This document shows, piece after piece, positions 1-64,000 of a stretch of DNA of 64,000 nucleotides; the first letter of the stretch is position 1; the number at the start of each line of letters is the position of its first letter. The position numbers and the translations under genes were made by a program. Below the pieces are notes generated by a model, which was given only the letters and a program-made list of their open reading frames with translations, ran no database searches and was not told the DNA's origin. The stretch lies in contig NZ_AP018795.1 of the NCBI RefSeq assembly GCF_003966655.1, forward strand, positions 930,001 to 994,000. The letters are read 5' to 3'. Source of the stretch: Acidithiobacillus ferridurans (GTDB lineage: Bacteria > Pseudomonadota > Gammaproteobacteria > Acidithiobacillales > Acidithiobacillaceae).

Positions 1-27
1 AATCGCATTCCAGGGAAATAGAATCTG

Positions 28-1671
28 TTATTGATCATGGCTAACCCATAAAAACTGTGGATAAAAATTACCTCCCGGGGTGATAGCATGACTCACACCA
101 TGAATATTTTTAGCAGCCATCACAAATAATTTCATGTTAGGAAGAACAATAACAGGCTGCTGATCTGTAAAATAGTTTTGAAATTTATACAAGGCATCAA
201 GCCCTGATGTAATTCTTATTCTATCCATCATTGCATCCATTTCTTTGTTGCAGTAATGATAACCATTCTGAACGCCGCCGCACTTAAAAATAGAACCACC
301 AGTAGGATACGCAGTTTGCGACCAGGCTAGATAAACTGCCTGCCAGTTTTTGCTATGTGGATCGATCATTTTTTCGTAAAGTTCGTTGAAAGGCATTTCA
401 CGCATCCGCACTAAAATACCAACTTTGGCAAGCATCGTCGCCAACAAGGTGGGCCCACGAATCATGGATGGTGGAATATACAAAGTGAACGCCATTTTAT
501 GTCCATCTTTTTCACGGATACCATCAGGTCCACGATGCCAGCCGGCTTCCTTCAACAATTTATTGGCAAGCGCAGGGTCGTAAGCGCCATGTTTTAATAA
601 GGCCTTGGCCTCCGGCGACAAATATACTGGAGGATTTCCCGGCACTAGACCATAAGCACGTGCACCATGACCAAAACCTAATACTTTGATCATCAAATCC
701 TGATTGATTGCATGCATCATGGCTTGGCGCACCAACAAGCTATTCACAAATGCAATTTTTGGATTAGAAAAGTTAAACCCCAGATAATTGAATCCCCAGT
801 TTGGTCCACTGATCGTCAATCGGTCATTAGTCAGTTGTTTACGTGCTGGATACAGAGGATCCGGCAAATTACCCAACTGAACCGTACCGCTCTTCAAGGC
901 AAAAAACACGCTGGCATTCGAATTAAGAAAACGGAATATCAAGCGACTGATATGCGGCTTGTCAGGACCGCTGTACGCTAGATTCGGGACCATACTGGCA
1001 TAGCGCCCCGCATGAAAGCTTTTCAGCCGAAAAGGCCCATCCACCACCGAAAAGAATTTGGGGTTAGTCATATTGTCATTCATCTGTTTGACTGTGTAAC
1101 GCTGCCAGCTCTGAGCTGGATAAGGATAGAAATCACTCAATCCAGACAGTTCAAACCAGGTGGGATTGACTGAGCGGGTCGTAACCACCCGAAATGCGTA
1201 CGGTCCAAGCACCGTAAATGAATGGATGTCCCCAGGAACTCCACCACTATCCCAACCGGGCCACAAGGGCCCTAACTTCATGAGCATGTGGTAGGTATAG
1301 GCGACATCGGCCGTAGTCACCGGAACCCCGTCGGACCATTTCCAGTGTCTGGACAAATAGACGGTAAAGCTACGATGCTTGGGACCCACCACAATTTTTT
1401 TCGCCACACTGAGCTTAAAATTGATCTTAAAATCACGGTTGACCCAGATTAGTGGCTGGTACATCAAATCTTCAGCCTCAGAATCATAAGCAGAAGAGGT
1501 AAGCAAAGGGTTGAAACCGTTCATAGCGGAAGGGGGAGCCAACCCTACTCCGGGAACGGTCACGATCGTGCCGCCATTCTGAATGTTGGGGCTGTCTGCC
1601 GCATGGGCGATAGCCCAGGTTCCTACCAAACTTAACACTAACAACGCCTCCTTCAACCTCTTTAGGTTCAC
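28..1671 (-). CDS. Periplasmic substrate-binding protein of peptide/nickel ABC transporter type (SBP_bac_5), orphan
   Basis: The 547-residue product has an N-terminal signal peptide (basic MNLKRLK, hydrophobic core, cleavage near AHAAD). The body is typical of family 5 solute-binding proteins, with the family-like stretches FNPLLTSSAYDSEAEDLMY near residue 55 and WSDGVPVTTADVAYTY near residue 115. Length is normal for DppA/OppA-like proteins. The start is GTG at 1669-1671, overlapping the TGA of the upstream gene (GTGA), so translation is probably coupled. No permease or ATPase gene lies upstream in the operon; fewer than 30 bases downstream are visible, so partners could lie outside the window. 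It shares its operon with two transglutaminase-like periplasmic proteins, which suggests peptide handling, but the ligand is unknown. Family assignment is firm; substrate is not. Confidence 0.85.
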   Translation of the reverse strand: MNLKRLKEALLVLSLVGTWAIAHAADSPNIQNGGTIVTVPGVGLAPPSAMNGFNPLLTSSAYDSEAEDLMYQPLIWVNRDFKINFKLSVAKKIVVGPKHRSFTVYLSRHWKWSDGVPVTTADVAYTYHMLMKLGPLWPGWDSGGVPGDIHSFTVLGPYAFRVVTTRSVNPTWFELSGLSDFYPYPAQSWQRYTVKQMNDNMTNPKFFSVVDGPFRLKSFHAGRYASMVPNLAYSGPDKPHISRLIFRFLNSNASVFFALKSGTVQLGNLPDPLYPARKQLTNDRLTISGPNWGFNYLGFNFSNPKIAFVNSLLVRQAMMHAINQDLMIKVLGFGHGARAYGLVPGNPPVYLSPEAKALLKHGAYDPALANKLLKEAGWHRGPDGIREKDGHKMAFTLYIPPSMIRGPTLLATMLAKVGILVRMREMPFNELYEKMIDPHSKNWQAVYLAWSQTAYPTGGSIFKCGGVQNGYHYCNKEMDAMMDRIRITSGLDALYKFQNYFTDQQPVIVLPNMKLFVMAAKNIHGVSHAITPGGNFYPQFLWVSHDQ

Positions 1672-3509
1672 GCCGACTTCTCCAGCACCAAAGCCTGGTG
1701 ATCACTCTCCAGAGCCAGGGCAGCGATTTTGTGCAGTTCAGGAAACGCCTCAGGTGAAACAATGAAACGGTTGAGCACCAAAGATTTATTCTCCGTAAAA
1801 ACACTGTTTTTGAATGCAAAAGAAACCTTATAGTCACCGACAGATGTCTTTAGACTCTCACTATCGGGCAGGTACAAGGGGCGGTACTCCTCAGGAATCT
1901 TGATTTTCAGTGTGAAATTGAGGTTGACCGGCGTGGTTAGGCTAGGCGTGCTTCGCTGGATACTGCTCGCAAAAAGGACCAACGCTGCAGAAATCTGATG
2001 CATTTCCGGCAAGGAAACCGAGAACATATTGCCTGGCACAAAGTCACCTGCCCTGTTTAAGCTCAAACGAATCCCGAACGGCTTTTCCAGGTCATCACGG
2101 TTCAAGAAAGCAACCGCATTCACATCACCCACATCGCCTTGTGCATAAAAAGCATCACGAATGACTTTTAGCAGTCGCCGGCCTGTGAGCCCGGATATCG
2201 CCGAGCGTTCTTGCTGAGCCATATAGCTCGAAGCCATTAGCTCTTCCGTACCAGACAGCTCAGAGCCCTTCAGCGTGAAATCATCCGTCTGGGACAAAAG
2301 GGGCACATTGACGTCTGGAGACGGCGTCATAGTCATTTCTGGATTTTTACCGGTAATTAGCACTGGCCGCCCAGCATCCTGAACTGGCAGCACGTCGGCT
2401 GAAGCATGGCGATAGGCCAAGTCCATAAAATGCTGCTCTTTGGGTAAATAAACCAGAAAATGATCAAAGGCAAAGGGATCTACACCCGGATATTCCTTGA
2501 ACCGGGAAGTCTGGGAGATCATGGCAGGCACTGCCGCTATCCCCAAGGAGTGCAACATGGCACACATCAACGCTACTTTGGCATTACTGTCGCCTACGCC
2601 GCGCTGCAATGTCTCTTCGGCAGAAAGCGGTTTAAAACCCGCCGTTTCATAATTTACCGATACCCCGTGAATATTTTGCTGAATCCAATGGTAAATACTC
2701 GTGATGGCCGGCTCTCCACCATCTCCTTCAGCAATTTTTAAAGCATCTGCATGAATCGTTGGTGTTACCTCGGTGGAAGACGCGGCAAGCTGATTATAGG
2801 CATCAGCCAATGCCTTCCAGCTATCTGCCGTGGATAATACCGCCACCCCTGCATATTCAGAAAGAGCAGGAGTCCCAAGGGGTGGGACTAACACCTTATT
2901 CACGGCTCCCCTGAAGTCGGCTGAACCTGCTTGCCAGCCTTTGCCTGAACTGCTTTTATAGATTTTCAGGTGCGCATTTTCTCCATTATCCATGGCGATG
3001 CTGGCATTATTGACCAACACACTCGGGTCAAGTACCGCACTAAGGGCATATATCCCTGGCAAATATGGATGCGCGTACGTCAGATCATACTGAATATGGA
3101 TAGCATCTCCAGGGGATACCGCAGGAAAGATAACACTTTCATTCACACCATCACTCAAAAATGGTGCGGAAATGGCACTGTGGGTGGATTGTTTAAAGAT
3201 CTCTGAGGCTAGGACCGGATGGCGTGTCCCATCAGGGTCTTCTGTATAGGCAGTAATTACTTTCAGTTTTGCGAAATTGCCGGGATAAGCAATATTCACT
3301 TGGGATTGATTTTGCACCCCAGTGGCATTGAGCGGCTCCACGACGCGCACCACCTGCATGGTGAAGCTACCATTTTTATGAATTATCAATGAATTGTGAG
3401 CCAACAAAACGCGGTAACTGACCTGTGCGGGCGGGGTACTTGCTGCTGGAGCGTTATTGATGGCACAAAAGCTACAGAAGACGGCTAGCGCAATACCAAC
3501 TTTAGTCAT
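1668..3509 (-). CDS. DUF3857/transglutaminase-like periplasmic protein with Ser in place of catalytic Cys
   Basis: The 613-residue product has a signal peptide (MTKVGIALAVFCSFCAINNAPAA) and then a DUF3857-type beta domain (about residues 30-200), with a transglutaminase-like core at about 250-400. The core motif reads RGVGDSNAK where the family has GDC: Ser308 (AGT, 2586-2588) replaces the nucleophilic Cys. The later His (FDHFLVY) and Asp (FMDLAYRH) positions look kept. A conventional transglutaminase or peptidase reaction is therefore unlikely unless Ser can act as nucleophile; it may be a binding paralogue. It starts one base inside the stop of the intact paralogue upstream (TAATG) and its own stop overlaps the SBP start. 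It probably arose by duplication of its neighbour. Confidence 0.8.
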   Translation of the reverse strand: MTKVGIALAVFCSFCAINNAPAASTPPAQVSYRVLLAHNSLIIHKNGSFTMQVVRVVEPLNATGVQNQSQVNIAYPGNFAKLKVITAYTEDPDGTRHPVLASEIFKQSTHSAISAPFLSDGVNESVIFPAVSPGDAIHIQYDLTYAHPYLPGIYALSAVLDPSVLVNNASIAMDNGENAHLKIYKSSSGKGWQAGSADFRGAVNKVLVPPLGTPALSEYAGVAVLSTADSWKALADAYNQLAASSTEVTPTIHADALKIAEGDGGEPAITSIYHWIQQNIHGVSVNYETAGFKPLSAEETLQRGVGDSNAKVALMCAMLHSLGIAAVPAMISQTSRFKEYPGVDPFAFDHFLVYLPKEQHFMDLAYRHASADVLPVQDAGRPVLITGKNPEMTMTPSPDVNVPLLSQTDDFTLKGSELSGTEELMASSYMAQQERSAISGLTGRRLLKVIRDAFYAQGDVGDVNAVAFLNRDDLEKPFGIRLSLNRAGDFVPGNMFSVSLPEMHQISAALVLFASSIQRSTPSLTTPVNLNFTLKIKIPEEYRPLYLPDSESLKTSVGDYKVSFAFKNSVFTENKSLVLNRFIVSPEAFPELHKIAALALESDHQALVLEKSA

Positions 3510-5443
3510 TATATGCGTTCCTCTTTTTTGCGGGCAAAAATCAGCGGGCTTTTCTGATCTGACAAATCTGCCAAAAGTAGTGCACGCAAAGCAGGGTATT
3601 GTTGAGGATTATAAACTACGCGATTCAGTTTTAGATCATAATGGACCAAGAGTACATCGTTATCATATCGAATTTCATAGGAGAATCTACCGGCCGCGTT
3701 GTGTACATCCTGATTGGAGGGCAAGAAGACCGCTTTATAATCCGAAGGAATATGTATTGTACTTGTCCAGCTCAGCCCGCCCAAATAAGTCTCTACACTG
3801 CGCTTTCGCGACTCCGGTCCAGCCACCTCAGCCAGGTATGAAATAGGGTTAGGTGTAGCCGCCAAGCTCGGCACCAGGAACGGTCCGGGTGGCACAGGAA
3901 AACTCAGATGGCTGCCCACCTTCGCAAAATCAGGCGTGGACCATTCCGCGTCAACCTGGAACGGCTTATCCAATACAGTAGGATCACCGGGAAAAAATGT
4001 ACCAGTGCCCCCACCACTCGGAGCAAGGAGCATACTCATGACAGTGGCATAATGCGATGGTGGAACTGAAGCAAAAATCTCACGGTACGCCCACGCCCAC
4101 CATCCTCTGCTGGTCATTTCTCCGGATCCACTCAGCGTACCATCCCTGTGCAGACGGAGCTTGGCCGTGTAAACAAAGTGGTTTTGCTCTGGCTCGGCAC
4201 CAGGAGTCACTACAATCCGTGGATCTGGCCCGGTCACCAGCGCAGGTTTATGTCTCTCCCCTACGGCCAGTTGTCCCGGTGTTTCATATTGACCGGTACT
4301 ATCCAGAAACAGATGTCTCTTAGGAGCATAATCAATAGCGTGATTAAACCAGAAGGGGGTCGGCAAAGGAGGAAGATTGTACACGTTGTTCCAATTCATA
4401 AGGACTGGAAATAGCTTAAATCCTTTGGCATTAAACAAGGCTTGCAACAATGTGGAATGCGCTTTGCAATCACCATAGCCTGTTTGCAGGGTTCTATTCG
4501 CTGCGATAGGAACGAAGCCGCCTACCCCCAGCTCCAGCCCCACGTATCGGATGTTTGCAGAATCCCAAGAAAACAAGGCCTTCTGTGCGCCCCAGCCAGC
4601 GCGTTTTCCAGCAGCCATATCCGCCACTTTCTGCACCAACGGGGTCACATCCGCCATTTTATCCGCTCTCACCCAGTAGGCGGTACCCACTGCCGCCCAA
4701 CTTGGGAAACTGGTCACTTCAAATATCGGGCTGAACTGACGTTCTCCCACCGTCTCCATACCGGGATATTCAGCATGATGGATAGCCATGCGCGCATGGA
4801 TTATTTCCTTACTGCCTTCTCTGGTATGAAGAATCTCCCAGCCGCCACGCTGAGCTGCCCGAAGATGCATAGAAACTGGAGCTTCTATTTTTATGGTTTC
4901 GTCTCGAACAGACGTGCTCTGAGGAATTTCCCAATAATTCGAGTACTCATTTGAAAAATACGGCTTAAAAAAATGCTTTTCCGTGACAACATGCAGTACA
5001 TCACCGACAGCGAGTTGGGGCGGGACAATACTGAGCACTTTGGAATGACTATACATCGGTGCCCCTTGTGCCACCGGGACCGGCCGCACAAATATATTAG
5101 AATCAGGAACAATGATTTGCTTTCCAGATGGGGTCTCCACCCATGCTCTGACCACTTTAAAGCTTGAAAGCGCTGAAGAATAAGTCTCGCTGTAGGGGTT
5201 AATCTTACTTTCACCCTTGCGGTTAAGCAACTGGATACTTTGGCTAACCTGGTCCGTGTAAGTTCCAGTCGCGGCCACTTTAACCACCGCATGGTAAGAC
5301 AATTGCCGAGTCATCGCACCACTGGAAACCGTATCAACCGGCATAAAACCTGCAGGGCTCGCTTCTGCGAAAAGTCCGCTGGCGCCCAGCAATAAGCCAA
5401 AAACACCCAAGGTAACATCTTTTCGTAAAAGATACCTATGCAT
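3509..5443 (-). CDS. DUF3857 and transglutaminase-like domain protein, periplasmic, catalytic triad present
   Basis: The 644-residue product has a signal peptide (hydrophobic VTLGVFGLLLGASGLFAEA) and an N-terminal DUF3857 domain at about 40-230, including RAWVETPSGKQIIVPDS. A transglutaminase-like cysteine-protease fold follows at about 270-400. Cys326 in GYGDCKAHSTLL, the His in WFNHAIDY and the Asp in LFLDSTGQY form the expected triad. The C-terminal third is a beta-rich region typical of the family. Proteins of this type are exported and their substrates are mostly unknown; peptidase, amidase or crosslinking activity are all possible. It is the first gene of a three-gene minus-strand operon with an inactive-looking paralogue and an oligopeptide-type binding protein. 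The ATG at 5443 has a distant AGAGG, and a short upstream ORF with a better ribosome site overlaps it. Confidence 0.82.
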   Translation of the reverse strand: MHRYLLRKDVTLGVFGLLLGASGLFAEASPAGFMPVDTVSSGAMTRQLSYHAVVKVAATGTYTDQVSQSIQLLNRKGESKINPYSETYSSALSSFKVVRAWVETPSGKQIIVPDSNIFVRPVPVAQGAPMYSHSKVLSIVPPQLAVGDVLHVVTEKHFFKPYFSNEYSNYWEIPQSTSVRDETIKIEAPVSMHLRAAQRGGWEILHTREGSKEIIHARMAIHHAEYPGMETVGERQFSPIFEVTSFPSWAAVGTAYWVRADKMADVTPLVQKVADMAAGKRAGWGAQKALFSWDSANIRYVGLELGVGGFVPIAANRTLQTGYGDCKAHSTLLQALFNAKGFKLFPVLMNWNNVYNLPPLPTPFWFNHAIDYAPKRHLFLDSTGQYETPGQLAVGERHKPALVTGPDPRIVVTPGAEPEQNHFVYTAKLRLHRDGTLSGSGEMTSRGWWAWAYREIFASVPPSHYATVMSMLLAPSGGGTGTFFPGDPTVLDKPFQVDAEWSTPDFAKVGSHLSFPVPPGPFLVPSLAATPNPISYLAEVAGPESRKRSVETYLGGLSWTSTIHIPSDYKAVFLPSNQDVHNAAGRFSYEIRYDNDVLLVHYDLKLNRVVYNPQQYPALRALLLADLSDQKSPLIFARKKEERI

Positions 5444-5471
5444 TAGGTTCGCGACCTCTCAACATTGTCAT
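5436..5471 (-). CDS. Possible 11-codon leader peptide overlapping the start of the DUF3857 gene
   Basis: On the minus strand a GGAGG at 5479-5483 sits seven bases before an ATG at 5471. That ATG opens an 11-codon frame (MTMLRGREPNA) whose TAG overlaps, in another frame, the ATG of the 644-residue gene at 5443. The ribosome site is better than the one of the main gene. It could couple translation, or could be chance. No conservation evidence is available here. Confidence 0.25.
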   Translation of the reverse strand: MTMLRGREPNA

Positions 5472-5600
5472 GCGGGCACCTCCATCGGCGTCGGATGAAA
5501 GCATTTTCCGGTAAACCTGGCACCAAGCTTTTGCCACTAACAGAGCAAGGACAACGGAAGCAATTTTTCTGCCACGTCACGTCCTGAAGTGACTTACATT

Positions 5601-5630
5601 ATTCTATCATTAAAAACATAGCGTTTTCAA
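5601..5630 (-). promoter_or_regulatory. Sigma70-like promoter of the DUF3857/SBP operon
   Basis: Reading the minus strand, TTGAAA (5630-5625) and TAGAAT (5606-5601) are separated by 18 bases in a T-rich spacer. The predicted start is near 5594, about 150 bases before the ATG at 5443. A short inverted repeat (5576-5593) lies right at the predicted start and could be an operator or a 5' hairpin. Inferred from the hexamers only. Confidence 0.4.
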
Positions 5631-5730
5631 TTGGATATCTTTGTCACGTCGAAACCGGACAGATCATGAGGGGCTGCGCGACAAAGCTTTCTCGCTCAGA
5701 ACGCATGCCCCATTCTGCCTGACTTTTCCC

Positions 5731-5753
5731 GGCTGCACCACGGCAGTGCAGCC
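5731..5753. repeat. Perfect 8-bp inverted repeat, hairpin-forming
   Basis: GGCTGCAC (5731-5738) and GTGCAGCC (5746-5753) are exact reverse complements around a seven-base loop. It is a GC-rich island in an AT-rich spacer. No T run follows on either strand, so a factor-independent terminator is not supported. It may be a protein-binding dyad or an RNA hairpin; function is unknown. Confidence 0.5.
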
Positions 5754-5955
5754 CGTTGAGACCATTCGATCGTCTGCCGGATCCCTGAAGGCGGGCGTTA
5801 AATATGTTTTTAATTCAACAGCATGATTAGCTACATCGGAAGAAAAACCAATATAATACGACGCCTTTTATAAAAAATCGTATCGGGTACAAATATTACT
5901 TTCCAGATTCTCAGCAGACCGCCTTGAATGCAAATGTTAATTTACAATGAACTAG

Positions 5956-5969
5956 GATAATCAATTATC
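5956..5969. promoter_or_regulatory. Fur-box-like palindrome upstream of the TonB-dependent receptor
   Basis: GATAAT (5956-5961) and ATTATC (5964-5969) form a perfect dyad with a two-base spacer, close to the classical Fur consensus built from GATAAT units. It lies about 370 bases upstream of the receptor start. Outer-membrane receptors are commonly Fur-regulated, so the context fits. The distance and the lack of a clear adjacent promoter keep this tentative. Confidence 0.4.
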
Positions 5970-6337
5970 GTTTTCCATAATATCACCACGGCATCATAGT
6001 CACGACTGCACCAAAATGGAGGTCAAACTGATGGTGACGCACCAACAATGTGCAAAGACATTGCTTGACGGCGTCATAACAGCAAATCCACGGGCGCCAT
6101 GCGAGAAACAACCCCGAGAATAACAAACAACTTTATTTTTATTTTTCAACTAGTTATTGAGCTCTACCAGCAGACGCCACCAGCGACACCACGAAACCCT
6201 CCTGGCTTTCGTACAATTGGCACAATATTTGCTGTAATGGGCACGTAGAATTTTCCTGGCACGGTGAAACAACCATTTGAGCTGGAACGTTCTTGAGAGA
6301 AATATTGGTATGTATTAGTTTTATCGGAGATAAAATA

Positions 6338-8812
6338 ATGCCTTTAAAGCCGAACAATCCTTCCATCAAAGTGACGTATGCAGACCATCGTGTGCCCAAG
6401 GTCAGTAGGTTATTGCTCACGGCAACCATGTTTGCCCTTTATCCCGCGCTCAGCTCAGCAGCTTTTGCATCTACAACAAAAAATTCTGAGGTGTCCAAAA
6501 GCGCCCACACTAAAAGAGTGGTCAAACTGAAGGAAATAAAAAAGAAATATGAGAAGATATTGGTTGGCGAGCGCAATATCGCCTCAGCCATGTCCGTCAT
6601 CGGTCCTGACCAGATCAAACATTCCAGTTCGGCGGAAAGTATATATAGCCTTTTGAAACAAACCCCATCGGTCAATGAATATCAGCAGAATATTGGTCCG
6701 GGTACACCGGTGCTGACCGTACGTGGGGTGCGCATGAGCCAGCTTGCCCAAACCCTCGACGGCATTCCAATGACAGACCTGTTGTCTGGTGGGCAAGGTG
6801 CATATCTGTCTAACAATATCGGGACGGTCATAAGCAATGGACAAATATCGGGAATTCATGTTTACCCCGGTGTTGCTCCGCCAGATCGCGGAGGTTTTGC
6901 GACAGTAGGTGGTACAGTTTCCTACAACACCAAAACCCCTCCAGAAAAACGCTACGCGGATATTTTCACCAAGGTGGGATCATTTTCAACAGATACATAT
7001 GGTTTTGACGCAAGCTCGGGGAAGATTCCTGGTACAGATGGTCTGCGCGTGTATACCCGGTTAAGCCAAACCCAGACAAATGGCTATATTCAGAATACAC
7101 CCGCCCGTTATACAGATTTTCTCTTTACCGCAATTAAGCCGTATGACTACGGCTTGTCGAAAGTTACCGGCACGGTCATTTATAATACTGCACATGGCTA
7201 TTTGATTAGCGCACCCAACGCAGTGGCTCAATTAGACAAATACGGGATTTTTTATAATTATCCCTTGTCGGAAGCCAGCACTCTACAGAAGAACCAATAT
7301 CTGACTGCTATAATAGGTGACAGCACTTATATCAATAGTCACCTAGTCATTGGTGCCAAGGCATTTTATATTCATAAACATAGCTATCTCGCTGGATATT
7401 TGGATCCTAATTTGATTAATGAATCATATCCATATCAGGTGAATTTCAACAACCCTTATTCCGGCTATGGAGCACTACCTCCGACTGCAGCGGCTCCCGG
7501 CGTCATCCCCCACACTTATAATCCCGTCGCTGTATTTGGCAGTTATCCTGCGGGTGAAGCCGCGCAAATCAATATTACTGGGAATACCACAATTGGTATA
7601 GCACCAAAAATAAACATATTTATCCCCCACAATGATATCACGGTTGGTGCATTGGTGGCTCAGGAAACTGCTGGTCCAGGAGGAGGAAACTATTTTTATG
7701 GCACATTGGCTATGCCACAACTTTATGGATATAATTCTTACGGAAATCCCGCATCTCCAACCAACAGTAAACAACAACGAACTGTTTATAGCGGCTACGT
7801 ATCAGACAAAATAAATCTGTTCAATAACAGGCTGCATATTGAGCCTGGTGTCACTCTAACCGGTGTAAGTACTAGCAACTACGTTCCTGTCAACCAATAC
7901 GGAACGCCAGCAAATTCCTATACTCTTTCCAACTATGATAAAGAGGTGCTTCCATATTTAGGTTTATCCTACGATATCACCCACAAGGTCATTGCTTATG
8001 CCAGTTATGGGAAGGGCGCACGTTTTGCTCCAGTAGCTGATTATGTTTTGGGTCCATCCGGGAGTACAACCCTGGCCCCTGGCGCAGAAACCGTCAACGC
8101 TTATGAAGCAGGGCTGCGATATGTAGGCAAACATCTTTATCTGAATTTCGACGGCTTTTTACAAAATATGCACGGAATGTTCTCCTTCTATACGAACTAC
8201 CTTACTGGCTACTCGCAATACGCCAACGTCGGAGAAGAGCAGATGAAAGGGTTGGAGTTGGCTGGGAAATATGAAATCAATCCAGAGTGGGCGATTTCTG
8301 GTCATGTCTCTTATACGGATGCTCAGTACATGAATAGTTTCTCTGCCAATGTGACGCCATTTGAAGGGCAGTATGGTTATGTTTTCGCGGGCGATCCTCT
8401 TGCTTCTGTACCAAATTGGCTTGCGGGATTGCGCCTGGGTTATCACAATCATAACTTCCATGCTGCCTTGATGGAGAGTTACACTGGACCCCAGGTGACC
8501 ACTTACGACTTACCACCGACGGAGTCCAACCCACTGCTGCAGGACGCGACCACGCCTAATCCTGGCGTAAAGCTCGCACCTTACTTCCTGACTAACCTCC
8601 AGGCTAGCTACAAGGTTCCAATTCATCAGGATCACTTGTCATCCGTAACTGTGAGTCTGAATATCGATAACTTGTTGGATAGTCACTACTACCTGCATTA
8701 CTACCAAGCCTATAAGGAATATGCTTTTGCTGCTGTAGGTAACCCTTATGCAGAAGCATACCCCGGCATGCCTCGTTTTATTGAGGTTGGTCTATCTGGG
8801 CGCTTCTCATAA
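6338..8812 (+). CDS. TonB-dependent outer-membrane receptor
   Basis: The 824-residue product has a signal-type N-terminus (hydrophobic LLLTATMFALYPALSSAAFA). A plug domain spans about residues 80-200 (ESIYSLLKQTPSVNEY, LTVRGVRMSQLAQTLDGIPM), and a long Tyr/Gly/Asn-rich beta-barrel ends in RFIEVGLSGRFS. The ATG at 6338 is chosen over an in-frame ATG 45 bases upstream because of CGGAGA at the right distance. Such receptors import siderophores, cobalamin or other scarce ligands using TonB-ExbBD, whose genes lie 2.1 kb downstream on the same strand. The ligand cannot be read from the sequence. The barrel is AT-rich compared with the second half of the window. A hairpin terminator follows. Confidence 0.9.
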   Translation: MPLKPNNPSIKVTYADHRVPKVSRLLLTATMFALYPALSSAAFASTTKNSEVSKSAHTKRVVKLKEIKKKYEKILVGERNIASAMSVIGPDQIKHSSSAESIYSLLKQTPSVNEYQQNIGPGTPVLTVRGVRMSQLAQTLDGIPMTDLLSGGQGAYLSNNIGTVISNGQISGIHVYPGVAPPDRGGFATVGGTVSYNTKTPPEKRYADIFTKVGSFSTDTYGFDASSGKIPGTDGLRVYTRLSQTQTNGYIQNTPARYTDFLFTAIKPYDYGLSKVTGTVIYNTAHGYLISAPNAVAQLDKYGIFYNYPLSEASTLQKNQYLTAIIGDSTYINSHLVIGAKAFYIHKHSYLAGYLDPNLINESYPYQVNFNNPYSGYGALPPTAAAPGVIPHTYNPVAVFGSYPAGEAAQINITGNTTIGIAPKINIFIPHNDITVGALVAQETAGPGGGNYFYGTLAMPQLYGYNSYGNPASPTNSKQQRTVYSGYVSDKINLFNNRLHIEPGVTLTGVSTSNYVPVNQYGTPANSYTLSNYDKEVLPYLGLSYDITHKVIAYASYGKGARFAPVADYVLGPSGSTTLAPGAETVNAYEAGLRYVGKHLYLNFDGFLQNMHGMFSFYTNYLTGYSQYANVGEEQMKGLELAGKYEINPEWAISGHVSYTDAQYMNSFSANVTPFEGQYGYVFAGDPLASVPNWLAGLRLGYHNHNFHAALMESYTGPQVTTYDLPPTESNPLLQDATTPNPGVKLAPYFLTNLQASYKVPIHQDHLSSVTVSLNIDNLLDSHYYLHYYQAYKEYAFAAVGNPYAEAYPGMPRFIEVGLSGRFS

Positions 8813-8845
8813 TGTTAGTTTTCAGTTAAGTTAAGCATCTTAATC

Positions 8846-8874
8846 GACCCGGTCCAACGCCCGGGTCAAATTTT
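8846..8874 (+). terminator. Terminator-like hairpin after the TonB-dependent receptor gene
   Basis: GACCCGG (8846-8852) pairs exactly with CCGGGTC (8861-8867) over an eight-base loop, followed by AAATTTT. The position 34 bases after the receptor stop and before the next gene fits a factor-independent terminator, although three A's separate the stem from the short T run. Confidence 0.55.
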
Positions 8875-8900
8875 AGAACATTAGTTAACGAGAATAGTTG

Positions 8901-9533
8901 GTGAATTCCACAAATATAGAGATTTTCATACAAACGTTAGTGACCCTGTTTGTACTGATGGATCCCATCGGTATTGTTCCGATATTTGTGTCACTTACCA
9001 GTGATCAAAGCACTGTTCAAAAAAAAAGGACAGCCAAAAATATTTCTATTGTTGTCGCTTTTGTACTTATTATTAGCACACTATTTGGCAATGATATTCT
9101 TCGCTACTTTTATATTGGCATCGCCGAATTTAGAGTCAGCGGAGGGCTACTGCTTTTACTAATGTCCATCCAGATGTTGACTACCGACCTTTTCAGCACC
9201 GCTGTTGCCAAAGGCCACACCAGCACTTACAACGGCGGGCGGTTGGTAACACCACTAGGCATCCCTCTGCTGGCTGGACCAGGAGCCATTGGTACGGTCA
9301 TTATTTATGGACAAAACGCTCACACTTTTTTTAGTTACGGACTTATACTCATCGACGTCCTTATTGCGTCTTTTGCTGCGTACGTCGCAATGTATAACGC
9401 ACATCATATTTCCCACTTTTTTGGTGAAATAGGTATTGAAATCATAACTAAAATTGCTGGCCTCATTCTGGGTGCAATAGCTGTTCGTTTTATCTGCCAG
9501 GGTCTGATCCGTTTATTACCTGGCCTTAGCTAA
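8901..9533 (+). CDS. MarC family (UPF0056) integral membrane protein
   Basis: The 210-residue hydrophobic protein has about six membrane segments. Family features include LVTLFVLMDPIGIVPIF near the N-terminus, the glycine-rich GGLLLLLMSIQML near residue 75, and PLGIPLLAGPGAIGTVI near residue 115. MarC proteins sit in the inner membrane; their transport role is unproven and the old link to multiple antibiotic resistance has been withdrawn. The start is GTG at 8901 (a TTG at 8898 is the alternative), with ACGAGA just upstream. It lies between the receptor and a dehydrogenase gene, and no functional tie to them is evident. Confidence 0.85.
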   Translation: MNSTNIEIFIQTLVTLFVLMDPIGIVPIFVSLTSDQSTVQKKRTAKNISIVVAFVLIISTLFGNDILRYFYIGIAEFRVSGGLLLLLMSIQMLTTDLFSTAVAKGHTSTYNGGRLVTPLGIPLLAGPGAIGTVIIYGQNAHTFFSYGLILIDVLIASFAAYVAMYNAHHISHFFGEIGIEIITKIAGLILGAIAVRFICQGLIRLLPGLS

Positions 9534-9551
9534 CCGCGAGATCTATACCAT

Positions 9552-10619
9552 ATGGATATATCTATCATTGGCGCCAATGGCAGCACCGGGAAGCATATCG
9601 CCAGCCGGATTTTGCTGGAGCGTCTTCTGCTACCTACAGATCGCCTGCAACTGGTAGGAAGACGAGATGGAAGCAGTGGCAATGCGTTGTACGGATTTCG
9701 CCAGGATCTAAAAGACGCTTTTGCCGAGCACTGTCCTATTATTGATATCGCACTGCAGCCCGAAGAGGTTGTCGCCGATATCATCGTCATGACTGCCGGG
9801 GCAACTCTCCAAGCGCATAGCGACCCAAATAAAGCTCCACCCAGCCGTGATGAATTAGCTAAATACAACCAGCAGATTTCTATACCATATGCAGATGCTT
9901 TGGCTCGATATGGTCATGGTCACGAGGTGGTGATTGTGGTCACTAATCCCGTCGAATTGATTGTGGAAGTCTTTTCTCAGCGTTATGACCGACATAGGAT
10001 TGTCGGAATGGGTGCTTATCAAGACAGCCTGCGCTTTCGTCGGGAAGTGGCACGCTCGATCAATGTATCCCGGGAAGCTGTCCGCGCCATGGTACTTGGC
10101 GAACACGGTGACGGGATGGTACCGCTCTGGAGCAACATCACGGTACAAGGATTTTCCGATAATGAAACGATATGTGCTATCCGCAAAGTGCGCAGTAGCA
10201 CCAGTAGTCGCGACTTCCCCGAAACCCTGATTCGGATGCGTAACGAGATTATAAAGATCGCACAAAGCGGTGATATAGCCGAAGCTTTCCGGCGTTTTGA
10301 TACTCTTCCGCCAGATGTCAGACTCATGATTGGACCATTTTTAACCTTGTTTGCTGGTGCCAAGACAGACATAGCAACAGCGAATGCCAGCGTGGATCTC
10401 ATCAAATCCATGTTAAGTGGCAAGGATACGGTGATTGCCGCTCAGGTTTCACTTGCCGACGAGTTTCTGCAGGTAAAAGGTCCGATTGGAGCGCCGGTGG
10501 TCATTAGCCCTAAAGGATGGGATGCCGTTTACCCCATGACACTTTCTGATGGGGAACAGCAGCTTTTCCATCAGTCGGCACAGTCCATAAAGGAGAAATT
10601 AAACCGATGGAACATTTAG
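9552..10619 (+). CDS. Malate/lactate dehydrogenase family protein
   Basis: The 355-residue product shows the L-lactate/malate dehydrogenase plan. There is a Rossmann NAD site (GANGSTGKHIA near residue 7), VTNPVELIVEVF near 132, the substrate site GAYQDSLRFR with Asp158 and Arg161, and the catalytic His185 in GEHGDGMVPLW. It should interconvert a 2-hydroxy acid and a 2-oxo acid with NAD(H); malate/oxaloacetate is the best guess. It is about 30-40 residues longer than typical family members. The C-terminus overlaps the next gene, a small ACT-domain protein, by 13 bases, an unusual pairing for this enzyme. No strong ribosome site precedes the ATG. Confidence 0.82.
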   Translation: MDISIIGANGSTGKHIASRILLERLLLPTDRLQLVGRRDGSSGNALYGFRQDLKDAFAEHCPIIDIALQPEEVVADIIVMTAGATLQAHSDPNKAPPSRDELAKYNQQISIPYADALARYGHGHEVVIVVTNPVELIVEVFSQRYDRHRIVGMGAYQDSLRFRREVARSINVSREAVRAMVLGEHGDGMVPLWSNITVQGFSDNETICAIRKVRSSTSSRDFPETLIRMRNEIIKIAQSGDIAEAFRRFDTLPPDVRLMIGPFLTLFAGAKTDIATANASVDLIKSMLSGKDTVIAAQVSLADEFLQVKGPIGAPVVISPKGWDAVYPMTLSDGEQQLFHQSAQSIKEKLNRWNI

Positions 10620-10879
10620 ATTGTGATGCCTTACCAGAACAGATAATCACATTGATAGTGCGCGACGAGCCCGGCACACTGTTTCTGATTTCCTCCGTAT
10701 TCTCCAATCGAGGTATTTCCATGCGCAGCATTCAACTTCATGAAGAGCCTGTTCTGCATCATGACATCTCCTGTACTCGGTTGGTCATCCGTTTTTTTGG
10801 GGAGGAAGGTCGCAAAAAAATCATCAGTCGTTTACTCACAAGGCTTGATTGTGTGTTAGAATCCAGCGATTCCGGATGA
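10607..10879 (+). CDS. Small stand-alone ACT-domain protein
   Basis: The 90-residue protein has the ACT pattern: IITLIVRDEPGTLFLISSVF, then NRGISMRSIQLHE, as in acetolactate synthase small subunits and other amino-acid-sensing regulators. It has no other domain. AAAGGAGAAA precedes the ATG. Its start overlaps the end of the malate/lactate dehydrogenase-like gene by 13 bases, so the two are probably made together; the ACT protein might bind an amino acid and modulate that enzyme. This partnership is inference. Confidence 0.75.
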   Translation: MEHLDCDALPEQIITLIVRDEPGTLFLISSVFSNRGISMRSIQLHEEPVLHHDISCTRLVIRFFGEEGRKKIISRLLTRLDCVLESSDSG

Positions 10880-10950
10880 TTCAAAGAAATAACCATAATG
10901 TCATTGTTCATAACTTTTAGTATACCAAACAAAATAATAGAGGTGATTTA

Positions 10951-11655
10951 GTGGGTGAACCTACCCCCTCCAAGGTTCCTGAGAAGCCTTCCCGCTGGAG
11001 TTATCAGGGTCAATCCAAAAGTTTTCGTTATGCCATTATCAGTGCATTGGCGGTAGAAATTGCGCTGGTGGCGGGTCTCATTCTGATTACGCATGATCAA
11101 CCAAAACCTAAGAAACCACCCAAGGTGATCAGTGTAAAAATCGTTCACCTGCCGCCACCACCGCCTCCAGCACCCCCGCCGCCCAAGGTAAAACCTGTGC
11201 CGCATCCACCCAAACCGGTTAAAATACCGGTTCCTGTGGTACATCGTCCTGCACCATTGCCCGTAAAGCCGCCGCCTCCGACGCCTCCGCCACCCCCCAA
11301 ACAAGTGGTGAAGACGCCGCCTCCGCCGATCAAAACACCGCCACCGCCACCTCCACCCACTCCAGTATATAGCGGGGTAGGAGCTTATGGTGCTGGAGCC
11401 AGATCGCAGGTACGCAATAATGTTCATATCTCAGCCATTATTAAACGACTGGGTTTGCATGGTACGGTGATTGTCAGCTTCAAATTAGGCCCAGCGGGTG
11501 GAAAAGCGACAGACGTGCACGTCGTGGGCGGTTCACATAATCCCCTGCTTCGCAAAGCTGCTCTGGCTGCTGTGTCGGACAGCACGTTTCCGGCATTTAC
11601 CAGTCACATGCCCCCTCACACTTTATCGTTCACGGTGCCAATAGATATTTCGTGA
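10951..11655 (+). CDS. tonB: Energy transducer TonB
   Basis: The 234-residue protein has a cytoplasmic N-terminus and a single membrane anchor at about residues 27-48 (IISALAVEIALVAGLILIT). A very proline-rich periplasmic spacer follows (about 65-150, many PPPPP and KPP repeats), then a C-terminal TonB domain (about 165-234) with GTVIVSFKLGPAGG and the LRKAALAAVSDSTFP stretch. The start is GTG at 10951 behind AGAGGTG. It passes proton-motive energy from ExbBD to outer-membrane receptors such as the one encoded at 6338-8812. exbB follows directly. Confidence 0.92.
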   Translation: MGEPTPSKVPEKPSRWSYQGQSKSFRYAIISALAVEIALVAGLILITHDQPKPKKPPKVISVKIVHLPPPPPPAPPPPKVKPVPHPPKPVKIPVPVVHRPAPLPVKPPPPTPPPPPKQVVKTPPPPIKTPPPPPPPTPVYSGVGAYGAGARSQVRNNVHISAIIKRLGLHGTVIVSFKLGPAGGKATDVHVVGGSHNPLLRKAALAAVSDSTFPAFTSHMPPHTLSFTVPIDIS

Positions 11656-11690
11656 ACTCAATTAATATCGCCATTAAGAGGAATAAAATT

Positions 11691-12338
11691 ATGTCATTCC
11701 AATATATCATTCATCTCGCCAACTACTCGGATGGGGTGCTTTATGTGTTAGCCCTCCTATTTCTCACCGAACTGGCAGTTATTTTTGATCGAGCCTGGTT
11801 CATGCGCTCGGCCTTACGCAAAGGCAAGACCATCATTCATCAGCTCTCAGAGGTCAGCAAACTGACCACTGAAAAACTGGAAGAATTGATGCAGGAGGCC
11901 AGAGGTCAGCCTGAAGAGCAAATTATCACTGCGGCTTATCGCCACATGGATCTGGTTCACCATTATGGTAGTGCTCGTGGAGAGGCCTTTGATAATCGTC
12001 TTGACGAAGCTATTTTCCTGACAACGCCTTTCCTGGATAAGCGTCTGTGGATTCTTGATACGACAGTGACTTTGGCGCCTCTTTTAGGCCTGTTCGGAAC
12101 GATCCTCGGTATGTTCCATGCGTTTTCCATTTTGGCGGCCCCAGGGCATGCACCTACTCAGGTTACCGGTGGTGTGGCGGATGCCCTCATCGCTACCGCG
12201 TCCGGTTTGTTTATTGCTATGGTTGGCCTGATTACTTTCAATGCATTTAACAACGCGATTGATAAAACCATACAACAGCTTGAATCGATTAAGTTGCTGC
12301 TGATCAATCGTCTGGACGGGGCACCCAACAACATTTGA
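11691..12338 (+). CDS. exbB: ExbB/TolQ family proton channel component
   Basis: The 215-residue protein has three membrane segments: about 15-32 (VLYVLALLFLTELAVIF), 110-135 (LAPLLGLFGTILGMFHAF) and 150-175 (ALIATASGLFIAMVGLI). These belong to the MotA/TolQ/ExbB family. The ATG at 11691 is preferred because AAGAGGA lies eight bases upstream; a GTG 39 bases earlier overlaps the tonB stop. With ExbD it forms the stator that energises TonB. The conserved TxxGLxGT-like region (TLAPLLGLFGTI) is intact. Confidence 0.92.
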   Translation: MSFQYIIHLANYSDGVLYVLALLFLTELAVIFDRAWFMRSALRKGKTIIHQLSEVSKLTTEKLEELMQEARGQPEEQIITAAYRHMDLVHHYGSARGEAFDNRLDEAIFLTTPFLDKRLWILDTTVTLAPLLGLFGTILGMFHAFSILAAPGHAPTQVTGGVADALIATASGLFIAMVGLITFNAFNNAIDKTIQQLESIKLLLINRLDGAPNNI

Positions 12339-12369
12339 TTTTCATTTCAAAGATACTCAGGAGCGCATC

Positions 12370-12768
12370 ATGATTCCGCGTCGAAGAAACAGCAAAAAGG
12401 GTCGGGTCGAAATCATTCCAATGATTGACGTGATGTTGTTTTTACTTGTCTTTTTTATCATGATCACCTTGCAAATGATCACTGATAAAGGCCTCAAGCT
12501 GCAATTACCGACCTCCAGCACAGCCAAGGAACTGCCTCATCCACATTTTGTCATCAATATCGAAAAATCGGGTAAGGTCATTGTTAAAGGCAAACAAATG
12601 ACCCTGGATCAGTTACAGGGTTTCCTCAGTGCTGACGGTGATGTAGAACATACGCAGGTCACTATCGCCGCAGATAAAGTGGTTCCATTCCAGCAATTCG
12701 TGCATGTCATGGATACCTGTCAAAAAGCTGGGGTGACACAAATTGGTATCGCCACCAAGGCGACCTGA
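12370..12768 (+). CDS. exbD: ExbD/TolR family protein
   Basis: The 132-residue protein has an N-terminal basic segment (RRRNSKKGRVEIIP). A single membrane helix follows with the essential proton-carrying Asp (IPMIDVMLFLLVFFIM), then a periplasmic domain ending in TCQKAGVTQIGIATKA. Length is normal. AGGAGCGC precedes the ATG. It completes the tonB-exbB-exbD unit. Confidence 0.92.
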   Translation: MIPRRRNSKKGRVEIIPMIDVMLFLLVFFIMITLQMITDKGLKLQLPTSSTAKELPHPHFVINIEKSGKVIVKGKQMTLDQLQGFLSADGDVEHTQVTIAADKVVPFQQFVHVMDTCQKAGVTQIGIATKAT

Positions 12769-12774
12769 CGAAGC

Positions 12775-12954
12775 ATGTCCATGATCGAAATGAACATGGA
12801 CGGTCTGGTTGGCCCCAGCCATCATTTCGCTGGGCTTAGCCACAGCAACCTCGCCTCCGCTCAGAATGCTCATAAGGTAGCCAACCCAAAAGCGGCAGCA
12901 CTGCAGGGTTTAGCCAAGATGGTGGAAGCATCCAACACAAGGAATCGTCCATGA
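12775..12954 (+). pseudogene. Remnant of the N-terminus of N-succinylarginine dihydrolase (AstB-like)
   Basis: A 59-codon frame (first Met at 12775, second at 12781) reads [20 protein letters not shown] and later [13 protein letters not shown]. This matches, from memory, the opening of AstB (FDGLVG.THHYAGLS.GN and NPR.AA.QGL.KM). AstB is about 440 residues, so only the first tenth is present; the frame ends with EASNTRNRP and a TGA. That stop overlaps the ATG of the GNAT gene (ATGA at 12951-12954), so ribosomes could be passed to it. It is either a truncated gene or a small ORF kept as a translational leader. The arginine-succinylation pathway is otherwise absent from the window. Confidence 0.65.
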
Positions 12955-13433
12955 TTGAAGTCTACCAAGCGGATTACCAAAACGCAGATCATTGTCTAGC
13001 CATTTGCGAACTCCTCGATCTGTATGCAAGAGATAACATGGGCCAAAGGAAGCCCCTCCGCCAGGAGGTCCATGAAAAGCTGGTAGAGGACCTCATGCGT
13101 CGCCCGTGGATTCGTGTTTATTTTGCCGCAAATAAGCAAGAAATGATTGGCATTGCTGTTTGTATTGAAGGGTTTTCCACTTTTAACAGCGCGCCACTGG
13201 GGAATATTCACGACGTTTACGTCAAACCGGGCTTTCGCAGACAGGGAGTTGCCCATAAACTCTTTGCCTTTATTGAGAGCCAAGCACGTGAGATGGGATT
13301 CTGTAAACTGACTCTGGAAGTGTTGGAGGGTAATCTTCCTGCCCAGGAAACGTACCGTAAAATCGGTTTTGTGCCATATACTATCAACGATAGTGCGGGT
13401 GTAGCACAGTTCTGGCAGAAGTATCTGACCTGA
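12951..13433 (+). CDS. GNAT family N-acetyltransferase
   Basis: The 160-residue protein has the GNAT core: a strand with [22 protein letters not shown] (acetyl-CoA-binding motif A with R-x-x-G-x-A), then [26 protein letters not shown] (motif B). It transfers an acetyl group to an amine that cannot be identified here. Its ATG overlaps the TGA of the AstB-like remnant. The proximity to an arginine-catabolism remnant may be accidental, since the protein does not resemble AstA in length or motifs. Confidence 0.85.
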
Positions 13434-13500
13434 AACCGTTCGAGGACTTGGCATAAACGCCGTCCATGCCCCAGAATCAAAACCAATGATGGAAAATCCC

Positions 13501-13692
13501 ATGAATCCATTGTTGGGTACATTGGCGGCTTATCCTTTTGCGCGACTGTGGCAATACCTGCCGGGAACATGGCCTCATGCTGGCAACCTGGGCAACGCGC
13601 CACGAGGCGGACTTAAGGAAGGAGTTCTCGCGCGAACGAAAGCCTCCGCGCAAAAGGGCGGCAGGCGCCCCCAAAAAAATAGAAGCTCGTGA
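13501..13692 (+). pseudogene. Possible remnant of an aminotransferase N-terminus (DapC-like)
   Basis: A frame from the ATG at 13501 begins MNPLLGTLAAYPFARLWQYL. This resembles the opening of succinyldiaminopimelate aminotransferases (MNP.L..L.PYPF.+L..L). The similarity stops within about 25 residues and the rest (GGLKEGVLARTKASAQKGGRR) looks like non-coding sequence. The stretch from 13434 to 13725 holds no other recognisable gene. This may be a second broken gene start, like the AstB remnant 700 bases upstream, or a chance frame. Composition shifts to GC-rich just beyond it. Confidence 0.3.
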
Positions 13693-13725
13693 CGGTCACC
13701 GAAGGGGCTGGTAAACTTCCCCACT

Positions 13726-15291
13726 ATGCATAACGCCAACAATGCTCTCCGTGTGCTCATGGAAATGCGCCCTGCCCTGGATGGCTTTTATGGTATCCCG
13801 CAGGAAACCCGCCTGCTTTATGGGGTGCTTTCCACCTTGCCGGATTTGGAACTATCCGGCCTGCTGCAGATGTCCAAACGCAGCGTGCGCGGCGGGGTGT
13901 ATGGCAGCGTGTCACTCTCCGAGGCGGAGCGGGTGCATCGCTTTGCGCGGGTGGTGGTATCCCTCAAGGGCCGCAGCGCGCTGGACTGGAAAGGCGATGT
14001 CGCCGAGTGGCTCGATCACTTCTGGCAGACCTGGCGCTTGCGCTGGGGTGCCTGGACCGGGCTGGGGAGGATTCCCTTAGGGCACTTTGAGACCCGGCAT
14101 TTCCGCGATTTTGTCTGGCAGGAGCTTTATGGCCGGAGCCTGCCCGCTGCTGACCGTGAACAGGTATTGCAAAGCGATTATCGGGTTTGTGCCTATCCGT
14201 GGCGGCGTATGCATCTGGTGGGTATTGAGCGGGCGCAGGTCTTGTCCCGTTCCCGCTATCCAGTGCTGGATACGCGGGGGCTGGATGTTTTTGTGGCGCA
14301 GACGCCTTTTCCCGGACGGGTGAGCGCGGGCACGGCGTTGGTGGTGCACTACCACGATGCCATCCCGGTGCTCATGCCCCATACCATCTCCGACCGCGCC
14401 TTTCATCAAAGCAGTCACTTTCAGGCCATGGCCGCCAACGTGCGCTCCGGCGGGCACTTCGTTTGCGTGTCCGATGCCACACGGCGCGATCTGCTGAGTC
14501 TCTTCCCCGAGGCGGAGGCGCGGGCCCACACCATCCACAATATGCTGCCCGCCCACTATTATCCCGCAGAGCCTGAGCCCGAACGGATTCCCGACATCGT
14601 CCGCCGTCATTTGCATGGCGAGTATGAGGGGAAGGTGGGGGGTACGGTGACGGGTAAGAGCAGAATCTATCCGCTGGCCCGCGTCTTCCATAACGAAGAG
14701 GAAAAAACCGCCTTTTATGCCCGCGCCCTGGGGCCGGGGACGCGCTTCGTGCTCATGGTCTCCACCATCGAGCCGCGCAAAAACCACGCCCGTCTGCTGG
14801 CCGCATGGGAAACCTTGCGCGGCATGCTGGATCCGGAGCTGAAGCTGATTCTGGTGGGGCATATCGGCTGGGATTACCAGACCGCGTTGGAGGGCTTCCT
14901 GCCGTGGATCGAGCAGGGTAACCTCTTCCTGCTTTATGGTATCCCCGCCGACGCCCTGCGCCTGCTCTACCGGCAGGCGGTGGTGACCGTCTGTCCCAGC
15001 GTGGGCGAAGGCTTTGATTTCTCCGGTGCGGAGGCCATGCGCTGCGGTGGTGTGGTGGCCGCCTCCGACATTCCGGTACATCGCGAGGTCTATGGCGAAG
15101 CGGCCCGGTACTTCGACCCTTACGACACCGCCAGCCTGGTAGAAACCCTGCGTCAGATCATCTACAGCCCCGACGCCAACGCCCTGCAAAGCCAACTCCG
15201 CGCCAGTGGCGCCGCCCAAAGCGCCCGCTACCTGCCCGAACGCATCCTGCCCCAGTGGGAAGCGTTTTTGCGGGGAGTGAAACAGGGATAG
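13726..15291 (+). CDS. Glycosyltransferase family 4 (GT-B fold)
   Basis: The 521-residue protein ends in a clear glycosyltransferase group 1 domain (about 330-510). FVLMVSTIEPRKNHARLL, then LILVGHIGWDY, and PSVGEGFDFSGAEAMRCGG carry the E-x7-E nucleotide-sugar site. The N-terminal half is a divergent GT-B acceptor domain. It should transfer a sugar from a nucleotide donor in the cytoplasm. It precedes the polyketide synthase gene on the same strand by 230 bases, and similar glycosyltransferases accompany capsule loci of this type. Donor and acceptor are unknown. No good ribosome site precedes the ATG at 13726, so a start at the nearby downstream Met codons (residues 12 or 14) is possible. Confidence 0.82.
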   Translation: MHNANNALRVLMEMRPALDGFYGIPQETRLLYGVLSTLPDLELSGLLQMSKRSVRGGVYGSVSLSEAERVHRFARVVVSLKGRSALDWKGDVAEWLDHFWQTWRLRWGAWTGLGRIPLGHFETRHFRDFVWQELYGRSLPAADREQVLQSDYRVCAYPWRRMHLVGIERAQVLSRSRYPVLDTRGLDVFVAQTPFPGRVSAGTALVVHYHDAIPVLMPHTISDRAFHQSSHFQAMAANVRSGGHFVCVSDATRRDLLSLFPEAEARAHTIHNMLPAHYYPAEPEPERIPDIVRRHLHGEYEGKVGGTVTGKSRIYPLARVFHNEEEKTAFYARALGPGTRFVLMVSTIEPRKNHARLLAAWETLRGMLDPELKLILVGHIGWDYQTALEGFLPWIEQGNLFLLYGIPADALRLLYRQAVVTVCPSVGEGFDFSGAEAMRCGGVVAASDIPVHREVYGEAARYFDPYDTASLVETLRQIIYSPDANALQSQLRASGAAQSARYLPERILPQWEAFLRGVKQG

Positions 15292-15389
15292 ACATCATAA
15301 TCCGCGTCTATTAGGCCGTTATGTGCAAATCACGCACTCCTGCCTATTTGCGGCGATTGTCGGGTGGGCGCCGCGGGCGTGGCGCTGAC

Positions 15390-15418
15390 TTGACCAGCGG
15401 TTTCCTGTATTCTTGATA
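15390..15418 (+). promoter_or_regulatory. Weak promoter candidate before the polyketide synthase gene
   Basis: TTGACC (15390-15395) and TTGATA (15413-15418) are 17 bases apart. The -35 element is good but the -10 is poor. It lies 104 bases before the PKS start, in the 230-base spacer that follows the glycosyltransferase gene. A regulator may be needed, or the cluster may be read from further upstream. Confidence 0.25.
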
Positions 15419-15432
15419 AACTGGTTGAATGG

Positions 15433-15525
15433 ATGAAGTTCCCGGGGCTGAGTCATGCAGATTGTGTACCCAATGGATGGACTGGCCATCTCTCTGAATT
15501 TGAAAACTTCGTGAACCGCCTATGA
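15433..15525 (+). CDS. Possible 30-codon small ORF coupled to the polyketide synthase start
   Basis: An ATG at 15433 opens a 30-codon frame (MKFPGLSHADCVPNG onward) that ends in TGA at 15523-15525, overlapping the PKS ATG at 15522 as ATGA. There is no good ribosome site for it and no family was recognised. If translated it would couple ribosomes onto the PKS message, whose own start also lacks a strong ribosome site. It could equally be chance. Confidence 0.25.
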   Translation: MKFPGLSHADCVPNGWTGHLSEFENFVNRL

Positions 15526-18500
15526 AAAACCAAAAAATTGCCGTCATCGGCTATGCCTCACGCTTGCCGCAAACGTCTGACGCCACTTTCTGGGAAGACT
15601 TGCTGGCGGGGCGGGATCTGGTGACGCAGGTGGCCGAGGACCGTTGGGCCACGGCGAATCTGGAGCATCCGCAGCGGAGCCATCCGGGAACTTCGGTGAC
15701 GTTCGCGGCGGGTTCGCTGGGGGATGTGGCGGGCTTCGATGCGGGGTTTTTTCGCATTTCGCCGCGCGAGGCGGCGGCCATGGATCCGCAGCAGCGCCTG
15801 TTGCTGGAGATGAGTTGGGAAGCCTTTGCCCATGCCGGAATCGCGCCTTCCTCTTTGCGCGGGAGTCGTTGCGGCGTCTTTATGGGTGTGGCGAGTACCG
15901 ACTACGCGTATAGGATGGCCGATGATCTGGCGGCTATCGGGTCCAACTCGGCTACGGGTTCGACGGCGAGTATCGCCGCCAACCGGTTGTCTTACTTTTA
16001 TGATCTGCGGGGGCCAAGTCTGGTGGTGGATACGGCCTGCTCGTCGGCGCTGGTAGCCTTTCATCAGGCCTGCCAGTCGCTGCTGCGCGGTGAGAGCGAG
16101 TTGGCGCTGAGCGGGGCCATCAGCCTGCATCTGCATCCTTATGGCTTTCTGATTTTTTCCAGGGCGTCCATGCTCTCGGCGAGCGGCCGCTGCCGACCCT
16201 TTGACGCTGCGGCCGATGGCTATGCGCGTGCGGAAGGCGGCGGGGTCTTCGTGCTCAAGGGCTATGATCAGGCCTTGCGCGATGGCGACCGGATCCTGGC
16301 GGTGGTGGCCCATACCGCCATCAACACCGATGGACACAAGGGTGGGCTGACGATTCCCAACGTCGAGGCCCAGGCCCAACTTTTGGAAGAGGCCTATGCC
16401 GCGACGGGTATCCACCCTGAGGCTATCGACTACGTGGAGGCCCATGGGACGGGAACCACGGTGGGCGATCCCATCGAGGTGGCGGCGATTGGACGGGCGT
16501 TGGGCCGCCATCGCCACCCCCGCTACCCACTGCCCATCGGTTCGGTAAAGAGCAACCTGGGCCACTTGGAGACTGCTTCCGGGGTACCCAGTCTGATCAA
16601 GGCCATTCACTGCCTGCAGAAACGCCAGGTGCCCGCCACCATCGGCGTGGAACGTCTCAACCCACGACTGGAATTGACGGAAAACCGCCTGGAGGTGGTG
16701 ACGGAGAACCTCGCCCTGAAAGGGGAGGGCCGGCTGGTGATCGGCGTGAATTCGTTCGGTTTTGGCGGCGCCAATGCCCATGTGATCCTCGAAAGCGCCG
16801 AGCCGGTACAGGCGGAAGAAGTCACTCCTGCGCCCGAATGCCCGCTGCCCTTGGTACTGACGGCAGCGACCCCTGTGGCACTCCAGCAGGTGGCGGGGGA
16901 TCTGGCCCGGGTTTTGGCGGCGCAACCGGAGACGTCCTGGTACGCCACGCTGTATCAGGCCAATTTTCGCCGGGACTGGCTGCGTCACCGGGCGATTTTT
17001 TGGCACGAGGGCCACGATGACCTTGTGGACCGCCTGGCTGCCTTTGCCGCGCATGACGACAAAAGTGTGGGAGTCGTCATGGACACCGCCCTGGCAGATC
17101 CCCGGGGCCCGGTTTTTGCGTACTCCGGAAACGGCTGTCAATGGTTCGGCATGGGTTGTTCGTTGCTGTCCGAGCCGATATTCCGACAAGCCATCGAAGA
17201 GATCGATGCCTTTTTCTTCCCTCTGGCGGGGTATCGTCTCGTCGATGAGTTGGCGGGGTCTTTGGGCGAGGATCGCTATGCCCTGACCGGTCATGCCCAG
17301 CCGGCCCTTTTTGCCCTGCAGGTCGGCATCACCCAAATGCTGCGCTCTTGGGAGGTGCGGCCGGTGGCGGTAACTGGTCATAGCGTGGGAGAAGTGGCGG
17401 CAGCTTGGGCCTGTGGCGCCTTGGACCTGGAGGATGCGGTTCAGGTGATCTTCCATCGCAGCCGTTTGCAGGAGCAGAGCCGGGGGCGGGGGCAGATGAC
17501 GGCGGTGGCGTTGGCGGCCGACGCGGCGCGGAAGCTGCTACGGGAATGGGATCTGGCGGAAGTATTGGACATTGCGGCTTGGAACAGCCCGCGCGGGGCT
17601 ACCGTCGTCGGTCCCACGGTGGCCTTGAGCGAGATGGAGGCCCGCCTGCGCGCGCAAGGGACGGCATGTAAGCGTCTGGACGTCGAGTATCCCTTTCATA
17701 GTCCCGTGATGGAAGATGTCCGGGAAGAACTTTTCGCCGCTTTGTGCGGATTGCGACCGGGCGAGGCCAATATTCCCTTCTACTCTTCGGTCAGTGGCGC
17801 TAGCCTGCCGGGGGAAGCCCTCGCTGCGGACTATTGGTGGGCCAACATCCGCGACCCCGTCCGTTTTCAACAGGCCACCGAACAGATACTGGCCGATGGC
17901 TTCAATGTCTTTGTAGAACTGGGAGGGCATCCAGTCCTGCGCGGTTATCTACAGGATGGCTTGACCCAGGGCGAACGGGAGGGGCGCATCATCGCCACGC
18001 TGCAGCGCGGTGATGATCATCCGCAACGAATTTTGGCGGCTGTCCAACAGGTATTCGTTACCGGGGTTCCGGTAGCATGGTCCCGTTTTTACCCGAAGCC
18101 TGGTCCTTTTGTGGACTTGCCTCATTATCCATGGGAGCGGGAACGCTACTGGCACCCGGTTACCGAAGAGTCTGCCGGGACGCTATATCGATACCCGGTG
18201 CATCCCCTCCTGGGGCATCCCGTGCCCCAGCATGAGCATGAGTGGGAGCAGGACATCGATACGGCCCGTTTGCCTTTTCTGGCCGATCATCGGGTTGGGG
18301 AGGGTGTGATTTTCCCTGGCGCGGGTTATGTGGAGCTGTTTCTTGCGGCGGCCCGTCAGCAGGGCGATGAAAGCGCGCTCCTGGTGCTGGAAGATCTGGA
18401 GATATGGGCGCCCCTATCGCTGAACGAGGAAAGTGGCAAGGTCCTGCGGGTGACGCTGGATGCGGCCAGTGGCGAGGTTCAGGCCCTCTCCCGCGACCGC

Positions 18501-21500
18501 CTCGCCCAGGACTGGACGCTGCACGCCAAGGCCCGCATCGTTGCGGAGCGGAAGGATCTGCGCCTGCGTCGGCCTGCCTTGGAGAGGCCCGAAGGCGCGC
18601 CGGACTTTGATGGAGAACAACACTATCGCGTCGCGGAATCCGTTGGACTTCTCTACGGGCCGAACTTCCGGACGGTGACCCAAGGCTGGGTCCGTGGTGA
18701 TGCGGTGTGGGCGGCGATGGCCTTGCCCTCGGGCATCGCGACCTCTGAGCTCGGCTTTCACCTGCATCCGGCGCTCCTGGACGGCGCTTTTCAGCTCTTT
18801 ATCGATCTCTTGCACGATAATATCGTCGACCACCCGGGGGTGGCGTTCGTTCCCATTCGCATGGGCAGGATCACGCTACGGCAACCGCTGACCCAAGTCG
18901 CCTGGGCCGGCGCGCGATTGCTCCGCCGTTCGCCCCATTCCATCCTGGCGGAATTTACCCTGATGGATGCCGCAGGGACGGTGGTCGCGCTGTGCGAAGG
19001 GGTGCGCATGCGGCAGGTGAAGTTGCTGCGTACTCCGGACGAGCCGTTGAGACTCATCGCCACGGAACTCGTGGCCATGCCGCGCCGGGAAGCGCTGCAA
19101 GGGGCCACCCCCCTGCCTGTCGCGGCGCTGGCGGAGGCATTGCAGGCGGCTCTGGGGAGGGGAGACGTTCAGCATGCCTTGGACCGCTATCGGGACGAAT
19201 ATGCACCCCTTCTGGACGCGCTGCTCCAGGCATTTCTGAGCGAGAGCGGGGGCGAGGCCGTAGCAGAGACCATGCCTGCCTTTGCGGACGAAGAGCCTAT
19301 TTCCGCCGGGCAGATTTGGATGACCTTGATTCGGGACTATCCGGAGTTTTCCGCCCTCACCCTACAGGTGGGGAGCGCGGGCTTGGCACTTGCCGCCTCT
19401 TCTGCGGACTATGGGGACCATGATCGCGCGGCTGCGCCGCGCCTGGATCCGGACCTTTTGGTCAGGACTATCCTGCAAACCGTCAATGACCCCATCCACG
19501 CGGCGGTCACCCGTTTTGCGCAGGAACGATGCGCCCAACTAGCCCCATCCTCCCGCTTGGGGATCATGGAGATCAACGCCCATGGACCTGACTGGATAGT
19601 GCAGGCGGCGGAGGCCCTTTCCCGGGAAAATTGCTGCGACCTGTACTACGCGAGTCCCGGAGCAGAGATTCTGGAGTCCCAGGCGGAGACGGCCCGCGAA
19701 GCCCAATGGCAATCCCTGACCATTCCCGCGGCAGGTACCTTACCCGCGCCAGACCCACGGCCCACCGTGCATTTCGCCTGGGTGCAGGTGGACGGGATGG
19801 ATGCGGATAGCGCCGCGCAAATGATCCATATGGCCCGGGACTGCCTTGCGCCTCAGGGGCTGCTGTTTTTGCTGGGCGTGCATCCTGAGCCCTGGATGAC
19901 GGCCCTGGCGGAGTGTCGGGATGCCGACGCCGGACAGTCTCTGACTGCAGCCCAACTGCAGGCGGATTTGCCGCAAATGGGCTTCGTGGACGCTCGATTA
20001 TTGGGTCCGGATAATGTGCTGCGCACGGGTCCCTACCTGCTTCTCGCCAGAAAAAGTGAGGACGCCCTTCCGACTGCCCAGCCCGAGCCGGGCGCCAAGG
20101 GCCGGTGGCTATTGGTGGGGGAAAAGGCGTGTGGCGATGACCACCAGTCCCCCTGGACGGCGGCGCTGGAATTGGAATTTGCGCAGCAAGGCTTCAAAAC
20201 GATCACTCTGGAGGCGGCGAACGTGCAGGAACTGGAGAATTCCCTGCGCGTCCTGTCCAGGGAAGAGGTGGATGCCTGGGAGGGTGTCCTGTATTTCCCC
20301 GGACTCTTTCCGGCCGCCGACGAGATGTCCATGAGCCGCTTGCTGGGGGAGCAATGCCAGAGTCTGCGCGCCCTCAGCCAGTGGGCCTTGGGCCAGGAGG
20401 AGCCACCCTCGGTGTGGGTGCTCACCCGCCATGGCCTATCGGCGCTGTATCCCTCCTCCCTGCCGCCCGCCATGACGGACGGGATGGCGCAACCCCTCCA
20501 TGGAGCGGGCCTCACCGGCTTTGCGCGGACACTGCAAAACGAGCTGCCGGAGCTTGCCCTGCGCGTGCTGGATCTGACCGAGAGCGAGCCCACCCCTCCA
20601 TTGCTGGAACATCTCGTGCGGGAGTGCGTCCGTCCCGATAGCGAGACGGAAATCGTTCTGGACGGACATGGGGGCAGGTACGTACCGCGAGTGCGGGAGA
20701 AACCGGCCCTGGAGATCACGGCCAGGGCGCCACGGCAACTGCGTTTTGCCGCGCCGGGGCAGTTACGCAATCTTCACTGGGCACGTTTTAACCCTCCGGA
20801 CCTGGCGGAAGACGACGTGGAGGTGCTGGTCAGCGCCACGGGCTTGAATTTTCGGGACGTGATGTACGCCTTGGGAATGCTGTCGGATGAAGCCTTGGAA
20901 AACGGCTTTTCGGGGCCGGGCCTGGGACTGGAATTCGCCGGGACGGTCAGTCGGGTGGGAAGCGGAGTCTACCATGTAGCGCCGGGCGATGAAGTGCTGG
21001 GCTTTGCTCCCGCCAGCTTCGCCACCCATGTAGTCACCAAGGGCTATGCGGTCACGCGGCGGCCGGAGCATCTGGGTGTGGAGGCTGCGGCCACGATGCC
21101 GACGGCCTTTCTCACCGCCTGGTATGCCTTGATGGAACTGGCTCGCTTGCAGCCGGGGGAGCGGGTCTTGATCCATGGCGGCGCGGGTGGTGTGGGTATC
21201 GCCGCCATTCAGATGGCCCAGTGGCGGGGCGCCGAGGTATACGCCACGGTGGGCTCGCCTGAGAAACGGGATTTTCTACGCCTCTTGGGGGTGCCCCATC
21301 TGTACCATTCCCGGTCTTACGACTTTGCCGAGGAGATCTGGCGAGACACGAACCAGGAAGGGGTAGACGTGGTGCTCAATAGTCTCTCTGGTGAGGCCAT
21401 TCGCCGCAATCTGCAGATATTGCGTCCCTTCGGGCGATTTCTGGAGCTGGGCAAACGCGACTTCTACGAAAACACGCCCATGGCTTTGCGCCCTTTCCGC

Positions 21501-22979
21501 AATAACCTCAGTTACTTCGGGATCGACGCGGATCAGTTGATGCAGCTACGCCCCACGCTGACCCAGGAAATGTTTGGCCAGGTCATGGGGCGCTTTGCCG
21601 CTGGGGATTTTTTTCCGCTGCCCTATACCTGCTTTCCGGCCCGCTCGGTCGTCTCGGCCTTCCGTTATATGCAGCAGGCACGCCAGATAGGCAAGATCGT
21701 GGTGACCATGGAGGAGCCCCCGCTCCCTGTGGTGAATAACATCCGCCTGCGTGGGGAACCGCTGCAGCTTGCCGCGGATGGGGTCTATCTGGTGACCGGG
21801 GGGCTTTCCGGTTTTGGTCTGGAAACGGCGCGACGCCTGGCGGAGCGCGGTGCCCGCAAGCTCGTGCTGATCTCGCGGTCCGGCCGGATGGATGGGCATG
21901 CCCGGGAGGCGATGGTCCTGATGCGCTCATGGGGCGTGGAGATCCTGGCGTTGCGCTGCGATGTCACCGATCGCACCCAGTTGGCGGATCTTTTTGCGCG
22001 TATCGCGCTGGAATTGGGTCCATTGCGGGGGGTCATCCATGCCGCGGCAGTCATCGACGATGCGCTGGCGCAGAACCTCAGCGAAGAACAAATCCAACGG
22101 GTCCTGGCCCCCAAGGTACAAGGCGCGCTCCATCTGCACCACCTCACCCAAACCCTATCCCTGGATTTTTTCGTGCTCTATTCTTCGGTGACGACGATTC
22201 TGGGGAATCCGGGGCAGGCCCATTACGTGGCCGCGAACACCTGGATGGAAGCCCTGGCGCAGCAGCGACGCGCCCAGGGTTTGCCGGCCACCGCCATATT
22301 ATGGGGCGCCATTGGCGATGTGGGGTTTTTGGCGCGCAACAAGAAGACCAAGGAGGCCCTGCAGCAACGTCTGGGCAGCGCCCCCATGTCGTCGCAGGCG
22401 GCACTGGATTGGCTTGAAGAGATCCTGGCCAGGGACGTGAGCGGCGATGCGGTGGTGGATTGGGATTGGCGGGCGATTCGCCGTTTTCTGCCCATCGCGC
22501 AGTCCCCCAGGTTCTCCCCGTGGAATCTGGCCATGGGCCATGGCGAGTCGACGGATTCCACCGACGAGGATCTGTGCGGATACCTGCTCTCTCTGCCGAA
22601 TGACGAGGCGGTCTCCGCCATCACCGATCTCCTCCGTCGGGAAGTCGCGGAGATTTTACGCCTGCCGATGGAAAAGATCGAAGCCACCCAGAGCCTGTCC
22701 CAAATCGGTCTGGACTCCCTTATGGGCGTGGAACTGGCCTTGGCTCTGGAACAGCGTCTGGGCGTCAAGCTTCCCTCTCTGCTGCTCGCCGAAGGACCAA
22801 CGCCGGCCAAACTCGCCGATCGCGTGCTTCAGGAGTTGCGCAAGAAACAAGGTCCAGGTGAATATCCGCAGGTTGCGGCGATAGACGAGGAAGAGCTGCG
22901 CCGACTGGCGGGCCTGCACGGCGTCGAGGCCCAGGCGCCAACCCTGGATGGATGGGTCATGAATGCGGAGGGGCGCTGA
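15522..22979 (+). CDS. Type I polyketide/fatty acid synthase, KS-AT-DH-(degenerate MT)-ER-KR-ACP (WcbR-like)
   Basis: This 2485-residue single-module synthase carries a full reducing set. The KS (1-425) has Cys173 in VDTACSS and the His motifs EAHGTGT and KSNLGH. The AT (about 530-840) has Ser621 in GHSVGE. The DH (about 895-1170) has His923 in ADHRVGEGVIFPG and Asp1087 in ALLDGAF. About 1230-1700 is a long, motif-poor stretch that looks like a decayed methyltransferase plus the structural half of a KR. The ER (about 1730-2050) has IHGGAGGVG, the KR (about 2085-2270) has VTGGLSGFG and Tyr2235, and the ACP (about 2365-2440) has Ser2399 in GLDSLMG. It lacks a thioesterase, so the fully reduced chain is probably released by the alpha-oxoamine synthase encoded next. 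Domain order fits the WcbR protein of Burkholderia capsule I. Confidence 0.93.
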   Translation: MKNQKIAVIGYASRLPQTSDATFWEDLLAGRDLVTQVAEDRWATANLEHPQRSHPGTSVTFAAGSLGDVAGFDAGFFRISPREAAAMDPQQRLLLEMSWEAFAHAGIAPSSLRGSRCGVFMGVASTDYAYRMADDLAAIGSNSATGSTASIAANRLSYFYDLRGPSLVVDTACSSALVAFHQACQSLLRGESELALSGAISLHLHPYGFLIFSRASMLSASGRCRPFDAAADGYARAEGGGVFVLKGYDQALRDGDRILAVVAHTAINTDGHKGGLTIPNVEAQAQLLEEAYAATGIHPEAIDYVEAHGTGTTVGDPIEVAAIGRALGRHRHPRYPLPIGSVKSNLGHLETASGVPSLIKAIHCLQKRQVPATIGVERLNPRLELTENRLEVVTENLALKGEGRLVIGVNSFGFGGANAHVILESAEPVQAEEVTPAPECPLPLVLTAATPVALQQVAGDLARVLAAQPETSWYATLYQANFRRDWLRHRAIFWHEGHDDLVDRLAAFAAHDDKSVGVVMDTALADPRGPVFAYSGNGCQWFGMGCSLLSEPIFRQAIEEIDAFFFPLAGYRLVDELAGSLGEDRYALTGHAQPALFALQVGITQMLRSWEVRPVAVTGHSVGEVAAAWACGALDLEDAVQVIFHRSRLQEQSRGRGQMTAVALAADAARKLLREWDLAEVLDIAAWNSPRGATVVGPTVALSEMEARLRAQGTACKRLDVEYPFHSPVMEDVREELFAALCGLRPGEANIPFYSSVSGASLPGEALAADYWWANIRDPVRFQQATEQILADGFNVFVELGGHPVLRGYLQDGLTQGEREGRIIATLQRGDDHPQRILAAVQQVFVTGVPVAWSRFYPKPGPFVDLPHYPWERERYWHPVTEESAGTLYRYPVHPLLGHPVPQHEHEWEQDIDTARLPFLADHRVGEGVIFPGAGYVELFLAAARQQGDESALLVLEDLEIWAPLSLNEESGKVLRVTLDAASGEVQALSRDRLAQDWTLHAKARIVAERKDLRLRRPALERPEGAPDFDGEQHYRVAESVGLLYGPNFRTVTQGWVRGDAVWAAMALPSGIATSELGFHLHPALLDGAFQLFIDLLHDNIVDHPGVAFVPIRMGRITLRQPLTQVAWAGARLLRRSPHSILAEFTLMDAAGTVVALCEGVRMRQVKLLRTPDEPLRLIATELVAMPRREALQGATPLPVAALAEALQAALGRGDVQHALDRYRDEYAPLLDALLQAFLSESGGEAVAETMPAFADEEPISAGQIWMTLIRDYPEFSALTLQVGSAGLALAASSADYGDHDRAAAPRLDPDLLVRTILQTVNDPIHAAVTRFAQERCAQLAPSSRLGIMEINAHGPDWIVQAAEALSRENCCDLYYASPGAEILESQAETAREAQWQSLTIPAAGTLPAPDPRPTVHFAWVQVDGMDADSAAQMIHMARDCLAPQGLLFLLGVHPEPWMTALAECRDADAGQSLTAAQLQADLPQMGFVDARLLGPDNVLRTGPYLLLARKSEDALPTAQPEPGAKGRWLLVGEKACGDDHQSPWTAALELEFAQQGFKTITLEAANVQELENSLRVLSREEVDAWEGVLYFPGLFPAADEMSMSRLLGEQCQSLRALSQWALGQEEPPSVWVLTRHGLSALYPSSLPPAMTDGMAQPLHGAGLTGFARTLQNELPELALRVLDLTESEPTPPLLEHLVRECVRPDSETEIVLDGHGGRYVPRVREKPALEITARAPRQLRFAAPGQLRNLHWARFNPPDLAEDDVEVLVSATGLNFRDVMYALGMLSDEALENGFSGPGLGLEFAGTVSRVGSGVYHVAPGDEVLGFAPASFATHVVTKGYAVTRRPEHLGVEAAATMPTAFLTAWYALMELARLQPGERVLIHGGAGGVGIAAIQMAQWRGAEVYATVGSPEKRDFLRLLGVPHLYHSRSYDFAEEIWRDTNQEGVDVVLNSLSGEAIRRNLQILRPFGRFLELGKRDFYENTPMALRPFRNNLSYFGIDADQLMQLRPTLTQEMFGQVMGRFAAGDFFPLPYTCFPARSVVSAFRYMQQARQIGKIVVTMEEPPLPVVNNIRLRGEPLQLAADGVYLVTGGLSGFGLETARRLAERGARKLVLISRSGRMDGHAREAMVLMRSWGVEILALRCDVTDRTQLADLFARIALELGPLRGVIHAAAVIDDALAQNLSEEQIQRVLAPKVQGALHLHHLTQTLSLDFFVLYSSVTTILGNPGQAHYVAANTWMEALAQQRRAQGLPATAILWGAIGDVGFLARNKKTKEALQQRLGSAPMSSQAALDWLEEILARDVSGDAVVDWDWRAIRRFLPIAQSPRFSPWNLAMGHGESTDSTDEDLCGYLLSLPNDEAVSAITDLLRREVAEILRLPMEKIEATQSLSQIGLDSLMGVELALALEQRLGVKLPSLLLAEGPTPAKLADRVLQELRKKQGPGEYPQVAAIDEEELRRLAGLHGVEAQAPTLDGWVMNAEGR

Positions 22980-22980
22980 G

Positions 22981-24306
22981 ATGGGTCAGGGGGCCAAGGG
23001 GTTGACGGCACAGATCAAGGATCGGCTGATCCAGAAAACGTTGGAGAGGCGCCTGACACAGTTGGAGCAAACGCCGGTACGTTCCGTCGTGGAGAGCGGT
23101 ATTCCGGAACGGTTTTACCGCTGGGATCTGCACCCGGGCTACCAGCAAGTGCGCCTGTTGCAGGAAGGCGCTGCGCGCTTCGGTGTAGAAAACCCGTTTT
23201 TCAAGATGCATGAGGGCACCGCTTCGGCCCACAGCCGGATAGCGGAAAAAACCGTGGTCAATTACGCCAGCTACAATTACCTGGGTCTGTCTGGGCATCC
23301 GGTGGTCAACGCCGCGGCTAAAGAGGCCATCGACCATTATGGAACTTCCGTTTCCGCGAGCCGCATCGTCTCTGGAGAGCGGCCCTTGCATACGCAGTTG
23401 GAGCGGGCCATTGCCCAGGCCTACGGCGTAGACGACGCCATTGTGATGGTGAGCGGGCATGCCACCAACGTCACCAGCATCGGTTATCTCTTTGGGCCGA
23501 ACGATCTCGTTCTTCATGATGAATATGCCCATAACAGCATCATCCAGGGCATCAGCCTGTCGGGTGCCAAGCGCCTGGGCTTTCCCCATAACGATCTGGA
23601 GGCCTTGGAGCAGATCCTGACGCAACAGCGGCGTCAGGCTGAACGCGTCCTGGTCGTTGTCGAGGGTATCTACAGCATGGATGGGGATTACCCCGACCTG
23701 CCCCGCTTTATCGAGATCAAGAATCGGCATCGGGCCTTGCTGATGGTCGACGAGGCACATTCCTTCGGCGTGTTGGGCCGCCACGGGATGGGGATCCGTG
23801 AGCACTTTCACCTGGATCCGAAGGACGTCGATATCTGGATGGGCACCCTCAGCAAGGCGCTGGCGGCCTGTGGCGGCTATATTGCGGGGGCATCCGCCCT
23901 CGTCGAAAACCTGCGTTATCTGGCCCCTGGATTTTTGTATAGCGTCGGTATGGCGCCACCCGTGGCGGCGGCCGCCTTGGCAGCCTTGCAGGTGCTCCAA
24001 GCGGAACCGCAAAGGGTGAGCACCTTGCAGCAGCGAGGCCGGTATTTTTTGGAGAAGGCACGCGACGTCGGCCTGCAAACAGGCGCCAGCACCGGCAACG
24101 CCATTGTACCAGTCATAACCGGCAGCTCCCTGCGTGCGGTGCGCCTTTCCAACTGGTTGCTGGAGCGGGGTATTCATGTGCAGCCCATCCTGTATCCAGC
24201 CGTCCCGGAACGGCAGGCCCGCCTGCGCTTTTTTCTGAGTTCCGAGCATACGCTGGAAGATATTGATGAGACGATGGCGGTTCTGGCCGAAGACCTGCGT
24301 GCCTGA
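22981..24306 (+). CDS. PLP-dependent alpha-oxoamine synthase (BioF/serine palmitoyltransferase-like, WcbT-like)
   Basis: The 441-residue aminotransferase class II protein belongs to the family that condenses an acyl thioester with an amino acid, with loss of CO2. Motifs are ASYNYLGLSGHP, GTSVSASRIVSGE, VDEAHSFGVLGRHGMG and the PLP lysine Lys292 in GTLSKALAACGGY. An extra 70-residue N-terminal segment, as in PKS-associated members, precedes the core. The ATG at 22981 has GGAGGGG seven bases upstream inside the PKS end. With no thioesterase on the PKS, this enzyme probably off-loads the ACP-bound chain as an alpha-amino ketone, much as serine palmitoyltransferase starts sphingolipids. The amino acid partner is unknown. 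Confidence 0.88.
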   Translation: MGQGAKGLTAQIKDRLIQKTLERRLTQLEQTPVRSVVESGIPERFYRWDLHPGYQQVRLLQEGAARFGVENPFFKMHEGTASAHSRIAEKTVVNYASYNYLGLSGHPVVNAAAKEAIDHYGTSVSASRIVSGERPLHTQLERAIAQAYGVDDAIVMVSGHATNVTSIGYLFGPNDLVLHDEYAHNSIIQGISLSGAKRLGFPHNDLEALEQILTQQRRQAERVLVVVEGIYSMDGDYPDLPRFIEIKNRHRALLMVDEAHSFGVLGRHGMGIREHFHLDPKDVDIWMGTLSKALAACGGYIAGASALVENLRYLAPGFLYSVGMAPPVAAAALAALQVLQAEPQRVSTLQQRGRYFLEKARDVGLQTGASTGNAIVPVITGSSLRAVRLSNWLLERGIHVQPILYPAVPERQARLRFFLSSEHTLEDIDETMAVLAEDLRA

Positions 24307-24374
24307 CCCGGTTGCCGGAGGAGAGGACCGCCGCTTTTTTGAAATGGCTCTGATAGCCCATGCAGGAGCAGCGC

Positions 24375-25418
24375 ATGAATAACCCGCAAGGCCCAGAAAT
24401 GCCGTCGATACTGTATGCGGTAGGGTTCTCGCCTTGGAAAAGGCGGAGCCTGCGGGCCTTTTTACCGGGAACCCGGCTCCACTTCATAGAACACGTCGAC
24501 AGCGCTCCTCCACACAGCAGTCTCTTGCTCTGGGGCAATAGCGATATAGGGGGGCAGGAAGAGCGCAAGGTCGTCCGGGTAGAGGACGGGTTTCTCCGCT
24601 CGGTGGGATTGGGGGCAGACCTGATTCCTCCGGTTTCCTATGTCTTTGACCATTCCGGGCTCTATTACGACCCCCGTCGCCCCTCGGATCTGGAGATTCT
24701 GCTGCAACATTTCGAAATGGATTCGGATCTTTTGGCGCGGGCGCAGTGGCTTCGCAAGCACATCGTGACCCAGGGTCTCACCAAATATAATGTTGGGGGT
24801 GTCACTTGGCGTCGACCGCCGCATGCGCGCCATGTCATCCTGGTACCGGGGCAGGTGGAGAGCGACGCGTCCATCCTTCTGGGCTGTGCTTCCATTCGCA
24901 CCAACATGCAACTCCTGCGGCAGGTGCGCGCGCAGCATCCCGACAGTTACCTGGTGTACAAACCCCACCCCGACGTGGTGGCGCGCTTGCGCCGCCCAGG
25001 CGCGGATGAGGAGGAGGCACCCGGTTATTGCGACGAAGTGGTGACGGATGTATCTATGCATGCGTTGCTGGAGGCAGTGGATGCCGTGCATGTGCTGACC
25101 TCTTCCACGGGCTTCGAAGCCCTTTTGCGTGCCAAGCCGGTGACTTGCCATGGGGTGCCTTTCTACAGTGGTTGGGGGTTGACCGATGACCGCATTTCCG
25201 TGGCGCGGCGTAGCCGCCGACGATCCCTGGATGAACTGGTGGCCGCCGTGCTGATATTATATCCACGCTACCTGCATCCCCTGACCAAAACCCTGTGCAA
25301 ACCCGAGGAGGCTATCGCAGGGTTGGGTGCGCTGCGGAGACGCGCCCGTGACCACCGCACCACCTTGTGGCGAAAAGGGTTTCGGATGGTCCTGCGCCAT
25401 GTCGTAGGGGTGAGATGA
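24375..25418 (+). CDS. KpsC-like beta-Kdo transferase, single module (WcbA-like)
   Basis: The 347-residue protein has the capsule polysaccharide biosynthesis (KpsC/LipA) pattern: VVRVEDGFLRSVGLGADL near residue 65, VLVPGQVESDAS, YLVYKPHPDVV, LTSSTGFEALL and FYSGWGLTDD. Enterobacterial KpsC is about twice as long, with two Kdo-transferase modules; here only one is present, so it may add a single kind of beta-Kdo linkage. The ATG at 24375 follows AGGAG at a good distance; an ATG 15 bases upstream is less likely. KpsC and KpsS build the poly-Kdo linker on a lipid acceptor in group 2 capsules. The stop overlaps the kpsS-like start (ATGA). Confidence 0.82.
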   Translation: MNNPQGPEMPSILYAVGFSPWKRRSLRAFLPGTRLHFIEHVDSAPPHSSLLLWGNSDIGGQEERKVVRVEDGFLRSVGLGADLIPPVSYVFDHSGLYYDPRRPSDLEILLQHFEMDSDLLARAQWLRKHIVTQGLTKYNVGGVTWRRPPHARHVILVPGQVESDASILLGCASIRTNMQLLRQVRAQHPDSYLVYKPHPDVVARLRRPGADEEEAPGYCDEVVTDVSMHALLEAVDAVHVLTSSTGFEALLRAKPVTCHGVPFYSGWGLTDDRISVARRSRRRSLDELVAAVLILYPRYLHPLTKTLCKPEEAIAGLGALRRRARDHRTTLWRKGFRMVLRHVVGVR

Positions 25419-26725
25419 AAAATTTTCTCTTTCTGCAAGGCGTTGCCAGCCCCTTTTTCGCGCTACTCTCCGATCGCTTGCGCGCCCGTGGCCGGAACGT
25501 GTTCCGGATCAACTTCTGCACGGGAGATGTGGCCTATTGGTGGCCTCGACCAGCAGTAGCGTTTCGCGGCGAAGTGGATCGATTGGGGCCTTTTCTGAAC
25601 CGGTATCTCGAGGATCACCACATTACCGATATCGTTCTCTTCGGCGACCGCCGACCTATCCATCAAACCGCCCTCGCCCTTGCGCAGGAACGCGGCATCA
25701 CCGTCCATGTCTTCGAGGAGGGCTATCTACGCCCCTACTGGATCACCATGGAGCGGGGCGGGGTCAACAAGCACTCCCAGCTTCCCAAAGATCCCCACTG
25801 GTACCGCCAGGCGGTGGCGCAGGCGTCCATGGGCGCGGAGGGAAGGGAATTCCCCGGTAACTTTCGACTGCGCGCGATGCATGATGTTTTTTATCACGCG
25901 GGAGACCTCCTCAATCCCATTGCTTTTCGGGGTTATCGGCACCACGCGCCGGTGCATCCCATACGTGAATATTACTGGTATATCCGACGCTTCCCGCGCA
26001 TCAAAAAACGATTGAAGAAGGACCTGGTTGCGACTTATGACTTCGTTCGGCAAGGCAAACCCTATTTCCTGTTACCGCTCCAGCTCTATAGCGACAGCCA
26101 AATTACCTGTCATTCCAGCTTTTGCGATATGTATGAGTTTATCACCACGACATTGACCTCTTTTGCCTCCCATGGGGATCGGGATCTGCATTTGGTGGTA
26201 AAAAATCACCCCCTCGATCCCGGCATGCAGGCCTATGAGACATTCGTTGCGGAACTCGCCGCCAAGCTGGGTATCGCCCATCGCGTGCACTATTACGATT
26301 ACGGTGATCTGCTACTGCTGCTGGAGCACAGCGAGGGGGTCGTCACCATCAATAGCACGGTGGGTACCTGGGCCCTCAATTTAGGAAAGCCCGTATTGGC
26401 GCTGGCCGACCCCGTTTATCATCTGCCGGGTCTGACGAGTGAAATGCCCTTGGATCTGTTCTGGAATGCCCCTGACGCGCCAGATCCAGAGTTGTGGAGT
26501 GCTTTCAAGCGCGTGCTCATCCATACCACACAAATCAATGGCGGATTTTATTGCCGTGCCGGAATGGACCTGGCTCTGGATACTGCAGTAGATCGCCTGG
26601 AACTTGTTCAGTCCCCGCTAGAGGAACTTTTATGCCGCATCGACATCCCCAAAGCATCCTTATCACCGGCGCAACCAGCGCCATCGGCTCCGCCCTCGCC
26701 CTGGCCTACGCCACGCATGGTATAA
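25415..26725 (+). CDS. KpsS-like beta-Kdo transferase (capsule lipid linker, WcbO-like)
   Basis: The 436-residue protein matches the KpsS family: FLFLQGVASPFFALLSDRLR at the N-terminus, HVFEEGYLRPYWITMERGG near residue 105, LVVKNHPLDPGM near 265, and VVTINSTVGTWALNLGKPVL near 310. In known systems KpsS adds the first beta-Kdo to lyso-phosphatidylglycerol, and KpsC extends it. Its start overlaps the KpsC-like stop by four bases. Its 3' end overlaps the next gene (SDR) by 94 bases, an unusually long overlap that implies co-expression. The lipid acceptor here may instead be the product of the PKS and oxoamine synthase. Confidence 0.83.
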   Translation: MKNFLFLQGVASPFFALLSDRLRARGRNVFRINFCTGDVAYWWPRPAVAFRGEVDRLGPFLNRYLEDHHITDIVLFGDRRPIHQTALALAQERGITVHVFEEGYLRPYWITMERGGVNKHSQLPKDPHWYRQAVAQASMGAEGREFPGNFRLRAMHDVFYHAGDLLNPIAFRGYRHHAPVHPIREYYWYIRRFPRIKKRLKKDLVATYDFVRQGKPYFLLPLQLYSDSQITCHSSFCDMYEFITTTLTSFASHGDRDLHLVVKNHPLDPGMQAYETFVAELAAKLGIAHRVHYYDYGDLLLLLEHSEGVVTINSTVGTWALNLGKPVLALADPVYHLPGLTSEMPLDLFWNAPDAPDPELWSAFKRVLIHTTQINGGFYCRAGMDLALDTAVDRLELVQSPLEELLCRIDIPKASLSPAQPAPSAPPSPWPTPRMV

Positions 26726-27405
26726 CCCTTCATTTGCACGGCCGGAATACGCAAAAACTAGAAGCCGTTGCGAGCCAGTGCCGGGACCGTGGCGCCCGAG
26801 TCACGCAATGTTCCTTTGACATTCGCGATAGCGGCATCCTGAGGGACTGGGTGTCCGATAGCGGCATGACGGATCCGCTGGATGTGGTCATCTCCAATGC
26901 CGGCATGAATACCAATATTGGTCGCAACGGAGATGGCGAGCGCTGGGAGGACAGCGCGGCACTCATGGACATCAACCTGCGCGCCACGATGGTGTTGGTG
27001 GATGCCGCACTGCCGGCCATGCGCCAGAGGGGACGGGGGCAGATTGCCTTGTTGAGTTCTTTGGCGGGTTACTTTGGGTTGCCGGTCACGCCCAGTTATT
27101 GTGCATCGAAGGCGGCTATCAAGGCCTATGGAGAGGCACTACGGGGCTGGCTCGCCCCGCAGGGAGTGGCCGTGAATGTCATCATGCCCGGCTACGTGGA
27201 TTCCGCCATGTGTCGTGCCATGCCGGGGCCGAAACCCTTTTTGTGGACGCCGGAACGCGCCGCGCGTCTCATCAAGCGGCAGTTGGCCGCCAATCGGGGG
27301 CGCATCAGCTTTCCTTTTCCCCTGAACTTTGGCACGTGGTGGCTCGCCGTGCTCCCGGAAGCGATCTCTCAACGCATCGTCCGAGGGATGGGCTATCATG
27401 GATGA
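26632..27405 (+). CDS. Short-chain dehydrogenase/reductase (WcbP-like)
   Basis: The 257-residue classical SDR has the cofactor site GATSAIGSALALAYA at residues 12-26, NAG in VVISNAGMN, and the catalytic Ser/Tyr/Lys set in LLSSLAGYFGLP and SYCASKAAIKAY. The ATG at 26632 follows GAGGAAC inside the preceding gene. Given its place after an alpha-oxoamine synthase, the likely role is reduction of the 3-keto group of the amino ketone to an alcohol, as 3-ketosphinganine reductase does. That substrate is inferred from context. Its TGA overlaps the start of the next gene by eight bases. Confidence 0.85.
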   Translation: MPHRHPQSILITGATSAIGSALALAYATHGITLHLHGRNTQKLEAVASQCRDRGARVTQCSFDIRDSGILRDWVSDSGMTDPLDVVISNAGMNTNIGRNGDGERWEDSAALMDINLRATMVLVDAALPAMRQRGRGQIALLSSLAGYFGLPVTPSYCASKAAIKAYGEALRGWLAPQGVAVNVIMPGYVDSAMCRAMPGPKPFLWTPERAARLIKRQLAANRGRISFPFPLNFGTWWLAVLPEAISQRIVRGMGYHG

Positions 27406-28990
27406 GCGGCAGCTTTTATGGCTTGCTTTGCCCCTGCTCCTTGGCTACATACTGTCCTATGCCCTGGAGTGGATCCTCCGGCCTCGCATACGGGTTTTTT
27501 GGCGGCGTCCATTTTTTACCCATGTGCTGCAAGGGGGCATTTATTTGGCGCTCTATGGACTCATCCTGGCCATAGTGGAAAGGCCATGGTTCGCGCTGAC
27601 GATTACCACGGCCTTGCTTTTTCTGGTGGTTATGGTCAACAACGCCAAATACGAATCGTTGCGTGAACCCTTTACCTATCAGGACTTCGACTACTTTACC
27701 GATGCCATCCGGCACCCGCGTTTATACCTGCCCTTTCTGGGCCTTACCCGGGGCATCGCCGCAATCCTGGCCTTTGTCCTTGCGCTTTATGTTGGTTTTA
27801 CCTTTGAGCGCCCCCTGCCAGAAAGCTTGGGCTGGATGGATTTCGGGGAGTATGTGGGCGCAATTTTCCTGCTTGCGGCAATATTTATTTGGGGGGGAGG
27901 TCGGAGAAAGCAGGAGCTGAGCTATGACCCGATAGTGGACATGAATGCGCTTGGCTTCTATGGCAGCATCTGGTTCTATGCCAGGGAAGAGCACGGCCCC
28001 TGTCATATCGCCACCCCGTTCGCAGGTCTCCCGGTACCAGCCATCGATCCGCCCACGCTACCCAACATCGTTGTTGTGCAGAGTGAATCGTTCTTCCGTG
28101 CCGATCGTTTTTATGATCAGGTCCGCCAGAACCTTTTCCCAGAATTCACGCAGATCGAGCGGGAGGCCATTTGGGCAGGGAAGGTGCAGGTGCCCGCATG
28201 GGGCGCCAACACCGTGCGTACGGAGTTTGGTTTTCTGTCGGGATTGGCCGAATCCGATATTGGCGTTCACCGCTTTAACCCTTACCGAAAACTCGCCCTA
28301 CGCGGCTTTACGTCCCTGGCAAGCCATCTGCAAAATTTAGGTTATGAAACCATCTGCATTCATCCATACCCCGCAAGCTTCTATAACCGCCACAATATCT
28401 ATCCACAGATCGGATTCAGCCGATTTATCGATATTCGTGAGTTTTCACCTGGCGAGAAGGATGGCCAATATACAGGCGATATCGCCATCGCCAATAAAGT
28501 CCGGGATATCATTTCATCTGTAGTTGAAAAACCACTATTTATCTTTTGCATAACCATGGAGAATCACGGCCCCTTGCATCTGGAGTCGCCCCGTGAAGGT
28601 GATGCGGACTTGTTCTACGCCACGGGCATCCCCGATTCGTGCCGGGATCTCACGGTCTACATGCGCCATCTGATGAACGCCGACCATATGGCCGGGATGA
28701 TCCGGGATACCTTGGGCCGTGAACCGCGCGAAGGGATATTTGCCTGGTACGGCGATCATGTCCCCATCATGCCGTCTGTGTACCGGCAAATGGGCACCCC
28801 CGAAAGTCTCACCGATGGCTTCATCTGGCGCACGCAGTCCAGTGCGGATACCTATTCCAGGGCGCATTCTGCCCAGATCACCGCTATGGGGGTAGAGTGT
28901 TTGGGGGGTGAAATCATTCGTCTGTTACCTTCCGGGCGGGTGGCGGATCCGGAAATTCGGATATCAGCGACCTCCGCCGAGATTTCGTAG
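27398..28990 (+). CDS. LTA synthase family membrane phosphotransferase/sulfatase (WcbQ-like)
   Basis: The 530-residue protein has several N-terminal membrane helices (about residues 8-190, five likely). A sulfatase/phosphatase-fold domain follows from about 225: NIVVVQSESFF holds the first metal ligand, GANTVRTEFGFL holds the likely Thr nucleophile, and WYGDHVPIMP holds the last metal site. Relatives transfer phosphoglycerol, phosphoethanolamine or similar groups to periplasmic glycolipids and glycans. It is the last gene of the cluster and would modify the lipid or its Kdo linker outside the inner membrane. The donor and product are unknown. Its last 27 bases overlap the end of mutY on the other strand. 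Confidence 0.82.
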   Translation: MDERQLLWLALPLLLGYILSYALEWILRPRIRVFWRRPFFTHVLQGGIYLALYGLILAIVERPWFALTITTALLFLVVMVNNAKYESLREPFTYQDFDYFTDAIRHPRLYLPFLGLTRGIAAILAFVLALYVGFTFERPLPESLGWMDFGEYVGAIFLLAAIFIWGGGRRKQELSYDPIVDMNALGFYGSIWFYAREEHGPCHIATPFAGLPVPAIDPPTLPNIVVVQSESFFRADRFYDQVRQNLFPEFTQIEREAIWAGKVQVPAWGANTVRTEFGFLSGLAESDIGVHRFNPYRKLALRGFTSLASHLQNLGYETICIHPYPASFYNRHNIYPQIGFSRFIDIREFSPGEKDGQYTGDIAIANKVRDIISSVVEKPLFIFCITMENHGPLHLESPREGDADLFYATGIPDSCRDLTVYMRHLMNADHMAGMIRDTLGREPREGIFAWYGDHVPIMPSVYRQMGTPESLTDGFIWRTQSSADTYSRAHSAQITAMGVECLGGEIIRLLPSGRVADPEIRISATSAEIS

Positions 28991-30073
28991 AATCCGCCGA
29001 ATGGGCGTGGGCAAACCTTGCGCCAGGGCGTCTGCGGGGCGATACCAGCGCAGAGTGGCGGCCGAATCCGCAACGGCGCTACCCAAAACGCGCGCATGCG
29101 CACAGCGAAAACGTAACTGGAAGTGGGTAAAAACATGTTGCTGTTCTTCCCCCAGCGCCGTCAACCGGAGATCCAGCCGCAAACGGCGCGACCATGCCTC
29201 CTGCAAAAATTGTCGTATGGCGGGGGTATCTTCCAGCGGAGGAAGGGTATCGTTGCAAAGGTTGGAAAGTTCGCCGCTGTCGGGCGCCGCCTGCGGTAGG
29301 CACCAGAGCCCGCCCCAGATACCCGAATCCGGCCGTTTTTCCAGCAATATCCGTCCTTCCGGATCTGCGGCCAAGAGAAAAAAGGCGCGGCGCTGTGGTT
29401 TTGGAGGCCTGTGAACCGTCACGGGCAGGGCGTGACTGCGTCCTTCGGCATGGGCCTTGCAACGGCTGGCCAAAGGGCAATCCGTGCAGCGCGGCTGGCG
29501 GGGGGTGCAGATCATGGCGCCGAGGTCCTGAATGGCCTGATTGTAGCCATGGGCATCCTCAGGAGTAAGGGCGCTGGCCAGTGTCCAGAGCCACTGCTGA
29601 GTCGCAGTGGCCTTCGGATCCGCAGCTATGGCATGGCTACGGATGAGCACGCGCCGGGCATTGGCGTCGAGGATCGCCTGTCGGTGCCCAAAGGCGCTGG
29701 CCAGCACCGCCGCTGCGGTGCTACGCCCCACCCCCGGCAGGGTGACGGCCTTTTCCAGGGTGTCGGGAAAGTGGCCGGCAAAGCCGGCCATCACCACTTG
29801 TGCGGCGCGCTGGGCGTTGCGGGCACGGGTGTAATATCCCAGCCCGCTCCATAGCGCGAGCACCTGATCCTGGGGCGCCGCAGCCAATGCCCGCCAGTCA
29901 GGCAAGGCCTGCAGAAAGCGGGTGTAATAGGGTTTGACGCTCTCCACCCGGGTTTGCTGGAGCATGATTTCTGCGAGCCAGAGACGATAGGGATCGCGGG
30001 TCTGCCGCCATGGCAGATCATGGCGTCCGTGGCGGGTGTACCAAGCCAGCAAGGGTTCCGCGATAGGAATCAT
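28964..30073 (-). CDS. mutY: A/G-specific adenine glycosylase MutY
   Basis: The 369-residue enzyme removes adenine mispaired with 8-oxoguanine. Visible are LAEIMLQQTRVESVKPYY with the catalytic Glu, the HhH-GPD loop TLPGVGRSTAAAVL followed by the Asp in AILDANARRVL, and the iron-sulfur cluster Cys set in CTPRQPRCTDCPLASRC. A NUDIX-like C-terminal domain (about 235-369) recognises 8-oxoG. The ATG at 30073 overlaps the stop of the AsmA-like gene (ATGA). It is the last gene of the long minus-strand array and meets the capsule-type cluster tail to tail. Confidence 0.95.
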   Translation of the reverse strand: MIPIAEPLLAWYTRHGRHDLPWRQTRDPYRLWLAEIMLQQTRVESVKPYYTRFLQALPDWRALAAAPQDQVLALWSGLGYYTRARNAQRAAQVVMAGFAGHFPDTLEKAVTLPGVGRSTAAAVLASAFGHRQAILDANARRVLIRSHAIAADPKATATQQWLWTLASALTPEDAHGYNQAIQDLGAMICTPRQPRCTDCPLASRCKAHAEGRSHALPVTVHRPPKPQRRAFFLLAADPEGRILLEKRPDSGIWGGLWCLPQAAPDSGELSNLCNDTLPPLEDTPAIRQFLQEAWSRRLRLDLRLTALGEEQQHVFTHFQLRFRCAHARVLGSAVADSAATLRWYRPADALAQGLPTPIRRILRNLGGGR

Positions 30074-31374
30074 GGCCGCACCGCCGAGGCGGCGCTGTGG
30101 ATGACCAGATTTTGGGCCTTGAGCTTTCCCCAGCGCAGTTGGGCGATGCGGACTTCGCCGGTTACCGGCCACTGTTGCGGCAACGCCGGCAAGACCGCTG
30201 CCTTGCCCGGCCGGGGAGCAGGCAGGTAATGTCCCAGATCGAGTTGCGCCACGCTCAGGTTGAGCTGAATCGCCAGCGGTTTCCAGGTCCCGGATATTTT
30301 GCCGGTCCAGGCGCTGTTGTCCAGATCACCCTGGGCGACGGTCCACTGAAAGTGGGGGTTATCCAGCCGGATGGCGCCGGTCGACGTCAATCGCTGCAAG
30401 GCGCCGGGATCCGTCAGCTTCGGCAGGGACAGCCCGCAGCGCGCGGCTATCCGGGGCAAGTGCCGGATAGCCACCTGATAGGCCAGGTGGCCCTGCAACT
30501 TTTTCCAGTTGAGGGCCACCGCGCGGACCTGAAGCGCCAAGTCATTCCCCACGGTCAGTGCGCCTTGCTGCACCGCGATCCGGCCTTGCGCCATATTCAG
30601 ATGCAACGCCTGCACATCCAGCCGCGCACCACCTTGCTTCCGCTCCTGCCAGCGGGCGCGCATCGTCGGCAGGACCAACTCGCCGGAGACGCTTTGGAGT
30701 GCCGGAATGCCCACCTGTAACAGCGTTGGATCACGGGCTGTACCCACCCGCAAAGCAATGCGGCGCGCCTGCAACGTCGGTGCGGACGTCATCCCCGCCG
30801 CAAAGTGCCAGCGTCCCGTTTTATCCCGCCAGTGCCAGTCACCAACCAACCGGCTGGGCCCGTCTGCCAGTACCTGGCCATGCACGGCGGTCAAAGACAG
30901 TGTATGTCCCGCCACACCGGACCAGCGTAGTGTGCCATCGCGCACCACCACCCTGCCCGGCAGGGAGAGCGCGGCACCGCTCGCGTTGGCGGCGCCGTTC
31001 CAAGGCGCGTCCAATACGGGTGTATCCAACTCGATCCGCCGCAACTGCACCCGCCCGTGCAGAAGGGCACGCCAGGGCAACGCAACGGTGATCCGGCCTG
31101 CGCTGAACAGGGGGAGATCCGACGGGCCAAGGCGCAGGCCCGACAACACGATCCGCAATTCCCGCTTTCCCCAATGCCATCCAGGATTGGCGGCAAGAGA
31201 CACCGGCTGCTGCAGGCGCCCCGCCAAAAACTCCTCGACAGCGTAGCGCGGACCACCCGCGAACCAGAAAAACACCCCACCCAGGACGACGAGCATCAGC
31301 AGAATGAAGACCGCCGCCATCCTCCGGTGCAAGGTCGGCCTGGCTATGTCTGGCCCCCCATCGACACCGGCCAT
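30070..31374 (-). CDS. AsmA-like/DUF748-type membrane-anchored protein
   Basis: The product is up to 434 residues, with one N-terminal membrane anchor (AAVFILLMLVVLGGVFFWFAG) and a long beta-rich periplasmic region. It resembles AsmA-superfamily proteins: RIELDTPVLDAPW, LRWSGVAGHTLSLTAVHGQV and a C-terminal IAQLRWGKLKAQNLVI. Such proteins are thought to form grooves that help lipids cross the periplasm or support outer-membrane assembly. The start is uncertain: the ATG at 31374 lies inside ptsI, and a second at 31320 has GGAGG but directly abutting it. It links ptsI and mutY by overlaps at both ends. Family call is moderate. Confidence 0.6.
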   Translation of the reverse strand: MAGVDGGPDIARPTLHRRMAAVFILLMLVVLGGVFFWFAGGPRYAVEEFLAGRLQQPVSLAANPGWHWGKRELRIVLSGLRLGPSDLPLFSAGRITVALPWRALLHGRVQLRRIELDTPVLDAPWNGAANASGAALSLPGRVVVRDGTLRWSGVAGHTLSLTAVHGQVLADGPSRLVGDWHWRDKTGRWHFAAGMTSAPTLQARRIALRVGTARDPTLLQVGIPALQSVSGELVLPTMRARWQERKQGGARLDVQALHLNMAQGRIAVQQGALTVGNDLALQVRAVALNWKKLQGHLAYQVAIRHLPRIAARCGLSLPKLTDPGALQRLTSTGAIRLDNPHFQWTVAQGDLDNSAWTGKISGTWKPLAIQLNLSVAQLDLGHYLPAPRPGKAAVLPALPQQWPVTGEVRIAQLRWGKLKAQNLVIHSAASAVRP

Positions 31375-33053
31375 TCCCCGGAAAGCGCGCGTGCGGCCAG
31401 GGCTTCGGCATCCGCGATGGTCGTCTGCCGGATCACCTCTTTGACCTCGGGAATGGCACCGGGATACATGCTGAATTCACGCAAGCCCAAACCCAGCAGC
31501 AACACCGTAAAGGCAGGGTTTGCCGCCATTTCACCACACATCGCTACGGGGATACCCCGGGCGTGCCCGGCGGCAATGGTGTACTGAATCATCGCCAGCA
31601 CCCCCGCATGCAGCGGGTCGAAAAGATCGTTGACGTCGTCATCGCCGCGATCCACTGCCAACGCGTACTGAATCAGATCATTGGTGCCGATGGAAAAAAA
31701 GTCGGCCTGCCCGGCAAAATAGTGCGCGGCCATCGCCACAGCCGGCACTTCCACCATGATACCCAGCGGCATCTCCTCATCACAGGCGTGCCCTTCGGTG
31801 CGCAATTCGGCCTGCAACTCGCTGACCAGCGCCCGGGTCTGCAGCAATTGTCCCATGCTGCTGAGCATGGGCAGCATGAGCCGCACCGGTCCCAGCGCCG
31901 AGGCGCGAAGAATGGCGCGCAGATGCGGGCGGAACCATTCCGGGCGCCGCAGACAAAACCGCAGTCCGCGCAAGCCGAGAGCCGGATTGAGCGCGGTATG
32001 GACTCCTGCATCATCACTACGCAGCCCCTTGTCGGCACCGATGTCGAGAGAGCGGATGGTCACCGGCGCACCCTCCATCTGTTCGACTACCCGGGCAAAG
32101 GCAAGGAACTGCTCCTCCTCATCCGGAATGTCCGGACGATTCATGAAGAGAAACTCGCTGCGGTAAAGGCCCACACCATCCGCATTGATGCGCCGCACCA
32201 TATTCGTATCATCCGGTAGCTCGATATTGGCGCGCAGATGGATGAGCACCCCGTCTGCGGTTATGGCGGGCAGATCGCGCTGCTCCTCCAGCAGCCGCCG
32301 GCGCCGCTGCCGCTGTTCCTGCAATGCCTGATACTGTCGCAAAATCAGGGCGTCCGGCGCGACCAGCAGGATCCCCTGATCGCCGTCGACGATCACCATG
32401 TCGCCACTGCGCAGCAGGCGCGTCGCCGAGTGCATACCCACCACGGCCGGCAGGCCAAGACTGCGGGCAAGGATGGCGGAATGGGAGTTTGCTGCACCGA
32501 AGTCGGTTACCCAGGCAAGCACCTTGTCTTTCTTCATCAACACCGTATCGGCGGGTGTCAGATCTTCCGCGATGATGATCCGCCCTTCGGCGCTCTGCAG
32601 GATGGGGGTCTTTACGCCGATCAGATAGCGTAAAACCCGGTTGGTTACCTGAATGATATCCTCCCGCTTGGCACGCAGATAAGGATCTTCCATGCGGTCG
32701 AAAATCTCCAGCAACCGCTCTCGCTCCAATTGAATGGCCCAGGCGGCGTTGCGATGTTCATCACGGATGGAGCGCAGGGGTCGTTCGCGCAGGGCGGGAT
32801 CGTCCAGCATCAGAAGATGCGCGTCGATAAAAAGGCGGGTGTCCTGCGGGGCGTCACCCGGGATGGCGTCGCGCACTGCCAACAACTCATCCCGGGCGCT
32901 GCTCAGGGCGGCGCGAAGGCGCAATACTTCCGGCTCTATGGCCTCAGGCGGTAACAGGTGCTCGGGAATATCGAGAGTGGTGGGCTCGAGCACCAGCGCC
33001 GTACCGATGGCGATGCCTCCGGAGGCAGCAACCCCCGCCAGTTCAAAGCTCAT
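31344..33053 (-). CDS. ptsI: PTS enzyme I (phosphoenolpyruvate-protein phosphotransferase)
   Basis: The 569-residue enzyme takes phosphate from PEP onto His191 (AANSHSAILARSLGLP) and passes it to HPr. The N-terminal HPr-binding and phosphohistidine domains are followed by the TIM-barrel PEP site: NADGVGLYRSEFLFMNR, GLRGLRFCLRRPE, and PVAMCGEMAANP near the C-terminus. Length is normal. Its start overlaps the ptsH stop by four bases. No sugar permease (EIIBC) is seen nearby, so the chain probably serves regulation through the EIIA proteins encoded upstream. Confidence 0.95.
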   Translation of the reverse strand: MSFELAGVAASGGIAIGTALVLEPTTLDIPEHLLPPEAIEPEVLRLRAALSSARDELLAVRDAIPGDAPQDTRLFIDAHLLMLDDPALRERPLRSIRDEHRNAAWAIQLERERLLEIFDRMEDPYLRAKREDIIQVTNRVLRYLIGVKTPILQSAEGRIIIAEDLTPADTVLMKKDKVLAWVTDFGAANSHSAILARSLGLPAVVGMHSATRLLRSGDMVIVDGDQGILLVAPDALILRQYQALQEQRQRRRRLLEEQRDLPAITADGVLIHLRANIELPDDTNMVRRINADGVGLYRSEFLFMNRPDIPDEEEQFLAFARVVEQMEGAPVTIRSLDIGADKGLRSDDAGVHTALNPALGLRGLRFCLRRPEWFRPHLRAILRASALGPVRLMLPMLSSMGQLLQTRALVSELQAELRTEGHACDEEMPLGIMVEVPAVAMAAHYFAGQADFFSIGTNDLIQYALAVDRGDDDVNDLFDPLHAGVLAMIQYTIAAGHARGIPVAMCGEMAANPAFTVLLLGLGLREFSMYPGAIPEVKEVIRQTTIADAEALAARALSGEWPVSMGGQT

Positions 33054-33322
33054 GATTCTTCACCAAAACGATCCGCCGCGAGGGCAAGCAGGGCATCGGC
33101 ACAGGCCTGTTCTCCCTCACCATCGGTTTCCAAGGTCAGAATGGTCCCCTGTGCCGCGGCGAGGGTCATCAGCCCCATGATGCTCTTACCATTGACTCTC
33201 TGGCCATCCCGCTCCAGCCAGACCGCACAGGGACAACGTGCCGAGAGGCTGACGAATTTAGCCGATGGTCGCGCATGCAGGCCGAGCCGATTGAGAATAG
33301 GATAGTCTACACGCAGTGTCAC
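33050..33322 (-). CDS. ptsH: Phosphocarrier protein HPr
   Basis: The 90-residue protein carries the active-site His16 in LGLHARPSAKF and the regulatory Ser47 in NGKSIMGLMTLAA, the site phosphorylated by HPr kinase, which is also encoded in this array. The start is GTG at 33320-33322. It transfers phosphate from enzyme I to EIIA domains. It is separated from the EIIA(Man) gene by 107 bases, the widest gap in the pts block, so a second promoter there is possible. Confidence 0.95.
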   Translation of the reverse strand: MTLRVDYPILNRLGLHARPSAKFVSLSARCPCAVWLERDGQRVNGKSIMGLMTLAAAQGTILTLETDGEGEQACADALLALAADRFGEES

Positions 33323-33429
33323 AGGCCCCCCGCCTTCCTTCCCTCAGTGAACGAAAATAAAGCGGCTACGCTGAAAGCATAGCGCGCGACGCCTGCCCGG
33401 ACCACAATGCGGTTGCCGCGGATGGACAC

Positions 33430-33846
33430 TCAGCCCTCCGGCAATTCTGGTGTATCCCGGCGCGCGAGGATATCGACGACACCGCAGACCCCACCCTCCA
33501 GGGCGCCCTGGCGCGCTGCCGCCAACCCTTCACTGCGCCGCGACAAGGCACGCAGAAGCATGGCGAGATTAAGACCGCTCACCGCCGCCACCCGATCTTC
33601 CGGGAGAATGGCTGGAATGAGGTTGGCGGGAGTGGCTCCGTAAAGGTCGTTCAAGATCAGCATGGCATCGCCCTCGGGCATTTTCTCCAGCAAGCTCCAC
33701 AAGCGCCGCCGACCTTCCTCAGGCGGCTGATCAGACAGGATTTCCAGCACCTCCAGCGCCGGCGGCATGGTACCGAAAATGTGCCGAAGCGCGGTTGCAA
33801 AGGCCTCGCCTATACCGGTATGGGTCAGGAGCACGATGGTAATCAT
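33430..33846 (-). CDS. PTS EIIA component, mannose/sorbose family (stand-alone)
   Basis: The 138-residue protein has the EIIA-Man fold with the phosphorylated His9 in LLTHTGIGEAFA, and LILNDLYGATPANLI near residue 70. The ATG at 33846 overlaps the TGA of rapZ. No EIIB, EIIC or EIID is in the window, so it probably acts as a phosphorylation-state signal and not in sugar uptake. Lone EIIA-Man genes next to hprK, rapZ, ptsH and ptsI are a known arrangement in some proteobacteria. Confidence 0.88.
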   Translation of the reverse strand: MITIVLLTHTGIGEAFATALRHIFGTMPPALEVLEILSDQPPEEGRRRLWSLLEKMPEGDAMLILNDLYGATPANLIPAILPEDRVAAVSGLNLAMLLRALSRRSEGLAAARQGALEGGVCGVVDILARRDTPELPEG

Positions 33847-34742
33847 GTCAGCGTCTCCGTAATGCCCAGTTCCCGATGCTGGATCAGGACGCGCTGCCCT
33901 TCTCCGGCCAGCAGGCGGGCCAATGCCTCCACCATATATACGCTGCGGTGCTGTCCCCCGGTACAACCCAGAGAAACCGTCACATAGTTACGGTGCTCCT
34001 GTGCAAAAGGCGCCAGCCACGTCTGCAGGAAAGTGCGCAGGGAGACGAAGGAACGGGCCACTTCGGGAGATTTTTCCAGGAAATCCCGCACCGGTGCGTC
34101 ACGACCGGTCAGGGCACGGAGTTCGGGATCGTAATGTGGATTGGGCAGCGCGCGCAGATCAAAAACAAAATCGGAATCCAGGGGAAGGCCTTTCTTGAAG
34201 GCAAAAGACTGCAACAGCAAAACCAGCCCGCTGTAATGGCGTGACGCCAGACTCCACGCCTGCACCCGCAAACGCAACTGGTGGGTGTTGATCTGGGAGG
34301 TATCGAGGCGCTTATCCGCCACATCGGCAAGGGGTTGGACCATCTCGCGTTCACGCCGCAACACCGTGAGCAGCGATTCGCCCAAGGCTGCCGCGAGATC
34401 ATCGGTGAGAGGATGGCGACGGCGGGTTTCACTGAAACGGCGCAGCAACGTACCCTCATCCGCTTCCAGGAAAAGGATGCGCGGGCACAGAGCGTAACGC
34501 TCGCGCAGATCAGCCAATGCTTGTGGCAGAGCCGCGAGAAACTCGCGGTTACGCACGTCGATACTCACCGCTGCGAGCATGGAACTGGCATCCCGCCGCG
34601 CCAGTTGGGCTCCGAAATCCACCAGCAAGGTGGCTGGCAGATTATCGACGCAATAATAGCCCTGATCCTCCAGAGCCTGCAGAACCGTGGATTTTCCTGA
34701 GCCGGACAGGCCGCTGACGATGATAAAGTCCCGCTCCGCCAT
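33843..34742 (-). CDS. rapZ: RNase adapter protein RapZ / nucleotide-binding protein
   Basis: The 299-residue protein opens with a P-loop (IVSGLSGSGKSTVLQALED) and YYCVDNLPATLL. The C-terminal domain contains VSLGCTGGQHRSVYMVEALA. In enterobacteria RapZ binds GlcN6P and steers RNase E to the sRNA GlmZ. Two ATG codons are adjacent (34745, overlapping the hprK stop, and 34742); the second has better spacing to GGAG. Conservation of the GlmZ role in this organism is not shown. Confidence 0.92.
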   Translation of the reverse strand: MAERDFIIVSGLSGSGKSTVLQALEDQGYYCVDNLPATLLVDFGAQLARRDASSMLAAVSIDVRNREFLAALPQALADLRERYALCPRILFLEADEGTLLRRFSETRRRHPLTDDLAAALGESLLTVLRREREMVQPLADVADKRLDTSQINTHQLRLRVQAWSLASRHYSGLVLLLQSFAFKKGLPLDSDFVFDLRALPNPHYDPELRALTGRDAPVRDFLEKSPEVARSFVSLRTFLQTWLAPFAQEHRNYVTVSLGCTGGQHRSVYMVEALARLLAGEGQRVLIQHRELGITETLT

Positions 34743-35674
34743 CATCCTTCTCCGACATTCTGCAGTACCTGCGCCTCGAAGTCCGCCAGCATATCGCCGC
34801 CGGACTCCTTCACGTACTGGCTGCGTGCCGCCGCTTCGACCAGCACCGCCAGATTGCGCACCGCAGAAACCGGCAGGCACAAACGCGGCAACTGAATTCC
34901 AAGAATATCCAGGTGATCCACCTTACCCTGCAGACGATCGATGTTCGCCATTTCCGTATCGCTCATATCCCGGATTTCGACAACCAGCCGGATACGTTTG
35001 GAGCGCACAATGGCGGCGGCACCGAAGAACTCACGAATATTGACAATGCCCAAACCACGCACTTCCAGGAAATTCTGCAGCGCCGCCGGACAGTGTCCCG
35101 TCAGGATATTCGGGGCTTCTCGGATACAAAGCACGCTATCGTCGGCCACCAGGCGATGACCGCGGCTCACCAGTTCCAGCGCCAGCTCGCTCTTGCCAAT
35201 ACCCACCTCGCCCTGCAGAAGCAGTCCGACCCCGAGCACATCGACCAGCACTCCGTGCACCTGCTGGCGGGGCGCCAACTCCTGGTGCAGGTAGTGTTGC
35301 ACCCGTGCCAGCACCCCCGTGGCGGCCGCCGGCGTCGTCATCACCGCGATATGGTGGGCGTTCAGATCGCTATAAAAATGCCTATCCGGCGTCTGGCCCT
35401 CACAGATAATGAGCAGACGCAGCTTGGGGGACAAAAACTGCGCCATGGCCTGGGGATGAGCGCGCAGATAGGCCAGCTCGCAATCTCCGGCGATCTGCAC
35501 CGGGTACGGTCGGATAAAATTGAAAAACCCGACCAGTGCCGCCCCACCCGCATCGTCTTCCGCCAGCAGATCGCCGCCGAGGTGATCCTCTTCACCCGGT
35601 TGACACAGACATTGCCATTGCAGTTCGCCGCGCAGATCCTCAAAGAGCCGACGCAGGCTGATTTTTCGTTCCAT
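34742..35674 (-). CDS. hprK: HPr kinase/phosphorylase
   Basis: The 310-residue bifunctional enzyme phosphorylates HPr on serine and reverses it. The Walker A site is LLLQGEVGIGKSELALELV, followed by HRLVADDSV, and the family signature LEVRGLGIVNIREFFG appears near residue 205. The N-terminal domain (1-130) is of the HprK type. Together with Ser47 of HPr it shows that the serine-phosphorylation branch of PTS control is present. In proteobacteria this serves regulation and not classical carbon catabolite repression. Its stop overlaps the rapZ start. Confidence 0.95.
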   Translation of the reverse strand: MERKISLRRLFEDLRGELQWQCLCQPGEEDHLGGDLLAEDDAGGAALVGFFNFIRPYPVQIAGDCELAYLRAHPQAMAQFLSPKLRLLIICEGQTPDRHFYSDLNAHHIAVMTTPAAATGVLARVQHYLHQELAPRQQVHGVLVDVLGVGLLLQGEVGIGKSELALELVSRGHRLVADDSVLCIREAPNILTGHCPAALQNFLEVRGLGIVNIREFFGAAAIVRSKRIRLVVEIRDMSDTEMANIDRLQGKVDHLDILGIQLPRLCLPVSAVRNLAVLVEAAARSQYVKESGGDMLADFEAQVLQNVGEG

Positions 35675-35728
35675 ATCCCCGCCTTACCTGGCACTCACGG
35701 CTGCCCGCAGTCTGATTGGTGGTACCAA

Positions 35729-36175
35729 TTACGCAGGATTGGTCAACAAGCGAAAAAACTCTGCGGAATTCCGGGCCTTCAGCAACCCCTCGCGCACGTC
35801 GTCCACGGCGAGGCGGGCGGCCAGCGCGGAAAGTGTCTCCAGATGTGCGGTCGCGGCCGCTTTGGGCACCACCACTGCGATAAAGAGATGTACGATGACC
35901 CCGTCCGGCGCCGAGAACGGGATACCCTGCGCCGTGCGCAACGCGGCGATGGCTGTCTGCTGCACGCCCTCTAGACGTGCATGGGGCAAAGCCACGCCGT
36001 GCCCGATACCGGTTGAGCCCTGCGCCTCGCGGTTCTGCAGGGCCTCGGCAATCGTTTCGGCCGATAACCCGGTAGACCCTGCCAGGATTCCCGCCAGCAT
36101 CCGCAGCACATCACCGGCATCAGCCACGGGCGGATCCATGCAAATATTTGCCGGAGCAAGAGGCAGAGTCGTCAT
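35729..36175 (-). CDS. ptsN: Nitrogen-regulatory PTS EIIA (EIIA-Ntr)
   Basis: The 148-residue EIIA-fructose/Ntr domain protein has the phosphorylated His65 in GIGHGVALPHARL. It receives phosphate via HPr and is known in other bacteria to signal nitrogen, potassium and envelope status by binding partner proteins. It lies six bases after hpf in the usual rpoN-hpf-ptsN order. No strong ribosome site precedes the ATG, so translation may depend on hpf. Confidence 0.92.
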   Translation of the reverse strand: MTTLPLAPANICMDPPVADAGDVLRMLAGILAGSTGLSAETIAEALQNREAQGSTGIGHGVALPHARLEGVQQTAIAALRTAQGIPFSAPDGVIVHLFIAVVVPKAAATAHLETLSALAARLAVDDVREGLLKARNSAEFFRLLTNPA

Positions 36176-36181
36176 GACGGC

Positions 36182-36523
36182 TCAGTCGGCTTCAACAATG
36201 GCCGCCAAACCGGCGGGTTGGTCATTACGTCGATCCTGCAGTTTTTCCTTGTAACTGCGCACCTGCGCCTCCAGCTTGTCGGTCACCAGGTCTATGGCCG
36301 TGTACATATCGGCATCATGTACCTCCGCATGGAAGACGTGCCCCGGAGCATTGACCGTAATATCCACGACGTTGCTTAATTTTTCGTGGGGGAGATGCTT
36401 CAGCACCACCTGAGCGTCGCTGACGTGATCGAAGTAACGGCCGAGGCGCCCGATCTTTTCATCGGCATAGTTTTTGATGGAATCGGTCAAATCCAGGTGC
36501 TGCCCGGTAATGGTAATCTGCAT
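36182..36523 (-). CDS. hpf: Ribosome hibernation promoting factor (sigma54 modulation protein family), short form
   Basis: The 113-residue protein begins MQITITGQHLDLTDSIKNYA and contains YFDHVSDAQVVL and a central HAEVHDADMYTAIDLVTDKL, typical of HPF/YfiA. It binds the 30S subunit in stationary phase. It is the short type, lacking the long C-terminal dimerisation domain. AGGAGAACGCC precedes the ATG. Position between rpoN and ptsN is the standard one. Confidence 0.94.
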   Translation of the reverse strand: MQITITGQHLDLTDSIKNYADEKIGRLGRYFDHVSDAQVVLKHLPHEKLSNVVDITVNAPGHVFHAEVHDADMYTAIDLVTDKLEAQVRSYKEKLQDRRNDQPAGLAAIVEAD

Positions 36524-36626
36524 GGCGTTCTCCTATCCAGGTGATGATACGCACCCGCGTCCCACGGTGCGCCCCGGCTTCAGTGTAACGCCAACGGCGC
36601 CGGCAAAAAACCCTGGCCCCACGTCC

Positions 36627-38054
36627 TCACAAACGACGGCGCTGGCTCGCCGGAGGGACATTGGCCGCTTCGCGGTATTTGGCCACCGTTCGCCGCGCGA
36701 TCTGAATGCCCTGATCGGCCAGCACCCGGGCAATTTCCGCATCGCTGAGGGGGTGTTGTGCGTCTTCCGCCTGCGTCATCTTGATGAGCAACGCGCGAAT
36801 GGCAGTGGCCGACGCAGAGCCCCCGCTGTCGGTACCAACATGACTGGAAAAAAAATATTTGAACTCGTAGAGGCCGCGGGGTGTGATCATGTATTTCTGG
36901 TTGGTGACCCGCGACACCGTAGACTCGTGCATATCCACAGCATCGGCGATGTGACGCAGAACCATGGGCCGCATGGATTCTGGCCCGTTGGCAAAAAAAT
37001 CCTTCTGTCGTTCGACAATGGCGCGCGCCACCTTCAGGATGGTGTCTTGGCGGCTTTGCAGGCTTTTGATAAACCAGCGCGCTTCATTCAGCTGATCCTG
37101 GATGTATTTATGCGCCGCGTCTTTCCCACCCGCCATATCGGCATAGTGACGATTGATGCGTAATTTGGGCATGGCCTCGGGATTCAGATCGGTGCGCAGG
37201 CGGCTGCCGGACCAGCGCACGATCACATCGGGGATCACATACTCGGTGCTCTCGGTGCCCACATCTTCACCCGGCTTGGGGTTCAGTGCGGAAATCAGCG
37301 CCATCGCCGCGCGCAATGCCGCTTCATCCACGCCCAGCACCGCGCACAAACGCGGGTAATCATGACGGCCCAACGCTTGCAGATGGTCCTTCACAATCCG
37401 CTGGGCCAGCAACACGTGCGCGTCTTCTTTTTCCGCCATCTGCTTCAGTTGCAGCAGGAGGCACTCGCTGAGATCGCGCGCGCCGACACCCGGCGGGTCG
37501 AAGTCCTGCACACGGAGCAGCACGGCCAGCAGCGCATCCTCCTGCACATTCATATTGACGGCGAGGTCTTCCAGGCTGTCTGCCAGATAACCACGCTCAT
37601 CAATGGCGTCGATGATCAACTCCGCCATGTTGCGTTCGTCAGCAGTGAAGTGCGTCAGGTCGGCCTGCCAGCGGAGGTAATCCTGCAGGCTCTGGGTGCG
37701 GCTGTTGCGCGATTCAAAATCCGGCAGCTCCTCGTCGGAACCATTACCGGAGCCCGGGGTTCCCATGTCGAAGATGTCGTCCCACTGGCTGTCTACCGGC
37801 AACTCGTCAGGCAGGACATTCTCAGCCGCCAGATCCAACTGGCGATCTTCGGAAGGAAGTTCAACGGTCTCCGGGATCGACCCGCCACCGCCTTCGTCTC
37901 CGGTCTCTTCGTCAAGCAGCGGGTTGCTCTCCAGCATGCCTTGAACCTCTTGCTGCAGATCGACCGTAGACAACTGCAGCAGACGAATCGCCTGTTGCAG
38001 TTGCGGCGTCATGGCCAGATGCTGGCCGAGCTTGAGTTCTAAGCCTTGTTTCAT
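36627..38054 (-). CDS. rpoN: RNA polymerase sigma-54 factor
   Basis: The 475-residue protein has all three regions: the Gln/Leu-rich activator-interaction segment (LKLGQHLAMTPQLQQAIRLLQLS), an acidic linker (about 55-115) and the core-binding domain. The DNA-binding end carries the RpoN box (RRTVAKYREAANVP). It directs transcription that needs AAA+ activators. It lies between lptB and hpf as in many proteobacteria, 12 bases after the lptB stop. Confidence 0.97.
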   Translation of the reverse strand: MKQGLELKLGQHLAMTPQLQQAIRLLQLSTVDLQQEVQGMLESNPLLDEETGDEGGGGSIPETVELPSEDRQLDLAAENVLPDELPVDSQWDDIFDMGTPGSGNGSDEELPDFESRNSRTQSLQDYLRWQADLTHFTADERNMAELIIDAIDERGYLADSLEDLAVNMNVQEDALLAVLLRVQDFDPPGVGARDLSECLLLQLKQMAEKEDAHVLLAQRIVKDHLQALGRHDYPRLCAVLGVDEAALRAAMALISALNPKPGEDVGTESTEYVIPDVIVRWSGSRLRTDLNPEAMPKLRINRHYADMAGGKDAAHKYIQDQLNEARWFIKSLQSRQDTILKVARAIVERQKDFFANGPESMRPMVLRHIADAVDMHESTVSRVTNQKYMITPRGLYEFKYFFSSHVGTDSGGSASATAIRALLIKMTQAEDAQHPLSDAEIARVLADQGIQIARRTVAKYREAANVPPASQRRRL

Positions 38055-38066
38055 AATATCCCAAAA

Positions 38067-38792
38067 TCAGATTTGAAACTGATCTCCCAGGTAAACCTGC
38101 CGCACCATGGGATCATCAACGATTTCCTGCGGGCTGCCCGCCGTCAGCACTTTACCATCATGCAGTATATAGGCGCGTTCGCAAATGCCTAACGTCTCGC
38201 GCACATTATGATCGGTTATCAGAACCCCGATGCCACGCGCGCGCAGGTCCCGAATCAGGCGTTGAATTTCCAGCACGGAAATAGGATCGATACCAGCAAA
38301 TGGTTCATCGAGCAAGATAAAACGCGGGCTCATGGCCAGCGCCCGCGCAATTTCCACACGCCGCCGCTCACCACCGGAAAGGCTGTGTCCCTTCGTGTCA
38401 CGCAATGCATGAAGATGTAACTCACTGAGCAGTTGTTCCTGACGCTCCTGTCGCTCGACGGGGCTCAGGGGCAGGGTTTCCAGCACCGCAAGGACGTTAT
38501 CGGCGGCGCTCATCTGGCGGAAAACGGAGGGCTCCTGAGGGAGATAACCCAGCCCCATACGGGCGCGTTCATGCATGGGCAGCGTAGAAATATCGCGCTG
38601 CTGCAAAAAAATATGACCGCGATCGGGACGCACCAGCCCGACCATCATGTAAAAGGTCGTGGTCTTGCCTGCCCCGTTGGGGCCGAGCAGCCCCACCACT
38701 TCGCCAGTGGCCACCTGTACCGAGACATCGCGCACCACGACGCGCCGCCGGTACGACTTGAATAGCGATTGCGCCTGGAGCAGTTCGCTCAT
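38067..38792 (-). CDS. lptB: LPS export ABC transporter ATPase LptB
   Basis: The 241-residue ABC ATPase has Walker A in [18 protein letters not shown], the signature [16 protein letters not shown] and Walker B in [13 protein letters not shown]. With LptFG (not in this window) and LptC it extracts LPS from the inner membrane. Its ATG overlaps the lptA stop by four bases. The order kdsD-kdsC-lptC-lptA-lptB-rpoN is the conserved one. Confidence 0.97.
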
Positions 38793-39337
38793 GGCCTCCC
38801 ACCGCCAGCGGAGCGGCCCGCCGCAGCGGGATAAAAGATCGATTGCACACGCTTACCGGGTGCCGCGGTGACGGCGGTTTGCTGAGTCTGCAGGAAATAA
38901 GTGACCTGCTGCCCACTGATCTCGTTCTTTTTCTGCCAGAGATGGGCGTTACCCTTGAGCACGATTTCGCCACTGCCAGGCTTGTAGACCAGGGTGTCGC
39001 CATAGCCGTGACGCTGTGCTGCGGACATGGTGAAGGTTACCGGGCTCCCCACCGCCGTAGCCTGCTGCACCTTGCCGGCAATCGCGTCGACGGTGAGCTT
39101 GTCGGCATGTACGACCACATCGCCCTGGGTCATGACCACGTTCCCGGTATAGACGGCCTGCTGCTGTGGTTTATTTTCTCCATGCAGCGCATCGGCACTG
39201 ATCTGAATCGGACCCTTGCCCAGTCCCTGCTCCGCAACCGGCGCGGCCAGGGCACTGGCCGAAAGGACTGCGAGCAGAAACGGCCAGCAGCGCTGGAAAG
39301 AAAGTCGCTTAAGGAATATACGCACCGCGTACCTCAT
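38789..39337 (-). CDS. lptA: Periplasmic LPS bridge protein LptA
   Basis: The 182-residue protein has a signal peptide ([13 protein letters not shown]) and an OstA-type jellyroll: [37 protein letters not shown] and a repeat with [11 protein letters not shown]. It polymerises or bridges between LptC and LptD to carry LPS across the periplasm. Its start overlaps the end of lptC by 29 bases. Length is normal. Confidence 0.93.
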
Positions 39338-39878
39338 GCAAGATATCCACCTCTTGGGTTTTTACCGAAGCCCAGAGCCCCACCCCGGTCATCCAGTCCC
39401 GCCCCCGCTCCAGGCGGAGCGGCTCCGGCGACGTAATAATGCCTGTCTGCGGATCATAGTACACCCTTTCGGTGAGCAGTCGGGTGTCCGGTTGCAAGGT
39501 ACCGACCACATTCCCCCATAAGGTAATCCGCTGGCTGTGCCCATCGACCAGACCCTGGTCGGCACGCAGATGCGTCTGCTGTCCGGGTTTGAACCGCTCG
39601 ACGGCGACCTGGCTCAGCACGGTCTGATCGACGCCCGGCACATGATAGGCCGTCTGGGCAGTGGCCAGCAAATCCAGCTTCCCGGCCGCCGTGTACTGGC
39701 GCATCACCACGTCTTCGGCGGCCTGGTCTCCCTTATGGATTTGTCCATGCCAGTCGATCGGCGGCAGAGATATGGGATGCTGCGGCCAGGACCACCACAC
39801 CAGCGCCGTGAGAACCAGCAGCAGCAAAGAGATGCCCAGCCCCGGGGTATGGAGTCGCGACATCACCTTGCGCGGCAT
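39309..39878 (-). CDS. lptC: LPS export system protein LptC
   Basis: The 189-residue protein has one N-terminal membrane anchor (LGISLLLLVLTALVWWSW) and a periplasmic beta-jellyroll with LRADQGLVDGHSQRITLWGNV and ITSPEPLRLERG. It receives LPS from LptB2FG and hands it to LptA. It sits between kdsC and lptA as in other proteobacteria. Identity rests on fold pattern and context, since LptC is weakly conserved. Confidence 0.9.
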   Translation of the reverse strand: MPRKVMSRLHTPGLGISLLLLVLTALVWWSWPQHPISLPPIDWHGQIHKGDQAAEDVVMRQYTAAGKLDLLATAQTAYHVPGVDQTVLSQVAVERFKPGQQTHLRADQGLVDGHSQRITLWGNVVGTLQPDTRLLTERVYYDPQTGIITSPEPLRLERGRDWMTGVGLWASVKTQEVDILHEVRGAYIP

Positions 39879-39903
39879 GGCGTGGCCTCCGGCCGCCCGA
39901 TGA

Positions 39904-40458
39904 TCAAGGCTCAGCTCCGGCAGATCTGGCGAGGATGGCTGGCCAATGCCCTTGCGCCTGCAGAATCAGTTCGCAGAGTTCGCGCACCGCGCCACGTCCA
40001 CCGCGCTGTGCGCTCTGCCAGTGTACCCGGCAACCGACCTCCGGGTGTGCGTCGGCCGGGGCCGTCGCCAGGCCGACGCGGGTGAGAATGGGCAGATCGA
40101 TCAGATCGTCCCCCATATAAGCCACTACGGCATCCTCCAGGCCAAGGGCGATTTTCAGTTCGGTGTAGGCCAGGTTTTTATCCGAACAGCCCTGGTAAAT
40201 CCGCTTGATGCCCAGATCATGAGCGCGGTAGGCGGCCGTCGGAGAGTAGCGTGCCGTTATGACGGCAACCTCGATGTGCCATTCCTGCAAGAGTTTGATG
40301 CCGTAGCCATCCCGCACATGAAAGGCCTTGCTTTCCCTGCCGTCGTCGTCAAAAAACAGGCGGCCGTCCGTCAATACGCCATCCACATCGAGCATCAGCA
40401 GACGGACCTGTGCGGCGCGTTGCAACAATGCTGCATCTGGCAATATGCAGGTGTTCAC
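39904..40458 (-). CDS. kdsC: 3-deoxy-manno-octulosonate-8-phosphatase KdsC
   Basis: The 184-residue HAD-family phosphatase has the nucleophile motif LMLDVDGVLTDG, the second motif VITARYS and the third motif YMGDDLIDLPIL. It removes phosphate from Kdo-8-P in Kdo synthesis. The GTG or ATG start overlaps the kdsD stop. Besides lipid A, Kdo made here would also feed the KpsC/KpsS-like enzymes encoded at 24375-26725. Confidence 0.95.
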   Translation of the reverse strand: MNTCILPDAALLQRAAQVRLLMLDVDGVLTDGRLFFDDDGRESKAFHVRDGYGIKLLQEWHIEVAVITARYSPTAAYRAHDLGIKRIYQGCSDKNLAYTELKIALGLEDAVVAYMGDDLIDLPILTRVGLATAPADAHPEVGCRVHWQSAQRGGRGAVRELCELILQAQGHWPAILARSAGAEP

Positions 40459-41441
40459 ACGATACCTGCGCGCAGCAAATCGTGCATATTCAGGGCACCG
40501 ATCAGCCGTGCCCCACTATCAGTGACTAGCAGCGCGCCGATGCGATGATGCTCCATCAGCGCAAGGGCCTCGGCAGCAAGGGCTTCGGCGGCGATCGTGG
40601 CCGGTCGGGCATGAGCCAGCGCGGCCATGGGCTGTTCCCAAAGATTCTGACGCTGGGCAAAGGCACGACGCAAATCGCCATCGGTAAAAATTCCTACCAC
40701 TCGGTCTTCGGCATCGACCACCGCTGTCATTCCCAGCCCCTTGCTGCTGATTTCCAGGACCGCATCCTGCAACGGTGTCTCCAGCCCCACACGAGGTATT
40801 GCGTCACCTCGGTGCATAACGTCCTGAACCCGCAGCAACAGGCGTTTGCCGAGGCTGCCACCAGGGTGGGACAGGGCAAAGTCGTCCGCCGAAAAGCCGC
40901 GGGCCTGCAGGATCGCCATGGCCAGGGCATCACCCATGGCCAGGCTTGCCGTGGTCGAGGCCGTCGGTGCCAGATTGAGGGGGCAGGCCTCTCGCGCCAC
41001 ACTGCAGTTGAGATGGACAGCAGCAGTTCGCGCCAGGGTAGACTGCGGATTGCCGGTCATGGCAAGCAGCGGCACCGCAAGGCGCTTGACTACCGGCAGA
41101 ATGGCGAGGAGTTCGGCAGTCTCTCCGGAATTGGAGAGCGCGAGCAGACAATCCTGACGGGTCAGCATACCCAGATCACCATGGCTGCCTTCGGCGGGAT
41201 GCAGGAAAAGAGCGGGGCTGCCGGTACTGGCCAGGGTCGCCGCGATTTTTTTGGCGATAATCCCGGACTTGCCCATGCCACTAACGACAATGCGGCCGGA
41301 GCAGTTCAGCAGAAGTTCGCATGCCCCCACGAAATCTGCGTCGAGGCGCTCCTCCAGTGCCGCCACTGCCGCGGCTTCCAGGCGCAGCACATCGCGACCG
41401 GTCATGAGCAGACTTTCCGGTGTCACGTTCAGGGCAGGCAT
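40455..41441 (-). CDS. kdsD: D-arabinose-5-phosphate isomerase KdsD
   Basis: The 328-residue protein has an N-terminal SIS domain (about 35-190: VVSGMGKSGIIAKKIAATL, EGSHGDLGML, SNSGETAELL) and two C-terminal CBS domains (about 205-328). It converts ribulose-5-P to arabinose-5-P, the first step toward Kdo. The ATG at 41441 is chosen; an in-frame TTG two codons earlier is the alternative. It is followed by kdsC with a four-base overlap. Confidence 0.95.
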   Translation of the reverse strand: MPALNVTPESLLMTGRDVLRLEAAAVAALEERLDADFVGACELLLNCSGRIVVSGMGKSGIIAKKIAATLASTGSPALFLHPAEGSHGDLGMLTRQDCLLALSNSGETAELLAILPVVKRLAVPLLAMTGNPQSTLARTAAVHLNCSVAREACPLNLAPTASTTASLAMGDALAMAILQARGFSADDFALSHPGGSLGKRLLLRVQDVMHRGDAIPRVGLETPLQDAVLEISSKGLGMTAVVDAEDRVVGIFTDGDLRRAFAQRQNLWEQPMAALAHARPATIAAEALAAEALALMEHHRIGALLVTDSGARLIGALNMHDLLRAGIV

Positions 41442-41450
41442 GAGCAATCG

Positions 41451-41729
41451 TCAATCCACATGGGGCGGATCCTGGCTCTGGAGGGCTTCATAGACCGCAT
41501 GGCAGTGAGGATGTGCCGCCATGACCCTGTCCACGTCTGCAAAAGAGCTGCCCTGCAGCAGTTTCCAGCATTTCTGGTTTTCGGCAGCCAACGCAGCAGG
41601 ATGCCGGGCGTACCAGCCCGTACTGTCCTGGGGAGCGGCAGCGCCACCCACCTGGCCGCGCGCCCACCACAGAAGCAGGGCAAAGAGCGCAAGCGCACCG
41701 ATAACTACTAACGCGTAAACAATCTTCAT
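41451..41729 (-). CDS. Small single-pass membrane protein of unknown function
   Basis: The 92-residue protein has an N-terminal membrane helix (IVYALVVIGALALFALLLWWA) and a soluble tail with two Cys (NQKCWKLLQG, AHPHCHAVYEAL) and a WYARHPAALAAE stretch. The tail loosely recalls EexN-type small envelope proteins, but I do not recognise it with confidence. It lies ten bases before kdsD on the same strand, so it is probably part of the Kdo/LPS operon. Confidence 0.6.
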   Translation of the reverse strand: MKIVYALVVIGALALFALLLWWARGQVGGAAAPQDSTGWYARHPAALAAENQKCWKLLQGSSFADVDRVMAAHPHCHAVYEALQSQDPPHVD

Positions 41730-41760
41730 AAATATGCTGGCTAACCTGAATGAGGTTGGA

Positions 41761-42216
41761 TCACACTTCTTCCTGATACTGCTGGTTCAATAACCGCACG
41801 AGCAGCTCTTCGCGAGCCACCATGTCCGCCATTACTGCAGCGCTCAAGGCCTCCCACACCGTCCGGAAGGCGGCAATATCTGCGCCATTACTGAACTGCC
41901 CCGCGATTTCGCTGACTTTTTCCAGGGACTCCCGAGTCTGCAGGCTGGTACTCAGGGCATTCTTGATCTGTTCGCGAGGATGCGGAATCCAGCTCCGGTC
42001 ACTGCCGTACGAGCGCAGTCGTTCTCCGAATTCCAGCACTCGTTTACGCAGCTTGCCCGGCAAACCGATCTGGGTACTGCGCAGCTCCCCCCAGACCGCC
42101 AGATCCATGAGCAAACCCCACTCCCGGCGCCAGCGATGGCACAGCCCGGCATCCAGATGAACCGCAGCCTGCACTGCGTCCAGGTCAAAGTCCACTGGGG
42201 GCCTCTGCGCAATCAC
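41761..42216 (-). CDS. Hypothetical cytoplasmic protein
   Basis: The 151-residue protein is mostly helical, without signal peptide or membrane segment, and ends in acidic QYQEEV. Stretches such as WGLLMDLAVWGEL, GKLRKRVLEFGERL and AALSAAVMADMVAREELLVRLL do not match a family I know. The start is GTG at 42214-42216 inside the end of murU (32-base overlap), with GGAG very close. Its place between murU and the Kdo genes suggests an envelope link, but nothing in the protein shows it. Confidence 0.6.
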   Translation of the reverse strand: MIAQRPPVDFDLDAVQAAVHLDAGLCHRWRREWGLLMDLAVWGELRSTQIGLPGKLRKRVLEFGERLRSYGSDRSWIPHPREQIKNALSTSLQTRESLEKVSEIAGQFSNGADIAAFRTVWEALSAAVMADMVAREELLVRLLNQQYQEEV

Positions 42217-42874
42217 GCTCCGCTATCCGCAACCGCTCCGGCGTGCCGACATCCGTCCACTTGCCCTGATACAAACTCCCCTCCACCAGACCCGCTGCAA
42301 TCCACCGCCGCAGCCAAGGCGCCAGAGAGGCCGGCTGCTCGGGAAACTCCCGAAACAGCTCTGGGTCGAGACGGGCGATACCCGCGTAAGTATGACGCTC
42401 TTCGCCCGCCAAAGCCACCACGCCGGCGGACAACGCAAAATCTCCCTGCGGGTGCTGGACCGGGTTGGGCACCAGCACCAGATGCGCACGCGCGGAAGAA
42501 GGCTGACAGAGACGGGTCCAGGGAAAGTCCGTGCAAATATCACCGTTCACCAGCAAAAAAGGCGCGTCCCCCAATAAAGGCAAGGCACGGACAATGGCAC
42601 CCCCCGTGTCCAGACGGCACCCGCGCTCGTCGCTGTAATGGATCCGCAGCCCCTGCCAGTCCGCACCCAGAGCTTGCATGATGGCGTCGCCCAGATAACC
42701 GACGTTAATGATAACATCCTGAATGCCGGCCACAAGCAAGGACTCCAGGTGGCGCACGATGAGCGGTTTACCCGCAACTTCCAGCAGCGGCTTGGGGACA
42801 TGATCGGTGAGAGGCCGGAGCCGCTCACCCCGACCCGCGGCCAGTATCATCGCACTGGTGACGGGGGCTGCCAT
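42185..42874 (-). CDS. murU: N-acetylmuramate-1-phosphate uridylyltransferase (MurU-like)
   Basis: The 229-residue nucleotidyltransferase has the pyrophosphorylase signature MILAAGRGERLRPLTDHVPKPLLEVAGKPLI, FLLVNGDICTDFPW, and the closing YQGKWTDVGTPERL. It overlaps an AmgK-like kinase gene by 28 bases, the pair that recycles MurNAc into UDP-MurNAc outside the normal de novo route. A generic hexose-1-P nucleotidyltransferase is the alternative. The ATG at 42874 lies 11 bases after AGGAG. Confidence 0.85.
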   Translation of the reverse strand: MAAPVTSAMILAAGRGERLRPLTDHVPKPLLEVAGKPLIVRHLESLLVAGIQDVIINVGYLGDAIMQALGADWQGLRIHYSDERGCRLDTGGAIVRALPLLGDAPFLLVNGDICTDFPWTRLCQPSSARAHLVLVPNPVQHPQGDFALSAGVVALAGEERHTYAGIARLDPELFREFPEQPASLAPWLRRWIAAGLVEGSLYQGKWTDVGTPERLRIAERDCAEAPSGL

Positions 42875-43875
42875 GGGGCGAAAATCTCCTGATAAGACCG
42901 CAATTGTGGGTCGGCGTCCAAGGCATCCATGACATAGGCCCAGAATCGCGGCAGGAAATCGAGATAACCCGATTTCCCGTCGCGGTAAGCGAGGCGGCAG
43001 AAAATGCCGAGAATCTTCAGGTTGCGCTGGAGCGCCATGCGCCGGACACTGAGCAGAAAATCGGCCGGCGGTGGCAAGGCGGCGCCATGCCGACACATCG
43101 CCGCCAGAAAATCCAGTGACCAGGCATCCCGTCGCACCCGTCCCCAGTCCCAGTAGCGATCCCAGAGCAGGGAGGCCAGGTCGTATGTCCACGGCCCGCA
43201 CACGGCATCCTGAAAATCGATCATGGCCAGCAACCCCGTGTCCTCCCGAACCATGAGATTGCGCGCGTGAAAATCCCGGTGGACCCAGACCTGTGGCTGC
43301 GCGGCTGCGCTCTCCCGCAACACGGCAAAAAGCGCCTGCAGAAAATCTGTCTGCGACCGCTCCAGAATCATGTCAAGATGCCTGCCCAGATACCAGTCCG
43401 TAAACAGGGTCGATTCGTCCTTCATACGGGCAGTCGAAAACGACGGCAGTGGGGGCAGCGCCACCCGTCCCTGCCCGGCCCGCTGCAAACGGAGAATCAG
43501 GGCCATCGCCCGCTGCATCCACAGGTCCGCATCCCCGCCCGCATCTAGCAGCGCCCTGAGATCGGTTTTGCCCAGATCCTCCAACAGGACAAAGCCAAGA
43601 TCTGTCCGGGCGGCCAATACCCTGGGCACCGGTAGGTTCGCGCGGGAGAATCGATGCTGCACCCGCAAAAAAGGCAGGATATCTTCGGGTGGCGGGGCGT
43701 ACATGAAGATCAGACCCCGCGGCAGACGCCAGTAACGCCGCCCGCTGGCGTCGCCGGGGATAGCACACGCGGACCCCGCCGCCCCCTGCCGGGCAAGCCA
43801 GTGTGCGGCGGCGGTGGGAAGGGTATCCCCGGTCACCGCGCGGTGAACATCCGATGCAAGGAAAGATTGCGACAT
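42847..43875 (-). CDS. amgK: N-acetylmuramate/N-acetylglucosamine kinase (AmgK-like)
   Basis: The 342-residue aminoglycoside-phosphotransferase fold protein has VWVHRDFHARNLMV (catalytic loop) and LLAMIDFQDAVCGPWTYDLASLLWD (metal site). Together with murU directly downstream this indicates anomeric phosphorylation of MurNAc/GlcNAc in cell-wall recycling. It starts the long minus-strand array, only 29 bases from the annotated lptD start on the other strand. Confidence 0.88.
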   Translation of the reverse strand: MSQSFLASDVHRAVTGDTLPTAAAHWLARQGAAGSACAIPGDASGRRYWRLPRGLIFMYAPPPEDILPFLRVQHRFSRANLPVPRVLAARTDLGFVLLEDLGKTDLRALLDAGGDADLWMQRAMALILRLQRAGQGRVALPPLPSFSTARMKDESTLFTDWYLGRHLDMILERSQTDFLQALFAVLRESAAAQPQVWVHRDFHARNLMVREDTGLLAMIDFQDAVCGPWTYDLASLLWDRYWDWGRVRRDAWSLDFLAAMCRHGAALPPPADFLLSVRRMALQRNLKILGIFCRLAYRDGKSGYLDFLPRFWAYVMDALDADPQLRSYQEIFAPWQPPSPVR

Positions 43876-43904
43876 AAAAGCATTCTGTGCGATTTTAAGC
43901 CCCT

Positions 43905-46088
43905 ATGAAAAGAGCCCCGTACCATACCCAAAAATCCCGGCCCCACCCAAGGAGACGCCCCTGTCTACCGCCCGGCATGCGCATGGCGCTGCTGGGCGCC
44001 CTGCTGCTGCCAGGAATGGCCATGGCCGCAGCCGTGGAGAGCCCGGTCACGCTTTATGCGGATCAGGTGCAGGGGCTGGGTAGCGGCCATTGGACAGCCA
44101 CCGGCCATGTCGAAGTGCTCTATGGCGATCGCCGGCTCTATGCCGATACCGTGCGCTATGACCAGACGCGCGATGAGATCACTGCTGACGGCCACGTGCG
44201 TATGATCAGTCCCGGTCTGGAAACCGACGCCCCCAAGGCCACGATTCACCTCCAGGCTAACGAGGGAGTGGTCGTCCATCCCCGCTATCTGCTCGAAGCA
44301 CAGCAGGGTCACGGCCATGCCGAGAGCGGCAGGGAGTTGAGCAAAGACCACTATCAGCTCAACGAAGCCTGCTATACTACCTGCCATGGTCAAAAACCGG
44401 CTTGGCAGCTGCGGAGCAGTCAGATCAACCTGAACCAGAATGACAACTACGTCTCCACCCGCAACACCACCCTCGACGTCTTGGGACTGCCGGTATTCTG
44501 GATGCCCTACCTGAGTTTCCCGCTCAAGCGACACTCCGGATTCCTGGCCCCCAGCGTGGGCAGCTCTACCATCAATGGCTTTTATCTCGGCATCCCTTAC
44601 TATTTCGATATCGCCCGCAACATGGATGACACGCTCACCGTCAACTATTTCACCAGGCGTGGCGTCATGCTGCAGAATGAATTCCGCTATCTGGAACCGA
44701 ATTACAGCGGCAAGCTCTACCTGGATCTGCTCCCCTCCGATCAGTTGACCCACAGGAATGTCTGGGCGATCTCCTGGCAGCATAACCAGAATCTGGGCGA
44801 CGGATTCAGCTTCAATGCCGATTACAACCGTGTCAGTTACAAAAATTTCCTTTCGGATTTTGGTGGCGCGGCAGGTTTCGGCAGCAGTTTCGTGGGCGGC
44901 ATAGGCAACGCACCCTATATTTCCTCCTCGGGCGGACTCTACTACAACGACGCGCACATCAGCGCGGGCGCCACCCTACAAGGCTACCAGGAACTCGCGC
45001 CCGGCGGCGCTGCACCCTACTCCCAGCTCCCGCGTTTGTTTGCCGATGGCTATTGGCGCGTAGGACGCAATGGTTATTTCGACTGGCACAGCAGCTTCAA
45101 TTATTTCTCGGCTTCTACGGGCCCCACAGGCCAACGCCTCGACCTCACCCCCACCCTTGGCTGGCGCTTCAGCCGTGGCTGGGGCTTCCTGGAACCACGG
45201 GCCCGGCTCTACTACAGTCACTATCAGATTCAGCACAATGCGCCCTACGCGCGCGCCGTCAACCGCACCCTGCCGGCGCTCAGCCTCAAGGGCGGCCTCA
45301 ATTTTGTCCGTTACGGCAGCAACGGCAGTACGGCATTGCTGCAACCCCTGTTCAAATACACCTACATTCCCCTGCAGTCCCAGAGTAACATCCCCATTTT
45401 TGATGCCAGTCAGCCTTACCAGGACTTCCCGATGATTTTTGAGGATAACAGCCTCTACACCGGCGCCGACCGCATCAATGCCGCCAACCAGGTGGCGCTG
45501 GGACTACGCGGCACCTGGCTCACCCCCAGTGGCCGCCAGCTCTGGCAGGCCGCCGTCGGCCAGATCCGCTACTTCAACCATCGCCAGATCAACCTCGCCG
45601 GAGATATCGTCCCCCAGAATCAGCAGTCCAACTATTTTTTGGAGGGACAATACGCCCCCCTTCCAGACATCAACCTTATCGCCAGCTCCCAGACCAACGC
45701 CCTCTGGAACCAACTCGAGCGACTCAACCTGCGCGCCCAGTGGCTGCCCGGTCCGCAGCGCGTCATCAACCTCGACTATCGTTTCACCCGTGGTTTCGTG
45801 GATCAGACCGGCGTTTCCGGAGCCTGGCCCATCTATAAGCGCTGGCAGGCGCTCGCCAGTTATCAATACGATGTCACCGATCGCAAGCCTCTGGAGGAGC
45901 TCGTGGGGATCGGCTATGATGGCGGCTGCTGGGCGGCCCATATGATGGTTTATCATCAGATCCTTCTTGGCGGGCAGTCCAATAACGCGGTTTATCTGGA
46001 GATTGTGTTGCGTGGCCTGACCAGCCTCGGCAACGCCTCAAACGCTTTGCTCAGCCAGTATGTGCCGGGCGCCAGCATGGAGTTTTGA
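43905..46088 (+). CDS. lptD: LPS-assembly protein LptD
   Basis: The 727-residue outer-membrane protein has an N-terminal OstA/LptA-like domain (ADQVQGLGSGHWTATGHVEVL, YADTVRYDQTRDEITADGHV). A long C-terminal barrel follows, including VLGLPVFWMPYLSFPLKRHSGFL and LYLDLLPSDQ. Cys residues in EACYTTCHGQ and GGCWAAH may form the disulfides needed for assembly. It inserts LPS into the outer leaflet with LptE. The ATG at 43905 gives a long basic leader before the hydrophobic segment; ATG codons at 43977 or 43983 give a more usual signal peptide and a wider divergent promoter region. Confidence 0.93.
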   Translation: MKRAPYHTQKSRPHPRRRPCLPPGMRMALLGALLLPGMAMAAAVESPVTLYADQVQGLGSGHWTATGHVEVLYGDRRLYADTVRYDQTRDEITADGHVRMISPGLETDAPKATIHLQANEGVVVHPRYLLEAQQGHGHAESGRELSKDHYQLNEACYTTCHGQKPAWQLRSSQINLNQNDNYVSTRNTTLDVLGLPVFWMPYLSFPLKRHSGFLAPSVGSSTINGFYLGIPYYFDIARNMDDTLTVNYFTRRGVMLQNEFRYLEPNYSGKLYLDLLPSDQLTHRNVWAISWQHNQNLGDGFSFNADYNRVSYKNFLSDFGGAAGFGSSFVGGIGNAPYISSSGGLYYNDAHISAGATLQGYQELAPGGAAPYSQLPRLFADGYWRVGRNGYFDWHSSFNYFSASTGPTGQRLDLTPTLGWRFSRGWGFLEPRARLYYSHYQIQHNAPYARAVNRTLPALSLKGGLNFVRYGSNGSTALLQPLFKYTYIPLQSQSNIPIFDASQPYQDFPMIFEDNSLYTGADRINAANQVALGLRGTWLTPSGRQLWQAAVGQIRYFNHRQINLAGDIVPQNQQSNYFLEGQYAPLPDINLIASSQTNALWNQLERLNLRAQWLPGPQRVINLDYRFTRGFVDQTGVSGAWPIYKRWQALASYQYDVTDRKPLEELVGIGYDGGCWAAHMMVYHQILLGGQSNNAVYLEIVLRGLTSLGNASNALLSQYVPGASMEF

Positions 46089-47521
46089 TGTCCCTCAAAC
46101 GCCGTCCTATTCTACTCGCCCTGGGTATCGCCCTGGGGGTCGCCCCGGTTCTGGCCTGGGCGGCCACGCCTTTTCTCAACCGCGACACGCTGCTGCCGAC
46201 CACGCCCGCGATGGCGCCCCGCACGACAACCCATACCTATTCGGAACGCTCCGCGGAAGCACCGGCGGTGGCGCCGCTTCCCCAGAACACCCAGAATCTG
46301 GATAAGGTCGTTGCGGTGGTGAACGACAATATCATCACCTCCATGCAACTGGAGCAACGGATTGGCGCCGTACGGGCCCACCTGCAGACACAAGACCCCA
46401 ACGCCATGCCCCCCGAAGACATCCTGCGCCGCCAGGTGCTGCAGCAGATGATCCTCCAGGACATCGAACTACAGATTGCGCACCGCGCCGGGCTCAAGGT
46501 GGACAAGGCCACGCTGGATCAGGCCATCAGCAACCTCGCCCAGGCCAACCACCTCACCCCTGACCAGTTACGCCAGGCGCTGACCAACCAGGGACAGTCG
46601 TGGGAGCACTTCACCCATGACCTCGAGGATCGCATTCTTGTAGATCGCCTCATGCAGCAGGAAGTGGAGAACCGGGTTCACATCGGACCCGATGAGGTGA
46701 AAACCTTCGCGCAACAGCTCAAGGAAATGGGTGGCGTGAGTTTCGACCTGCAGCAGATATTCATCCCCTTGCCGGACAACCCGACGCCGGACGCCGTCAG
46801 CGCGGTGCGGCGCGATGCCGAACAGGCGCGCGATCGCGTGCTGGCCGGGGAGAGATTTGGGCGCATTGCCACACAGGTCAGCAGCGGCCACGATGCCCTG
46901 CAAGGCGGCCGCCTCGGCTGGATAAAGGCGGGCGAGCTGCCTCCGGCAGTGGCCCAGACACTCCTCCAGTTGAAGGTGGGCGAAATCAGTCCCGTCATCC
47001 CCGGACCCACCGGCTTTCATATTTTCAAGTTGCTGGACGTCAAACACGGTCAGCCGACGGTCACCGAGGTCAAGACCGCCATGATCGTCCTACGTGCCGG
47101 CAACAGCCTGCAATTGCAGGAAGCCGAGGCGCGCGCTCAGGATATCCAGCAGGCATTGCAAAGCGGTAGCCGCTTCTCTGAACTCGCGCGTAGCTATAGC
47201 CAGGATCCGCGCACCGCCGCCAATGGCGGCGAAATGGGCTGGGTCGCTCCCGGGCAGTTGCCGGACAGTCTTGAACGCACCCTGCTCACCCTGCAACCCG
47301 GCGGCGTCAGCAGCCCCATCCGCGAAGGGAATGCGATTTATATTCTGCACTCCCAGGCTCAGCGCCAGCAGGCGGTTGAAGAGAAACAGATCATGGCGGC
47401 CGCGCGTATGCAACTCTACAACCGCATCGTCCACGAGCGCATGGACGAGTGGCAGCGCCGCATCCGCGACGGTGCCTACGTCGAGATACTCGAGCCCGGC
47501 CTACGCAGCAGCGATGCCTGA
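46088..47521 (+). CDS. surA: Periplasmic chaperone/peptidyl-prolyl isomerase SurA
   Basis: The 477-residue protein has a signal peptide (RPILLALGIALGVAPVLAWA) and an N-terminal chaperone domain beginning DKVVAVVNDNIITSMQLEQR. Two parvulin domains follow (about 220-325 and 335-440), each with the family end pattern (GPTGFHIFKLLDV; REGNAIYILHSQ). It helps outer-membrane proteins such as LptD to fold. The ATG at 46088 overlaps the lptD stop by one base. Confidence 0.95.
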   Translation: MSLKRRPILLALGIALGVAPVLAWAATPFLNRDTLLPTTPAMAPRTTTHTYSERSAEAPAVAPLPQNTQNLDKVVAVVNDNIITSMQLEQRIGAVRAHLQTQDPNAMPPEDILRRQVLQQMILQDIELQIAHRAGLKVDKATLDQAISNLAQANHLTPDQLRQALTNQGQSWEHFTHDLEDRILVDRLMQQEVENRVHIGPDEVKTFAQQLKEMGGVSFDLQQIFIPLPDNPTPDAVSAVRRDAEQARDRVLAGERFGRIATQVSSGHDALQGGRLGWIKAGELPPAVAQTLLQLKVGEISPVIPGPTGFHIFKLLDVKHGQPTVTEVKTAMIVLRAGNSLQLQEAEARAQDIQQALQSGSRFSELARSYSQDPRTAANGGEMGWVAPGQLPDSLERTLLTLQPGGVSSPIREGNAIYILHSQAQRQQAVEEKQIMAAARMQLYNRIVHERMDEWQRRIRDGAYVEILEPGLRSSDA

Positions 47522-48319
47522 GCCTTTCGGCAAATTACAGCCGGCGGTGACGGGCTGCGCCCACTTCGCGCCGACCTGGACCCTGTTTTATAAGGAATCG
47601 TTGCGCTTCATCAAGGTCTGGCTGCAAACCATTGCCGCGCCCCTGATTACCACCGTCCTCTATCTGGTGGTTTTCGGGCACGCCCTGGGCGGTCGTGTTT
47701 CCGTCTATCCGGGGGTCAGCTACACGGCGTTCATCGTCCCCGGCCTGATGATGATGTCGGTCCTGCAAAATGCCTTCGCCAACAGTTCTTCCAGCCTGAT
47801 CCAGTCCAAGGTGACGGGCAATATCGTTTTTCTGCTGCTCAGTCCGCTCAGCCCCACCGAGATTTTCGTGGCCATGGTTGCCGCATCGGTGCTGCGGGGG
47901 CATTGGTGGGTCTGGCTATTTTGGCCCTGGCGTTGATCTTCCTGCACATCCCATTGCTGCACCCCTTGTGGGTCATCCTGTTTACTCTCCTGGGCGCTAG
48001 CGGTATGGGCGCGCTGGGTCTGGTCGCCGGGCTCTGGGCAGAAAAATTTGATCAGATTGCCGGTTTTCAGAATTTTGTCATCATGCCGCTGACCTTTCTC
48101 GCCGGGGTGTTTTACTCGGTACAGTCCCTGCCCGGCGCATGGCGGCAGCTATCCCTGTTCAACCCGTTTTTTTATATCATCGACGGGTTTCGCTATGGTT
48201 TTTTTGCAGATTCCGACGTGAGCGTCTGGGCCTGCCTGGGCGTCAGCATCGCCTTCGCGGGCGGGGCCGGTCTCCTTGCCTGGCACCTGCTGGCGCGTGG
48301 TTACAAATTGCGCCAGTAG
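47514..48319 (+). pseudogene. ABC-2 type transporter permease (YadH-like), split by a frameshift
   Basis: From the ATG at 47514 (overlapping the surA stop) the frame encodes the N-terminal half of an ABC-2 permease (LYLVVFGHALGGRV, YTAFIVPGLMMMSVLQNAF, NIVFLLLSPLSPTEIFVAMVAASVLRG). It then runs out into HWWVWLFWPWR and a stop. The C-terminal half continues in another frame (LVGLAILALALIFL, GFQNFVIMPLTFLAGVFYSV, FNPFFYIIDGFRYG) to 48319. One extra G in the run of five G's at 47896-47900 would rejoin the frames into a 268-residue protein, normal for the family. A sequencing error, a real mutation or phase variation are all possible. No ATPase partner gene is adjacent. Confidence 0.85.
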
Positions 48320-48406
48320 GCGCCCTTGAAAGCTGTCCGCCCTGCGCGACGTGGCCGGGGAAGTGACCACATCACACGGCGGCTTTTTTACGTTACACTA
48401 CACCTC

Positions 48407-48661
48407 ATGAACCCCGATACGATCAAATCACTCATTCAGCAGCGGCTTCCCGATGCGCTTGTCGAAGTTCTGGGAGAGGACGGCACGCACTTCGAGGCGC
48501 TGATCGTTTCCCCGGCTTTTGTCGGGCTTTCCCTCATCAAACGGCATCAAATGGTTTATGATGCGCTGGGCGACCGTATGCGCGAAGAAATTCACGCCCT
48601 CTCGCTGCGCACCCTGACTCCCGAGCAGGCACAACAGATCCGTCACCCGGCAGTCCATTAG
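48407..48661 (+). CDS. BolA/IbaG family protein
   Basis: The 84-residue BolA-fold protein has HFEALIVSPAFVGLSLIKRHQMVYDALGDRM, including the conserved His near the end of the core. The ATG at 48407 fits the family length. IbaG/BolA proteins pair with monothiol glutaredoxins to hold or pass iron-sulfur clusters; such a glutaredoxin is encoded 33 bases downstream. A bolA gene just upstream of murA is also the usual proteobacterial order (yrbA/ibaG-murA). Confidence 0.9.
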   Translation: MNPDTIKSLIQQRLPDALVEVLGEDGTHFEALIVSPAFVGLSLIKRHQMVYDALGDRMREEIHALSLRTLTPEQAQQIRHPAVH

Positions 48662-48693
48662 CCGCACTTCCCCCTAATTCAGCGAGGATAACC

Positions 48694-49026
48694 ATGGCAA
48701 CGATTCAGGAACTTATTCAGGAACAGGTCCAGAAACACCCGATAGTGCTTTACATGAAGGGCAACCCGCGAGCACCGCAATGCGGTTTCTCGGCCCGTGC
48801 CGTGCAACTGCTGCAGCAGTCAGGTGTCAAGGAGCTCTTTACGGTGGACGTGCTGGCCGACCCGCAGATTCGCGACGGCATCAAGCAGTATTCCAACTGG
48901 CCGACCATTCCCCAGCTCTACATCCAGGGTGAGTTTGTCGGTGGCTCGGACATCATGTCCGATCTCTATCAGCAGGGTGAATTGCAGAAACTGGTCGGCA
49001 GCGCCCAAGCTGCCAGCGCGAGCTGA
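48694..49026 (+). CDS. grxD: Monothiol glutaredoxin, Grx4 type
   Basis: The 110-residue protein has the single-Cys active site QCGFSARAVQLL, plus the glutathione-binding NWPTIPQLYIQGEFVGGSDIM. It binds a glutathione-coordinated 2Fe-2S cluster and typically partners a BolA protein. GCGAGGATAACC precedes the ATG. It is placed between the BolA-like gene and murA. Confidence 0.95.
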   Translation: MATIQELIQEQVQKHPIVLYMKGNPRAPQCGFSARAVQLLQQSGVKELFTVDVLADPQIRDGIKQYSNWPTIPQLYIQGEFVGGSDIMSDLYQQGELQKLVGSAQAASAS

Positions 49027-50947
<1,921 letters not shown>

Positions 50948-50951
<4 letters not shown>

Positions 50952-52249
50952 ACCGTCTGGATACCAGCGACCCTGATTTTGCCCAACAGTTTCACGCGCT
51001 GCATGATTGGGATGCCAATCTCGATCCGCAGATCGAGGTGCGGGTACGAGATATCGTCGCCGCCGTCCGCGATCGGGGCGATGCGGCGCTGCGCGAGTAC
51101 ACCGAGCGCTTTGATGGGGTGACGACAGCTTCCGCCGCTGATCTGGAAATCCCCCGCAGCGCCTGGGATGCGGCGCTCCACGGTCTGGAGCCCACCCAGC
51201 GGGCCGCTCTGGAAGAGGCGGCGCAACGTATCCGCAGTTACCACGAGCACCAGCGCAGTGAAGGCTGGACCTTTACCGAGGCCGACGGCACGGTGCTCGG
51301 ACAGCGCATCCTGCCTCTGGCCCGGGTGGGGATTTACGTACCCGGCGGCAAGGCGGCTTATCCCAGCTCCGTGCTGATGAATGCCATTCCCGCACACGTG
51401 GCGGGCGTGAAGGAAATCATCATGACCGTACCCACCCCGCAGGGGCAGGTGAATCCCTGGGTGCTGGCCGCAGCCGCCATTGCCGGGGTGGACCGGGTGT
51501 TCTGTATCGGCGGCGCGCAGGCAGTGGCGGCGCTGGCCTACGGTACGGAGAGCGTCCCCGCGGTAGACAAGATCGTCGGCCCCGGCAATATCTATGTGGC
51601 TACCGCCAAGCGCATGGTCTTTGGCCGGGTAGGCATCGATATGATTGCCGGACCCAGCGAAATTCTCGTGATCAGCGATGGCTCGGCACCGGCGGAATGG
51701 TTGGCCTGGGACCTGCTCTCACAGGCGGAGCATGATGAGATTGCCCAGAGTATTTTCATCAGTTGGGACAACGCCCACATCGAGTCGGTGGTGAACGCGG
51801 TGGATGCCGCCTTCGATAGGCTCGACCGCGCACCCATCGCCCGCAAGAGCTGGGCAGATCGAGGGGCGGTGATTCGTGTGCGGGACCGTGCCGAGGCCTG
51901 CGCCATTGCCGACCGTATCGCGCCGGAACATCTGGAACTAGCCGTGCAGAATCCCGAAGACTGGCTGGCGGACATTCACAATGCCGGGGCCATCTTCATG
52001 GGCATCCACAGTTGTGAGGCCCTCGGCGACTATGTGGCCGGCCCCAACCATGTGCTGCCCACGGGCGGCAGCGCACGCTTTTCCTCGCCCCTCGGCGTCT
52101 ATGATTTCGTCAAGCGGAGCAGCCTCATTCACAGCAGCCCCGCCGGCGCCGCGCGACTGGGGCAGATCGCCGAACGTCTCGCCCTGGGCGAAGGCCTGAC
52201 CGCCCATGCCCGTTCAGCAGCCTGCCGCATCCCCAAGGCCGGATCATGA
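50948..52249 (+). CDS. hisD: Histidinol dehydrogenase
   Basis: The 433-residue zinc enzyme oxidises histidinol to histidine in two NAD-dependent steps. [55 protein letters not shown] and [14 protein letters not shown] are all family hallmarks. Normal length. It is coupled by ATGA overlaps to hisG upstream and hisC downstream. Confidence 0.97.
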
Positions 52250-53325
52250 GCGACGGCGCTACGACCGCCCTGATGCAGGGCCTGCTGCGCCCGGAGTTGC
52301 TGGCCAGCAAGGCCTATGCGGTGGCAGACGGTGAGGGGCTCATCAAGCTGGATGCCATGGAGAACCCCTATGGCTTACCGGCGGCCTTGCGTGAGCAATG
52401 GCTGGAGAGTCTGGCCGACGCACCCCTCAATCGCTATCCCGACGCACACCCGACCCTCCTCATGGAGGGGCTCAAGGCCCACATCGGCCTGCCTGCCGGA
52501 ATAGAACTCATGCTCGGTAACGGCTCCGATGAGCTGATCCAGATTCTGGTGACCGCGGTAGCGGGCAGCCGGCGCCCCATCATGGCGGTAGACCCCAGTT
52601 TCGTCATGTACCGGTTGTTGGCGCAGCAGCTTGGTCTGCCTTTTGTGGGCATTCCCCTGGATGCGGACTTCCAGCTCGACCTTCCGGCCATGCTGGCGGC
52701 CATCGCCGCGCAACAACCCGCCGTCATTTTTCTCGACTGGCCCAACAATCCCAGTGGCAGCCTTTTCCCCGAGACCGATCTGGAAGCCATTGTCGCTGCA
52801 GCGCCGGGCCTGGTGGTGGTGGATGAGGCCTATCACGCCTTCAGTCAGAGGACCTTTGCCGACCACCTGGGACGCACTCCCAACCTCCTCTTGCTGCGCA
52901 CCATGTCCAAGGAAGGTCTGGCGGGGATGCGGCTGGGGATGCTGGCGGGGCCCGCCGCGTGGATTCAGGAACTGGACAAGCTGCGTCTGCCTTACAATAT
53001 CAATGTACTCACCCAGCGCAGCGCGTCCTTCTACCTGCGTCACACCGAAGTGCTGAATGCCCAGGCCGAAATTCTGCGTGTCGAGAGGGAGCGGCTCTTC
53101 CAGGCCATCAGTGCCTGCGGTCTTTCGGTCTGGCCCAGCGCCGCCAATTTCCTGCTCTTTCATGCCCCGGGGCAGGCAGCGGTGCTGTTCTCAGGCCTGC
53201 GCGCGGGTGGAGTGCTCATTAAAGCCTTTACAGGCCACCCCCGCCTCGGCGAATATCTACGGGTCAGTGTCGGCACACCCGCTGAAAATGACCGCTTTCT
53301 GGCCGTACTGGAGTCCTTACTGTGA
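52246..53325 (+). CDS. hisC: Histidinol-phosphate aminotransferase
   Basis: The 359-residue class II aminotransferase has [12 protein letters not shown] at the N-terminus, [22 protein letters not shown], and the PLP lysine in [17 protein letters not shown]. It converts imidazole acetol phosphate to histidinol phosphate. The PLP loop reads SKEGLAG where SKAFGLAG is commoner, a small variation. It overlaps hisD and hisB. Confidence 0.95.
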
Positions 53326-53921
53326 ATCCGCGCCAAGCCGAGGTAGAAAGAAACACCCTCGAAACCCAGATCCGTGTCACCCTGAATCTCGATGGTTCCG
53401 GGCAGGCCGACCTGCACACCGGATTACCCTTTCTTGACCACATGATCCACCAGATCGTCCGTCATGGTCTTTTCGACATGCACATTCAGGCTCAGGGCGA
53501 TCTCGATATCGACGCTCACCACACGGTGGAAGATATCGGCATCACCCTCGGTCAGGCCTTTGCCCGCGCCGTGGGGGACAAGGCCGGCATCCAGCGCTAT
53601 GGCCATGCCTACGCGCCCCTTGACGAGGCGTTGTCGCGGGTGGTGGTAGACCTTTCCGGTCGTCCCGGACTGATCTTCGCAGTCGCATTCCCTCGCGCCC
53701 AGGTCGGGGACTTTGATGTGGATCTCTTTCATGAGTTTTTCCAGGGCTTCGTCAACCATGCTCAGGTAACCCTGCATCTGGATACCCTGCGCGGCAGCAA
53801 TACCCACCACATCGCCGAGACCCTCTTCAAGGCCTGTGGACGTGCCCTGCGCATGGCGGTCGCCCCTGACCCGCGCATGGCGGGCGCCGTGCCCAGCACC
53901 AAAGGCACCCTGACCCTATGA
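53322..53921 (+). CDS. hisB: Imidazoleglycerol-phosphate dehydratase
   Basis: The 199-residue monofunctional dehydratase has the metal-binding motifs [26 protein letters not shown] and a second [14 protein letters not shown] / [12 protein letters not shown]. It lacks the phosphatase domain found in enterobacterial HisB. The start is GTG at 53322, overlapping the hisC stop (GTGA). Confidence 0.96.
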
Positions 53922-54589
53922 GTGCAGTGGCGACACGCGTCGGTATCGTCGACTACGGCATGGGCAACCTCTACTCGGTGGCCAAGGCCGTAGAGCATCT
54001 GGGGGGCAAGGCGATCGTCAGCGGCCGGAGCAGCGAACTGGCCGCCACGGACCGTATCATCTTCCCGGGCGTCGGCGCCTTCGGTGACTGCATGGCGGCG
54101 CTGGAGGCGCGGGAGCTCAGCGACTTCATCCGCAGCGCGGCGCGGACCCGGCCATTTCTCGGCATCTGCCTCGGGATGCAGATGCTCATGGACAGCAGTA
54201 CGGAGCATGGCGAGCATGCCGGACTCGGTCTGCTACCGGGGCGGGTGATTGCTTTCCCGGAAGAGGCTCTGCGAACGGCCGACGGCCGACGCCTGAAGAT
54301 CCCACACATGGGCTGGAATGAACTGCAGCAACAGATGGAACACCCGCTGTTTGCCGGCGTTCCCCAGAACGCCTGGTTTTATTTCGTCCACTCCTTCTAT
54401 GTGGAGCCCTCTGCCCCCGGCATACTTGCGGCCTCCAGCGATTATGTCCTTCCTTTCTGTGCGGCGGTCGCTGCGGATAACCTTTTCGCCCTGCAATGCC
54501 ATCCAGAAAAGAGTGGCATGGCGGGTCTGCGCCTGATCGGGAATTTTCTCGACTGGGATGGCGATCGCGGAGCCGACCATGCCGTTTAA
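53918..54589 (+). CDS. hisH: Imidazole glycerol phosphate synthase, glutaminase subunit
   Basis: The 223-residue class I glutamine amidotransferase has [12 protein letters not shown] at the start, the catalytic Cys in [12 protein letters not shown] and the His/Glu pair in [11 protein letters not shown]. It feeds ammonia to HisF, encoded two genes downstream. The ATG overlaps the hisB stop. About 15-20 residues longer than many HisH proteins. Confidence 0.96.
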
Positions 54590-54628
54590 ACCCGTTTTCT
54601 GGAATATCTCTTTGTGGAGGAAGCTGTC

Positions 54629-55357
54629 ATGCTGTTGATTCCGGCCATCGATCTCAAGGGCGGGAACTGTGTGCGTTTACGGCAAGGCCGGATGGAGGAC
54701 GACACGGTATTCTCGGATGATCCGGTCGCCACGGCGCAGCGCTGGGTAGAGGCGGGCGCCAAACGGCTGCACATCGTCGATCTCGACGGCGCTGTCCAAG
54801 GAGAACCGGTCAATGCGCACGCCATAGCCGCCATCTGTGCGGGTTTCCCTGACCTTGAAATTCAGGTCGGCGGCGGTATCCGCAGCGAAGAACAGATTGA
54901 AACCTATATCCAGGCTGGGGTTCGCTACGTGATCATCGGCACCCAGGCAGTCAAGGCCCCCGGTTTCGTCGCCGATGCCGCCGTAAGTTTTCCTGGCCAT
55001 ATCATGGTGGGTATCGACGCCCGTGACGGCAAAGTGGCTACCGAAGGCTGGTCCAAGCTATCCCGTCACGACCCCATTGATCTCGCACAACGCTTCGCCG
55101 CCGACGGCATAGAAGCCATCATCTACACCGACATCAGCCGCGACGGCATGCTCAGCGGCCCCAATATTTCTGCGACGGTTGCGCTGGCTCAGGCGGTGCC
55201 CGTGCCGGTCATCGCCTCGGGCGGTATTGCCAATCTGGAACAGGTGCTGGCGCTCAAGGCCCATGAGGGTGACGGTATCATCGGCGCCATTACCGGGCGC
55301 GCCATTTATGAAGGGGCCCTGGACTTTTCACAGGCCCGCGCCCAGGCCGAGGCCTGA
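54629..55357 (+). CDS. hisA: Phosphoribosylformimino-5-aminoimidazole carboxamide ribotide isomerase
   Basis: The 242-residue TIM-barrel isomerase begins [20 protein letters not shown] and has [22 protein letters not shown]-type half-barrel phosphate sites and [14 protein letters not shown]. The ATG at 54629 is chosen because GGAGGAAG lies at the right distance; an in-frame ATG 15 bases upstream contains that ribosome site. Followed by hisF after four bases. Confidence 0.96.
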
Positions 55358-55361
55358 GCAG

Positions 55362-56123
55362 GTGCTCGCCAGTCGCGTCATACCCTGCCTCGATATCGAC
55401 CAGGGGCGCGTGGTGAAAGGCGTTCAGTTTGTTGCCCTGCGCGATGCCGGCGATCCGGTGGAAGTCGCCAAACGCTACAACGATGAGGGCGCCGACGAAA
55501 TCACCTTTCTGGACATCTCCGCCAGTTATGAAGAGCGCGGCACCTTGGCCGATGTAGTGTCTGCCGTGGCGGCGCAGGTCTTTATCCCACTGACCGTAGG
55601 TGGTGGCGTGCGTTGCGTCGAAGATATCCGCACCCTGCTCCTCGCCGGGGCCGACAAGGTCAGCATCAACAGCGCCGCCGTGAATGATCCGGAACTGGTA
55701 CGCGCCGCCGCCCGGCGTTTCGGCAACTCCTGCATCGTCGTCGCCATCGACGCCAAGCAGGTAGACGACCACTGGGAGGTCTTCACCCACGGCGGCCGGC
55801 GCAGTACCGGTCTGGACGCGGTGACCTGGGCGCAGCGCATGGCAACATATGGTGCCGGCGAAATCCTGCTGACCAGCATGGACCGCGACGGAACGGGCAT
55901 CGGTTTCGACCTCGCCCTCACCCGCGCCATCAGCGACGCCGTGCCAGTACCCGTGATCGCCTCCGGTGGCGTGGGAGAGATCCGGCACTTTGTCGAAGGT
56001 ATCCAGCAGGGGCGTGCGGATGCGGTATTGGCCGCCAGCGTCTTCCACTTCGGCCAGTTTCGCATCTCCGAGGTCAAGGCACAGATGGCTGCCGCGGGGA
56101 TTCCGGTGCGCACCACCCGCTAA
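55362..56123 (+). CDS. hisF: Imidazole glycerol phosphate synthase, cyclase subunit
   Basis: The 253-residue TIM-barrel enzyme begins at a GTG and reads [22 protein letters not shown], with catalytic Asp in PCLDID and in [27 protein letters not shown] and [10 protein letters not shown] are the phosphate loops. The GTG at 55362 is used because the family always starts within a few residues of this motif; there is no strong ribosome site, so coupling to hisA (four-base gap) is likely. Confidence 0.96.
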
Positions 56124-56208
56124 AGCACGCAGGCCATCCGTCGGGCGCTATCTGCGTATTATTCGTATTATTGAGTAGAAAGACTTCAACGAGGGGGTTC
56201 TGACCATC

Positions 56209-56901
56209 ATGAATGAACCGGAAGCGCAGCACGCCGCCATACTCGCCGCCGTGCGCTGGAATGCAGACGGCCTGGTGCCTGCCATCGCCCAGGATGCTCG
56301 CAGCGGCAGGGTGCTCATGCTGGCCTGGATGAACGCCGACGCATTGCTGGCGACACTCCGTGACGGCCTTGGCACTTACTGGTCACGCTCCCGGCAGGCA
56401 CTCTGGCGTAAAGGCGAAACCTCCGGCCATATTCAACATCTGGTGGATCTGCGCCTGGATTGCGATGGCGATACACTCCTCCTGCGAGTCATTCAGGAAG
56501 GTCCTGCCTGCCATACCGGGGAGCAAACCTGCTTCTTCCTCGGCCAACCCGGCGAGCAGGGCTGGCAGCATCAGGCTCCGCCTCCTGGAAGCATCCTCGA
56601 CAGCCTGCAAGGCACCCTGCACAGTCGGCGAACGGCTGATCCCGGCCAGTCCTATGTGGCGCAACTGCTCCGCGGCGGTCAGGACCGGATCCTGAAAAAA
56701 GTAGGGGAGGAAGCTACCGAGTTTGTCATCGCCTGCAAGAATCATGAGTCGAAGCATATCGTTGCAGAGGCGGCGGACCTCGTATTCCATTTGATGGTGG
56801 CCCTGGAGGATAGGGATTTACATATTGATGACGTCCTCGGAGAACTGGCGCGACGGGAAGGAATGTCCGGCCTGGAAGAAAAAGCGGCAAGGCGTCCATA
56901 A
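56209..56901 (+). CDS. hisI: Bifunctional phosphoribosyl-AMP cyclohydrolase / phosphoribosyl-ATP pyrophosphatase (HisIE)
   Basis: The 230-residue fusion has an N-terminal HisI domain (about 15-125: [32 protein letters not shown], and the metal Cys set in [12 protein letters not shown]). A C-terminal HisE domain follows (about 130-225: [29 protein letters not shown]). It performs pathway steps two and three. An 85-base gap after hisF contains a 9-base direct repeat (GTATTATTC/GTATTATTG) and AGGGGG before the ATG. Confidence 0.95.
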
Positions 56902-56979
56902 GCTTGACGCAACCACTTTATTTTCTTATGGTCCAAGTGAGTTGTAGCGCGTAACCCCTACGGGGGAAGGAGAGCTGTC

Positions 56980-57198
56980 ATGGGCGCTTTTAGTATCTGG
57001 CATTTGGTCATCATTCTGCTCATCGTGGTTGCCCTGTTTGGTACCACGAAGCTACGCAACGTGGGTTCCGACCTCGGTTCCGCCATCAAGAGCTTCCGGT
57101 CCGCCGTCAAGGAGGAGGAGGAAAAGAAGGAAAGCATCGGCCGCACTATTGACGCCGAGGTCCAGCCCAGCAAAGAACACGAAACCGTCAACCGCTGA
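56980..57198 (+). CDS. tatA: Twin-arginine translocase subunit TatA
   Basis: The 72-residue protein has one N-terminal membrane helix ([20 protein letters not shown]), the conserved FG hinge and the amphipathic helix [19 protein letters not shown], then a charged tail. It forms the pore ring of the Tat export pathway. GGGGAAGGAGAG precedes the ATG. tatB follows after six bases, and the his-tat neighbourhood is common in proteobacteria. Confidence 0.96.
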
Positions 57199-57204
57199 CC
57201 GCTT

Positions 57205-57573
57205 ATGTTCGACTTCAGCTTTGGCGAACTCGCGCTGCTCGGAATCATCGCGCTGCTCGTGGTCGGGCCGGAGAAAATGCCCCAAATCGCGCGTACCGCG
57301 GGGAAGTGGTACGGCGCCATGCGGCGTACCATGACGAGTCTGCGCTCCGAGGTTGAGCAGCAGTTGTTGCTGGATGATCTGCGCGAGGAAGCCAACAAAC
57401 TGCGTGACTATGCCCACGAGGAGTTGCTGCCTGCCGACATCACCGCTTCAGACACCCCGAAAACGACCGGTGAGAAGCCCGAAATGAAGGACGCTCACCA
57501 GCAGGGTGAACTCGATATCATGCCGGCAACGCAACATGCAGGACTGCCGGGACCGGAAGACCGCGTACATTGA
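57205..57573 (+). CDS. tatB: Twin-arginine translocase subunit TatB
   Basis: The 122-residue protein begins MFDFSFGELALLGIIALLVVGPEKMPQ, with the conserved Glu and the GPEKMP hinge that separate TatB from TatA, followed by a charged coiled region. With TatC it recognises twin-arginine signal peptides. A 142-base spacer without a convincing gene separates it from tatC. Confidence 0.94.
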   Translation: MFDFSFGELALLGIIALLVVGPEKMPQIARTAGKWYGAMRRTMTSLRSEVEQQLLLDDLREEANKLRDYAHEELLPADITASDTPKTTGEKPEMKDAHQQGELDIMPATQHAGLPGPEDRVH

Positions 57574-57715
57574 TTCCGATGCCCACCTGATGCTCCCACC
57601 GAGGTTCGTCATTATTATGGATGCGCGGCGGCACCGCTTGCGCATCCAGAGGATTTGCCGCCTGCTCGTCACCAGATTCGCGCGCTTCGACACCGCCTAA
57701 GGATATTTTTTAAGC

Positions 57716-58552
57716 ATGGACAAATTGGCGGAAAACACCTTTATCGGCCATTTGCTGGAATTGCGCCGCCGCGTATTATTTTCAGTGATCGCTATTTTCG
57801 TTGGCTTTCTGATCTCCTATCCTTTCTCCAAAACGATTTATAACATTCTTGCGGCTCCGCTCATTGATATATTACCAAAAGGCAGTCATTTAATTTATAC
57901 CAGTTTACCCGAAGTATTTTTGACCTACGTGCAGCTTTCTTTGTTGTCCGGATTTATTCTGGCGCTACCTGTCGTGCTCTATCAATTCTGGGCCTTCATA
58001 GCGCCCGGCCTCTATGAGCATGAGCGCAAGGCCTTTTTTCCGCTGATCTTTGCCTCCATTTTTCTGTTCATCGGCGGCATGCTCTTTGCCTACTTTATCG
58101 TATTTCCTAATGCCTTCCGGTTTTTCGTGAGCTTTTCTGGCGGTGATATCACCGCCATGCCCAAAGTGGATAGCTACCTCTCGCTCATCGTAAAGTTCTC
58201 CCTGGCCTTCGGTCTGGCCTTCCAGATCCCCATTCTCATTATTGTACTGGTACGCGTCGGAGTGCTGCAGGTGGCCACGCTGCAGCACGGTCGCCGCTAT
58301 GCCTTCCTGATTTGCGCCATCGCCTCTGCATTGCTCAGTCCTCCCGACGTGTTATCCATGATCATGCTCCTCATCCCCATGTATATGCTTTTTGAACTCG
58401 GATTATTTTTCGCCGCAAGATTGCCCGGACCTCGGTCTGCGGAGGAAGACACAGGGGATCATGATATTGCTCAGTCATCCCACAGCATTGACGAGATGGA
58501 TGTCGCCGGTGAACGCTCCGGAAATAAGGATAGCGATACACCAGGAAGCTGA
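57716..58552 (+). CDS. tatC: Twin-arginine translocase subunit TatC
   Basis: The 278-residue protein has six membrane helices, starting HLLELRRRVLFSVIAIFVGF. It also has SLPEVFLTYVQLSLLSGFILALPVVLYQFWAFIAPGLYEHERK and the conserved region VDSYLSLIVKFSLAFGLAFQIPI. A polar C-terminal tail of about 30 residues extends beyond the last helix. It is the receptor for twin-arginine signals. AAGGATATTTTTTAAGC precedes the ATG. Confidence 0.96.
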   Translation: MDKLAENTFIGHLLELRRRVLFSVIAIFVGFLISYPFSKTIYNILAAPLIDILPKGSHLIYTSLPEVFLTYVQLSLLSGFILALPVVLYQFWAFIAPGLYEHERKAFFPLIFASIFLFIGGMLFAYFIVFPNAFRFFVSFSGGDITAMPKVDSYLSLIVKFSLAFGLAFQIPILIIVLVRVGVLQVATLQHGRRYAFLICAIASALLSPPDVLSMIMLLIPMYMLFELGLFFAARLPGPRSAEEDTGDHDIAQSSHSIDEMDVAGERSGNKDSDTPGS

Positions 58553-58763
58553 GCAAGCGAAAATGGATGCCAACCATACCATGACTAGCAGGCCTGTTTA
58601 TTGGGTCAGTCCGACTCGTCTTTATGGAGCCCACGCCCCACGATAGTGCGGTCATGGCTTCTGCCCGACGGCGGTAAACACTGCCAACCTCCGAACATCA
58701 GACATGTAGTCACAAGCCACTATAGCATCAGCTATGCGTTATGGAAAAAATAATAACTACTTA

Positions 58764-58793
58764 TTAGCGCTTATGCGTCACCCGCACTATAGT
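58764..58793 (+). promoter_or_regulatory. Candidate cbb operon promoter
   Basis: TATAGT (58788-58793) is a good -10 element; TTAGCG (58764-58769) 18 bases upstream is a poor -35. A weak -35 is usual for promoters that depend on a LysR-type activator such as CbbR. The predicted start is near 58800, exactly where the first leader hairpin begins. CbbR sites were not identified with confidence. Confidence 0.4.
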
Positions 58794-58799
58794 TCGATC

Positions 58800-58838
58800 A
58801 TCGCTGCAGACGCAGCGATTGCGCCGGGGGCACCGGCG
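58800..58838 (+). promoter_or_regulatory. Two tandem hairpins in the cbbL 5' leader
   Basis: ATCGCTGC (58800-58807) pairs perfectly with GCAGCGAT (58812-58819) over a four-base loop. CGCCGG (58822-58827) pairs with CCGGCG (58833-58838) over five bases. They lie between the predicted transcript start and the GGAGG at 58853-58857. A structured 5' end could protect the abundant RuBisCO message from decay. Structure is seen; role is inferred. Confidence 0.5.
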
Positions 58839-58863
58839 TCGGGCAACTGCATGGAGGTGGCAT

Positions 58864-60285
58864 ATGGCCGTCAAGACCTATAACGCGGGTGTGAAGGATT
58901 ACCGGAACACCTATTGGGAACCGGATTACAGCGTCAAGGATACCGATATCCTTGCCGTGTTCAAGATTACTCCCCAGGCGGGCGTGGATCGTGAGGAGGC
59001 CGCTGCTGCGGTTGCCGCCGAATCCTCTACCGGCACCTGGACCACGGTGTGGACGGATCTTCTCACCGACCTTGACTACTACAAGGGGCGCGCATACAGG
59101 ATTGAAGACGTTCCTGGCGATGATACCTGTTTCTATGCGTTCATTGCTTACCCCATCGATCTCTTCGAAGAAGGTTCCGTGGTCAACGTCTTCACCTCGC
59201 TGGTGGGTAACGTCTTCGGCTTCAAGGCGGTACGTGCCCTGCGCCTGGAAGACGTCCGTTTCCCCATCGCCTACGTCAAGACCTGCGGTGGGCCACCCCA
59301 CGGGATTCAGGTCGAACGCGACATCATGAACAAGTATGGTCGCCCATTGCTGGGCTGCACCATCAAACCCAAGCTGGGTTTGTCGGCCAAGAACTATGGT
59401 CGCGCCTGCTATGAAGGTCTGCGTGGTGGACTCGACTTCACTAAAGATGACGAAAACGTCAATAGCCAGCCTTTCATGCGCTGGAGGCAGCGTTTCGACT
59501 TCGTCATGGAGGCCATCCAGAAGGCCGAGGCCGAGACCGGAGAGCGTAAGGGGCACTACCTGAACGTTACCGCCCCGACTCCAGAGGAAATGTACAAGCG
59601 TGCGGAGTACGCCAAGGAAATCGGCGCACCCATCATCATGCACGACTACATCACCGGCGGCTTCTGCGCCAACACGGGTCTGGCCAACTGGTGCCGCGAC
59701 AACGGCATGCTCCTGCACATTCACCGCGCCATGCATGCGGTGCTGGACCGCAACCCCCACCACGGCATCCACTTCCGTGTGCTGACCAAGATTCTCCGTC
59801 TGTCCGGCGGCGATCATCTGCACTCGGGTACCGTGGTCGGCAAACTCGAGGGCGACCGTGAGGCGACCCTGGGCTGGATCGACATCATGCGTGATAGATT
59901 CATCAAGGAAGATCGCAGCCGAGGTATCTTCTTCGACCAGGACTGGGGCTCCATGCCGGGCGTGATGCCGGTCGCTTCCGGTGGTATCCACGTTTGGCAC
60001 ATGCCGGCGCTGGTCACCATCTTTGGTGATGACTCGGTGTTGCAGTTCGGCGGTGGCACCCTCGGTCATCCATGGGGCAATGCCGCAGGTGCTGCGGCCA
60101 ACCGCGTCGCGCTGGAAGCCTGTGTGGAAGCCCGTAACCGCGGTGTGGCCATCGAGAAGGAAGGCAAGGCTGTTCTCACTGAGGCGGCCAAGCACTCCCC
60201 CGAACTCAAGATTGCCATGGAAACGTGGAAAGAGATCAAGTTCGAATTCGATACGGTCGACAAGCTGGACGTTTCCCATAAATGA
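58864..60285 (+). CDS. cbbL: Form I RuBisCO large subunit
   Basis: The 473-residue subunit fixes CO2 onto ribulose-1,5-bisphosphate. Seen are Lys168 in [11 protein letters not shown], the carbamylated Lys194 in [39 protein letters not shown] and the closing [16 protein letters not shown]. The next gene is a small subunit, so it is form I (proteobacterial IA type) and not form II. The ATG at 58864 follows GGAGG. The downstream cbbQ/cbbO pair and the absence of carboxysome genes in the visible part suggest a non-carboxysomal operon. Confidence 0.98.
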
Positions 60286-60315
60286 GCACGTTTATCACCT
60301 GCCCAGGAGTCTTTT

Positions 60316-60672
60316 ATGAGTGAAGTACAGGATTACCAATCCCGGCTCTCCGATCCCGCGAGCCGGAAGTTCGAGACACTGTCTTACCTGCCCGCCCTGA
60401 CCGCGGAGCAGATCCGTCAACAGGTTGCGTACATTGTTTCCAAGGGCTGGAATCCGGCGGTAGAACATACCGAACCGGAAAACGCCTTCGGCAACTACTG
60501 GTATATGTGGAAGTTGCCCATGTTCGGCGAAACCGACGTGGACACCATCCTGAAAGAAGCGGAAGCCTGCCATAAGGCGAATCCCCATAACCACGTCCGT
60601 ATCGTCGGCTATGATAACTTCAAGCAGTCCCAGGGTACTTCCCTGGTAGTCTATCGGGGCAAGACCGTATAA
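60316..60672 (+). CDS. cbbS: Form I RuBisCO small subunit
   Basis: The 118-residue subunit has [24 protein letters not shown], the middle [15 protein letters not shown] and the end [21 protein letters not shown]. It caps the L8S8 holoenzyme. CAGGAG precedes the ATG, 30 bases after cbbL. A strong hairpin follows the stop. Confidence 0.98.
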
Positions 60673-60677
60673 GTCCC

Positions 60678-60720
60678 GTGCCGTACCGCCCAGCCTTTTT
60701 GCGCTGAGCCGGTGCGGCGC
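60678..60720 (+). promoter_or_regulatory. Long hairpin between cbbS and cbbQ
   Basis: A ten-pair outer stem (60678-60687 with 60711-60720, two G-T pairs) and an inner stem (CAGC 60691-60694 with GCTG 60703-60706) enclose a T-rich loop. There is no T run after it, so it is more likely an RNA-processing or 3'-stabilising element than a full terminator. It would let cbbLS transcript greatly exceed cbbQO transcript. Function is inferred. Confidence 0.5.
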
Positions 60721-60827
60721 TTGTCGAGAGCATTTCTGATGTTGTGCAGGGCCGTTTTCGCCCGAAATGTTCCCGTCAAGTGCCGTGTTTCCCTGTCCAG
60801 GAACGTTTTCCCGAGGAGCAGCATTCC

Positions 60828-61631
60828 ATGAACGACCAGTTGACTGAATACCGCATCAAGAAAGCGCCTTACTACCGTGCCACCGGTGATGAAACAGAAC
60901 TTTACGAAGCCGCTTACAGCGTACGCATGCCGATGATGCTCAAAGGTCCCACCGGCTGTGGCAAGACCCGTTTCGTAGAGTATATGGCCTACAAACTGGG
61001 CAAACCGTTGATTACGGTAGCTTGCAATGAAGACATGACGGCCTCTGACCTGGTCGGACGTTTCCTGCTCGACCCCCAGGGCACCCGCTGGCAGGATGGC
61101 CCATTGACCCTGGCCGCGCGTCTGGGCGCCATCTGCTATCTGGACGAGGTGGTGGAAGCCCGTCAGGATACCACGGTGGTTATCCATCCGCTGACCGACA
61201 ACCGCCGGGTACTGCCCCTGGAGAAGAAGGGCGAACTGGTGCAAGCGCATCCCGATTTCCAGTTGGTGATTTCTTACAACCCAGGCTATCAGAGCCTCAT
61301 GAAGGATCTGAAGCAGTCCACCAAGCAGCGTTTCGGGGCCCTGGATTTCAACTACCCCGATCACGAAATCGAGGCAGAAATTGTCTCTCACGAAACCGGG
61401 GTCAACAAGGAAGTCGCCGGTAAGCTGGTGTCCATCGCCGAGCGCGCCCGTAATCTGAAGGGCCACGGTCTGGATGAAGGTATTTCCACCCGTATGCTGG
61501 TCTACGCAGGTTCCTTGATCAACAAGGGTGTTGAGGCGAAGGCCGCCTGCCGGGTAACCCTGGTACGTCCAATCACCGATGATCCCGATATGCGTGATGC
61601 TCTGGACGCCGCAGTCACCACGTACTTCTGA
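60828..61631 (+). CDS. cbbQ: RuBisCO activase component CbbQ (MoxR-type AAA+ ATPase)
   Basis: The 267-residue AAA+ protein has Walker A GPTGCGKT (residues 40-47), Walker [13 protein letters not shown], and the sensor-region [14 protein letters not shown]. CbbQ hexamers with CbbO remodel inhibited RuBisCO to restore activity. The ATG at 60828 follows GAGGAG; longer in-frame starts upstream lie in the leader. Context next to cbbLS separates it from the related NorQ. Confidence 0.95.
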
Positions 61632-61682
61632 GTCCTCACGTTCGCCTTGCCGTACAGAGGATCTAGCGATCACGGAGGACGT

Positions 61683-64000
61683 ATGAAACATCTCGAAGAA
61701 TACGCGGAACTGCTGCAGGCTTTTGGCGAGGGAAGCCAGGCCGTCCTGCAGAGCAAATGGCAGGAGGCCACCCGAGTCTTCAGTCCGTCAGGCCTGGATC
61801 AGTACCTGGACGGCGCCATGGGATTGCGATCTCTAGGCAAGGGCGATGGCTTGGTGAGCAGTTATCTGGATGCGGCCCCCCACATCGCCCGCGAAGTGGG
61901 AGAGGATGCCGTCTGGGAACTGGTGGGTGCCGTCATGAAAATGGCGTCCAAAACCAGCGGTGCGGTACTGGAAGCGGTGGTGTCCACCAGTCCGACAGCC
62001 GCCAACCGCCTGGCCGATCTGGAGCTCTTCAAAAGCTATCTCGGCATGCTGGACCGCCTGCTCGCGCAAGTGCCGCGCGCGCTGCGGCCCATGCTGGAAA
62101 ATATCGACCAGCTCTTCGGCTATTTGACGCTGGGCGGCTTGCGCCGCTGGGCACTCTGGGGCGCACACGCCCATCGTACGGATTTCGAAGCTCAAATTGC
62201 CTACTTTTCCCTGAAAAGCCCGGAAGCCCTGGCCATGCTGCAACAGGAGCGCAAGGGCACGTTATTTGTGGATATTCAGCGACGTCTGCGGATGTATCTA
62301 CGCGCGCTCTGGGGGCGGGATTTTTTCCTGCGCCCCACCAGCGGTGACTTTGAAGATCGCGAAGGGTATCGGTCTTATATCGAAGGGATTTTCATCCACC
62401 TTCCCGATGCCTACGACGACTGGGAAGATGTCGATGGGATGACCCGCTATCGCGCCGTGGCGGCTCACGCCGCCGCGCATGTGGCCTACATGCAGAAGGC
62501 GATCTCGGCTGAGGCGCTTAACCCCGAGCAGATGGCGGTGATCGGTCTGTTTGAAGATGCCCGGGTGGAAGCCCTGGCGATGCGGGCTTTTCCCGGCATC
62601 CGCGCCATCTGGCTGCCTTTTCATACGGCGGTGGCGGGGCCGGTGGCCAGCATGGGACATCTGTTCTCCCGTCTGGCACGGGCCATCATCGATCCCGACT
62701 ATGTGGACGACAACGCCTGGGTACAGGAAGGCCGAAGGGTATTCATGGAGGCCGAAGCCCGCTGGGACGACCCGCAACTCTCCTGGGATCTGGGGGTACG
62801 CCTTGCGGACCGTCTTCGAAATCAGAGAGTCAGTTACCACGCTCGCACCGACATTCCCGACATCCTCTACCGCGACGACAACCGTTACATCTGGGAGTTT
62901 GAGGAAATCGACTGGGAGCATGAAACGACCGTCCTGCCCGGTACCCAGGTGCGCAAGTACGTAAACGTCATGGAAATGGTCAATGAGGTGGATACCGAGC
63001 TGGCCGGGGATGATGCACAGGAAGTCTGGGTACTGCAATCAGAGTTGTTTCCCTATGAAGATATGGGACTGAGCTATAACCAGATGGAAGGCAAAGAGCC
63101 AGTCTCCGATCCCTTTCATTACCCGGAATGGGATTACCAGATTCAGGCCAGTCGTCCGCACTGGGCGACGGTACTGGAGCGTCGCCCACGTCTGGGCGAC
63201 GCCAGGGTGGTGCAGGAAGTGCTTGAGAAATACAAGCCGGTCTCCAGCCGCCTCAGATACCTGATAGAGGCCTTGCAGCCTCAGGGTGTGCAACGTTTGC
63301 GCAAGCAGGAGGACGGCGACGAAATCGATATGGAGGCGGCGGTGCGTGCACTGGTGGATATTCGCATGGGTCTGGCGCCGGATACCCGTATCCACATGCG
63401 TAACTTGCGCAAGGTGCGCGACCTGGGCGTGCTGGTATTGATGGATCTGTCCGAGTCGACCAACGACAAGGTTCGCGGTTCGGAAGACAGCATTCTGCAA
63501 CTCACCCGTGACGCCACCTCCCTGCTGGCCGATGCCATGAACCGCATTGGTGATCCCTTTGCGATTCACGGTTTCCATTCCGATGGTCGTCATGATGTGG
63601 CTTATTATCGCTTCAAGGATTTTGACGAGGCCTACAGCAAGGAGGCCATGGGGCGCATTGCCGGCATGACGGGCCAATTCTCGACGCGCATGGGTGCGGC
63701 ACTAAGACACGCGGGGCATCATCTGCGCCACCAGCGGCAAAGCAGAAAACTGCTCCTGGTGATTACCGATGGTGAACCGGCGGACATCGACGTGCGGGAT
63801 CCTCAGTATTTGCGCCATGATGCCAGGCGGGCTGTGGAAGACCTGGGAAGAGATGGCGTGATCACCTATTGCCTCAGCCTGGATCCTCATGCCGATGAGT
63901 ACGTGTCGCGGATTTTCGGGGCACGGAACTATCAGGTCATCGACCATGTGGAACGCCTGCCGGAGCGCCTGCCTATATTATACGCTGGGCTGACCCGATA
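61683..64000 (+). CDS. cbbO: RuBisCO activase adaptor CbbO, von Willebrand factor A domain protein (runs to window edge)
   Basis: An uninterrupted frame of 772 codons starts at ATG 61683, behind GGAGGAC. The N-terminal two thirds are of the CbbO/NorD type (about 1-570). The C-terminal vWA domain has the MIDAS motif DLSES (588-592), the Thr in QFSTRMGAALRH and the Asp in LLVITDGEPAD. The last full codons read YAGLTR and the final two bases are TA, so a TAA or TAG may complete the gene one base past the window. CbbO bridges the CbbQ hexamer and RuBisCO. Confidence 0.94.
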   Translation, partial: MKHLEEYAELLQAFGEGSQAVLQSKWQEATRVFSPSGLDQYLDGAMGLRSLGKGDGLVSSYLDAAPHIAREVGEDAVWELVGAVMKMASKTSGAVLEAVVSTSPTAANRLADLELFKSYLGMLDRLLAQVPRALRPMLENIDQLFGYLTLGGLRRWALWGAHAHRTDFEAQIAYFSLKSPEALAMLQQERKGTLFVDIQRRLRMYLRALWGRDFFLRPTSGDFEDREGYRSYIEGIFIHLPDAYDDWEDVDGMTRYRAVAAHAAAHVAYMQKAISAEALNPEQMAVIGLFEDARVEALAMRAFPGIRAIWLPFHTAVAGPVASMGHLFSRLARAIIDPDYVDDNAWVQEGRRVFMEAEARWDDPQLSWDLGVRLADRLRNQRVSYHARTDIPDILYRDDNRYIWEFEEIDWEHETTVLPGTQVRKYVNVMEMVNEVDTELAGDDAQEVWVLQSELFPYEDMGLSYNQMEGKEPVSDPFHYPEWDYQIQASRPHWATVLERRPRLGDARVVQEVLEKYKPVSSRLRYLIEALQPQGVQRLRKQEDGDEIDMEAAVRALVDIRMGLAPDTRIHMRNLRKVRDLGVLVLMDLSESTNDKVRGSEDSILQLTRDATSLLADAMNRIGDPFAIHGFHSDGRHDVAYYRFKDFDEAYSKEAMGRIAGMTGQFSTRMGAALRHAGHHLRHQRQSRKLLLVITDGEPADIDVRDPQYLRHDARRAVEDLGRDGVITYCLSLDPHADEYVSRIFGARNYQVIDHVERLPERLPILYAGLTR

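Follow-up and report, generated by a model that had tools for sequence, protein, structure and literature searches.

A seven-gene module with a polyketide synthase and two Kdo transferases

The window analysed here (64,000 nt of contig NZ_AP018795.1 from Acidithiobacillus ferridurans) carries, as described in the initial annotation, seven colinear plus-strand genes between positions 13726 and 28990; each has Pfam support and a reading frame open across its full length (Table 1). From the PKS to the LTAS-like gene, neighbouring frames either overlap or lie 53 bp apart, and these genes therefore probably form one operon; the starts listed for KpsS, SDR and the LTAS-like gene are better starts chosen by eye. 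In four relatives (G016, G010, G009, G002), the only glycosyltransferases (GTs) ahead of the PKS gene match along a portion of the sequence at ~30% identity; the GT4 enzyme of the window likely has a polymer or linker sugar role, outside the core anchor genes. A gene for a 160-aa GNAT protein (12951-13433) lies ahead of the module. The KdsD/KpsF-like gene further along the window belongs to general Kdo supply, outside the module, with the KdsB gene located elsewhere in the genome, away from it.

Table 1 Genes of the module, with window positions, and of the upstream export locus, with contig positions
Feature	Position	Strand	Remarks
GT4 glycosyltransferase	13726..15291	+	521 aa; Pfam Glycos_transf_1 2e-17
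Iterative reducing type I PKS/FAS, RkpA/WcbR type	15522..22979	+	Pfam KS-AT-DH-ER-KR-ACP
Alpha-oxoamine synthase (AONS), RkpG type	22963..24306	+	Pfam Aminotran_1_2
Single-module KpsC, predicted beta-Kdo transferase, C-terminal beta-(2->7) kind	24360..25418	+	Capsule_synth PF05159
KpsS, predicted first beta-Kdo transferase	25415..26725 (ORF from 25367)	+	Capsule_synth PF05159 3.4e-77
SDR, RkpH-like, proposed ketone reductase	26632..27405 (ORF range 26494-27405)	+	adh_short 6.9e-39
LtaS/GacH-like (LTAS-like) membrane phosphoglycerol transferase, putative; RkpI-like	27398..28990 (ORF range 27329-28990)	+	Sulfatase 5.9e-29
SIS+CBS arabinose-5-phosphate isomerase-like (KdsD/KpsF)	40455..41447	-	Outside anchor module
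OPX	contig 897 kb		Upstream export locus
KpsE	contig 899.6-900.7 kb		Read in two frames
KpsM	contig 900.7-901.5 kb		NF050053 2.6e-28, below cut-off
ABC ATPase taken as KpsT	contig 914.2-914.9 kb		Pfam ABC_tran

The PKS contains ~600 aa without a Pfam match between its DH and ER domains, and Pfam detected no thioesterase within 15522-22979, in agreement with the reducing, thioesterase-free enzyme proposed initially. Core motifs were present in KS (DTACSS, HGTGT, K.NLGH), AT (GHSVGE) and ACP (GLDSL), in the AONS (DEAHS, SKA), in both Kdo transferases (QxxxD) and in the LTAS-like protein (SES/T/GDH). In the window PKS, the motif of the DH domain reads DHRVGEGVIFPG, the usual Gly being absent from its fifth place, and the usual DH pattern had no match in the PKS of the Sinorhizobium meliloti stretch L074, rendering full reduction of the chain uncertain.

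Enzymes of the AONS family off-load acyl chains in the form of amino ketones. The best NCBIfam models for the window AONS were those of bioF/KBL/SPT, with every score below cut-off, including the curated SPT models NF047600 (308 bits; cut-off 640), NF047599 (282; 500) and NF047603 (211; 670). Neither an N-acyltransferase nor a CerR-like epimerase, as in Caulobacter-type ceramide clusters, was detected among the seven genes by Pfam. The LTAS-like protein comprises five predicted hydrophobic helices followed by a catalytic domain, with sequence matches to the PDB entries of GacH (5u9z/5wcx, 2e-14), LtaP (4uop) and LtaS (4uoo). With the motif residues presumably serving as catalytic Thr and metal ligands, it combines the five transmembrane helices, catalytic Thr and metal ligands expected of LtaS/GacH phosphoglycerol transferases.

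Capsule export genes upstream and in relatives

The initial annotation stated that the window has no capsule exporter, which holds, and considered three products: a free glycolipid, an acid-resistance lipid, or the anchor of a capsule with its remaining genes at another site. Searching the same genome placed capsule exporter and polymer genes 29-49 kb upstream of the module (Table 1). Compared with the E. coli group 2 set, KpsM, OPX and a KpsT-like ATPase—58% identical to the ATPase directly after KpsM in the near relative G006—were found, together with KpsE in two frames, and the locus also carries ManC, GMD and GTs. While ~25 kb of other genes split this export and polymer half from the anchor half, the two form one locus in three relatives (G002, G005, G016), with KpsE/KpsM within ~12 kb of the AONS gene. 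Together, the upstream exporter and these joint loci argue for a capsule anchor and not a free acid-resistance lipid. The initial annotation had named, as a refuting case, a capsule export locus outside the window that brings anchor genes of its own; the locus exists, but a second KpsC or other PF05159 module was not found elsewhere in the genome at E<=0.001. The only two PF05159 genes at this threshold being those of the window, they are likely the anchor genes of the upstream export locus.

Within the genus, KpsE was present in 11/11 genomes that carry both KpsS and the anchor AONS, two frames in G000 and a broken gene in G015 included, versus 1/6 genomes without them (Fisher p 0.001). Against this distribution, and with export and polymer genes upstream here and adjacent to the module in the three relatives, a lipid made without a capsule, whether a free glycolipid with Kdo or one for acid resistance, appears highly improbable and is unsupported for this genome, even though the exporter lies outside the window, KpsE is split over two frames and one surveyed genome (G340) has an SDR-LTAS-PKS-AONS arrangement with KpsS absent from both stretches that were read (L189, L209).

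KpsE-KpsM is flanked by two IS701 copies, identical and in inverted orientation, and one GT gene is interrupted by IS701. The two-frame KpsE leaves current capsule export uncertain and, together with the cut GT gene, means that the capsule is possibly not made now. These features, along with the ~25-kb split and the broken KpsE of G015, would fit a decaying locus in which the capsule is already off and the anchor genes persist as remnants. We consider this unlikely, given that all seven window genes are open and that G006 keeps the same genes at 93-98% with a full-length KpsE (another allele, 65% in DNA). The KpsE frame shift, placed by eye, falls at a short C run, making sequencing error or slipped-strand variation possible; another window gene (47094-48319) is likewise in two frames. 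Overall, the seven genes most likely belong, like rkp-1 of Sinorhizobium and wcb of Burkholderia, to the modules that provide a lipid anchor, here for an ABC-dependent KpsMTE/OPX capsule; this is the third of the options considered initially.

Kdo transferases and their association with AONS

The window KpsC (352 aa) consists of the C-type module alone, whereas E. coli KpsC carries both modules (PMC10148158). It matched the C half better in 43/43 comparisons with KpsC ORFs of 600-830 aa, a module tree agrees with this placement, and its nearest solved relative is 6mgd, the monofunctional beta-(2->7) module of Thermosulfurimonas dismutans. In T. dismutans, both modules occur as separate proteins; in contrast, only the C-type was found in the window genome at E<=0.001. 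Judged from its sequence, the window KpsC is thus an orphan C-terminal, beta-2,7-type module, a new observation that predicts a two-Kdo linker. KpsS scored 269.5 bits against the NCBIfam KpsS model (cut-off 600) and had no PDB match. There is good support for the beta-Kdo addition predicted initially, from the family assignment of KpsC and from the PF05159 match of KpsS.

In a phylum draw of 398 genomes (AONS E<=1e-95, PF05159 E<=1e-20), PF05159 was present in 15/23 genomes with AONS versus 59/398 overall (p 1.3e-8), and in 14/17 (p 2.8e-10) at an AONS threshold of E<=1e-120 that was chosen after the list had been viewed. Among the survey loci, an SDR gene lay <=4 kb from KpsS in 10/13 with AONS versus 1/44 without, and an LTAS-like gene lay near KpsS in 8/13 versus 3/44. 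Eight of the 23 AONS-bearing genomes had no PF05159 match at the above thresholds, the three closest being G185 (71% complete), G028 (no match) and G340 (one partial match, 1.3e-17). In G319 and G343, an LTAS-like gene adjoins KpsS, yet no PKS-type AONS was found at E<=1e-95; five of their eight AONS-like genes were read, all resembling bioF, kbl or hemA contexts.

In a KpsS tree whose rows leave out E. coli KpsS, 35/35 rows from AONS-bearing loci or genomes, the window KpsS among them, fell within one group of 38 (95/84 support) that includes three unlinked rows, and 41/44 rows without AONS lay outside it. AONS linkage required 2 changes on this tree versus 26 when shuffled, and a clade of the 35 linked sequences alone was not rejected (p-AU 0.146). 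The existence of a single KpsS group tied to AONS is new and, on sequence grounds, suggests a different lipid acceptor.

A candidate anchor lipid and comparison with known systems

On top of the observed gene identities, co-localisation in relatives and co-occurrence, we infer a lipid of sphingoid nature with a phospho head group. The PKS would assemble a mostly saturated chain on its own ACP, and the AONS would off-load it as an amino ketone by decarboxylative condensation with an amino acid, which, if serine, would leave a primary hydroxyl on the product. Reduction to an amino alcohol by the SDR, followed by transfer of phosphoglycerol from phosphatidylglycerol (PG) by the LtaS/GacH-like enzyme, would yield a one-chain lipid resembling lyso-PG. 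KpsS would place the first beta-Kdo onto the glycerol, and the C-type KpsC module would add one beta-(2->7) Kdo and then stop, as there is no beta-(2->4) module; glycosyltransferases would extend the polymer, and KpsMT-KpsE-OPX would export it. As the LTAS-like active site is expected to be periplasmic and KpsS cytoplasmic, this order requires lipid flipping. The exact lipid, an amino-alcohol phosphoglycerol, is a tentative proposal, somewhat short of probable. Fraysse 2005 reportedly describes a hydroxy-octacosanoic chain in the S. meliloti 1021 anchor, from which a C28 amino-diol differs by a computed 1.03 Da.

Alternatively, a PG-type phospholipid anchor might be kept, the PKS product serving only as a transient carrier or as the source of a long acyl chain of unusual kind, and the product of the AONS being a minor or separate lipid. 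This seems rather unlikely, as amino ketones expected from the AONS family would not simply be returned to PG and as the PKS and a distinct KpsS group are accompanied by AONS and SDR, but it draws on E. coli group 2 capsules being anchored on (lyso-)PG (PMC10148158; PMC7694667) and on S. meliloti 1021 KPS being described in the available text of PMC7902896 as having Kdo and a phospholipid anchor, to which the title of Fraysse 2005, known from reference lists, also points. The latter anchor fits a phosphoglycerol, though not plainly an amino alcohol.

The module is of a type already known from rkp-1 (PMC3557214), and Kps genes have been reported from Acidithiobacillia (PMC8886135). S. meliloti L074 (strain Ak57; the 3.7-Mb record bears the label pSymB but no rkp names, so that rkpA-G-H-I-J were assigned by gene order and size) carries PKS-AONS-SDR-LTAS-like-KpsS in one line, with tblastn identities to the window of 35-41%, 52%, 27%, 26% and 39%, respectively. 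This stretch has no KpsC match, whereas the Acidithiobacillus module adds the single-module KpsC and places KpsC-KpsS ahead of SDR. On a Paraburkholderia plasmid (L076), the order is KpsS-SDR-LTAS-PKS-LpxC-like-AONS, and the initial annotation matched the genes one-to-one to WcbR/T/A/O/P/Q of the Burkholderia capsule I locus. Consistent with the wcb resemblance noted initially, wcb and rkp clusters are termed orthologous, capsule export genes included, in the accessible part of PMC3908369. Excerpts of the rhizobial literature describe rkp-1 as making the KPS lipid carrier or anchor (PMC3557214; PMC4881576), the lipid from rkpA-type synthases being left unspecified there, and an rkpA mutation as affecting KPS (PMC5539429); in these sources, loss of surface capsule by mutation is reported only for rhizobial relatives (PMC4881576, PMC5539429). 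For Acidithiobacillia, the available text of PMC8886135 reports kps genes in several members, with kpsC absent from A. ferrianus, and does not mention PKS, AONS, SDR or LTAS-like genes ('polyketide' has 0 matches in its main text). The module would tie a lipid pathway of acid mine bacteria to a capsule thought, in that text, to keep out protons.

The E. coli group 2 system shares KpsS, KpsC-type beta-Kdo transferases and KpsMTE export with the window genome, but to our knowledge has no PKS, AONS or LTAS-like partners. We speculate, with more doubt than confidence, that Gram-negative ABC-type capsules use two chemically distinct anchors and that the PKS of the rkp/wcb/Acidithiobacillus branch makes a sphingoid phosphoglycerol as a mimic of lyso-PG, served by its own KpsS clade and with a two-Kdo linker in Acidithiobacillus; lyso-PG would be the other anchor class, and the S. 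meliloti 1021 phospholipid anchor may be the same sphingoid lipid. If so, two lipids and two enzyme clades would allow a direct test of KpsS acceptor specificity, and the statement in the available text of a review (PMC12220298) that KpsS/KpsC capsules have a PG anchor in common would need a second class.

The probable lipid-anchor genes and their KpsC

The source genome is a single contig of 2.92 Mb, of which the window covers bases 930001-994000. All seven genes that the initial annotation had named (GT4, PKS, AONS, KpsC-like, KpsS, SDR and LTAS-like) are present as full-length ORFs, and Pfam and NCBIfam searches confirmed the families claimed for them. Over the stretch from PKS to LTAS-like, neighbouring reading frames either overlap or are separated by 53 bp, suggesting a single operon. 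In the Pfam search the PKS showed no thioesterase domain, and ~600 residues between its DH and ER domains had no match. The usual Gly is missing from the fifth place of its DH motif and the motif pattern was not found in the PKS of the S. meliloti locus L074, so each chain may be less than fully reduced. For the AONS, the nearest models are BioF, KBL and serine palmitoyltransferase (SPT), each matched below its curated cut-off, and identification as an SPT was rejected on this ground; its best relatives of solved structure are a KBL/AONS and serine palmitoyltransferases, and the closest named loci are from Acidithiobacillus (65-67%). Matches of the LTAS-like protein are to enzymes of phosphoglycerol transfer or lipoteichoic acid synthesis (GacH, LtaP and LtaS), and five predicted helices precede its catalytic domain.

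The KpsC-like protein consists of a single module. Among solved structures it is matched best by 6mgd (1.3e-70), a monofunctional beta-(2->7) module from Thermosulfurimonas dismutans, followed by four other KpsC chains (1e-38 to 1e-44). Passages of PMC10148158 describe the C-terminal beta-(2->7) module of KpsC as working first, on the KpsS product, and the N-terminal beta-(2->4) module as working thereafter. The window protein is closer to the C half in 43/43 KpsC ORFs of 600-830 aa, four of which have no N-half match at all. In a tree of 89 KpsC modules, from which these four ORFs were omitted and six of other lengths excluded altogether, it falls among the C modules; of 11 single-module rows, one (a fragment, in survey locus L184) groups with the N clade and all others with the C clade. 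As the module is of C type alone and no further PF05159 gene (Capsule_synth, covering KpsC and KpsS) was detected in the genome at E ≤ 0.001, a linker of two Kdo residues would be the simplest prediction.

Export and polymer genes in the genus

The initial annotation had counted a free glycolipid without a capsule among the possible products and had proposed a search of the rest of the genome for exporter homologues. This search recovered OPX, KpsE-type, KpsM and ABC ATPase genes upstream of the module, and the free glycolipid is therefore rejected for this genome. The stretch at 885-920 kb carries ManC, OPX, KpsE, KpsM (matching NF050053 at 2.6e-28, below the cut-off), several GTs, GMD, methyltransferases and an ABC ATPase, which we take as KpsT. 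ManC lies 49 kb, the KpsT-like gene 29 kb and the last GT4 gene 25 kb upstream of the first gene of the module. Elsewhere, the genome holds a second export-type locus and further ABC2_membrane matches.

Coordinates of the features discussed
Feature	Sequence	Position	Strand	Content or source
PKS	window module			KS, AT, DH, ER, KR, ACP (Pfam)
Poly_export (OPX)	this genome	897 kb	-	own-genome search
KpsE-type matches	this genome	899.6-900.7 kb		own-genome search
ABC2_membrane	this genome	901 kb		own-genome search
Further ABC2_membrane matches	this genome	796-798 kb; 1497 kb		ORF lists
Second export-type locus	this genome (L070 6857-11282)	706.9-711 kb		KpsE/Wzz-like (66.7 bits), OPX, GT2-like protein
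IS701, first copy	L067 (this genome, 898-904 kb)	13088-14410	-	identical to second copy
IS701, second copy	L067 (this genome, 898-904 kb)	17837-19159	+	identical to first copy
Split ABC2_membrane gene	window	47094-48319	+	after surA
Low-GC stretch	window; this genome	1-13600; ~919-930 kb		peptide-transport, DUF3857, TonB/ExbBD, MarC genes
Decayed GT4 gene start	G006, L207	15823-16211		far side of insert
Genes in polymer locus	G006, L207	1203-6523		sulfotransferase-like and CysD/CysN-like genes (by eye)
KpsS neighbourhood	G002, L103	9583-18000		hopanoid-like genes, epimerase (by eye)
LpxC-like deacetylase gene	L076 (Paraburkholderia plasmid)	13040-13954		between PKS and AONS (annotated)
LpxC-like deacetylase gene	G340, L189	8385-9380		between PKS and AONS (by eye)

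The 25 kb separating the capsule genes from the module hold peptide-transport, TonB and other genes. GC content is 45-51% from window position 1 to ~13.6 kb versus 57-65% from 14 kb on, and this low-GC stretch, which splits the capsule locus, is kept at ~83-91% in the near relative G006, where the capsule locus is split in the same way. Beyond the insert, G006 also bears a degraded duplicate of the first part of GT4, a trace either of a formerly joined locus or of a duplication. The gene content of its polymer locus hints at a sulfated capsule.

KpsE of the present genome lies in two frames, and inspection by eye places the shift at a short C tract; the match is near full length in ten other genomes of the genus, and the two-frame form may reflect loss, variation or sequencing error. 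KpsE, KpsM and a GT4 gene lie between two IS701 copies in inverted orientation, one of which cuts the GT4 gene, and the enclosed segment could undergo inversion. An ABC2_membrane gene within the window is likewise split, over two overlapping frames; either a genuine frameshift or an indel in the assembly could account for this.

We compared this genome with 16 others of the genus. In G016 and G005 the locus is unsplit and runs in one line as OPX-(GT)-PKS-AONS-KpsC-KpsS-SDR-LTAS-ManC-KpsE-KpsM (OPX of G005 being read in locus L006, from a contig of equal length). In G002, PKS-AONS is adjoined by OPX, KpsE and KpsM, and KpsC, SDR and LTAS had no match within the stretches read; the KpsS of G002 adjoins genes that, by eye, resemble hopanoid genes and an epimerase, and a FemAB-like acyltransferase gene is adjacent to its AONS (L103). 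In G010 and G009, the anchor genes and KpsE are on separate contigs. KpsE occurs in 11/11 genomes with the anchor AONS and KpsS versus 1/6 without, a count that takes in G001 and G003 with AONS as contig-end fragments, the two-frame KpsE of the present genome and a broken KpsE in G015.

Co-occurrence across the phylum and the KpsS tree

Co-occurrence, which the initial annotation had suggested surveying, was examined in 398 genomes drawn evenly from the phylum. AONS was found in 23 genomes (E ≤ 1e-95) and PF05159 in 59 (E ≤ 1e-20); both occur in 15 (hypergeometric p 1.3e-8). At E ≤ 1e-120, a threshold set after the list was seen, 14 of 17 AONS genomes carry PF05159 (p 2.8e-10), the others being G185 (71% complete), G028 and G340. 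In G028 (L192), AONS-PKS adjoins KpsM/KpsT/KpsE and there is no PF05159 gene at E ≤ 0.01, so that its anchor possibly does without KpsS/KpsC-type Kdo transfer. G340 has the order SDR-LTAS-PKS-LpxC-like-AONS (partly by eye) and a partial PF05159 match only (1.3e-17). The LpxC-like gene has the same place on the Paraburkholderia plasmid. A mobilizable Pseudomonas plasmid from a meat isolate (pL21564-1, L075) carries a full anchor module in which there are two KpsC-like genes, and has kdsA, kdsB and a KpsF-like gene besides.

Neighbours of KpsS were counted in the 57 survey loci that have this gene (L188, which has none, was omitted here and from the tree below), with counts lowered by the truncation of some AONS+ loci at contig ends. 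An SDR gene lies within 4 kb of KpsS in 10/13 AONS+ versus 1/44 AONS- loci and an LTAS-like gene lies nearby in 8/13 versus 3/44; for OPX, the counts are 4/13 versus 27/44. The PKS adjoins AONS in every AONS+ row except G001, G003 and G015, where AONS is at or near a contig end; G083, with an AONS lacking an adjoining PKS (L195), was scored AONS-.

In a tree of 79 KpsS rows, all 35 AONS-linked rows fell together in a 38-row group (support 95/84), in which more than one class is represented. Long branches make its exact edge uncertain. The AONS label required 2 changes on the tree versus 26 when shuffled, and constraining the 35 rows as a clade of their own was not rejected (p-AU 0.146). Since rows L012, L016, L021, L028 and L074-L076 and those from Acidithiobacillus were picked for AONS or kinship, the unbiased part is the 59 survey rows (15 AONS+), which alone also gave 2 changes. 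Three rows of the group are unlinked (G333, G319 and G343), and the same three make up the full set of AONS- survey loci in which KpsS has an LTAS-like neighbour. They lack a PKS-type AONS. The neighbours of 8/11 of their AONS-like genes were read by eye (G333 3/3, G319 3/4, G343 2/4): G333 has a separate AONS (L214) beside ACP, epimerase and ligase genes, as in ceramide clusters, and G319 and G343 show bioF- and kbl-like contexts, with one hemA-like in G319 (5/8 AONS-like genes, by eye). With the AONS-linked rows in one group and exceptions that have only the LTAS-like gene in common with the module, the KpsS group thus tracks the lipid module, as a correlation. This grouping is our main new result, and it sharpens the question of which lipid is made.

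Proposed lipid and known anchor systems

Beyond the observed gene families, motifs, gene order, co-occurrence and KpsC module identity, the pathway would run as follows. The AONS, with Ser, Ala or Gly as its candidate amino acid, would release the chain as an amino ketone, which would be reduced; phosphoglycerol would then be transferred onto the lipid and Kdo placed on its glycerol. Order and topology are the weak point of this mechanism, because the active site of the LTAS-like enzyme should face outward and KpsS works inside. Alternatively, the substrate of the LTAS-like enzyme may be lipid that has already been exported, or the lipid may return to the inner side by flipping.

Evidence against a sphingoid anchor is the phospholipid anchor reported in passages of PMC7902896 for S. 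meliloti 1021, a strain whose KPS is, according to passages of PMC5539429, a beta-(2-7)-linked Kdo homopolymer. The passages of the cited literature make no mention of an amino alcohol bearing phosphoglycerol, and our search of the open literature returned no anchor lipid defined as sphingoid. The rkp-1 region is credited in passages of PMC3557214 with a lipid carrier or anchor. In S. meliloti (L074), the order is PKS-AONS-SDR-LTAS-like-KpsS (rkp names were assigned in this analysis). For Acidithiobacillia, a Kps system has been published before, with no mention of lipid genes in the passages concerned (PMC8886135). Given the rkp-type order in S. meliloti and the published Kps system, the anchor module is a further case of a known type, a variant in having a single-module KpsC.
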